Of a DNA stretch of 23,982 nt, positions 1-23,982 are shown in pieces. Origin of the DNA: a virus. The stretch lies in the IMG/VR virus record IMGVR_UViG_3300010885_035372, positions 1 to 23,982 of that record, one strand, 5' to 3'. The notes under the pieces are model-generated. The model saw nothing but the letters and a program-made list of their open reading frames with translations, did no database searches and was not told the origin of the DNA. The position numbers were made by a program, and so were the translations under genes. The stretch's first letter is position 1; each line of letters opens with the position of its first letter.

Positions 1-1
1 A

Positions 2-265
2 GAATTAGGATTTGATTATGTTCCAGCAATCAAACTATTCGGAATAGATGATTACATAAAAGACAGATATGATATAGAATACCTGATTGAAAGAGAAAAG
101 ATTCATACCGACCACAAATATCAGTTATTACAAATGATAGCAGAGATTATAAGTGATGAGAAAGGTAATGTAGAAGAACTACGACATTATGAAGCCACAA
201 GAGGTTTCGAGAAAATATGGAATTTAGTTATCAATAAGATAATATCCGATTATAATAAGAAATAA
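2..265 (+). CDS. Unknown protein, C-terminal fragment
   Basis: An open frame enters from the left edge and ends at TAA 263-265, giving 87 residues of the C-terminus of a longer protein. The fragment is hydrophilic and mostly charged helical sequence, with a tail ending ISDYNKK. I recognise no family motif. Codon use is AT-rich like the late genes. It is followed by more than 600 bp without a gene, so it closes a transcription unit. The start and any N-terminal domain lie outside the window, so no function can be assigned. Confidence 0.6.
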   Translation, partial: ELGFDYVPAIKLFGIDDYIKDRYDIEYLIEREKIHTDHKYQLLQMIAEIISDEKGNVEELRHYEATRGFEKIWNLVINKIISDYNKK

Positions 266-282
266 TTTTGTTAGGTTCTTAA

Positions 283-297
283 TAGTTAGGTGCCTAA
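283..297. repeat. Small palindrome after the first gene
   Basis: TTAGG-TG-CCTAA dyad just downstream of the first gene. It may be an operator or a weak hairpin. There is no following T-tract, so it is not a convincing terminator. Confidence 0.3.
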
Positions 298-330
298 TTA
301 TCTATAAAAAATACTAGATTTTCGTGGGAA

Positions 331-370
331 TCCGCCCCACTTTGACCCACTTCGCCCCACTTCGCCCCAC
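331..370. repeat. Four tandem 10-bp GC-rich repeats
   Basis: Four consecutive 10-bp units of form TYCGCCCCAC (the second diverged to TTTGACCCAC), ending in TTTT. They are conspicuously GC-rich inside an AT-rich stretch. The spacing is one helical turn. They lie about 200 bp upstream of the larger 10-bp array and may belong to the same cis-acting region. Confidence 0.75.
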
Positions 371-468
371 TTTTAACGCAAAAATAAAGCTTTTTCGCGT
401 CTAATAGATAGACATATTTATCATAAAAGTCTATTATAAGAATCTTTTTCTAGAAATTCCTTGTGTGA

Positions 469-485
469 GTTTTACTGAGTAAAAC
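469..485. repeat. 17-bp palindrome
   Basis: Perfect dyad GTTTTACT-G-AGTAAAAC. It sits in the AT-rich stretch between the GC-rich decamers and the DnaA-box pair. It is consistent with a protein-binding site or an extruding hairpin; the function is unknown. Confidence 0.6.
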
Positions 486-553
486 GTGATATTTTTTACC
501 TAAAATATATTTTGGTTAATAGAGGTTTTAAAAACTTACTAAATTTGTTTAAA

Positions 554-573
554 TGTGAATAACTTGTGAATAA
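554..573. other. Two tandem DnaA-box matches
   Basis: TGTGAATAA occurs at 554-562 and 565-573, an 11-bp tandem. It is the reverse complement of the consensus DnaA box TTATNCACA. The second copy runs into the start of the 10-bp repeat array. Two exact matches in tandem beside AT-rich DNA and a direct-repeat array are typical of replication origins. Whether this phage uses host DnaA is not known. Confidence 0.5.
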
Positions 574-750
574 CTAGGAGTACTGGTGTGTGCTGAGGAA
601 TTACTAGAAATACAGAAAGATTACTAGAGATACAGAGAGATGGAGGGGATTACTGGGGAATTACTGGAAGTACTGAGATATACATGAAAGTACTTGGGAA
701 TAACAAAAGATTACTGGAGATACTGGGAGATAACTGGAAATAGTGAGGAA
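571..750. repeat. 18-unit array of degenerate 10-bp repeats
   Basis: From 571 to 750 the sequence divides into 18 contiguous 10-bp units with no slippage, each beginning with T and approximating TTACTGGAGA (for example TTACTAGAGA, TACAGAGAGA, TACTGGGAGA). The top strand is strongly purine-rich. The units are degenerate, but the 10-bp register is exact, putting every copy on the same face of the helix. No credible gene overlaps; the minus-strand frame at 650-838 is an artefact of the low-complexity sequence. Candidate origin, partition site or cooperative protein-binding array. Confidence 0.8.
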
Positions 751-913
751 TTTTTATGTTGTGATTTATAAAGTAATGCCCACACAAAAACTTTTTTACC
801 AAAAAGTCAATAAAAATTTTTAACAATTTCCATGCCAACAGAGTAAAAAAATTTATTAATTACAGCGTATCGCATATTGAATATATCATTTATTGATTTA
901 TGATATGTGGTAT
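751..913. other. AT-rich stretch without a gene
   Basis: Very AT-rich DNA between the 10-bp array and the HNH gene. I see no gene, terminator or clear promoter. It could act as a duplex-unwinding stretch if the adjacent array is an origin. Confidence 0.4.
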
Positions 914-1420
914 ATGTCTAATGATAATGAAAAACCTAAGAAATATAGGAGAAGAAAAAAGCATTTAAAAAAGGATGAACCCAAGTATCTTTCGGATTAT
1001 AATAGGAAGTATCGCAATACTCCGAAAGGAAGAGAATCCATCAATCGCAGTAAACTCAATAACTGGTGGACATCGGTATACTCAAAATGTGCAACTAGAC
1101 ACAGAAACAAATTAAAAATTGGAGTTTATACCGAGGAAATGGATTTTGACAGAAATTATATCAAACAACTCTTTATAGAACAAAAAGGACTGTGTTATTG
1201 GTTGAATATACCAATGAATCCAGATAATGCGCCGAGACATTCTTTAAAACCTTCATTAGATCGTTTGGATGTTAAAAGAGGATACACTAAAGATAATATT
1301 GTTTTGTGTTCTCTTTTGGCTAATATGGGAAGATATTCTACTTCGGTAGAAGAATGGATGGATATATGCGAGAAATTAAAAACTCCGAAAGGTTTGATTA
1401 ATATATTGGACGAGGATTAG
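914..1420 (+). CDS. HNH-like endonuclease
   Basis: 168-residue basic protein. The N-terminus is very rich in Lys/Arg (KKYRRRKKHLKK), suiting DNA binding. The C-terminal half carries a phage-type HNH/His-Me finger signature: KGLCYW, then KPSLDRLD, GYTKDNIVL and an Asn a little further on (NMGR). The same SxDR-x2D-x3GY-x2DN block recurs in the homing endonuclease at 18246-19031, so the two share a nuclease core. The frame can be extended to a TTG at 893 or an ATG at 905; I prefer ATG 914 (MSNDNEK) because the upstream residues look non-coding. It stands alone, as expected for a selfish or host-takeover nuclease. Only one Cys is present in the core, so no zinc site is evident. Substrate unknown. 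Confidence 0.75.
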   Translation: MSNDNEKPKKYRRRKKHLKKDEPKYLSDYNRKYRNTPKGRESINRSKLNNWWTSVYSKCATRHRNKLKIGVYTEEMDFDRNYIKQLFIEQKGLCYWLNIPMNPDNAPRHSLKPSLDRLDVKRGYTKDNIVLCSLLANMGRYSTSVEEWMDICEKLKTPKGLINILDED

Positions 1421-1447
1421 AATAATTAATCTCCCTTCCACACCATG

Positions 1448-1590
1448 CTCACACTATCGACTTAACTTAAATGATAAAATCGCGTCTATATAATAAACTC
1501 GAATTTATAATAAACTCGTCACTTTGTCAGAAAAACCTCGTTCGCTCGTACAAGCCTAGCGCGTGTACCCACAAACGTAGCGTGTAATTA
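1448..1590. repeat. Intergenic repeat, copy 1 (diverged)
   Basis: First of three copies of a ~150-bp non-coding element (others at 6183-6336 and 6346-6499). Shared blocks are TAAAATCGCGT, two TATAATAAACTCG-like direct repeats, CTCGTCAC..CGTCA, and ACAAGCCTAGCGCGTGTACC. This copy lacks the last part (CATCCACGAGAGAGCTGG) of the other two. It ends close to the -35 region of the promoter at 1595-1623. Function unknown. Confidence 0.75.
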
Positions 1591-1594
1591 TGTG

Positions 1595-1623
1595 TGTACA
1601 TGCTCCTCTCTTTGTGATACAAT
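1595..1623 (+). promoter_or_regulatory. Sigma-70-like promoter, leaderless
   Basis: TGTACA-N17-TACAAT, with TG one base before the -10 (extended -10). The -10 ends 7 nt before ATG 1631, so initiation would fall at or next to the start codon. Confidence 0.5.
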
Positions 1624-1630
1624 ACTCTAA

Positions 1631-1894
1631 ATGCAAACTATTATTCCTATGATTAGTAACATGACAAACTCTGGCGTCTTTATGAGCGAAGGGAACTTTA
1701 TTAGTTCTGATGTGGATGTGAGTATTAATGGTTCTGATAATACTATTAAATTAAGGTATCATGATAAGAACGGAGATATACATTTTAGTATTAAACACCT
1801 ATTAGAGGTGGAGTTCTTAAAAGATATGAATAACATTATAGATTCTGTTTTGTTTAAAGAAGGTATTGTTATTTGGGAAAACAACTTTTGTTAA
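1631..1894 (+). CDS. Small unknown protein
   Basis: 87-residue acidic protein with no recognised motif. The middle (VDVSINGSDNTIKLRYHDKN) alternates like beta strands and the C-terminal third looks helical (HLLEVEFLKDMNNIID), ending WENNFC. There is no signal peptide or membrane segment. It is preceded by copy 1 of the intergenic repeat and a sigma-70-like promoter that abuts the ATG. There is no ribosome-binding site, consistent with a leaderless transcript. The stop codon lies in the first of five GTTAAA-type repeats. Probably an early accessory gene; function unknown. Confidence 0.55.
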   Translation: MQTIIPMISNMTNSGVFMSEGNFISSDVDVSINGSDNTIKLRYHDKNGDIHFSIKHLLEVEFLKDMNNIIDSVLFKEGIVIWENNFC

Positions 1895-2055
1895 ACAGAA
1901 TTTGTTAAATAATTAATTTATTTTTTTTGTTTATTCCCGATTGGGAGTTTATTATGGTTTAATCTTAATTTGTTAAATCATTATTACCCGTCGGGAATTT
2001 GTTAAAAAGGTTTAAGTTAGTTATGTATATTCCGTGGTCAAGGTAATTGTTAAAA
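1886..2055. repeat. Five dispersed TTTGTTAAA repeats
   Basis: AATTTGTTAAA-type motifs at about 1886, 1899, 1967, 1996 and 2045, all on the same strand, in an AT-rich non-coding stretch. Between them are small dyads CCC-GATT-GGG (about 1937) and CCCGTCGGG (about 1987). No gene is visible from 1895 to 2374. Possible operator cluster. Confidence 0.5.
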
Positions 2056-2147
2056 ATCTTTTATTAATAAGTTCCTCGGGGTTTTATTAATTAAAAAAAG
2101 TTTGTTTTAGCGATTAAAAAGTTCTTGTTTTCTCTGGGTGCTGGGGA

Positions 2148-2225
2148 TACTCTGTACAGGGGAGAGTTCTGGAATGATTTTGGTTTTGGTTCAAAAAGGC
2201 GCAGTACTCTCCTGAGAACAGAGTA
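2148..2225. repeat. Paired 23-bp inverted elements, pair 1
   Basis: Two 23-bp elements, 2148-2170 and 2203-2225, in inverted orientation with 32 bp between. They match at about 17-18 positions. Each is itself a dyad of form ACTCT-N9-AGAGT. The right-hand unit is closely repeated at 4326-4348 and 7055-7077. All right-hand units lie upstream of sigma-28-like promoters, so an operator role is plausible. Confidence 0.7.
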
Positions 2226-2309
2226 ATCCCGAATTCGGGTGGCGTCGAGCAAAAACAAAAAAAATCTTTTTGCTAAAGTTTCCTCGGGAAAGATTCTCGA
2301 AAGTTTTTC

Positions 2310-2337
2310 TAAAGCGAAACGAGAAAACAGCCGAAAA
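2310..2337 (+). promoter_or_regulatory. Sigma-28-like promoter A
   Basis: TAAAGCGA-N12-GCCGAAAA, one base longer spacing than the other sites, preceded by CTCGAAAGTTTTTC as in site D. Predicted leader of about 30 nt to ATG 2375, A/C-rich, ending AACACC-ATG. Confidence 0.6.
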
Positions 2338-2374
2338 AGATAGTACGCAGTTAAAACCACAAATCAAAAACACC

Positions 2375-2701
2375 ATGACGACACTCCTTGAAACTCCAGA
2401 AATTCACCCGATCCTCGCCGCGAAGTTCCTAGAACTAGACGAACATTTTGCGGCATGGGAAGCCAAGCGGGAACTCTGGGCGGATCAGCAAGAAGAACTG
2501 GAAGCCCAGTTCGCCGAAAACTTCGGAGGCTTTGTGCAGGAGAACTTTGAAATCGTACAGGTTGAAAAGGTTTCCGAGCCTGCTCCTGAGCCCTCTCCTG
2601 AGCCTGAACCGGAGATTGTGGCAGAGGTTGTAGAAATCCCTGCTCCTGCTCCCAAGGCCAAGGCGAAAAAGAAATCCGCTCCCAAGAAGAAAAACTCCTA
2701 A
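2375..2701 (+). CDS. Small protein with Pro/Glu linker and Lys/Ala-rich histone-like tail
   Basis: 108 residues. Start chosen at ATG 2375 because the upstream extension in frame would run through promoter A. Three parts are visible: a helical, acidic N-terminal segment (about 1-65; ELDEHFAAWEAKREL, QQEELEAQF), a Pro-Glu linker (about 70-95; APEPSPEPEPE), and a C-terminal tail rich in Lys, Ala and Pro (APKAKAKKKSAPKKKNS). The tail resembles histone H1-like or other nucleic-acid-coating tails. It has its own sigma-28-like promoter and is GC-richer than the late genes. The stop codon is part of TAAAGTTT, a motif repeated after several genes here. A DNA-binding or bridging role is inference only. 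Confidence 0.7.
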   Translation: MTTLLETPEIHPILAAKFLELDEHFAAWEAKRELWADQQEELEAQFAENFGGFVQENFEIVQVEKVSEPAPEPSPEPEPEIVAEVVEIPAPAPKAKAKKKSAPKKKNS

Positions 2702-2774
2702 AGTTTCTTCGCAAGTCGCCCCTTCCCCAAAAGAGGGGGCGAAAGCGAGGTGAAAGAAAGATAAAAGAAATAGT

Positions 2775-2801
2775 TAAAGTTTCCTTGAGTTATTCCGATT
2801 A
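2775..2801 (+). promoter_or_regulatory. Sigma-28-like promoter B
   Basis: TAAAGTTT-N11-TCCGATTA: perfect -35 and spacing, -10 close to GCCGATAA. Drives the 2830 gene. Confidence 0.7.
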
Positions 2802-2829
2802 GAATAGTACAGTCAACCATCCTCATCTT

Positions 2830-3084
2830 ATGAACAACGTCCACGAATTCCTAAACAACGCAGTAAATTCTAATTTCATGTTTTCCAGCGGTGAAGACAA
2901 GGCTCAGGCCATTACACGAGGCAAGGATCTCATCACTCAGCAGATTTTTGAAGCCTTGCAGAAGCGTGATTTTGCGAAGTGGTTCGCTACCGGAGAGTGG
3001 GATGCCTTTATCTCAGCGGACGAAATGGCTCCCTCGGAGTCTGAAATCTTGGTGCAGATCAAAAATCTTTTCAAATTGAACTAA
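2830..3084 (+). CDS. Small unknown protein
   Basis: 84 residues, predicted mostly helical (VHEFLNNAVNSNFMF, KDLITQQIFEALQKRDFAKWF). No membrane segment, no cysteines and no recognised family. Promoter B sits about 28 bp upstream. The leader has no Shine-Dalgarno sequence. Its stop codon TAA is the first three bases of the -35 box of the next promoter (TAAAGTTT at 3082), so gene end and next promoter are fused. GC content is similar to the DUF932 gene that follows. Function unknown; likely an early accessory gene. Confidence 0.65.
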   Translation: MNNVHEFLNNAVNSNFMFSSGEDKAQAITRGKDLITQQIFEALQKRDFAKWFATGEWDAFISADEMAPSESEILVQIKNLFKLN

Positions 3085-3108
3085 AGTTTTCCAAAGTTTT
3101 TCCGATTA
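3082..3108 (+). promoter_or_regulatory. Sigma-28-like promoter C
   Basis: TAAAGTTT-N11-TCCGATTA, overlapping the stop codon of the preceding gene. About 42 nt from the end of the -10 box to ATG 3151, ending in A/C-rich sequence without a Shine-Dalgarno. Confidence 0.75.
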
Positions 3109-3150
3109 GTATAACAGTCAGTTAAATCCAACCCAAAAAAACCAAAACAT

Positions 3151-4161
3151 ATGGCACACCAAATCACCATCAATCAGAACGGCGAAGCAGAATTCTTTTG
3201 CGCGAAACATCAGGCATGGCATGGGCTCACCGAGCCTGTACCTCAGAATGTCACTTGGCAGGAAGCCAAGCGGATCTCAAAATTGAACTTCATTTACGAG
3301 GAAGTTCCCTGCTTCCATCAGTTGCCTGACGGACGTTTGCAGAAGATCGAAGGCAAAAAGGTCATCCGCCGCTCGGATACAGGCGAGGTGATGTCTGTAA
3401 TGGGCAGTAAATTCCGCTGTATTCAGGTTGACGAATTGATGGAGTTTGCGGATTCGATTGTGGGTTCTGGTCAGGCCGTCTGGAATTCCGCTGGCTCGCT
3501 CTTCGGAGGTCGCAGGATTTTTGCGAATCTTGAATTGGAAGGAAAATTGTTCGTCAATAATAATCCTGACGACACCACAACCAAGAATGTCATGGTGACA
3601 AATGCCAATGATGGCACAGGCGCATTGGTCATCATGGTCGCTGGCATCCGCACGGTTTGCTGGAATACCTGTAATGCGAACCTCAAGTCTGGATCAGAAA
3701 ACATGATCAAGATTTATCATCGCTCAGGGTTCGAGCGGCGCAAGCTGGATGCCCAGAAAGCCTTGGGTCTTGCTCTGGCTTACTACGACGAATTTCAGGA
3801 AGCAATGAATCAGCTTGCCGCCGATCAGGTTTCCTCTTCCTACGTCGAGGGGTTCATTAACGCCCTTATTCCCGCCGAGAAAGATGCTGATACTGGCAAG
3901 GTTGCCAAGCGCACCTTGGATCGGCGCGACCAGATTGACACCCTGTTCCGCACTGGCAAAGGCAACAACGGAGAAACAAAATGGGATTTGTTTAACGCCG
4001 TGACCGAGTACGTTGACCATCATTCCAACGGTCGCCTATCCAAGGAAACCAAGCTGGAAGGAAATGACGAGTTCTTCAAAATGGAACAAAGGTTCGACCG
4101 AGCCATCTTCGGGACTGGCGCAGTGCTGAAGCAGCGGGCAATGGATCTCCTCCTGAACTAA
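3151..4161 (+). CDS. DUF932 phage/plasmid-like protein
   Basis: 336 residues, matching the DUF932 family (phage/plasmid-like, TIGR03299) in length and layout. The N-terminus has the typical AWHGLTEPV segment (about 21-31). Then come VIRRSDTGEVMSVMGSKFRCIQ (about 70-92), a central Gly-rich region with GGRRIFANLELEG, a VMVTNANDGTGAL block, and the characteristic VCWNTCNANLKSG near residue 170. Proteins of this family are common in phages and conjugative plasmids; their biochemical role is not established. It has its own sigma-28-like promoter (C) and ends at a strong intrinsic terminator, so it is an independent transcription unit. The gene is about half G+C by eye, well above the late genes, suggesting acquisition from a GC-richer source. 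Confidence 0.85.
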   Translation: MAHQITINQNGEAEFFCAKHQAWHGLTEPVPQNVTWQEAKRISKLNFIYEEVPCFHQLPDGRLQKIEGKKVIRRSDTGEVMSVMGSKFRCIQVDELMEFADSIVGSGQAVWNSAGSLFGGRRIFANLELEGKLFVNNNPDDTTTKNVMVTNANDGTGALVIMVAGIRTVCWNTCNANLKSGSENMIKIYHRSGFERRKLDAQKALGLALAYYDEFQEAMNQLAADQVSSSYVEGFINALIPAEKDADTGKVAKRTLDRRDQIDTLFRTGKGNNGETKWDLFNAVTEYVDHHSNGRLSKETKLEGNDEFFKMEQRFDRAIFGTGAVLKQRAMDLLLN

Positions 4162-4171
4162 ACGCAAGAAC

Positions 4172-4209
4172 AAAACCCGCCCACACCGTAAAAAGTGTGG
4201 GCGGGTTTT
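4172..4209 (+). terminator. Intrinsic terminator after DUF932 gene
   Basis: 11-bp GC-rich stem (CCCGCCCACAC / GTGTGGGCGGG, 4176-4186 and 4195-4205) with an 8-nt loop, then TTTT pairing back with AAAA. Confidence 0.9.
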
Positions 4210-4237
4210 CTGTTTTCTTTAGCCGAAAGATTTTTTT

Positions 4238-4348
4238 CTTTTCGCTTGTTTCGGAAAAGTTTCGGGGATACTCTATTCACAGGAGAATTCTACAGATATT
4301 TCCCCGTGTTTTCCGAAACAAGAAAAGAACTCTCCTGTGAATAGAGTA
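4238..4348. repeat. Interlocked pair of long inverted repeats
   Basis: Inverted repeat 1: 4238-4258 pairs with 4309-4327 (19 bp with a 2-nt bulge), extended by CGGGGA 4263-4268 with TCCCCG 4301-4306. Its loop (4269-4300) contains element 4269-4291. That element is complementary at 22 of 23 positions to 4326-4348, which follows the stem directly. The order L1-L2-R1-R2 gives pseudoknot or mutually exclusive pairing. It lies in the gene-free stretch 4210-4524. The 23-bp element is also the ACTCT-N9-AGAGT dyad found at 2148-2225 and 7055-7077. Confidence 0.75.
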
Positions 4349-4393
4349 GTCTCGGCGCGATGAGATTACGAGCACAAAATAAAAAAAGATTTC

Positions 4394-4421
4394 GCTAAAG
4401 TTTTTTGGATTCAAGTTCTGT
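4394..4421 (+). promoter_or_regulatory. TAAAGTTT element with non-consensus -10
   Basis: TAAAGTTT-N11-GTTCTGTG followed by CCA. The same combination occurs at about 8179-8205. The -35-like half is perfect, but CCGA is missing. It may be a degenerate promoter or a different regulatory site. Confidence 0.3.
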
Positions 4422-4456
4422 GCCAGCTTCAGAGAAAAGATTCTCGAAACTTTTTC

Positions 4457-4483
4457 TAAAGAGAATCAGAAAACAGCCGAAAT
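4457..4483 (+). promoter_or_regulatory. Sigma-28-like promoter D
   Basis: TAAAGAGA-N11-GCCGAAAT, preceded by ATTCTCGAAACTTTTTC as in site A. Leader of about 35 nt ends CAACACC-ATG. Confidence 0.7.
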
Positions 4484-4524
4484 AATATGTACGGACGAGA
4501 AGTCCTAGCAACCCAACCAACACC

Positions 4525-4884
4525 ATGAAACACCAGATTCGTTCAACAGTAGTTTTCCTCGGCCAAGATTATGATCGCAACACCCAGTGGCTTTCACAGG
4601 CCAATAAATGGGCGGGAATTAATCGTATCGAGCGCACTCGCTACACCATCCGCCATGATGCAGAGGTGACCGTGGAAATGATCGCAGAAGATTGTTTCTG
4701 CGTGTTCAATGCTCCTGACGAGGCTTTGAGCGAAAACCAGCTTAGAAGGCGCGGAAACTACCGTGGCGTTTCGCTATCGGTGGGAGATATTGTTCAGATT
4801 TTCAGGAGCGGAGTCTTGGTCGCTGAAGCCCTGTGTGATTCTATGGGCTGGCAGATCCGAGACACGCTGGTCGAGATTTCCTAA
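4525..4884 (+). CDS. Unknown protein, YodL/LPD-like C-terminal motif
   Basis: 119 residues. The N-terminal half alternates beta-like strands (RSTVVFLGQDYD, RTRYTIRHDAEVTVEMIAED). The C-terminal half contains NYRGVSLSVGDIVQI (about 78-92), which resembles the GRSLSVGDVV block of YodL-like/LPD-type domains in phage and plasmid proteins, but I cannot confirm the family without a profile search. It starts after the A/C-rich leader of promoter D, with no Shine-Dalgarno. The stop is again embedded in TAAAGTTT. GC-richer than late genes. Function unknown. Confidence 0.65.
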   Translation: MKHQIRSTVVFLGQDYDRNTQWLSQANKWAGINRIERTRYTIRHDAEVTVEMIAEDCFCVFNAPDEALSENQLRRRGNYRGVSLSVGDIVQIFRSGVLVAEALCDSMGWQIRDTLVEIS

Positions 4885-4902
4885 AGTTTCACTAAAGTTT
4901 TC

Positions 4903-4938
4903 TCGCCCTCTGAAAATGGGGGCGGGAAAACTTTTCCC
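4903..4938 (+). terminator. Hairpins downstream of the 4525 gene (weak terminator)
   Basis: CGCCC/GGGCG hairpin followed by the perfect dyad GGGAAAA-C-TTTTCCC (4924-4938), then AAAGTTTTTC. The first resembles the terminator at 7644 but lacks its T-tract, so termination is probably partial. Confidence 0.4.
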
Positions 4939-4948
4939 AAAGTTTTTC

Positions 4949-4975
4949 TAAAGAGAATTAGTTTCCCGCCGAAAT
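4949..4975 (+). promoter_or_regulatory. Sigma-28-like promoter E
   Basis: TAAAGAGA-N11-GCCGAAAT, then AATAAGTAG. Upstream of the 5045 gene, together with an extended -10 site at 4999. Confidence 0.7.
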
Positions 4976-4998
4976 AATAAGTAGCCAGAAATAGCATG

Positions 4999-5007
4999 TG
5001 CTATACT
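4999..5007 (+). promoter_or_regulatory. Extended -10 promoter
   Basis: TG-C-TATACT, without a clear -35. Shares ATGTGCTATA with the site at 6512. It gives the 5045 gene a second, sigma-70-type start with a leader of about 30 nt. Confidence 0.45.
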
Positions 5008-5044
5008 GGTAGAGAAGAAAGAAACCACCCAAAAATCACACACC

Positions 5045-5398
5045 ATGCCCTTCCTCATCCATCCCCACCATCCCACCCTCGTCTGCTCTGGAAAAGACCC
5101 AATTTTTGGGTATCTCAATGCACTGCATCTGTGCCGCGAAATGATCGGCATGCACTCCGTGCAGATTTTGTTTGATAGCCGTCCAGTCTCAACGCCAGAG
5201 ATTTTTAATGAAATGCTGCGACCCTTCTGTGGTGTGTTCCCATCTGGTATGGATCGCGAGAGCATGCTGGACATTCTGGACACGCTTCTGGATTATGGGT
5301 GGATAAACAGAGAGCCAGCGGGGCTCAATCAGATGATGGCGGATTTTATAGACCTTATCGAGATGCGGGTCATGCTCGAAGAAGAAGAAGCCGTTTAA
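5045..5398 (+). CDS. Unknown protein
   Basis: 117 residues. The N-terminus is His/Pro-rich (FLIHPHHPTLVCSG). The remainder is acidic and probably helical (SMLDILDTLLDYGWI, MMADFIDLIEMRVMLEEEE). No membrane segment or known motif. Start at ATG 5045 is preceded by CACACC, the same SD-less context as the 2375 and 4525 genes. It has two candidate promoters (sigma-28-like E and extended -10) and ends just before a terminator hairpin at 5414, so it is its own unit. Function unknown. Confidence 0.65.
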   Translation: MPFLIHPHHPTLVCSGKDPIFGYLNALHLCREMIGMHSVQILFDSRPVSTPEIFNEMLRPFCGVFPSGMDRESMLDILDTLLDYGWINREPAGLNQMMADFIDLIEMRVMLEEEEAV

Positions 5399-5413
5399 AT
5401 CAAAACAGAATCT

Positions 5414-5450
5414 CTTTCGGGAAGAAGTTACTAATTCCCGAAAGTTTTTC
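5414..5450 (+). terminator. Intrinsic terminator fused to next promoter
   Basis: 10-bp stem CTTTCGGGAA/TTCCCGAAAG (5414-5423, 5435-5444) followed by TTTTTC. The next base begins the -35 box of promoter F. Confidence 0.75.
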
Positions 5451-5477
5451 TAAAGTTTCCCAACATTCAGCCGAATA
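5451..5477 (+). promoter_or_regulatory. Sigma-28-like promoter F, leaderless
   Basis: TAAAGTTT-N11-GCCGAATA: both boxes near-perfect. The -10 ends only 6 nt before ATG 5484, so the transcript should start at or within 1-2 nt of the start codon. Confidence 0.75.
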
Positions 5478-5483
5478 CTTATT

Positions 5484-5732
5484 ATGACCACCACCATATC
5501 CAATCTAGAAAAATTCAAAACAGAATTAGAATCTCAGTATGTCAGGCTTTTTGAAACTCCTGAATATGAATTCTCAGCTTCTAGGACTACTCCCAAAGCC
5601 TTGGCAGATAAAATGGTTTATAGTCTTAAAGTTAATGGAGCTAATAAAGATGGCAAAGGTATTAAGAATACCTGTAAAGTATTAGGAATTAAGAATACTT
5701 ATAAAGGAATCTCTGAATACCTTAATTCTTAA
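5484..5732 (+). CDS. Small unknown protein
   Basis: 82 residues, Lys/Asn/Thr-rich, with two halves: a helical N-terminus (NLEKFKTELESQYVRLF) and a C-terminal segment with the imperfect internal repeat IKNTCKVLG / IKNTYKGIS (about 62-78). No recognised domain. It is clearly AT-richer than its neighbours 2375-5398, yet has the same sigma-28-like promoter, so promoter type does not follow base composition. Probably co-transcribed with the SprT-like gene 15 bp downstream. Function unknown. Confidence 0.65.
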   Translation: MTTTISNLEKFKTELESQYVRLFETPEYEFSASRTTPKALADKMVYSLKVNGANKDGKGIKNTCKVLGIKNTYKGISEYLNS

Positions 5733-5747
5733 TTAATATTATATTCC

Positions 5748-6209
5748 ATGACTCAAGAAGAAGAATATTATGTTAACAAGACTAACAGTCTTCTGAAATA
5801 TTATAAGCTCAGAGGTTGGAGATGTCAATTAAATTCTTTGTCAAGGAATATTAATGGCAGATGTTATTATAACATTAAAGTTATAGAGCTATCTACATTT
5901 CTTATCCAGTACGGAGATGAGCATGAAATTAATGATGTTATATTCCATGAGATTGCTCATGCATTAACACCTAATCATGCACATGATGAAGTCTGGAGAG
6001 CTAAAGCAATAGAATTAGGTAGCAATGGAGAAAGATATTCCAGAGTGTTTGCACCTTATAAGTACACAGCAAAATGTAATATATGTAAAATGGTTTATGG
6101 TAGGAACAAACCTGCTCTTAAACCTCTGGTATGTTCCTTGTGCTTAAAGAATACTCATTATGATAACATGGATCGCATCATGCTCACGTTCCAGCGAACA
6201 AATCAATAG
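5748..6209 (+). CDS. SprT-like zinc metalloprotease
   Basis: 153 residues. Zinc-protease motif HEIAH at residues 67-71 (His67, Glu68, His71), third ligand candidates His77/His79 in NHAHDEVW, and a C-terminal zinc ribbon with Cys110-x2-Cys113 and Cys129-x2-Cys132. This order (HExxH, H-x3-W, four-Cys ribbon) is that of SprT/Spartan-like domains, which in eukaryotes cleave DNA-protein crosslinks. Phage copies are common, but their targets are unknown. It likely forms a two-gene operon with the 5484 gene. The C-terminal codons run into intergenic repeat copy 2, so the end of the gene has been fused to or overwritten by the repeat. Confidence 0.85.
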   Translation: MTQEEEYYVNKTNSLLKYYKLRGWRCQLNSLSRNINGRCYYNIKVIELSTFLIQYGDEHEINDVIFHEIAHALTPNHAHDEVWRAKAIELGSNGERYSRVFAPYKYTAKCNICKMVYGRNKPALKPLVCSLCLKNTHYDNMDRIMLTFQRTNQ

Positions 6210-6336
6210 TAAAATCGCGTGGTTATAATAAACGCGAAAATATAATAAACTCGTCACCTCGTCAAAAAAAGCTCACTTGTGCATACAAGCCTAGCGCGTG
6301 TACCCACAAGCCTAGCACATCCACGAGAGAGCTGGG
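6183..6336. repeat. Intergenic repeat, copy 2
   Basis: Tandem partner of copy 3 with an offset of 163 bp; also matches 1448-1590. Contains two ATAATAAAC(G/T)CG motifs and two CACAAGCCTAGC sub-repeats, ending CACGAGAGAGCTGGG. Its first 27 bp are the last codons of the SprT-like gene. Confidence 0.85.
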
Positions 6337-6345
6337 CGTATCACA

Positions 6346-6499
6346 CTCACATTCCAGCGAACAAGTCAATAGTAAAATCGCGTGTATATAATAAACGCGA
6401 GGATATAATAAACTCGTCACTTCGTCAGAAAAACCTCACTTGTACACACAAGCCTAGCGCGTGTACCCACAAGCCTAGCACATCCACGAGAGAGCTGGG
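6346..6499. repeat. Intergenic repeat, copy 3
   Basis: Nearly identical to copy 2. It ends just before the extended -10 promoter at 6512. A long open frame across copies 2 and 3 (6279-6587) is low-complexity translation of the repeat and not a gene. Confidence 0.85.
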
Positions 6500-6511
6500 G
6501 GCGCATGTATG

Positions 6512-6520
6512 TGCTATAAT
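6512..6520 (+). promoter_or_regulatory. Extended -10 promoter
   Basis: TG-C-TATAAT, the best -10 in the window. No -35 is seen. It lies directly after repeat copy 3 and would transcribe the structured region 6527-6612. Confidence 0.55.
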
Positions 6521-6526
6521 GTTTTT

Positions 6527-6640
6527 AGCGTTCAGGGGCGGGTTTAAAGGCCGATTATCGTGTTCCGAGTGTCACGATAGCGGATAAGGCGGAAGATGGC
6601 CTAGAATCCCCTCAGGATCGCTGGAAAAGAGAAGAAAGAA
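6527..6640 (+). ncRNA. Candidate structured RNA or 5' leader
   Basis: Downstream of a strong -10, three nested complementarities can be drawn: AGGGG 6534-6538 with CCCCT 6608-6612; AGGCC 6548-6552 with GGCCT 6598-6602; TATCGTG 6556-6562 with CACGATA 6573-6579 (10-nt loop). No open frame with coding character is present. There is no terminator before the 6680 gene, so it may be a long leader rather than a separate RNA. It does not fit a tRNA (no T-arm). Confidence 0.35.
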
Positions 6641-6645
6641 AAAGC

Positions 6646-6672
6646 TAAAGAAATCCAAGAAACAACCGAAAT
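6646..6672 (+). promoter_or_regulatory. Sigma-28-like promoter G
   Basis: TAAAGAAA-N11-ACCGAAAT. The -10 ends 7 nt before ATG 6680, predicting a leaderless or near-leaderless mRNA. Confidence 0.6.
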
Positions 6673-6679
6673 AAAGAGT

Positions 6680-6937
6680 ATGGGAAACAACATCCGAATC
6701 CGCGAAGTGAAACCGAAAACCATCCTGCTCAAGAATAGTTTTCACAATACTCAAATCAGAATTAAATTTAAGAGCTGGATGAACCAGTACAATCCTCTGG
6801 ATACTTATATGTACATGTGGTACAGGGCGACCCACACGGGAATTCCTGACCAGAAGCTGACGATGCGGCAGGTTCGCCGAATCCAGAAAAAACTTTGCGG
6901 ATCAGCCGATTGTCGATGTGGCACAGTCCTCCCTTAG
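6680..6937 (+). CDS. Small basic unknown protein
   Basis: 85 residues, basic, with aromatic YMYMWYRATHTG in the middle and a C-terminal helix RQVRRIQKKLCGS followed by DCRCGTVLP. Three cysteines near the end (C-x4-C-x-C) could bind a metal, but I recognise no family. Promoter G abuts the ATG and there is no ribosome-binding site. A second, distal promoter at 6512 could add a structured leader. A strong terminator follows at 6976. Function unknown; the Arg/Lys content would suit nucleic-acid binding. Confidence 0.65.
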   Translation: MGNNIRIREVKPKTILLKNSFHNTQIRIKFKSWMNQYNPLDTYMYMWYRATHTGIPDQKLTMRQVRRIQKKLCGSADCRCGTVLP

Positions 6938-6975
6938 AGTAAAGCAAAAAGTTTGTTAGTGGTGTGTTGGCATAT

Positions 6976-7025
6976 TACCCAGCGTGCATGATCGTGGTGG
7001 ACATGCACGCTGGGTATCTTTTATT
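6976..7025 (+). terminator. Strong intrinsic terminator
   Basis: 15-bp stem TACCCAGCGTGCATG / CATGCACGCTGGGTA with an 11-nt loop (6991-7001), followed by TCTTTTATTTT. Confidence 0.85.
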
Positions 7026-7054
7026 TTGTGTATATTTGCCCTGAATAGAAGTGC

Positions 7055-7077
7055 AAAACTCTCCTGAGAACAGAGTA
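7055..7077. repeat. Third ACTCT-N9-AGAGT element (unpaired)
   Basis: Matches 2203-2225 at 20 of 23 positions and 4326-4348 closely, but has no inverted partner nearby. It is followed, as in the other cases, by an A/T-tract and a sigma-28-like promoter (H). Confidence 0.65.
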
Positions 7078-7134
7078 AGCAGAATTCTAGGGGTGGACAA
7101 GCCCTATTTTCAGAAATCTTTTTTTATTTTCTGC

Positions 7135-7161
7135 TAAAGATTGGCGGGATTCTGCCGACTT
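7135..7161 (+). promoter_or_regulatory. Sigma-28-like promoter H
   Basis: TAAAGATT-N11-GCCGACTT, then AATAAGTAG as in site E. Leader of about 40 nt to ATG 7208. Confidence 0.65.
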
Positions 7162-7207
7162 AATAAGTAGCGGGGCGATAAAGCTTCCGCTGAAACTAAA
7201 AAAACCT

Positions 7208-7624
7208 ATGATCGCTCCCACTTCCATTGCCAAAATCATTATGTCCAATCCTGAATTCACAAAGGTCGAGCGATGCTTTGTCAGCATCTATTCAGTGGAA
7301 CGCTGTTATGGCGGTTCTGAGGAAGGGGGTTGGTGGTATTCCCGCTCAACCATTATCGGATCGGTTCCCTTTTTCAGCCGAGACGATGCGGAAACTTATG
7401 TCTCAAAGATTGAGAAGGAAGTTGAGGTAATGCAGGAAGCCGAGAACGCTGAATTCCGATCCCGCGCAATGGCGGCATGGGATCGGGCGGAGGATCGAGG
7501 CGAGGATCTACAGGACGATTTTTGCTCCGGTGAATCGTGGGATGCGGATCAATTCTCAATAATTATTGAGGAAACCCGAGGTTCTTATGATAATTCAAAG
7601 GAACCCAAGCCGCAATGGGAATAA
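7208..7624 (+). CDS. Acidic unknown phage protein (YGGxEEGGWWY)
   Basis: 138 residues, acidic, with a hallmark VERCYGGSEEGGWWYSRS (about 30-47) that I recall from small hypothetical proteins of phages and actinobacterial plasmids (YGGPEEGGWWYD-type), function unknown. After it come a helical segment (DDAETYVSKIEKEVEVMQEAENAEF) and an acidic tail. Start ATG 7208 is chosen because AAAAAAACCT-ATG resembles the leaders of neighbouring genes; ATG 7241 (MSNPEFTK) is an alternative and would give a more family-like N-terminus. Single-gene unit between promoter H and a terminator. GC-rich. Confidence 0.65.
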   Translation: MIAPTSIAKIIMSNPEFTKVERCFVSIYSVERCYGGSEEGGWWYSRSTIIGSVPFFSRDDAETYVSKIEKEVEVMQEAENAEFRSRAMAAWDRAEDRGEDLQDDFCSGESWDADQFSIIIEETRGSYDNSKEPKPQWE

Positions 7625-7643
7625 ATCCCGAGCGGTTCAAGAG

Positions 7644-7673
7644 CCCGCCCTCTGAAAAGGGGGCGGGTTTTTT
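7644..7673 (+). terminator. Intrinsic terminator
   Basis: CCCGCCC / GGGCGGG stem with loop TCTGAAAAGG, then TTTTTT. Confidence 0.9.
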
Positions 7674-7877
7674 GTTGCCTAAAAACCCCGTCCATCCAGC
7701 CATCCCGAATATACCAGATAAACGTCCCGTTATTATTCTCCCGTTCTTGCCACCTAGGAGGCGATTCTAGGCCACCTTCTAGTCTCGCGAGTATCAGCGG
7801 CGCGGATCTAGTGTGAGAAGTTTACTCGAATAATAAAAGCGCGAGTATCTCAGATGCGCGAACGTATAAAAAACTCC
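7674..7877. other. Gene-free stretch
   Basis: No convincing gene. It contains short dyads (CTCGCGAG near 7793; ACTCG..CGAGT near 7823-7845) and AATAATAAAAGCGCGAG, which faintly recalls the ATAATAAACKCG motif of the intergenic repeats. Confidence 0.4.
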
Positions 7878-7904
7878 TAAAGATATTCTGAATGTTTCCG
7901 AATA
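7878..7904 (+). promoter_or_regulatory. Possible sigma-28-like promoter I
   Basis: TAAAGATA-N11-TCCGAATA with the usual spacing, but it overlaps the ATG of the small ORF at 7892. Either the ORF starts later or the match is fortuitous. Confidence 0.4.
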
Positions 7905-8053
7905 CAGGCCGCGACGAAGATTTTATTTATCGCGAAGCCGAGGGTGGCATATGGGCGGTCTTCGCGAACGAAATGGTCGAGTATCGGCTGGACCCCGAAT
8001 CGGTCGGTGGAGATCCGTGCGACGGATACTCTAGTGCAGACTTCGTCCGTTAA
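7892..8053 (+). CDS. Small ORF, 53 residues
   Basis: Short frame with protein-like composition: N-terminal RDEDFIYREAEGG, central IWAVFANEMVEYRLDP, C-terminal GGDPCDGYSSADFVR. It sits immediately upstream of the strongest terminator of the module and downstream of a sigma-28-like match, so it fits the one-gene-one-promoter-one-terminator layout of its neighbours. The start is uncertain: ATG 7892 overlaps the promoter match, and the next in-frame ATG (7973) would leave only 26 residues. A run of nine C residues follows the stop. No family recognised. Confidence 0.45.
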   Translation: MFPNTGRDEDFIYREAEGGIWAVFANEMVEYRLDPESVGGDPCDGYSSADFVR

Positions 8054-8072
8054 CGCCCCCCCCCGTCCATAC

Positions 8073-8106
8073 GGCCCGCTCCTTTCACAGGGAGCGGGCC
8101 TTTTTT
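8073..8106 (+). terminator. Strong intrinsic terminator ending the early-type module
   Basis: 10-bp perfect stem GGCCCGCTCC / GGAGCGGGCC, 8-nt loop, TTTTTT. Downstream the promoter type switches to TAAATA. Confidence 0.95.
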
Positions 8107-8319
8107 ATTTTGCCCGACCCTCGCAGCACAGACCATGCCACCTAGCGAAAAAGAAACTTTTTAAAAAAGCTAAAGTTTCTATAAAACAAGTTCTGTGCCA
8201 AGTGCCGAGCGTTTTAATTTGCACTATGCGTAAGAAACATGAAAAGGGGGGAGGGGGGGATGCCACAAAAATTTTTTTAGTATTTTTTAAATATTTTTTC
8301 ATAAAGGCAAAATTTTCAA
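8107..8319. other. Gene-free stretch with TAAAGTTT element and G-tracts
   Basis: Contains TAAAGTTT-N11-GTTCTGTG (about 8179), identical in its right half to 4394-4421, and two adjacent G-tracts (G6-A-G7, about 8245-8259). The frame of the downstream gene stays open across it, but the residues look non-coding (poly-Gly, poly-Phe). The TAAATA promoter places the real start at 8331. Confidence 0.45.
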
Positions 8320-8325
8320 TAAATA
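8320..8325 (+). promoter_or_regulatory. T4-like late promoter, N5 to ATG
   Basis: AATAAATA followed by CTCCT and ATG 8331. No Shine-Dalgarno sequence. Predicted leaderless. Confidence 0.7.
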
Positions 8326-8330
8326 CTCCT

Positions 8331-8918
8331 ATGTTTAACAAAGACAATTTAATTATAGAAAGTTTATATATAAATAAAGTTATTAAGGAAAATGCCAATC
8401 CACATCATCATGAGTATTCTGGTATAAAACTATATAACGAAACTTTAAAGTCCATGACCAGACAACAAGTAGAGCAATGGGTAGATGATATCTATACCAA
8501 AATGGATGATGCAGTAAAACGTGGAGAAGTTAAATCGTTTTCGGCTGAACACATGAACTTACAACCTGATGGGTTAAATAGAGCATTACAGATTTATACT
8601 ATAATGGGGGTAGCAAAAGAACCTGACACCGCACTAGCTAATAAGAAACCTTATAAAGTTACCGATGGTAGAGATTGGTTTAATACTTTAAATACCGATA
8701 CGGATTACTTTGCAAAAATAAACGGAAATCCTTGTTTCTTATTCAAAAGAGAATATGATGATAGTATGGATGAAAACTATGATGACGATGATGATGATAA
8801 GCCAATGGCATGGGTATGGGCAATAGAAAATCTATTCAACCCCGAAGAAGGAGAGATTGAAACTAATTCTAATGAATTCGCAGAAGCTAGAATAGAATAT
8901 CTAGGAGAAGAAGTTTAG
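8331..8918 (+). CDS. Unknown late protein with N-terminal LIxExY-type motif
   Basis: 195 residues. Start at ATG 8331 is fixed by the late promoter 5 nt upstream; the longer upstream frame is discarded. The N-terminus MFNKDNLIIESLYINKVIKE resembles those of the proteins encoded at 8941 and 13135. There follow helical segments (RQQVEQWVDDIYTKMDDAVKRGE) and a very acidic stretch DENYDDDDDDK (about 145-155), then a short C-terminal domain. No enzyme motif is visible. The late promoter and the shared N-terminus suggest a virion-associated or head-internal protein, which is inference. It converges on the 8941 gene. Confidence 0.7.
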   Translation: MFNKDNLIIESLYINKVIKENANPHHHEYSGIKLYNETLKSMTRQQVEQWVDDIYTKMDDAVKRGEVKSFSAEHMNLQPDGLNRALQIYTIMGVAKEPDTALANKKPYKVTDGRDWFNTLNTDTDYFAKINGNPCFLFKREYDDSMDENYDDDDDDKPMAWVWAIENLFNPEEGEIETNSNEFAEARIEYLGEEV

Positions 8919-8940
8919 ATCACGCAAAGATATCCCGTAA

Positions 8941-10011
8941 TTAAATCACATCGTATAGTATCTCGCCTATGCAATTTTCTATGGCTTGATCTATTTGATC
9001 GGCTATATATTCCTCGATGTTTAATAGATTCCTTCGAGCTTGTTTAAGTTCGTGTAATCCCGGTGAATTATCAAATTCTTCTTTCGAATAGCGTTCATTT
9101 AAATCTTGGATAAAAATTTGTATAGTTTTTTCATCCATCATTTTATTAAAAGTTATTTTACCAGTCTGCATTAACTGAGCAACCAATTCTTCGTTTTTAT
9201 CGCTTACTACTAATTGACCATTTCTAGCCGATCCAAACGTAAATAATTTGGTATAGAAATTTTTTGGTTCTCTGTAGAATTTTTCTAGTCGATACAATTC
9301 TGTATCTTTAACTATACTCGTTAATACTGGAAAATCTTGTTCTCGGTTTTCAAGACTATGCCACATTCTTAATGATTCGTTGAAAAGTCCATAATATTCT
9401 TGTAATGTTTTAGAGATATTTTGATCAAATTGAAAATTCTTTTTATTATCTAGAATGGCATGTCCACATTTATGTGATCTTATCCACGAAGAAAATGCCA
9501 TCATGCCAGATCTTTCTTCTTGTCCAGAAGGAGTCATGATCACAGTAATTCCATTTGGATCGTGTAATTTTTCTCTAACTGTTGGATTATTATTAACTAA
9601 ATTTTCAAGATCACTTTTCTGTATTAGAGATTTGGTCTGGACATCATTATAATGATAATAACTTAATTGTTCTAAATTTGCGTCTACTAATCTCCATATT
9701 AAAGGTGATTTTCCTTGCATTTGTCTTCTTCTATCTAATCCCTTGGCTGTACCTCTGGATACTGTAGAACGCATTAAATCTTTTGCTTTTTCACTACCCC
9801 ATGCATTGATATCAGAACGAACAGATTTAGATATAGTTCCTAACATATGAGGTTGGGATCTTACTACGGGTTTGAACTTTGGATCTAGTTTACTAGTTAG
9901 TTCTGGATAATCTCCAAGAAATTCCAAACTAGCAGGCATTTCGGATAATATTTCAGATCTATTAAATATATCTTTTTTATATCTTTCCCAAATTAGCTGC
10001 TCGTCATTCAT
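8941..10011 (-). CDS. Zincin-like protein with altered HxxxH motif, paralogue of the 10370 gene product
   Basis: 356 residues. The N-terminus MNDEQLIWERYKK is a phage-type N-terminal motif. The core (about 155-295) aligns with the product of 10370-11143: SSWIRSHKCGHAI (His180, His184), then FTFGSARNG (about 257-265) and EELVAQLMQTGKITFN (Glu275). Spacing of HxxxH and a downstream ExxAQ helix recalls gluzincin/ImmA-like metallopeptidases, but Lys181 replaces the catalytic Glu of HExxH. So it is either an inactive protease fold, a metal-binding structural protein, or an unrelated domain. It ends with a long helical C-terminus. A TAAATA promoter lies 6 nt upstream of the ATG, overlapping the stop of the 10017 gene. 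Probably virion-associated. Confidence 0.7.
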   Translation of the reverse strand: MNDEQLIWERYKKDIFNRSEILSEMPASLEFLGDYPELTSKLDPKFKPVVRSQPHMLGTISKSVRSDINAWGSEKAKDLMRSTVSRGTAKGLDRRRQMQGKSPLIWRLVDANLEQLSYYHYNDVQTKSLIQKSDLENLVNNNPTVREKLHDPNGITVIMTPSGQEERSGMMAFSSWIRSHKCGHAILDNKKNFQFDQNISKTLQEYYGLFNESLRMWHSLENREQDFPVLTSIVKDTELYRLEKFYREPKNFYTKLFTFGSARNGQLVVSDKNEELVAQLMQTGKITFNKMMDEKTIQIFIQDLNERYSKEEFDNSPGLHELKQARRNLLNIEEYIADQIDQAIENCIGEILYDVI

Positions 10012-10016
10012 AACGA

Positions 10017-10367
10017 TTATTTACCTTTGCTCTTAATATACACTTCTCCCCAGACTTCCAGTTCTCCCATGACCGTTTGAAATTCTTTTTGTGTCATGGT
10101 TTTCCAGCTCTTGAGCCTTGATAAACATTTCTCGGCTTCTTTTAAATAGTACTTTTCTTTGTTTTCTTCTGTGCTATGTTCTAATGCCTTCTTATATGGA
10201 ATCTCTTTTGCCTTGAAATGTTGAGCCGTTAAGATCGAGGCACCACCCTTGGCTTCGGCACTTTTTTGAATTTTCTCGGCACCCTTTTTTCGGATTTCGA
10301 GGAATTCCATGAATTTATCCTTTTTGGATTCTAATATAGTTTGTACTAGATTATTAAAAGTTTCCAT
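10017..10367 (-). CDS. Unknown late protein, basic and helical
   Basis: 116 residues, Lys/Glu-rich, predicted almost entirely helical. The N-terminus METFNNLVQTILESKKDKF has an ILE-S sequence that would fit a T4-type prohead-protease site ([LI]xE, then a small residue). Then come GGASILTAQHFKAKEIPY (about 41-58) and a Lys-rich C-terminus ending KSKGK. It lies between the two zincin-like paralogues, 2 nt after the stop of one and 5 nt before the start of the other, so all three form one minus-strand operon. Start ATG 10367 has no promoter of its own; translational coupling is likely. Function unknown. Confidence 0.65.
   Translation of the reverse strand: METFNNLVQTILESKKDKFMEFLEIRKKGAEKIQKSAEAKGGASILTAQHFKAKEIPYKKALEHSTEENKEKYYLKEAEKCLSRLKSWKTMTQKEFQTVMGELEVWGEVYIKSKGK
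10018..10023 (-). promoter_or_regulatory. T4-like late promoter, N6 to ATG
   Basis: GGTAAATA on the minus strand, 6 nt before ATG 10011, overlapping the stop codon of the upstream gene. Confidence 0.5.
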
Positions 10368-10369
10368 AA

Positions 10370-11143
10370 TTACATTAAAAATATTTTACCTACAGCCATT
10401 GATAGTATATCATCGAAATGATATTGCATTTGATTTCCTACTTCTTCTGCCACAAATTTATCTGGAACCGGATTAAAATTAATTGATCCAGTCATCATAT
10501 ATTGTGCAAAACATTCAAATATGAATTCATATGGTCTTGTTATCCTGTTCATTCTTGCGGATCTGAATGTTCCTAGCTTATGAAGCACCCTTCTTAAACT
10601 TTTTCTTTTCTCTGGATCATTAAAATAAGAGAAGTCTACGTTGTAATAATCTCTTAAATTACGATTTAAATCTTTTTCAAAATAATCCCATTTTTTATTG
10701 AATTCCACATTTCTTAATCTACTGCGATATAAAACATGTCCTATACGATGACAAATCATCCAAGGAGTTAAAGGAACCTTATCATCTCCTACATTGTTGG
10801 TAAAAACTATATTAATCGTATTCTCCATGTTGGGATTTTGTTCAATAACCGAAAAATCCACATCTGGTATTAATGTTTTAAGTGTTTCCACACTGATGAT
10901 GCCATATTCTCTGTGTTGTTGTGCTTTTTTTGATTTGGCGAAATAAAACGAAAAGTTATAATCTAAATCTTTAGCAATTTCTGCTTTTGCCTTCTGTAGA
11001 TATTTGTCGTTCGTCAATAATGCTATTGATGGCGCATCGTATTTTTGTTTCTTTTCTTTTTGTTTTGGATCAGTCCACCCAGAACCTATTGTCATGATTT
11101 CATCAACAGGTGCTTCAGTAAAGAATTGCTTAAAAGACTGCAT
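10370..11143 (-). CDS. Candidate internal head protein: capsid-targeting N-terminus plus zincin-like domain
   Basis: 257 residues. The N-terminus MQSFKQFFTEA closely matches the capsid-targeting sequence of T4 internal proteins (MKTYQEFIAEA in IPIII), which directs proteins into the prohead and is cut after Glu by the gp21 protease. The rest carries WMICHRIGHVLYRSR (His132, His136), GTFRSARMNR (191-200) and EFIFECFAQYMMTGSINFN (Glu206/Glu210), the same block as its paralogue at 8941. Arg133 replaces the catalytic Glu of HExxH. A packaged, injected protein with a protease-like fold is the suggested reading. First gene of a minus-strand late operon, with its late promoter inside a perfect palindrome shared with the divergent 11177 gene. 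Confidence 0.75.
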   Translation of the reverse strand: MQSFKQFFTEAPVDEIMTIGSGWTDPKQKEKKQKYDAPSIALLTNDKYLQKAKAEIAKDLDYNFSFYFAKSKKAQQHREYGIISVETLKTLIPDVDFSVIEQNPNMENTINIVFTNNVGDDKVPLTPWMICHRIGHVLYRSRLRNVEFNKKWDYFEKDLNRNLRDYYNVDFSYFNDPEKRKSLRRVLHKLGTFRSARMNRITRPYEFIFECFAQYMMTGSINFNPVPDKFVAEEVGNQMQYHFDDILSMAVGKIFLM

Positions 11144-11179
11144 GGGATTATTTAGATTTATATTATAAATAATCCCATG
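11141..11179. promoter_or_regulatory. Divergent late promoters inside a perfect 14-bp inverted repeat
   Basis: 11141-11154 and 11166-11179 are perfect reverse complements (14 bp each) with an 11-nt spacer. Each arm reads TAAATAATCCCATG outward: TAAATA, 5 nt, then the ATG of a gene with a capsid-targeting N-terminus. Promoter, predicted start point and start codon are thus duplicated as one unit. Confidence 0.8.
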
Positions 11180-11575
11180 TTCACCTTTAAACAGTTCTTT
11201 TTAGAAGCTATTAAACTCACTCCTTCAGATCACAAGATTGGTGAATATATTAAGATTGTTAATTCATGGGGTTATCCGAATCCATTTGAGCCCAATCTAT
11301 TCGTGATTGATAATTGTAATTTAAATCTACAAAACCATAGAAATAAAGCCCACATCTCTTTTATATAAGCCTTAGAAAAGAATAAAAGACACGGAACGAA
11401 TCTTATGAATCGTTTAATTCATCTGGCCGATGAGATGTCTGTGACTTTATCGCTTAATCCCGATCCAGTTGGTAATAATTCGATGCACTATAAAAAATTA
11501 ATCAAATGGTACAAAACTTTTGGTTTTGTTGGTAATCTAAGTGGTATGATCCGCGAACCTAAGATTAATAAGTAA
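11177..11575 (+). pseudogene. GNAT-like acetyltransferase with capsid-targeting N-terminus, interrupted by an in-frame TAA
   Basis: The frame opens with MFTFKQFFLEA (T4 IPIII-like capsid-targeting sequence) and stops at TAA 11366-11368 after 63 residues. Without a frame shift it then continues for another 68 codons to TAA 11573-11575. The downstream part (LEKNKRHGTNLMNRLIHLAD, then KKLIKWYKTFGFV) has the motif A/B layout of GNAT acetyltransferases. The break falls just before the acetyl-CoA-binding loop, in the middle of the conserved core, so a nonsense mutation (one base from AAA, CAA or GAA), readthrough or a sequence error must be considered. If intact, it would be a small acetyltransferase packaged into the head, analogous to T4 Alt in being injected with the DNA. 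The late promoter lies in the shared palindrome. Confidence 0.7.
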
Positions 11576-11591
11576 TAAAAATTTTTATAAC

Positions 11592-11597
11592 TAAATA
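11592..11597 (+). promoter_or_regulatory. T4-like late promoter, N6 to ATG
   Basis: ACTAAATA, then AAAAGA and ATG 11604. No Shine-Dalgarno. Confidence 0.7.
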
Positions 11598-11603
11598 AAA
11601 AGA

Positions 11604-12632
11604 ATGGATCAGATTTTACAAAAACATCTTGTGGAGAAGTTAATGCTTCACAAACCTGATCTCATAAAAGCCGCTACGTCTCCCATGGATTGTATCTCCT
11701 ATCAATCCTGTAAATTTTTAGACGAATCGTATCATATCAAAACCGATTCTTATACAATAGTCACCAAAGTTTTGGGATACTGGAAAGATAAACCCATCGT
11801 TCTACATAATTCCCATAAATATGTCCTACTGGAGAATTCCAAATCTTTAGTTAATCTAGATAACTTTGGTGATAAAAAGATCGTTCCTGCAAGCGCAAAA
11901 AGTACACGATTCTTTCAGAAAAACTCAACTATTGAGGCTCCTGTGAAAGAGCTTCCCAAAGTTGTGGAAGAACCAAAAATCGAGGTTACGCCAGAGCCTA
12001 AAAAAGAATTACCAGAGCCTGTTAAAAAGGTTGAAACAAAACAGATTTATAAAACAGTATCGGTTGTTCCCGAAACTAAACCGACCCAGAATTATATTTC
12101 AGGATTAAGATCACAGGACGAAAAATTACCCGAGATCACCAAGTCCGAAGATGCCGAAGAAGCTTTCTTTGATATTCTAGAAACTAAAAAAGACGATCCT
12201 AGAATTAAAAAGTTTTTCAACTATCATGCCGATCAAGCCAAGAAAGAATTGTTTTCCATAACTGAAAAGTTTACGCAACAACAAATGGCTAGGGCTATGG
12301 AAAGCGGTGGTGGGACAAATTCCGTTCAGTATGCCAACGGTGGTACGATGCATGGAGATTTAATTGTTGATGGTAATTTAACCGTAACCGGAACCTCAAA
12401 CACAGGCGGAGGAACCACAAGTAATAAAAAAGTTTTCACCGTGGGTGATGGAGTTCATAACGAATATACCCTACTTCATTCATTAAACACCAAAGATATC
12501 ATAGTGAGTGTTTACGATTCAGATTATGAATCTGTACTAGCCTATATCAAAAATATCTCGTTAAACGAAACTCGTATTTCGTTCGGTAATATAATCCCCG
12601 TGGATTCGATTAAAGTAGTAATTATGGGTTAG
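11604..12632 (+). CDS. Virion structural protein (fibre/neck-like)
   Basis: 342 residues in clear sections. 1-110 is a globular N-terminus with beta-like strands (SYTIVTKVLGYWKDKPIVLHNSHKYVLL). About 111-170 is a Pro/Glu/Lys-rich linker (PEPKKELPEPVKK). 175-235 is helical. About 240-275 is a Gly-rich segment with GGTMHGDLIVDGNLTVTGT, a repeat type of phage fibres and baseplate beta-helices. About 280-342 is a beta domain starting VFTVGDGVHNEYTLLHSLNTKDIIV, typical of small virion decoration or fibre-attachment domains. Hence a late structural protein; exact position in the particle is unknown. Its stop overlaps the stop of the convergent 12629 gene by 3 nt. Confidence 0.75.
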   Translation: MDQILQKHLVEKLMLHKPDLIKAATSPMDCISYQSCKFLDESYHIKTDSYTIVTKVLGYWKDKPIVLHNSHKYVLLENSKSLVNLDNFGDKKIVPASAKSTRFFQKNSTIEAPVKELPKVVEEPKIEVTPEPKKELPEPVKKVETKQIYKTVSVVPETKPTQNYISGLRSQDEKLPEITKSEDAEEAFFDILETKKDDPRIKKFFNYHADQAKKELFSITEKFTQQQMARAMESGGGTNSVQYANGGTMHGDLIVDGNLTVTGTSNTGGGTTSNKKVFTVGDGVHNEYTLLHSLNTKDIIVSVYDSDYESVLAYIKNISLNETRISFGNIIPVDSIKVVIMG

Positions 12633-12907
12633 ATGCCGGGAAGATTACTGAAGAATTGTGTTCTGTAATAAATGTCGCCGCTTCCTGTTGCGCTCAACTG
12701 AGAAGAATTGATCAATCCACGGAAAGTAAATTCTTCGCCAGAAAGTAACTGAAAACCCACACTGGGATTCTGATGATCATAAATTAAAACCGTTCCACGA
12801 GGCTTTACGATAACTTCGGAGCATTCTTGTGCGGAAAAAGCTTGCATAGACACAGAAGCACTAAGTTTAAATGTTTTGCAAATATTACGGTTATACTGGA
12901 TAGACAT
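12629..12907 (-). CDS. Small beta-rich late protein
   Basis: 92 residues, predicted all-beta (ECSEVIVKPRGTVLIYDHQ, VGFQLLSGEEFTFRG, SGDIYYRTQFF). No signal peptide, membrane segment or known motif. The sequence pattern (short strands with Gly/Asn turns, few charges) suits a virion decoration or fibre-tip protein. Promoter TTAAATA lies 6 nt upstream of ATG 12907. It converges with the structural gene 11604-12632 and overlaps its stop. Function unknown. Confidence 0.65.
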   Translation of the reverse strand: MSIQYNRNICKTFKLSASVSMQAFSAQECSEVIVKPRGTVLIYDHQNPSVGFQLLSGEEFTFRGLINSSQLSATGSGDIYYRTQFFSNLPGI

Positions 12908-12913
12908 ACAAAT

Positions 12914-12919
12914 TATTTA
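12914..12919 (-). promoter_or_regulatory. T4-like late promoter, N6 to ATG
   Basis: ATTAAATA on the minus strand, then ATTTGT and ATG 12907. Divergent from the promoter at 12929-12934. Confidence 0.65.
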
Positions 12920-12928
12920 ATGATTTGT

Positions 12929-12934
12929 TAAATA
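12929..12934 (+). promoter_or_regulatory. T4-like late promoter, N7 to ATG
   Basis: GTTAAATA, then TTATCAT and ATG 12942. Heads the 12942-13850 operon. Confidence 0.6.
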
Positions 12935-12941
12935 TTATCAT

Positions 12942-13133
12942 ATGGCCGACAAAAATAATACACGTCAACGAATTCAATACACCCTATGTTCGAATAAAAC
13001 ATGCTGCCCTGTATTATCAGAAGTTTCTGATGGTAAATTTGTTCTTACTGATGATTATGAAGGTAAAGTTCAACTCACCCAAGAAGAACTTTTACTTCTT
13101 AAAAATTTCCTAAATAAAACTTTCGAGGATTAA
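12942..13133 (+). CDS. Small Cys-containing phage protein
   Basis: 63 residues. The N-terminal half has LCSNKTCCPVLSEV (three Cys, C-x4-CC) followed by DGKFVLTDDYEGKVQLTQEELLLLKNFL. This pattern of a CCPV cluster, a short beta hairpin with DDxG and a C-terminal helix is familiar from small hypothetical phage proteins; no function is known. An overlapping frame at 12925 is rejected because the late promoter points to ATG 12942. First gene of a tightly packed operon; the next start codon follows one base after the stop. Confidence 0.65.
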   Translation: MADKNNTRQRIQYTLCSNKTCCPVLSEVSDGKFVLTDDYEGKVQLTQEELLLLKNFLNKTFED

Positions 13134-13134
13134 T

Positions 13135-13518
13135 ATGCAGAACAAAGACACAGTTCTTCTGTCGGAGATTTATAAGACTCAGATTCTAAATGAGAATTTA
13201 GAAAATATTCCAGTAGATCCTCTCATACTAAAAATAGATCTTAAAAGAACTTTTAAGCTATCGATGATTAATGATCTTAAATTCATTGCCCGAGGACGTG
13301 AGATTGTCAATAAACTTTTTGCCAACGAAACCTTGGCAAATCAACTTTTAGATGAAGTTCTTGAGAATAATAATCCAGAAGATACACAAGTTTCTGTAGA
13401 TTTCGAAGCAGGTGATTTGTTCTTTAAATTTAAAGACGATGATTACAAAGAACATCAATTTCAAGTAGAACTAGCCACTGATTCAGAAGGAAACGTGGTT
13501 GATTATAATATTTTCTAA
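13135..13518 (+). CDS. Unknown late protein with N-terminal phage motif
   Basis: 127 residues, acidic. The N-terminus MQNKDTVLLSEIYKTQILNE belongs to the same type seen at 8331 and 8941 (hydrophobic pair, Glu, Tyr, then a second hydrophobic-x-x-Glu). The middle is helical (RGREIVNKLFANETLANQLLDEVLE). The C-terminus is beta-rich and acidic (QVSVDFEAGDLFFKFKDDD). No enzyme motif. It begins 1 nt after the preceding stop, and its stop overlaps the next ATG (TAATG), so translational coupling is likely. Virion association is inferred from operon and N-terminus only. Confidence 0.65.
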   Translation: MQNKDTVLLSEIYKTQILNENLENIPVDPLILKIDLKRTFKLSMINDLKFIARGREIVNKLFANETLANQLLDEVLENNNPEDTQVSVDFEAGDLFFKFKDDDYKEHQFQVELATDSEGNVVDYNIF

Positions 13519-13850
13519 TGATTCTTTATTACTGGATAGCCGCAATCGGAATGTGTTGGATCATGAAATATGGTTCAATCTTAGAATCTTTTCGTGCTTA
13601 TACAGCTTCGGTGTTCGCTCCTTTGGCGAAATTATACAAATGTTGTCTGTGTATGGGATTCTGGGCGGGAATATTATTAATTCCTTTCTTGGTAATTGAC
13701 GGAAATTGGGATATAGAAGTTATTCTATTTCCATTTACTTGTTCGGCTGTTTGTTGGATAGCTGATAGCTACATCACATATATTCACAATAAATCATTTT
13801 ATTACGATTCGTTGTCTTCTTCGTCAAATTCAGAGAAGCCAAGTAAATGA
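13518..13850 (+). CDS. Membrane protein with CxxCxGFW motif
   Basis: 110 residues with hydrophobic segments at about 2-15, 47-63 and 70-88. Between the first two is KLYKCCLCMGFWAGILL: C-x2-C-x-GFW at the start of a transmembrane helix, as in small phage and bacterial membrane proteins of unknown function (DUF1360-like appearance). The C-terminus is polar and Ser-rich. Third gene of the 12942 operon, coupled by TAATG. Its last 49 nt overlap the end of the convergent 13802 gene. It could act at the host membrane during late infection; not assigned. Confidence 0.65.
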   Translation: MILYYWIAAIGMCWIMKYGSILESFRAYTASVFAPLAKLYKCCLCMGFWAGILLIPFLVIDGNWDIEVILFPFTCSAVCWIADSYITYIHNKSFYYDSLSSSSNSEKPSK

Positions 13851-14164
13851 TGCATTAGTTTTTCAAAATGAGATTTGGTTTCGTCGTTCCATGATCCCTC
13901 ATCGATTTCTTTTTTGAAGAATTTAATTAATAGTTCGGCTTTTTTAGAATCAGAAAATTCCTCATCATCGGGAAACATAACTTTATCACCAAATTGTGCC
14001 ATATCTGAATCTCTGGCTCCTGTGGAAGGACCATTTCCCGGTCCACTCATGGATGCAGTAACTTGATATGAATTTTTAACATCGTTGGTGGGTGTATTGG
14101 TGAATTCCTTCAACAAAACTTGTTTCTTATAAATGTCACCCATGTGATAAAAACTGATATCCAT
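13802..14164 (-). CDS. Unknown acidic late protein
   Basis: 120 residues. Start set at ATG 14164 rather than 14170 because TAAATA lies exactly 5 nt upstream of it. The N-terminus MDISFYHMGDIYKKQVLLKEF, a low-complexity Ser/Gly/Pro/Asn middle (SMSGPGNGPSTGARDSD), then a helical acidic C-terminus (KKAELLIKFFKKEIDEG, SHFEKLMHHLLGFSEFDEEDNES). No known domain. Divergent from the 14190 gene through a palindromic promoter, and overlapping 49 nt with the convergent 13518 gene at the 3' end. Function unknown. Confidence 0.65.
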   Translation of the reverse strand: MDISFYHMGDIYKKQVLLKEFTNTPTNDVKNSYQVTASMSGPGNGPSTGARDSDMAQFGDKVMFPDDEEFSDSKKAELLIKFFKKEIDEGSWNDETKSHFEKLMHHLLGFSEFDEEDNES

Positions 14165-14168
14165 GAAC

Positions 14169-14185
14169 ATATTTAGCCTAAATAT
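14169..14185. promoter_or_regulatory. Divergent late promoters in an ATATTTAG-C-CTAAATAT palindrome
   Basis: A near-perfect palindrome gives TAAATA on both strands (14079+100 to 14184 plus strand; 14070+100 to 14075+100 minus strand, that is 14179-14184 and 14170-14175). Each is 5 nt from its ATG (14190 plus, 14164 minus). Same design as 11141-11179, with a different spacer. Confidence 0.75.
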
Positions 14186-14189
14186 TCAC

Positions 14190-14438
14190 ATGAAGTTTGA
14201 CGAACTGGTGAATATGTTTATGGAGGAATTCAAGAGTAATGGGTATAATGCATACTCAACACTTAATTCTCCAAAAGTATCAAATCAAGGCCCCACCAGA
14301 TCTAATAATAAAGGTTATAAAAGATTAAATGATTTTAAAGGAACTCGTGGTGAATTTGACGAGAACGAACCATTGCCAGAAGATTTAGGTAAAATGTTCT
14401 ATCAAGCCAAGCCAACAAAGAAGAGGAGAAGAAAGTAA
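14190..14438 (+). CDS. Small basic late protein
   Basis: 82 residues. Start set at ATG 14190 by the late promoter 5 nt upstream; the ATG at 14163 would place the promoter inside the gene. The N-terminus MKFDELVNMFMEEF is an amphipathic helix of the kind found at the front of many T4-like virion proteins. The rest is polar and basic (RSNNKGYKRLNDFKG) and ends KPTKKRRRK, a strongly basic tail suggesting nucleic-acid contact. No family recognised. Confidence 0.65.
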   Translation: MKFDELVNMFMEEFKSNGYNAYSTLNSPKVSNQGPTRSNNKGYKRLNDFKGTRGEFDENEPLPEDLGKMFYQAKPTKKRRRK

Positions 14439-14466
14439 TTGATCTGAAGTGAAACTGTGGTAAGAT
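14439..14466 (+). promoter_or_regulatory. Sigma-70-like promoter, leaderless
   Basis: TTGATC-N16-TAAGAT with TG at the extended -10 position. Six nt to ATG 14473, placing the predicted start point on the start codon. Confidence 0.55.
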
Positions 14467-14472
14467 CGATGA

Positions 14473-14826
14473 ATGGCGCATAAACTTTCCTGTGTAATCA
14501 CTGGTAAAACCATTACTGTTGGTAATGAGTATTACGATAAAAAATTAAAAGAGTTCGGAAGCGAGGAAAGCCTTAATTCTCATTACGTTTCTCGTCAAGC
14601 AAAAAGTTTGCTTAAACGTGGTTATAAGGTACAAGAAATTCGTGATCTTCTCAAGGTAGAACGTAAAACTTTACCTGATATTACAGAGGAAACAGTCAAG
14701 GAAATCTTGAAATCCAATGACGAAGAAATGAGTCATTCTGATAATATTTGCGTGAAGAAATCAGACCCAGAAGTAGTTGAATATATCAACAGCCTACGTA
14801 CTTATTTATCTTGCCAAACGGTTTAA
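14473..14826 (+). CDS. Unknown protein upstream of nrdA
   Basis: 117 residues. The N-terminus KLSCVITGKTITVGNEYYDKKLKEFGSEE resembles the short Cys-containing lead segment of small phage proteins. The middle SRQAKSLLKRGYKVQEIRDLL (about 40-60) reads like a helix-turn-helix or compact helical hairpin. The C-terminus is acidic then polar (PEVVEYINSLRTYLSCQTV). Only two Cys, so no obvious zinc site. It has its own sigma-70-like promoter and precedes nrdA by 47 bp. A role in controlling nucleotide-metabolism genes is possible but unsupported. Confidence 0.6.
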   Translation: MAHKLSCVITGKTITVGNEYYDKKLKEFGSEESLNSHYVSRQAKSLLKRGYKVQEIRDLLKVERKTLPDITEETVKEILKSNDEEMSHSDNICVKKSDPEVVEYINSLRTYLSCQTV

Positions 14827-14840
14827 GAACATGGTATCTT
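14811..14840 (+). promoter_or_regulatory. Sigma-70-like promoter for nrdAB
   Basis: TTGCCA-N18-TATCTT with TGG before the -10 (extended -10), overlapping the end of the preceding gene. It gives a leader of about 27-30 nt containing GTCTA-AA-TAGAC (14856-14867). TAAATA at 14859-14864, 9 nt from the ATG, could be a secondary late start. Confidence 0.5.
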
Positions 14841-14873
14841 GGACGACTCTCAAAAGTCTAAATAGACAAAGCT

Positions 14874-17177
14874 ATGATATTTAACGAACAAATTTCTGAG
14901 AAATCTAATAAAATGGAAAAGGAAATACAGGTCATAAAAAGGTCAAAAGAGAAGGTATCTTTTGATATCGGCAAGATAAACAAGATCGTTAAATGGGCTA
15001 ACGACGGCATCAAAGACGTGAGTCTTTCTGACATTGAAATCAATGCGAAGTTGAATATCCGTGACGGAATCACAACCGAAGAAATTCATCAAGTTTTGAT
15101 TGAATCCGCAGCTAATCTAATCACTATAGACACACCGAATTATCAATATGTTGCTGCTAGGCTTTTGACTTATCAACTCAGAAAAAATGTTTGGGGTGGT
15201 AAAAATCCACCAAAATTAATTGATATCATCAAAAAGAATATCAATCTGGGTGTATATACATCAGAAATTCTTGATCTGTATTCTGAACAAGAACTTAATA
15301 AAATTGACGAACTGATCGATCATGAACGTGATTTTATCTTTACATATGCTGGTATTAAACAATTGATCGATAAATATCTCGTCCAAAACAGAAAAACCAA
15401 AGAGATTTATGAAACTCCCCAGTTTGCATATATCTTAATTGCGGCTATTTCTTTCGCAAATTATCCAAAAGACAAAAGAATAGATTATGTAAAAAGAGCT
15501 TATAATTACTTTAGTAAACATAAGATTAATCTACCCACTCCAATCATGGCTGGGGTTAGAACTCCTCTAAAAAGCTTTGCGTCTTGTTTGCTTACTGGGG
15601 TGGCAGATTCCATGGAATCTATTTTGGCTAATGTTTCTATTATTGGACATGCTACTGCTAAAAGATATGGAATTGGTTTTAATTTCTCGCACATCAGAGC
15701 TATGGGAGCCCCCATCAGAAATGGGGATGTGATCCACACTGGAAAAATTCCATTTCTCAAAATATTTGAATCCACTGTAAAGAGTTGCCACCAAAACGGA
15801 ATCCGAGGAGGTTCTGCTACCACAACTGTGTTCATCTTTGATTATGAAATCGAAGATATTGTTGTTCTCAAGAATAATGCGGGCACTGAAGAGAATCGCG
15901 TCAGGAAACTAGATTATTCTATCGGCCTATCCAAGTTATTTTATCAGCGTTGGTTGAATAACGAAAAAATTACATTATTTTCTTCTCACGAATGTCCAGA
16001 TCTGTTTGAGAGTTTTGGTACTGATAAATTCGATGAGTTATATCAAAAATATGAAAACGACAAATCGATTAAATTCAAACGAACGATTTCTGCTAGAAAT
16101 TTGTTTGATTTAATTACTAAAGAGAGAATCGAGACTGGTCGCATTTATATTATAAATGTAGATAATGTAAATTCCCATTCGGGATGGCTAGATACCGTAC
16201 AAATGAGCAACCTTTGTCAGGAAGTGACACAACCAGTAATCCCGGCCAGATCTTTGCACGATGAAGATGCTGAAATTGGTATTTGTATTCTTGCTGCTAT
16301 AAATTGGCTTGAAATTTCTTCTGATTCTGAATTTGAAAAGGTATGTGATATAACTGTAAGGATGTTGGATGAAATTATTGATTATCAAGAATATTTTTGT
16401 CCCGCTGCTAAGAATTTCGCAACTAAACGAAGGAGTCTAGGTGTAGGCATAACTAATCTAGCTGCTTTACTAGCAAAGCATAATTTAAAATATGAAGATT
16501 CAGAAACTCCAAATTTCGTTTCTGAGATGATGGAAAAGCAACAGTATTTTCTTCTCAAATCTAGTTTAGAATTAGCAAAAGAAAAAGGTCGCTGCGAAAA
16601 GTTTGAAAGAACAACATATTCACAAGGATTACTCCCCATCGACCATTATAAGAAGGATAAATTAGATTCCATAGTAACTAGTCCGTTAAAAATGGATTGG
16701 GAACAATTAAGAAAAGATATTCTTCAATATGGATTGAGGCATTCCACATTAACTGCTCATATGCCTTGTGAATCTTCTTCTGTGATTCAAAATAGTACAA
16801 ACGGCATAGAACCCATTCGTAGTTTGATTACATATAAAAAATCAAAAGCTTCCACAGTTCCTGTAATCGCTCCAAGCGCAAACCAGTGGAAAAGTCGATA
16901 TACGATTGCTTTTGACATGAAAGATAACACTGGCTATCTTAATGTATGTGCGGCTATTCAGAAATTTACGGATATGGCAATGTCTATTAATATGTATTAT
17001 GATTATTCGCATTATCCCAATAAAATGATTCCACATTCAAAAGTAATCAAAGAAATGATGTATCATTATAGTTTGGGTGGTAAGACCATATATTACACTA
17101 ATACTAATGATAATGATAAAGAGCAATTAATGGATAAAGAATCCGACTCTTGCAGCTCTGGAGCTTGTTCAATTTAA
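14874..17177 (+). CDS. nrdA: Class Ia ribonucleoside-diphosphate reductase, large subunit
   Basis: 767 residues, normal for E. coli/T4-type NrdA. It reduces ribonucleoside diphosphates to deoxy forms, with NrdB supplying the radical. An N-terminal ATP-cone is visible (IQVIKRSKEKVSFDIGKINKIVKWA). Active-site cysteines are Cys238 in SCLLTG (E. coli Cys225), Cys448 in NLCQEV with Glu450 (Cys439/Glu441) and Cys471 in IGICILAAIN (Cys462). The MPCESSSVIQNSTNGIEP block is the E. coli-type substrate loop. The C-terminus ends SDSCSSGACSI, the swinging Cys pair reduced by thioredoxin/glutaredoxin. TIYYTN holds the radical-relay tyrosines. ATG 14914 (MEKEIQVIK) is an alternative start closer to the family N-terminus. 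nrdB follows after 4 nt. Confidence 0.97.
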   Translation: MIFNEQISEKSNKMEKEIQVIKRSKEKVSFDIGKINKIVKWANDGIKDVSLSDIEINAKLNIRDGITTEEIHQVLIESAANLITIDTPNYQYVAARLLTYQLRKNVWGGKNPPKLIDIIKKNINLGVYTSEILDLYSEQELNKIDELIDHERDFIFTYAGIKQLIDKYLVQNRKTKEIYETPQFAYILIAAISFANYPKDKRIDYVKRAYNYFSKHKINLPTPIMAGVRTPLKSFASCLLTGVADSMESILANVSIIGHATAKRYGIGFNFSHIRAMGAPIRNGDVIHTGKIPFLKIFESTVKSCHQNGIRGGSATTTVFIFDYEIEDIVVLKNNAGTEENRVRKLDYSIGLSKLFYQRWLNNEKITLFSSHECPDLFESFGTDKFDELYQKYENDKSIKFKRTISARNLFDLITKERIETGRIYIINVDNVNSHSGWLDTVQMSNLCQEVTQPVIPARSLHDEDAEIGICILAAINWLEISSDSEFEKVCDITVRMLDEIIDYQEYFCPAAKNFATKRRSLGVGITNLAALLAKHNLKYEDSETPNFVSEMMEKQQYFLLKSSLELAKEKGRCEKFERTTYSQGLLPIDHYKKDKLDSIVTSPLKMDWEQLRKDILQYGLRHSTLTAHMPCESSSVIQNSTNGIEPIRSLITYKKSKASTVPVIAPSANQWKSRYTIAFDMKDNTGYLNVCAAIQKFTDMAMSINMYYDYSHYPNKMIPHSKVIKEMMYHYSLGGKTIYYTNTNDNDKEQLMDKESDSCSSGACSI

Positions 17178-17181
17178 TAAT

Positions 17182-18249
17182 ATGAAAACTGTACTTAACG
17201 AAAAATTAGTTAATCCTTTGTCACAGCCATTGTTTTTGGGAGAACCTTTGGGATTACAAAGATACGATCTATTAAAATATCCAATCTTTGATGATCTTTA
17301 TCTTAAACAAGATGAATTTCATTGGAGACCTGAAGAAGTAACTCTTATTAAAGATAAGAGTGATTACCAAGAATTAACCGAATCCGAAAAATTTGTTTTT
17401 GATAGTAATATTCGGTTTCAAACTCTAGGTGATAGTATGTTGAGTAGAAGTATTCTATCTCTTAGAGAATTCGTATCAAATTCAGAATTAGAAGCCTGTA
17501 TGACCAAATGGGCTGATTTCGAAGTTATTCATTCTAGAAGTTATTCTTGGGTTTTTCGAAATCTATTCTCCAAGCCAGAAGAATTCTTCAATTCGATTTA
17601 TGCTGATAAAGAAATCATGAAACGAAAGGAATTAATTCGTTCTAATTACGATCAACTTCTTGGTGCTGATTCTAATTCAGAAGATATTAGAGATAAGATT
17701 TACAAGGCTATTTTATCAACAAATGTCATGGAAGGATTGGTTTTCTATGTTTCTTTTGCATGTTCATTTTATTTCGGATATCGCGGAAAGATGGAAGGAA
17801 ATGCTAAAATAATTAAACTGATTCAGCGAGACGAAGCACAACATTTTGCTATCACCCAAAATTTGATTAAAATTTTAAGAGACTCTCCAGATGAAGGATT
17901 TCAAGATGTTGCAAAAAAGCATGAAAATTTAGTTTATGACATCTATAACGAAGCCACCATGCAAGAAATTGAATGGGCGAAATATCTTTTCAGCAAAGGA
18001 AGCCTACTTGGATTAAACGAAGAATCTTTGTCTGGATATTGCAAATGGTTGGCTGATAACAGATTGAGGTCTTTGGGATATAAGAAGATCTTCAATCAAA
18101 AGGAAAATCCAATTTCTGGATGGTTAGATTCCTATATGGATTCCAGCAAAGTTCAAGTAGCTCCACAAGAAACAGAAATTTCTTCCTATAAGATAGGTGC
18201 TAGGAATACAGATATTAATGATAAAGAATTCGAGGGATTTAGTTTATGA
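17182..18249 (+). CDS. nrdB: Class Ia ribonucleoside-diphosphate reductase, small (radical) subunit
   Basis: 355 residues, typical for NrdB. All di-iron ligands are present: Asp84 (LGDSM), Glu114 and His117 (FEVIHSRSY), Glu184 (NVMEGLVFY), Glu218 and His221 (RDEAQH). The radical tyrosine is Tyr121 in HSRSY, so this is a conventional Fe/tyrosyl-radical class Ia enzyme. The FYVSFACSF and MEGNAKIIKLIQRDEAQH blocks match E. coli almost word for word. The C-terminus (DINDKEFEGFSL) is the tail that docks on NrdA. Cotranscribed with nrdA (4-nt gap). The HNH gene starts inside its stop (ATGA), a typical insertion point for homing endonucleases. Confidence 0.97.
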   Translation: MKTVLNEKLVNPLSQPLFLGEPLGLQRYDLLKYPIFDDLYLKQDEFHWRPEEVTLIKDKSDYQELTESEKFVFDSNIRFQTLGDSMLSRSILSLREFVSNSELEACMTKWADFEVIHSRSYSWVFRNLFSKPEEFFNSIYADKEIMKRKELIRSNYDQLLGADSNSEDIRDKIYKAILSTNVMEGLVFYVSFACSFYFGYRGKMEGNAKIIKLIQRDEAQHFAITQNLIKILRDSPDEGFQDVAKKHENLVYDIYNEATMQEIEWAKYLFSKGSLLGLNEESLSGYCKWLADNRLRSLGYKKIFNQKENPISGWLDSYMDSSKVQVAPQETEISSYKIGARNTDINDKEFEGFSL

Positions 18250-19031
18250 TTTCTAAAAAATGGTCTCTAGAGAAATTCATTAACAAAGCAACAGAAATCC
18301 ATGGTGATTTATATGATTATAGCAATTCTGTTTATATAGGTCACCACGATAAAATAAACATTTTGTGTAAAACACATGGTGTCTTTTTTCAAAGAGTAAA
18401 ACATCATGTTAAAGGTGCTGGATGTAGAAAGTGTTCTGTGGACAAACTAAGCAAAAGTTATTCTGCTTGGACTCCAGAAATGGATGATTTTTTGATTAAA
18501 AATTTTGAAAAGGAAAAAGCTAAATTCTTTTGTAAAAAATTTAATTTATGCAAACAATCAATTTACAACAGAATTAAAAAATTAAACTTAAAAAGAACTC
18601 ATAGATATCCACCGAGACTACACCATACCATTCCAAATTTTTTATGGCTTAGTACTATTAAGGGTGCTCAGTATAGAAATTTCGATTTTAAAATTTCTAT
18701 AGAAGATGTCTGGGAACAATTTTTAAAACAAAATAAAAAATGCGCTTTAACTAATTGGAAAATAGAATTCACAAACATCCGTAACAAAAACACTGCTTCC
18801 ATAGACAGGATAGATTCGACTAAAGGATATTTTAAAGATAATATCCAAATAGTTCATAAAAAAATTAACACTCTTAAAATGGATTTTCCCGAAAAAGAAT
18901 TATTTCAAATGTGTAGAGCAATCACGAATAATGTGAAAACTAAAAATAATAAAGAACAAGTTTTAATTTGGGAAGATGATATATTAAATGATACCCAAAT
19001 ACCAAAATTTATTTCTTTAGTTGATTTATAA
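18246..19031 (+). CDS. HNH homing endonuclease with DUF723-type zinc ribbon
   Basis: 261 residues. About 8-62: FINKATEIHGDLYDYSNSVY, then ILCKTHGVFFQRVKHH and GCRKC, the DUF723-like zinc-binding module of phage homing endonucleases (Cys in LCKTHG and the C-x2-C pair). About 74-118: a Myb/HTH-like segment WTPEMDDFLIKNF, then CKQSIYNRIKKLNLKR. About 130-215: HNH nuclease core with FLWLSTIKGAQYRN, KKCALTNWKIEF, ASIDRIDSTKGYFKDNIQIVH. Free-standing homing endonucleases cut the allele lacking them next to conserved genes such as nrdB, promoting their spread. Overlap with nrdB (ATGA) fits this. AT-rich; no own promoter seen. Confidence 0.85.
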   Translation: MISKKWSLEKFINKATEIHGDLYDYSNSVYIGHHDKINILCKTHGVFFQRVKHHVKGAGCRKCSVDKLSKSYSAWTPEMDDFLIKNFEKEKAKFFCKKFNLCKQSIYNRIKKLNLKRTHRYPPRLHHTIPNFLWLSTIKGAQYRNFDFKISIEDVWEQFLKQNKKCALTNWKIEFTNIRNKNTASIDRIDSTKGYFKDNIQIVHKKINTLKMDFPEKELFQMCRAITNNVKTKNNKEQVLIWEDDILNDTQIPKFISLVDL

Positions 19032-19032
19032 A

Positions 19033-19521
19033 ATGGATGCCATTCAAATAGGAAAAGAACGCCAAAAAGCCCATCCGAATGGCACCAAAAGATATTACAA
19101 AGACGAAAATAAAGAAGATATTATTGGTATAGCTGGTGAGATTGCTTTTGGAAAGCGGTATTCATTAACTCCCGATTTAGAAATCAAACCACAAGGTGAC
19201 AATCATATTGATTTTAAGATAAAGATTAATGATGATATAGTTTCTACTATTGATGTTAAAACCGCTCAGAAAGCATATAATCTTCTGATTAAGAAATGGG
19301 AGATAAACAAGTGTGCAAATATACTGGTTCTAGCCCAGTATATTGACGTGGATAACATCAAGTTCTTGGGCTGGACCACCCGTCAGGTGATGCAGAAACA
19401 GCCCACAAAGGTGTTTTCTTCGCTAAACATAGAGAATTACTATCTTCATTATACCAAGTTATACGAAATGAAATTACTTGATGCTATATTTAATAAATCT
19501 AAAATAGAACAAATTCTATGA
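19033..19521 (+). CDS. PD-(D/E)XK nuclease-like protein
   Basis: 162 residues. Start at ATG 19033, one base after the HNH stop; an in-frame TTG at 19021 is less likely. It shows a restriction-endonuclease-like layout: Glu in IAGEIAFGK (about 34-42), Asp in GDNHIDFKI (about 57-65), and DVKTAQKAYN (about 75-84), where Asp-x-Lys would complete the PD-(D/E)XK site. The later LAQYIDVDNIKFLGWTTRQVM is the usual C-terminal strand-helix. This family of small nuclease-fold proteins occurs in phages with no fixed role; recombination, host DNA degradation or a VSR-like function are possible. It is in the nrd transcription unit. Confidence 0.65.
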   Translation: MDAIQIGKERQKAHPNGTKRYYKDENKEDIIGIAGEIAFGKRYSLTPDLEIKPQGDNHIDFKIKINDDIVSTIDVKTAQKAYNLLIKKWEINKCANILVLAQYIDVDNIKFLGWTTRQVMQKQPTKVFSSLNIENYYLHYTKLYEMKLLDAIFNKSKIEQIL

Positions 19522-19736
19522 TTCCAAGATCTAAATTAGAAACGCTCACAGAAGAAGAATATGGTATTCTATATTATTGTGTGAATAATGGTACAGATGG
19601 TGATGTTATAACTGCTGAAAATATGGTTTGGCTTAAACCTCAGTATGTGTTTATCAAGCTGAATGAATATGCTCAAAATTTATCAAATGATAAAAAACGG
19701 ACAATTCAGGCGATATCCGATAAAGTGGTGAGTTAA
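19518..19736 (+). CDS. Small unknown protein
   Basis: 72 residues, helical and polar (KLETLTEEEYGILYYCVNNGTDGDV, then LKPQYVFIKLNEYAQNL). No recognised motif. Its ATG overlaps the preceding stop (ATGA), so it is translationally coupled to the nuclease-like gene and is the last gene before the terminator at 19762. Function unknown; it may be a partner of the nuclease-like protein because the overlap is conserved-operon style. Confidence 0.6.
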   Translation: MIPRSKLETLTEEEYGILYYCVNNGTDGDVITAENMVWLKPQYVFIKLNEYAQNLSNDKKRTIQAISDKVVS

Positions 19737-19761
19737 GTTTACATAAAACTTGTTCCAACAG

Positions 19762-19793
19762 AAGGGTTTGGGTTAATTCCCAAGCCCTTTTTT
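19762..19793 (+). terminator. Intrinsic terminator ending the nrd unit
   Basis: 11-bp stem AAGGGTTTGGG / CCCAAGCCCTT (one G-T wobble), 6-nt loop, T6 tract. Confidence 0.9.
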
Positions 19794-19807
19794 CGTTCAA
19801 AAAAAGA

Positions 19808-19813
19808 TAAATA
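19808..19813 (+). promoter_or_regulatory. T4-like late promoter, N5 to ATG
   Basis: GATAAATA, then ATAAT and ATG 19819. Directly follows the terminator. Confidence 0.7.
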
Positions 19814-19818
19814 ATAAT

Positions 19819-20049
19819 ATGGAATTATTAAAAAGCACTTATACGAAAATGTTTCTGTACACTGCTGTTACAGGAATAATAACATTCGTATCTTTGTTGG
19901 ATACCATTGATGTCAATCATCTTAATGATATGAATAAAGTAGAATGGTTAAAGATTGTATTAAAGTCATCTTTGCCTAGTTTGGTGTCGTTAAAGGCATT
20001 CCTCGATACATCTGTGAGCACAGAAGTAAATAATAAACCACAACCATAA
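19819..20049 (+). CDS. Small two-segment membrane protein (holin-like candidate)
   Basis: 76 residues. Hydrophobic segments at about 10-27 (KMFLYTAVTGIITFVSLL) and a weaker one at about 46-61 (IVLKSSLPSLVSLKAF), short polar N-terminus and polar C-terminus. Size, two helices and late expression are compatible with a holin, but sequence alone does not identify one, and no endolysin is adjacent in the window. It is followed 9 bp later by the membrane-anchored PAS protein, probably in the same late transcript. Could equally be a virion or inner-membrane protein. Confidence 0.6.
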   Translation: MELLKSTYTKMFLYTAVTGIITFVSLLDTIDVNHLNDMNKVEWLKIVLKSSLPSLVSLKAFLDTSVSTEVNNKPQP

Positions 20050-20058
20050 TAGTTTATT

Positions 20059-20622
20059 ATGACCGATTCTGTTTTTAACTTTTTAAAGGATAATACCACT
20101 TGGATTTATTATACCTTAACCATAATTGGAGTATCCTATACTTTTTGGGGATTTTTAAAATATAGAGTTAAGAAAACCGATTGGTTTAATCTGGTTAAAT
20201 TAATCACCGAAGTTCCTGCTACTATAGTAGAAATTAAAGAAGGACAAAAAGATATATATTCCGAAATAAAATTACAGGGTAAAGTTATCAATTCTATTCT
20301 AGATACATTAGAATTAGCTCAGTTTTTATGCGATCACACAGGAAAATGCATAAAAGTAAATAGTAAATGGATATCTTTAACTGGATTATCCGAAGAAGAA
20401 GCCCATGGTCATAATTGGCTTTTATCTGTTCATTATGAAGACAGAGACAGAGTTCAATTAAAATGGCATTCCATGATTGAATCTAATACTCCTTTTGAAG
20501 AAGTTTTTCGTTATCAGCACCGTGTTACAAATGTAATAACCAAAGTAAAATGCACGGCTACTGATGTGTTGGATGAAAACGAAAAAAGACTTTTCATACT
20601 TGGTTTATCAAAAGTTCTATAG
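20059..20622 (+). CDS. Membrane-anchored PAS-domain protein
   Basis: 187 residues. One transmembrane segment at about 14-34 (TWIYYTLTIIGVSYTFWGFL). A polar helical linker follows at about 35-83 (VPATIVEIKEGQKDIYSEIKL). Then a complete PAS fold at about 84-187: LCDHTGKCIKVNSKWISLTGLSEEEAHGHNWLLSVHYEDRD, PFEEVFRYQHR, and the final strand LFILGLSKVL. PAS domains sense ligands, redox state or light, or dimerise. Here there is no kinase, cyclase or other output domain, so the protein may act by contact with a partner. Lying between a small late membrane protein and a ClpP-like gene, it may gate a membrane event such as lysis timing (inference). Confidence 0.8.
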   Translation: MTDSVFNFLKDNTTWIYYTLTIIGVSYTFWGFLKYRVKKTDWFNLVKLITEVPATIVEIKEGQKDIYSEIKLQGKVINSILDTLELAQFLCDHTGKCIKVNSKWISLTGLSEEEAHGHNWLLSVHYEDRDRVQLKWHSMIESNTPFEEVFRYQHRVTNVITKVKCTATDVLDENEKRLFILGLSKVL

Positions 20623-20643
20623 TGCATTTAAAACCATATGCCT

Positions 20644-20649
20644 TAAATA
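20644..20649 (+). promoter_or_regulatory. T4-like late promoter, N7 to ATG
   Basis: CTTAAATA, then ATGGTAT and ATG 20657. Confidence 0.6.
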
Positions 20650-20656
20650 ATGGTAT

Positions 20657-21289
20657 ATGGTAAAATATTGGGGAAGTAACGAAGACCAGGAAGAATTTCT
20701 TCGAGATGTTCCATCACAAGCACCAACTTCTGATTTAATATCCCAAACAAGTTCTATTAAAGTTTTAGACAATTCCATACATTTTTATGCTGATGTTTCT
20801 ACCATCAGTTGTAGTGAACTAAACCGTATACTAAGAGAATTGGATGTTCGTATGCAACATGCAAAAATTACCATGGGAGATCCAGATTTCGATCCTACTA
20901 TTCATTTACGGATCAATAGTTATGGTGGAGACGTATTGGCTGCTCTTGCTTCTGTGGATACGATTAGAAACCTCAAAACCAAAGTTTATACATATGTTGA
21001 AGGAGCTGCCGCAAGTGCCGCAACTTTAATCAGTATTGCCGGAAAGAAAAGATCTATTGGGAAAAATAGCTTTATGCTTATTCACCAGCTCAGTTCTGTG
21101 TGTGCAGGAACTTTTGAGCGTTTAGAAGACGAACAACAAAACAATCGCCGTATTATGACTGCGATTAAATCTTTGTATAAAGAATATACCAAAATTCCCA
21201 TGAAAGAATTAGATAATATTCTAAAGAGAGATATTTGGTTTGATGCTGCTACTTGTTTAAAATACGGACTGGTAGATGTTGTGTTTTAA
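20657..21289 (+). CDS. ClpP-like serine protease
   Basis: 210 residues, ClpP (S14) family. Motifs: LRINSYGGDVLAALASVDTIR (about 84-104), nucleophile Ser120 in EGAAASAATLISIAGKKR, His143 in SFMLIHQ, Asp192 in KRDIWFDAATCLKYGLVD, so the triad is complete. The N-terminal 30 residues are longer than in host ClpP and lack its start, so interaction with a host Clp ATPase is doubtful. A late-type promoter 7 nt from the ATG suggests expression with virion genes, so head maturation (a role ClpP-like proteases play in some phages) or late host proteolysis are options. The stop overlaps the convergent 21286 gene by 4 nt. Confidence 0.9.
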   Translation: MVKYWGSNEDQEEFLRDVPSQAPTSDLISQTSSIKVLDNSIHFYADVSTISCSELNRILRELDVRMQHAKITMGDPDFDPTIHLRINSYGGDVLAALASVDTIRNLKTKVYTYVEGAAASAATLISIAGKKRSIGKNSFMLIHQLSSVCAGTFERLEDEQQNNRRIMTAIKSLYKEYTKIPMKELDNILKRDIWFDAATCLKYGLVDVVF

Positions 21290-21534
21290 CAAGGAAGTAA
21301 ATCTAAATCAAATTCTTTATAAAATTCCAGAAACAATCGTTCTTCGGTTATTTCGAACGTGTGATCATATATGACATCTAGCATTTCGTAAGAATATCTG
21401 TAAGATATTCCGTATGCATCATAGTCTCTAAAATCTTTATTTTCTCTTAACAAAACTAGATCGTCATTTTTAATTCTAAACAGTTTATCTTTTAGAATTA
21501 TTTTTAGATTCTGTGAATGGGTGTCTAGAGGCAT
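21286..21534 (-). CDS. Small acidic unknown protein
   Basis: 82 residues, acidic, rich in Tyr/Phe/Asp (DYDAYGISYRYSYEMLDVIYDHTFEIT, then RLFLEFYKEFDLDLLPC). Probably a compact alpha/beta protein, no family recognised. A late-promoter variant GATTTA on the plus strand (TAAATC on the minus strand) sits 5 nt from ATG 21534, differing from TAAATA in the last base. Lies between the ClpP-like gene (4-nt convergent overlap) and divergently oriented thyX. Confidence 0.6.
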   Translation of the reverse strand: MPLDTHSQNLKIILKDKLFRIKNDDLVLLRENKDFRDYDAYGISYRYSYEMLDVIYDHTFEITEERLFLEFYKEFDLDLLPC

Positions 21535-21566
21535 AATGAGATTTATTCGAACTTTTGATTTAGATC

Positions 21567-21594
21567 TTTACATTCTCTCATTTTGCTGTAGGAT
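21567..21594 (+). promoter_or_regulatory. Sigma-70-like promoter for thyX, leaderless
   Basis: TTTACA-N16-TAGGAT, then 6 nt to ATG 21601. The AGGA inside the -10 could alternatively act as a weak ribosome-binding site on a longer transcript. Confidence 0.5.
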
Positions 21595-21600
21595 ATTCAA

Positions 21601-22416
21601 ATGATCACTGCAAAAATTATCGCGGATTCTTGTTCTTCTGTTGTTGACAATAAAAGAATCACATCTTTCGTTTTAACTTATCCACGATTTATTCATGCCG
21701 AATTACTTACGCACCGCAGCCTGAGTCGCAACTCGTGTTCGTCGAGAGGGTTACCTATTAAAAAATTCATCGAAGATGTATTAACCGACCCAGCCATGCC
21801 TGTACATTGGGGTGCTGCTCAGAAAGGTATGCAGGCTGATAATGAAGTCGATGTAGAAACAAAAACCAAAGCTATGATGGTTTGGCATGAAGCAAAGGAT
21901 TCTGCCGTGGAATTTGCAAAACAATTAAATGATTTAGGACTTCATAAACAAGTCGTAAATCGAATCCTAGAGCCATTCTTCAATATCACAACATTAGTAA
22001 CCGCCACCGAATATAAGAACTTTTTTAAGCTTAGGGCACATAAAGCAGCACAGCCCGAAATTCGTGAGCTTGCTTATAAGATGTTAGAATTATACGAAAC
22101 GAATAAACCAGAACCCAAAAATATTGGTGAATGGCATATTCCTTTTGGTGATAAATATCTTGATGGTTTAACAGTTGAACAAAAATTGAAAATCGCTACA
22201 GCACGAGCTGCGCGAGTTTCGTATAAGAATTTTGATGGTGTAGTAGATTACGATAAAGATTATGCTCTACATGATATTCTATTAAAAGAAGGACATTATA
22301 GTCCATTCGAACATTCGGCTGTTATGGAATTTGGAATTCATGATAATTTCGATCAATGGAAATCTTACAGGAACATCATTCAGAACAACATGATTCCGAA
22401 GTTGGAACAAAAGTAG
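21601..22416 (+). CDS. thyX: Flavin-dependent thymidylate synthase
   Basis: 271 residues, matching the ThyX family, which makes dTMP from dUMP using FAD, NADPH and methylene-tetrahydrofolate. The signature RHRxxSxNxxSxR appears as THRSLSRNSCSSR (residues 37-49), with Thr in place of the first Arg, a variant also seen in other phage-type ThyX proteins. Further family segments: VVNRILEPFFNITTLVTATEYKNFFKLRAHKAAQPEIRELA (about 118-158), ATARAARVSY, and a C-terminal HYSPFEHSAVMEF with FDQWKSYR. Own sigma-70-like promoter abutting the ATG, functionally linked to nrdAB. The last 61 nt overlap the next gene in another frame. Confidence 0.95.
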   Translation: MITAKIIADSCSSVVDNKRITSFVLTYPRFIHAELLTHRSLSRNSCSSRGLPIKKFIEDVLTDPAMPVHWGAAQKGMQADNEVDVETKTKAMMVWHEAKDSAVEFAKQLNDLGLHKQVVNRILEPFFNITTLVTATEYKNFFKLRAHKAAQPEIRELAYKMLELYETNKPEPKNIGEWHIPFGDKYLDGLTVEQKLKIATARAARVSYKNFDGVVDYDKDYALHDILLKEGHYSPFEHSAVMEFGIHDNFDQWKSYRNIIQNNMIPKLEQK

Positions 22417-22616
22417 TAATTCCGTTTTTTGGAAAATACGAACCTGCAATGATACAGCGGTTTGGTAATTCCAGCCCAAAATATAATGATATGTTCCAAA
22501 AAGAAATTGGAATTGAACAAATTAATTTTCTGGAATCGGGTGGAGAATTTTATGATTACTACAAAATCGTTGACGAACAACTTTTCTTTTTAGCTAAGGT
22601 GAAATATGGATTTTGA
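22356..22616 (+). CDS. Small unknown protein overlapping thyX
   Basis: 86 residues if started at ATG 22356, inside thyX in another frame. The first 15 residues (EHHSEQHDSEVG) look like off-frame translation, whereas from about residue 18 (KVVIPFFGKYEPAMIQRFGNSSPKYNDMF) the sequence looks like real protein, continuing to a Tyr/Phe-rich C-terminus (LESGGEFYDYYKIVDEQLFFLAKVKYGF). The true start could be ATG 22449, a non-standard codon near 22407, or translational coupling at the thyX stop. No family recognised. AT-rich, same unit as thyX. Confidence 0.5.
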   Translation: MEILQEHHSEQHDSEVGTKVVIPFFGKYEPAMIQRFGNSSPKYNDMFQKEIGIEQINFLESGGEFYDYYKIVDEQLFFLAKVKYGF

Positions 22617-22622
22617 TATGAA

Positions 22623-22650
22623 TTTGGCCCGCTGTATTGGTATTGCCAAA
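22623..22650. terminator. Weak hairpin between convergent genes
   Basis: TTTGGC 22623-22628 with GCCAAA 22645-22650, followed by ATTTGATT. Short stem; it may serve both converging units, but the support is thin. Confidence 0.3.
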
Positions 22651-22656
22651 ATTTGA

Positions 22657-23730
22657 TTAAATTGTACCGGGCAATGTAGCACCTATAGTTTTATAGCCGT
22701 GTTCAATTCCTTTCGCCACTCCCATGGCACCAGAGTTAAGAGAAGCTGCTGCATTACGCATGGATTCATTTCCATTCGTAAATGAGATTGGAACATTATT
22801 GAATGGGTGTTGATGTGGATAGACGAATATAGAATAAGTTGGATTTGGTCGTACTCCATCATTTCCAATACTTGATGCTAAATCAGTACCTCCTTTTTCT
22901 AAAACTAAAACTGGAACTTTTGCAGGTCTAGACCAAGAGGATTTAGGCGCACTTATACTATTATATAAATCTCTAATATAACTAACATCAGCCCATGCTA
23001 TAACTGTAGTTCCTCCACCCCCTCCTTTATCAGTTCCTGTTGGACCCGAAGCTGTCATAAGCTGACCGAATGCTCCAATACCACCACCAGTATATTGTAC
23101 TTCCGCAGGACAGGTTATATGATTTACATATAATTCACCATCAACAAATGCACATCCATTAATAATTGCATTTTTAGCAACACCCAAATTCGAATTTACT
23201 ACAACTTGATTTGGGCATTCTAAATTCATAGAATCTCCATATAAAGATACATTTGAACCAGCAGCAATATTAACATTTCCGTTCGAAGACATATACAATT
23301 CTTCCACCGAAGAAATGTCGGTTCTTCCTTTTGCACCAATTTTTGTATTACCAGCCGTAGCCATTCCGATGCCACCAGCTCCTACCGAAAGATCATAATT
23401 ATTACCTACATTTAAAGAATATGTACCACATGGAAAACGAGTATTTTCCACAGCTTCGATATAAGGTACTGGTTCATTTTTAACAAAAGATCCTTTACCT
23501 TCGATATCCACAGATTTAGGACGAAATTCTCCTTGAGCATCTGTTCTTGTTGACGGAAATGTATTTACAACAGAGCCTACATGTTCTTGCTTATGTTTTT
23601 CATAAGTAATTTGTTGTGTTCCACCAGCTTTTATACTTTCTTCAATTGGTAATAAATTTTCTTGTACTTTTTTTAGTACATCAGCTTGATTGGATTTATC
23701 AAATTGCTGAGTGATTTTAACATCTGCCAT
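22657..23730 (-). CDS. Baseplate/tail structural protein
   Basis: 357 residues. A polar N-terminus (ITQQFDKSNQADVLKKVQENL, about 5-25). Then a long middle (about 95-225) of short strands with Gly/Asn turns: CGTYSLNVGNNYDLSVGAGGIGMATAGNTKIGA, VEELYMSSNGNVNIAAGSNVSLYGDSMNLE, VVVNSNLGVAKNAIINGCAFVDGELYVNHI, the pattern of beta-helical spike/fibre proteins. It is followed by a Gly-run GTDKGGGGGTTV (about 235-246) and a C-terminal domain with YSIFVYPHQHPFNNVPISF (His-x-His, about 303-321). This matches baseplate hub/spike-type proteins of T4-like phages in style; the exact gene equivalence is uncertain. Late promoter 5 nt upstream of ATG 23730. Confidence 0.7.
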   Translation of the reverse strand: MADVKITQQFDKSNQADVLKKVQENLLPIEESIKAGGTQQITYEKHKQEHVGSVVNTFPSTRTDAQGEFRPKSVDIEGKGSFVKNEPVPYIEAVENTRFPCGTYSLNVGNNYDLSVGAGGIGMATAGNTKIGAKGRTDISSVEELYMSSNGNVNIAAGSNVSLYGDSMNLECPNQVVVNSNLGVAKNAIINGCAFVDGELYVNHITCPAEVQYTGGGIGAFGQLMTASGPTGTDKGGGGGTTVIAWADVSYIRDLYNSISAPKSSWSRPAKVPVLVLEKGGTDLASSIGNDGVRPNPTYSIFVYPHQHPFNNVPISFTNGNESMRNAAASLNSGAMGVAKGIEHGYKTIGATLPGTI

Positions 23731-23735
23731 ACACC

Positions 23736-23741
23736 TATTTA
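23736..23741 (-). promoter_or_regulatory. T4-like late promoter, N5 to ATG
   Basis: TCTAAATA on the minus strand, then GGTGT and ATG 23730. It lies directly after the stop of the upstream gene. Confidence 0.7.
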
Positions 23742-23744
23742 GAA

Positions 23745-23982
23745 CTAGGTTAGACCTATTTCAACGTGTTGTATCTTTTTCATATACTCTGAGGGATTCA
23801 TTCCTTCTAAATGCGAAGACCATTCCTTCACCAAAGTAAGTTTTGCGGGATGATTAAAAGTTTTATCCGGACCGCCTTTTGAGGCACCATCTTTTGTGGG
23901 ATCTTTAATCACTCTTTCTTTTTGAGAAAATTGAGCAGCATGTGCAAATGCAGGCTGTGCTGCTTCAACCCAATCATCATAT
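23745..23982 (-). CDS. Unknown protein, C-terminal fragment (probably structural)
   Basis: 78 residues of C-terminus, open to the right edge and ending at a TAG (23745-23747). Polar, with QFSQKERVIKDPTKDGASKGGPDKTF followed by HPAKLTLVKEWSSHLEGMNPSEYMKKIQHVEIG. No diagnostic motif in the visible part. Same strand as, and 14 bp upstream of, the baseplate-like gene, so probably part of a tail/baseplate cluster continuing outside the window. Confidence 0.65.
   Translation of the reverse strand, partial: YDDWVEAAQPAFAHAAQFSQKERVIKDPTKDGASKGGPDKTFNHPAKLTLVKEWSSHLEGMNPSEYMKKIQHVEIGLT

Follow-up and report, generated by a model that had tools for sequence, protein, structure and literature searches.

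In the window, by which we mean the whole 23,982-base stretch analysed (G000, a single virus record and a fragment of an uncultivated phage), an array of 19 ten-base units was found at 562–751 on the plus strand. The array spanned 190 bp, each unit had ACT as its core, followed by a tract of purines, and a T was present every ten bases at all 19 positions (571, 581 and so on to 751). What was observed directly is the pattern itself, how far it extends, how strong it is statistically and how rare it is among the sequences compared. A constrained role for the array is favoured, short of proof. We propose, with moderate confidence, that the array might be a platform of tandem sites, operator- or iteron-like, for an oligomeric DNA-binding protein.

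The initial annotation counted 18 units. The segment 572–751 did divide into 18 ten-base units without slippage, but the array was one unit longer at its left end, where 562–571 scored as a unit even though it was absent from the matrix (0.15% of background 10-mers equalled its score). The unit-matrix score dropped sharply just outside 562–751 on both sides. A further unit, weak and shifted by one base from the register, was located outside the array at 551–561 on the plus strand (matrix score 4.84; 0.6% of background 10-mers were as high). The 10-bp autocorrelation check, performed over 576–750, confirmed that the periodic array was real: the identity was 0.485 at lag 10 and 0.561 at lag 20, which was 5.4 and 7.2 standard deviations (Z) above shuffles. 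The Z-scores at lags 30 and 40 were 3.7 and 5.2, so that lags 20 and 40 both exceeded lag 30, and none of 2000 dinucleotide shuffles attained the array identity at lag 10, 20, 30 or 40. Counted from 572, the register T was invariant in 18 of 18 units, while no column reached more than 15 in any of 5000 base shuffles.

The register was described earlier as exact, which was true of the T, the purine tract and the total pitch, but the ACT core wobbled by one base. It occurred at either of two offsets (TTACT or TACT), with steps of mostly 9, 10 or 11 bases and a total pitch of 10; a longer TTACT/TAACT head was mostly offset by a shorter purine tract, so the total pitch was kept. At unit positions 5–9 a purine was found in 86 of 90 cells, with A and G mixed. 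The mean pairwise identity of the units was 0.51, compared with 0.30 by chance, and the divergence between units was ~0.83 substitutions per site. Transitions were in excess, with 175 A/G and 24 C/T among the 361 differing pairs in the 20-bp columns of the array. The order of the unit types was no simple alternation, and the stretches 90 bp apart were the most alike (lag-90 identity 0.63).

According to the ORF list, the array was situated in a spacer of 627 bp (266–892), where an open frame resembling a restriction endonuclease ends on one side, as assigned by a weak PHROG match (E 0.0011), and an HNH endonuclease gene, also assigned by PHROG match, lies on the other. The genes on both sides pointed in the same direction, with no strand switch. 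The G+C content was 38% in the array, against 23% at 373–553 and 752–892, so the spacer was AT-rich as previously noted. No candidate binding protein was recognised beside the array among the ten left-end proteins scanned, and to the left of the array only ~560 bp of the fragment are left.

The relatives came from a search with the protein encoded at 22660–23730 of the window, which matched 11 loci in IMG/VR; several queries against viral_contigs and one against phages yielded no relative. Locus L003 (IMGVR 3300009158, 8,465 bp) encoded a protein identical to this one. Another of the 11 loci belonged to a record of 236,391 bp (G006), the first 50 bases of which were found again at 236245, and the record therefore looks complete. 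It encodes a T4-type DNA polymerase, a gp46-like protein, a late sigma factor, a Dda-like protein, a terminase and a tail sheath, and this gene set indicated that G006 is a T4-like phage. The window genes at 1631–6206 corresponded, in diverged form, to 23.5–28.7 kb of G006, and those at 12.6–24 kb corresponded mostly to 52–63.5 kb. The DUF932 proteins of the window and G006 shared 47% identity, and G006 is not a close relative. The ribonucleotide reductase of the fragment was nearest to those of cyanophage myoviruses (~51%). The nrdA/nrdB genes (14874–18249) were 100% identical to those of L003 and ~56% identical to those of G010, and the nrdA match in G006 was only 24%; judged by these identities, the ribonucleotide reductase differs between relatives.

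Several further repeats were observed in the window. A 163-bp tandem repeat (91%) was located at 6174–6336 and 6337–6499, a 107-bp part of it was found again at 1475–1581 (83–86%), and a 51-bp piece matched G006 at 41971–42021 (78%); this tandem repeat (6174–6499) is possibly a phage promoter or leader. Another repeat of ~60 bp (78–88%) was present at 2289–2347, 4436–4493 and 4926–4983, amid small genes, and is perhaps a shared leader. In addition, the proteins at 10370–11143 (minus strand), 11177–11368 and 8941–10011 (minus strand), and one at 668–1090 of L026, had alike short N-terminal motifs but were otherwise different. The shared starts were MQSFKQFFTEA, MFTFKQFFLEA and MNDEQLIWERYK, with MNDERLIWEAYK in G006, and such short starts could be targeting or cleavage leaders.

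The array was rare among the sequences compared. A period scan covered 135 records (1,947,096 bases including overlaps, a total to which the window and two duplicates of its left-hand end contributed). The period-10 score of the window was 0.216, the next best was 0.145 (L128), and no similar array was found in these records besides the window. Two degenerate unit patterns both gave 0 matches in viral_contigs, and one pattern gave two chance single matches but no array in genome_contigs. The array was found nowhere in the 236-kb relative. A blastn search of the array against phages gave no match at 1e-5, with only chance matches of 20–40 bases at E up to 10, and the best match among plasmids was inside an NTTRR-F1 gene (E 0.04). 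A further pattern, TACTGGN{3,5} ×3, hit at least 120 stretches in viral_contigs, and the matches listed were 24 bases long, that is, in 9-bp steps as in coding repeats. Thus, as far as searched, the array was confined to one fragment.

It was initially suggested that two tandem DnaA boxes lead into the array and that the region resembles a DnaA-type origin. The word TGTGAATAA was indeed present at 554–562 and 565–573 as an 11-bp tandem, but both boxes belonged to the array. The second one, which reads TTATTCACA on the minus strand (565–573), was part of the units at 562 and 572. Moreover, 13 of the 16 bases of 561–576 agreed with 691–706, a stretch of the array proper, in the same register, and no other match in the window was better; the putative box at 565–573 was therefore no separate element. 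The copy at 554 was an 11-bp duplication of the copy at 565–573 with a weak unit score; it was contained in the outlying unit at 551–561, and its end reached 562. These two were the only boxes, so there was no DnaA-box cluster distinct from the background. Sites near to the DnaA consensus (two or fewer mismatches to TGTGNAWAA) were depleted in the array, with one in 572–760 against 4.4 expected. The DnaA domain PF00308 was found in none of five related records, and its control was positive in 13 of 14 genomes.

Base composition did not point to an origin here either. The GC skew showed no sign change at 0–2 kb within the window, which is an incomplete genome. In G006 the main skew switches were near 60–64 kb and 96–100 kb, and not at 22–28 kb, the place of the left genes of the window. 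No array was found at this matching 22–28 kb region, although G006 is not close and nothing there aligns with the spacer. Judged by the refuting condition set with the initial suggestion (skew extremes far from the site and no array at the syntenic position in relatives), these results spoke partly against it. The replication genes of G006, of those scanned, were at 102–113 kb, again with no array. An origin of the bacterial oriC kind, with host DnaA loaded on the tandem pair of boxes and unwinding the DNA adjacent to the array, would fit the consensus-like boxes at 11-bp spacing and the AT-rich flanks (23% G+C on both sides, yet the left end of the window is ~30% as a whole). Set against the identity of the boxes with array units, the depletion of DnaA-like sites, the lack of a DnaA domain in the five records, the T4-type replication genes in G006 and the position of its skew switches, this reading of 554–573 and the array was largely refuted, and we regard it as highly improbable.

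The spacer contained a second 10-bp tandem element, four copies of CGCCCCACTT at 333–372 (minus strand), detected by TRF and by repeat search. It included a minus-strand G-quadruplex motif at 335–368, the only canonical one in the window and 11 relatives scanned, and in one wedge model the predicted curvature of 150-bp segments peaked in the window at the segment starting at 301, over these decamers. Two exact copies of CGCCCCACTT, with the same 10-bp step, were found in a G006 spacer at 40582–40602. When two mismatches were allowed, the decamer pattern was found in 1 of 18 records, namely G006, where one site was exact and another was at the two-mismatch limit. Kinship of the decamer to the array unit was rejected, as 1940 of 2000 shuffles scored as well, and the two elements therefore need not share a protein. 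The G006 spacer at 40321–40667 showed a lag-10 excess that was equalled by 0.05% of the 347-bp windows of G006, and it contained eight ACTA words at phases 8, 9 and 1 of 10. This spacer was examined after the shared decamer pointed there, with bounds chosen by us, and another G006 stretch (46215) scored above it with no array to be seen; the best lag-10 spacer of G006 (46224–47274) likewise contained no array on reading. We take this as a hint, not proof, that a 10-bp pitch may matter in the spacers of these phages.

The palindrome at 469, mentioned with the supposed origin, was perfect: it was a 17-bp operator-like element, GTTTTACTGAGTAAAAC, located at 469–485 by direct reading and absent from the 11 relatives searched. 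It adjoined an imperfect AT-rich palindrome at 496–519, which was detected by repeat search and had overlapping 15-nt arms that were 87% complementary. A 22-bp piece of the 496–519 region matched G006 at 98466–98487 (95%). A promoter-like site was located at 409–437 on the plus strand, but the consensus scan gave a total of 14 such sites where 7.6 were expected, so the single site means little.

Coding and RNA explanations of the periodicity were considered as well. A protein-coding repeat was rejected: no plus-strand frame of 60 aa extended across the array, and the 30-bp period was weaker than those of 20 and 40 bp. One minus-strand frame of 62 aa overlapped 650–751, and there was no other sign of a gene. 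A structured RNA was rejected too, because neither strand of the array folded beyond shuffles (z −0.34 and 0.37), and no Rfam match or tRNA was found. GGA occurred 11 times in the array (5.9 expected), and 10 of 1000 shuffles had as many. A leader RNA rich in purines, with GGA many times over, could titrate an RNA-binding regulator such as CsrA, in which case the transcript would matter, and the GGA count agrees with this. Against it, several units were without GGA, ANGGA, the CsrA motif, was not enriched, with one occurrence against 2.4 expected, no stable fold was found, and RNA does not need an exact 10-base pitch. Such an RNA sponge is thus hardly probable.

Selection for helical phasing was another claim made for the array. 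The helical repeat of free B-DNA is ~10.5 bp, against which a pitch of 10.0 drifts. Intrinsic curvature of the array was rejected: under two wedge models the stretch 596–745 ranked 1426th and 691st among 2384 windows. With this drift and an ordinary predicted curvature, the case for helical phasing is weak, while a cis-acting array under selection for spacing remains plausible. A pitch unlike that of B-DNA without unusual curvature fits a lattice of bound protein, or a minisatellite of some age, better than intrinsic phasing.

Here, two main explanations were weighed. The second of these, a neutral or nearly neutral minisatellite, is possible but doubtful to us: slippage or unequal exchange would have multiplied a 20-bp seed in 10-, 20- and 40-bp steps, the copies would then have decayed by substitution, mostly transitions, and it would bind nothing particular. 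Stepwise 20-bp duplication is expected to raise lags 20 and 40 above lag 30, as was seen, and the likeness of stretches 90 bp apart, the transition excess, which mutation alone can produce, and the failure to find the array in the relatives searched all agree with it. However, T never changed to C in 18 units despite the free interchange of A and G, the unit types did not simply alternate, and no net indel was present at the divergence given above. On a star tree the last point amounts to ~75 substitutions over the array, which would be hard for neutral decay under the indel rate assumed. The platform explanation is supported by the 10-, 20- and 40-bp periodicity, by the T and the purines being kept while A and G interchange freely, by a total pitch held in spite of the wobbling core, by the sharp edges at 562 and 751 and the non-coding nature of the array, by the second 10-bp element of the spacer that recurs, exactly spaced, in a G006 spacer with a lag-10 excess of its own, and by precedents in the 10-bp repeats of pSK41 and the 12-nt repeats of T4 oriE. 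Against it, no relative had an array of like sequence in viral_contigs, genome_contigs or G006, no candidate binding protein was identified beside the array, and duplications in 10- and 20-bp steps alone can keep the register. In addition, the C-decamer is unlike the array unit, and the lag-10 signal in G006 was found post hoc and outscored by the array-less stretch 46215.

Two sub-cases of the platform were distinguished by role. An iteron-type phage origin, as suggested for T4 oriE, would use a phage protein and an early transcript and no DnaA. The regular spacing of direct repeats in what is a T4-like phage, the AT-rich flanks, the promoter-like site at 409–437 and the oriE precedent (PMC3016281) are consistent with it, but the genes do not switch strand at the array, neither the main compositional switches nor the scanned replication genes of G006 coincide with the matching genes or with an array, and the role of the oriE repeats is itself unproven. 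An origin role for the array is possible without support from composition, and this iteron-type form of it seems to us rather unlikely. A partition centromere, parC- or tubC-like, which was the alternative offered initially, would serve a plasmid-like phase. The 10-bp pitch is compatible with it, and the description of pSK41 parC (PMC4911067) agrees with the array in pitch and in its continuous layout, but the fragment offers nothing else in its favour. G006 has a T4-like gene set, and no gene for a centromere-binding protein or motor was recognised adjoining the array among the ten left-end proteins. The StbA_N/ParM family (PF06406) was found in none of five related records, which is weak evidence since the control was silent too. 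We consider a centromere very unlikely. Within the platform explanation, operator or early-gene control and an origin are about even, and partition is least likely.

Protein binding, packing and role are what we infer for the platform. About 19 weak sites, one per 10 bp, would be offered to an oligomeric protein of the phage or host. A protomer or dimer would read the T and the ACT core and accept either purine in the following tract, and neighbours would pack side by side, probably as pairs per 20 bp. Because the pitch of 10.0 is shorter than the ~10.5-bp turn, the protein chain would follow a slow spiral around the DNA, which would thereby be bent as a shallow superhelix, with approximately one turn over 190 bp. 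The platform might then control starts in the spacer, either early transcription into the right-hand genes or iteron-type replication. A wider speculation, to which we give little credence, is that this group of uncultured T4-like phages uses spacer platforms of exact 10-bp pitch loaded by a phage filament, which would start replication or early transcription without DnaA. The pitch would be conserved while the unit sequence drifts, as between the 19 purine-tract units and the C-rich decamers shared with G006. If the pitch and not the sequence is conserved, similarity searches would miss such platforms.

The array bears on where and by what means replication starts in T4-like phages other than T4, and on whether oriE-like repeat clusters have any function. 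A non-coding array with an unambiguous pitch is a small DNA probe that could be used to fish for a binding protein, and separating pitch from sequence would make a clean test. If the array is only an old minisatellite, it serves as a warning that register alone is no proof of selection.

Among known systems, bacterial oriC resembles the region in its AT-rich spacer and its TTATTCACA words at 11-bp spacing. However, these words are array units here, no more DnaA boxes were present, and the relatives had no DnaA domain. The unit of the Omega/parS sites of plasmid pSM19035 is 7 bp. These sites resemble the array as runs of tandem iterons: there are 7–10 of them near promoters, and the protein winds on them as a left-handed helix (PMC5016525). 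They differ in that they overlap promoters from which the plasmid expresses its own genes for copy number and maintenance. In T4 oriE, evenly spaced 12-nt repeats have no proven function, and they recur at syntenic places in close relatives (PMC3016281). Among phages oriE is the nearest precedent: both it and the array are clusters of short direct repeats at even spacing, and both belong to T4-like phages. In contrast to oriE, it has a unit of 10 instead of 12 nt, is non-coding where oriE is annotated inside gene 5, shows no gene-strand switch, and had no syntenic counterpart in the relatives searched, of which G006 is not close. A strong 24-bp coding period (81/120 at lag 24) was observed in T4 gene 5 near the annotated oriE (L255, T4 75.5–81 kb; ~79414–79550 of the record). 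The 12-nt oriE iterons may coincide with this coding repeat. The array also resembled parC of the type II partition system of plasmid pSK41, which likewise consists of continuous 10-bp direct repeats, and its unit length is within the 10–12 bp of the tandem iterons of type II/III centromeres; the likeness is one of layout, and the array is in a phage, where neither a centromere-binding protein nor an actin-like motor was seen next to it. In pSK41, ParR recognises successive direct repeats of 10 bp (PMC4911067) and assembles on them as dimers-of-dimers in a superhelix (PMC4911067; PMC5016525), and this is a worked example of the protein lattice proposed for the array.

Follow-up and report, generated by a model that had tools for sequence, protein, structure and literature searches.

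Described sigma-28 promoters and their proposed phage counterparts

Flagellar sigma-28 (FliA/sigma-D) promoters pair a -35 TAAAG with a -10 (G)CCGA, leave 11 nt between the two octamers, and carry a C ahead of the -35 box and an A/T-rich tail leading up to the start point. One proven member, the aer promoter of E. coli, reads TAAAGATA-n11-GCCGACAT; its FliA-dependent activity drops when T1, A3, or G5 of the -35 box, or the CCGA, is mutated (PMC2859248). A FliA-like motif can also govern a large nonflagellar regulon, as in Bdellovibrio, where 92 of the 140 attack-phase promoters contain TTAAG-N16-CCGATA (PMC3627812). Among phages, the early promoters of T4 are very strong sigma-70 promoters (PMC2988021), and phiEco32 and 7-11 encode a sigma factor of their own, whose alternative specificity sets classes of phage genes apart (PMC8948821).

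The window analyzed here, that is, the whole stretch of 23,982 nucleotides, represents part of a T4-like phage genome. Between 2.3 and 7.6 kb lies a module in which every transcription unit is preceded by one site (Table 1); as a set, these sites show the features of flagellar sigma-28 promoters listed above, although not every site has each of them. Unlike those promoters, the phage sites drive phage genes, mostly of unknown function.

Table 1. Sites, genes, and flanking backbone of the phage window
Feature	Coordinates	Strand	Evidence or remark
Sigma-28-type promoter core TAAAG-N16-CCGA	2310..2334	+	40 nt before ATG at 2375; leave-one-out top in -10 register
Gene, unknown function, 108 aa	2375..2701	+	ORF; no Pfam/PHROG match
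Sigma-28-type promoter core TAAAGTTT-N11-TCCGATTA	2775..2798	+	Spacing and leave-one-out
Gene, unknown function, 84 aa	2830..3084	+	ORF; no Pfam/PHROG match
Sigma-28-type promoter core TAAAGTTT-N11-TCCGATTA	3082..3105	+	TAA is stop codon of preceding gene; leave-one-out
DUF932 phage/plasmid protein, 336 aa	3151..4161	+	Pfam PF06067 E=1.3e-43; phrog_1221 E=1.5e-63
Sigma-28-type promoter core, -10 GCCGAAAT	4457..4480	+	Leave-one-out
Gene, unknown function, 119 aa, weak YodL-like match	4525..4884	+	Pfam PF14191 E=1.9e-4, below curated cutoff
Sigma-28-type promoter core, -10 GCCGAAAT	4949..4972	+	Leave-one-out
Gene, unknown function, 117 aa	5045..5398	+	ORF; no Pfam/PHROG match
Sigma-28-type promoter core TAAAGTTT-N11-GCCGAATA	5451..5474	+	ATG 9 nt past CCGA; leave-one-out
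Gene, unknown function, 82 aa; first in probable two-gene operon	5484..5732	+	ORF
SprT-like protein, 153 aa	5748..6209	+	Pfam PF10263 E=8.1e-10
Exact core match without flanking motif	6545..6568	+	Leave-one-out rank 166; probably chance
Sigma-28-type promoter core, -10 ACCGAAAT	6646..6669	+	ATG 10 nt past CCGA; leave-one-out
Gene, unknown function, 85 aa	6680..6937	+	ORF; no Pfam/PHROG match
Sigma-28-type promoter core, -10 GCCGACTT	7135..7158	+	Leave-one-out
Gene, unknown function, 138 aa, phrog_7302	7208..7624	+	phrog_7302 E=3.2e-10
Unsupported possible ninth site	7878..7901	+	Exact core; overlaps start of ORF 7892-8053
AT-rich T4-like backbone: NrdA, NrdB, ClpP-like, ThyX, others	8300..23982		No sigma-28-type site

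Spacing, conservation, and placement of the sites

A preliminary description had reported eight copies of a TAAAG(TTT)/CCGA composite with 11 nt between the octamers in all but one, and all eight were recovered at the positions in Table 1. The distance from TAAAG to CCGA is exactly 15 nt (N11 between octamers) in seven of them and 16 nt (N12) at 2310. From 2.0 to 8.3 kb there are 26 TAAAG and 38 CCGA sequences, and nine pairs of them are 15 nt apart. No other distance between 5 and 40 nt is enriched, each having one pair at most, and 3,000 dinucleotide shuffles of the same region gave on average 0.04 and never more than 2 pairs 15 nt apart. Over the whole window, TAAAG-N15-CCGA occurs nine times on the plus strand, always within 2.7 to 7.9 kb, and never on the minus strand or when the pattern is read backwards as a control; with spacings of 14 to 17 allowed, 11 pairs were observed versus 0.94 expected (maximum, 5).

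In a leave-one-out weight matrix analysis, the eight sites outscored all other positions. Of the seven N15 sites, five took first rank when compared with every untrained position on either strand; 3082 and 5451 came second, behind only the 2310 site, whose own score was obtained in the register set by its -10 box. The TAAAG and CCGA cores are present in every site and a G precedes CCGA in five; the TTT that had been reported directly after TAAAG is found in only three. Measured against the full octamers TAAAGTTT and GCCGATAA, the sites match 10 to 14 of 16 positions, and as many as 13 are matched by chance elsewhere in the window; the -10 box is frequently GCCGAAAT, not GCCGATAA. The extended phage pattern is CTAAAG-N15-CCGA(A/T)(A/T)TAATAnGTA. 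Two further exact core matches were set aside: the one at 7878, previously floated as a ninth site, has leave-one-out rank 5 and nothing to support it beyond the core, and the one at 6545 was not in the earlier list.

The module sites lie only on the coding strand, 9 to 72 nt upstream of a start codon. The SprT-like gene begins 15 nt downstream of its predecessor and has no promoter of its own. The ATG stands 9 nt after CCGA at 5451, and a leaderless mRNA is therefore predicted for gene 5484; by the same inference, the message of gene 6680 would be leaderless or nearly so. When RNA structure was considered as the conserved feature, the folds of the promoter regions were weak, except at 5405 to 5477. 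A sigma-70-like extended -10 element, TGCTATACT, is found downstream of the 4949 site, near 5003.

The sites had been described as having unrelated spacers and as not being recent duplicates, which is only partly correct. The 7135 site does appear independent, but a 58-nt block (60 to 78% identity) is common to 2287, 4434, 4926, and 5428, and several spacers are more alike than the random 99th percentile of 8 identities: 11/15 for 2310/4457, 10/15 for 2775/3082, and 9/15 for 4457/4949 and for 6646 paired with either 2310 or 4457. As judged from these alignments, the eight sites may have about three or four independent origins.

Resemblance to bacterial flagellar promoters

When 257 Gb of genomes from bacteria and archaea were searched with the strict extended phage pattern, it matched exactly at four places, and one of these is the promoter of flgM, the gene for the anti-sigma-28 factor. 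A blind search of 64 Gemmatimonadota genomes with a slightly looser pattern gave three matches versus none in the control, all directly upstream of flgM (one) or flagellin (two). Matches in Spirochaetota (7 in 296 genomes versus 1 in the control) were mostly within genes, and a stricter pattern had none in 299 Pseudomonadota genomes.

The bases that are invariant in the phage sites are those that aer requires, and aer deviates from the FliA consensus as the phage sites do, with a full-octamer match about as incomplete (PMC2859248). In particular, the phage -10 GCCGAAAT is close to aer GCCGACAT, where the flagellar consensus has GCCGATAA. The Bdellovibrio attack-phase motif differs in serving host genes and, as printed, in a slightly different spacing (PMC3627812). 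Core, spacing, orientation, and position before the start codon all fit the FliA-type assignment made in the preliminary description, and sigma-28-type promoters are a well-supported best reading of the sites, for which no transcript data exist.

Alternatively, the repeats may not be promoters at all: a phage regulator could bind them, or they could be a CTAAAGTTT repeat linked to stop codons. Such a function would suit the partial duplication of four blocks and the occurrence of CTAAAGTTT without CCGA, several times right at stop codons (2698 and 4881). However, bacterial flagellin and flgM promoters share with the phage sites their N15 spacing, a C in front of TAAAG, a TAATAnGTA tail, and a location ahead of the start codon. 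Regulator sites are not expected to match such promoters, and this match therefore counts against a nonpromoter function, which we consider improbable.

Separation from the T4-like backbone

The module is set apart from the late class of phage genes, as a TAAATA late-type box lies within 25 nt upstream of 13 of the 25 genes located elsewhere versus none of the nine within it, and no module gene is immediately preceded by a box like T4 late TATAAATA. The sites resemble T4 early promoters in that many separate promoters, each serving one gene or a small operon, are spread over a gene block of prereplicative type in a T4-like phage. Unlike T4 early promoters, they lack a TTGACA/TATAAT pair in register: a sigma-70 scan for TTGACA-N17-TATAAT picked up nothing strong at any of the eight, only a 9/12 pair overlapping 5451.

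Base composition also changes at the module: at 2 kb the G+C fraction climbs from about 0.31 to 0.46, and near 8.2 kb it drops back. No second contig crosses the borders; the only one available confirms the assembly over 15.5 to 24.0 kb, outside the module. The module could accordingly be foreign to the T4-like phage, whether acquired recently as an island from a different phage or joined on during assembly, with promoters that belong to another element. Yet AT-rich stretches occur on both flanks and once inside the module (5.5 to 6.2 kb), and a 163-nt repeat links 1439 on the AT-rich side with 6174/6337 in the module, and we give a foreign origin very little credence.

Which sigma factor may read the sites

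Overall, we regard as probable that this module of about 5 kb, with a sigma-28-class promoter for each transcription unit, is read by the host E-sigma-28. The host RNA polymerase pool would contain a flagellar sigma-28 (FliA/sigma-D class), an assumption, as the host is unknown; E-sigma-28 would transcribe the small, mostly unknown genes from eight similar start sites, expected about 8 to 10 nt downstream of CCGA, and the remaining phage genes would use a separate T4-type late promoter with a TAAATA box immediately before the ATG. Early timing of the module genes and dependence on host motility state are likewise inferred. Points against this explanation include the absence of transcript data, the unknown host, the frequent GCCGAAAT at -10, and the lack of the array in T4-like relatives (about 60% NrdA identity), where 15 motif matches in 11 of 26 records versus 7 in the control are at chance level.

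Sigma-28-type promoters could also be read by a phage-encoded sigma-28-like factor, which would make the module a middle-class regulon and not a host-dependent early one. phiEco32 and 7-11 provide the precedent (PMC8948821), the missing array in relatives would be explained if they had no such factor, and some sigma-70-like extended -10 elements that are present in the module could serve an earlier class. No sigma factor was found among the Pfam/PHROG matches of the window proteins searched, so that the proposed search for a sigma-28-family gene recognized none here; the record is only a 24-kb fragment of an incomplete genome, and such a gene could lie outside it. In contrast to phiEco32 and 7-11, then, no sigma gene is recognized and the sites carry the motif of host flagellar promoters. 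Sigma region-2 matches were present in 4 of 30 further viral records that carry sigma-28-type sites; only 1 of them was above the cutoff, and that one is a short ORF (143 aa) whose likeness to the T4-type late sigma was judged by eye only. Moreover, nothing would keep a phage factor tied to the FliA consensus, and still that exact consensus is found in other phages. We consider a phage-encoded factor unlikely without dismissing it; that host E-sigma-28 reads the sites remains the most likely inference.

If host E-sigma-28 is indeed the reader, part of the phage program would be readable only, or best, in flagella-building cells, infection outcome would vary with whether the cell is motile, and FlgM would serve as a point of control over infection. 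The array would also offer a sequence-only means of recognizing phages of flagellated hosts and, as nearly all module genes have unknown functions, a new phage gene class to test.

None of the candidate hosts considered gained support. A cyanophage is unsupported (psbA in 0 of 30 relatives), and phi1422, the single Bdellovibrio phage examined, has no N15 site in the first 40 of its 45.4 kb. DUF932, SprT, and phrog_7302 match many actinophages, but at 27 to 38% identity these carry little information. The window lacks Shine-Dalgarno sequences, which was weighed against a Bdellovibrio host; this lack points to no particular host, since its relatives and Synechococcus phage S-SSM7 are mostly without them too.

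Sigma-28-type arrays in other phages

No relatives of the DUF932 protein or a 257-aa protein were found in viral contigs, and three strict motif scans of viral contigs returned single sites only, mostly chance or within genes. Exact FliA-consensus sites occur in at least 120 IMG/VR stretches, and unrelated phages also carry sigma-28-type promoter arrays, one with ten promoters in 4.6 kb. We found no earlier report of such phage arrays in the open-access literature, most subscription journals being outside the search. Whether these arrays represent a recurrent strategy by which unrelated phages couple a gene block to the host flagellar (motile-state) sigma seems to us evenly balanced. Certain sites in the other phages overlap a sigma-70 promoter, an arrangement that would hedge by working in both motile and nonmotile cells.

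A probable promoter array with a near-constant spacing

The plus strand of the window carries nine TAAAG-N15-CCGA motifs and the minus strand none. Between 2.0 and 8.3 kb, nine TAAAG/CCGA pairs are spaced by 15 nt and at most one by any other distance from 5 to 40, and dinucleotide-preserving shuffles of the region (n = 3,000) gave a mean of 0.04 motifs and a maximum of 2. We scored all untrained positions on both strands with a weight matrix trained, for each tested site, without that site. Each N15 site of the preliminary description, which had assigned a flagellar sigma-28 (FliA)-type promoter to every gene of this module, outscored all untrained positions, except that two were beaten by the site at 2310, where the spacer is one base longer and the score is in the register of the -10 box. 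Its possible ninth site, an exact match at 7878, ranked only fifth, and a further exact match at 6545 ranked 166th; because of these ranks, both were excluded from the site count. No supported sigma-28-type site lies outside the module in the whole window. At the module sites CCGA precedes the ATG by 9 to 72 nt, and the conserved form in the phage is C-TAAAG-N15-CCGA-(A/T)(A/T)-TAATA-n-GTA, with the leading C in seven of eight window sites. CTAAAGTTT also occurs without a CCGA partner at 2273, 2698, 4395, 4881, 4892, and 8170, where several copies overlap stop codons.

The earlier proposal that the spacers are unrelated and the array is not a product of recent duplication holds only in part. 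Sites 2310, 4457, 4949, and 5451 have up to 58 nt in common (60 to 78% identity), and the spacers of 2775 and 3082 are identical at 10 of 15 bases (99th percentile of random pairs, 8); therefore, the array grew partly by duplication. Because the spacing of 15 is unchanged in diverged copies, the sequences nevertheless point to selection.

Features of the promoter module, its surroundings, and other viral contigs
Feature	Location	Remarks
Sigma-28-type site (+)	2310	Upstream of gene 2375
Sigma-28-type site (+)	2775	Upstream of gene 2830
Sigma-28-type site (+)	3082	Upstream of gene 3151
Sigma-28-type site (+)	4457	Upstream of gene 4525
Sigma-28-type site (+)	4949	Upstream of gene 5045
Sigma-28-type site (+)	5451	Upstream of gene 5484 (second gene, 5748)
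Sigma-28-type site (+)	6646	Upstream of gene 6680
Sigma-28-type site (+)	7135	Upstream of gene 7208
Inverted repeat, long loop	2148-2226	TACTCT...AGAGTTCT / AGAACTCTCC...AGAGTA
Inverted repeat, long loop	4269-4348	As above
Single half-site of inverted repeat	7053-7078	
163-nt intergenic repeat	1439-1601	TATAATA-rich; copies 69-91% identical
163-nt intergenic repeat	6174-6336	As above
163-nt intergenic repeat	6337-6499	As above
Overlapping sigma-28/sigma-70 sites	L201, L239, L248, L250, L256, L277, and others	Viral contigs

Resemblance to bacterial flagellar promoters

The textbook FliA consensus is TAAAGTTT-n11-GCCGATAA. Departures of the phage sites from it are supported by the FliA-dependent Escherichia coli aer promoter, TAAAGATA-n11-GCCGACAT, whose activity falls when CCGA or any one of T1, A3, and G5 in the -35 box is changed (PMC2859248); these bases are invariant across the phage sites.

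We searched bacterial and archaeal genomes totalling 257 Gb for exact matches to the conserved phage form, with G added before CCGA, and obtained four: the promoter of the anti-sigma-28 gene flgM in a Gemmatimonadaceae genome (Pfam FlgM, E = 6.6e-8), an intergenic position in a Spirochaetaceae genome, and one position in each of two Pseudoalteromonas genomes, within apparently the same gene. A slightly looser form matched three times in 64 Gemmatimonadota genomes, versus no control matches, each time immediately upstream of flgM or flagellin (Flagellin_N, E = 8.7e-29 and 3.3e-27). The signal was weaker in Spirochaetota (seven matches in 296 genomes versus one control, mostly within genes), and a stricter form had no match among 299 Pseudomonadota genomes.

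Recurrence in other phages

The array is apparently peculiar to this phage within its T4-like clade, as the core occurs at chance level in 26 records of T4-like relatives. Among viral contigs at large, the exact FliA consensus (TAAAGTTT-N11-GCCGATAA) occurs in at least 120 stretches, which contain, excluding the searched matches, 51 other cores at spacing 15, 31 at 16, and a handful at others. Thirty whole viral records, a biased choice picked for two or more sites, hold about 166 cores versus 22 reversed controls by our own sum. Canonical viral sites lie within long open reading frames in 18% of cases, versus 49% for pairs at other spacings, and 46% versus 15% have a start codon and Shine-Dalgarno sequence in reach. 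Of 163 viral sites, 60% have a C directly before TAAAG, in agreement with the window.

The clearest array, in L196 (record G698, encoding phage RecT-like and replication-initiation proteins), spans 4.6 kb and comprises ten promoters on one strand, with a distance of about 60 nt from each promoter to the downstream ATG of its own small gene. A second, in record G710 (L230/L301), has seven promoters in 8 kb; the record includes genes for a tail-fibre-like collagen protein and an amidoligase. Canonical FliA-consensus arrays were also seen in further unrelated phage contigs (G700, G701, G702, G714, and others). Of 183 sigma-28-type sites in viruses, 14 have TTGAC in the spacer and TAnnnT 16 to 18 nt downstream, so that a putative sigma-70 promoter overlaps the sigma-28 promoter.

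Reading of the array

Phage promoters dependent on host sigma factors are of a known kind. T4 early promoters, for example, are strong sigma-70 promoters (PMC2988021). The nearest concept is found in Bdellovibrio, in which most promoters of the attack phase are under FliA control (PMC3627812). We found no report of an entire phage module assigned to sigma-28 promoters in an open-access collection of papers that lacks most subscription journals.

The array's sequence, its statistics, its match to flagellar promoters, and its recurrence are observed; host polymerase with sigma-28 is the most likely reader of the module, with polymerase, timing, and motility effect all inferred. Host RNA polymerase carrying the flagellar sigma factor would begin transcripts 8 to 10 nt past each CCGA box. 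Every small operon would then have a separate message, and those of genes 5484 and 6680 would be leaderless. The main rival is that a phage-made sigma factor reads the sites, but sigma region 2 was detected in just 4 of 30 other array-bearing records, one of them above the cut-off, and that one resembles, by eye, a T4-type late sigma. This scarcity is weak evidence against a phage sigma factor because array-bearing records may be fragments.

Genomic setting and an apparent second promoter class

The virus record comprises 23,982 bases whose ends are not known, and another viral contig (L010) matches it without differences across 15,510-23,974. The record has genes for NrdA and NrdB of class Ia ribonucleotide reductase, a ClpP-like protease, and ThyX. 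Its NrdA shares about 51% identity with that of T4-like cyanophages and about 60% with that of uncultured viral contigs, which form a large group. The G+C content is about 0.31 in the first 2 kb, about 0.46 at 2-8.2 kb (0.31 at 5.5-6.0 kb), and about 0.33 thereafter, the richer stretch being the promoter module. Three kinds of module product could be recognised, namely a DUF932 protein, a SprT-like protein, and a member of phrog_7302, the remaining genes being unknown; the module looks like a phage early region, without timing data. The adjacent minus-strand proteins at 8941-10011 and 10370-11143, which have no match in Pfam or PHROG, are possibly related, having by eye a GHAILD/IGHVLY-like stretch in common. 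Shine-Dalgarno sequences are almost absent before genes in the whole window, T4-like relatives, and Synechococcus phage S-SSM7, and present in array phages L196 and G710.

Outside the module, 13 of 25 genes have TAAATA no more than 25 nt from the start codon, 11 of them at 5 to 7 nt (expected, about 0.02 per gene), and none of nine module genes has such a box; thus, on sequence grounds, the phage appears to separate at least two classes of promoter. The boxes share the arrangement of T4 late promoters and lie almost on the start codon. As T4-late-type promoters, those at 8300-23982 would yield nearly leaderless late messages.

The inverted repeats fold much more stably than shuffled sequences do (z = -4.7 and -5.3) and, with the half-site, lie 80 to 190 nt upstream of three sigma-28-type promoters. 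The 163-nt repeats are possibly sigma-70 promoters; the last copy has a TGCTATAAT extended -10 close to its end.
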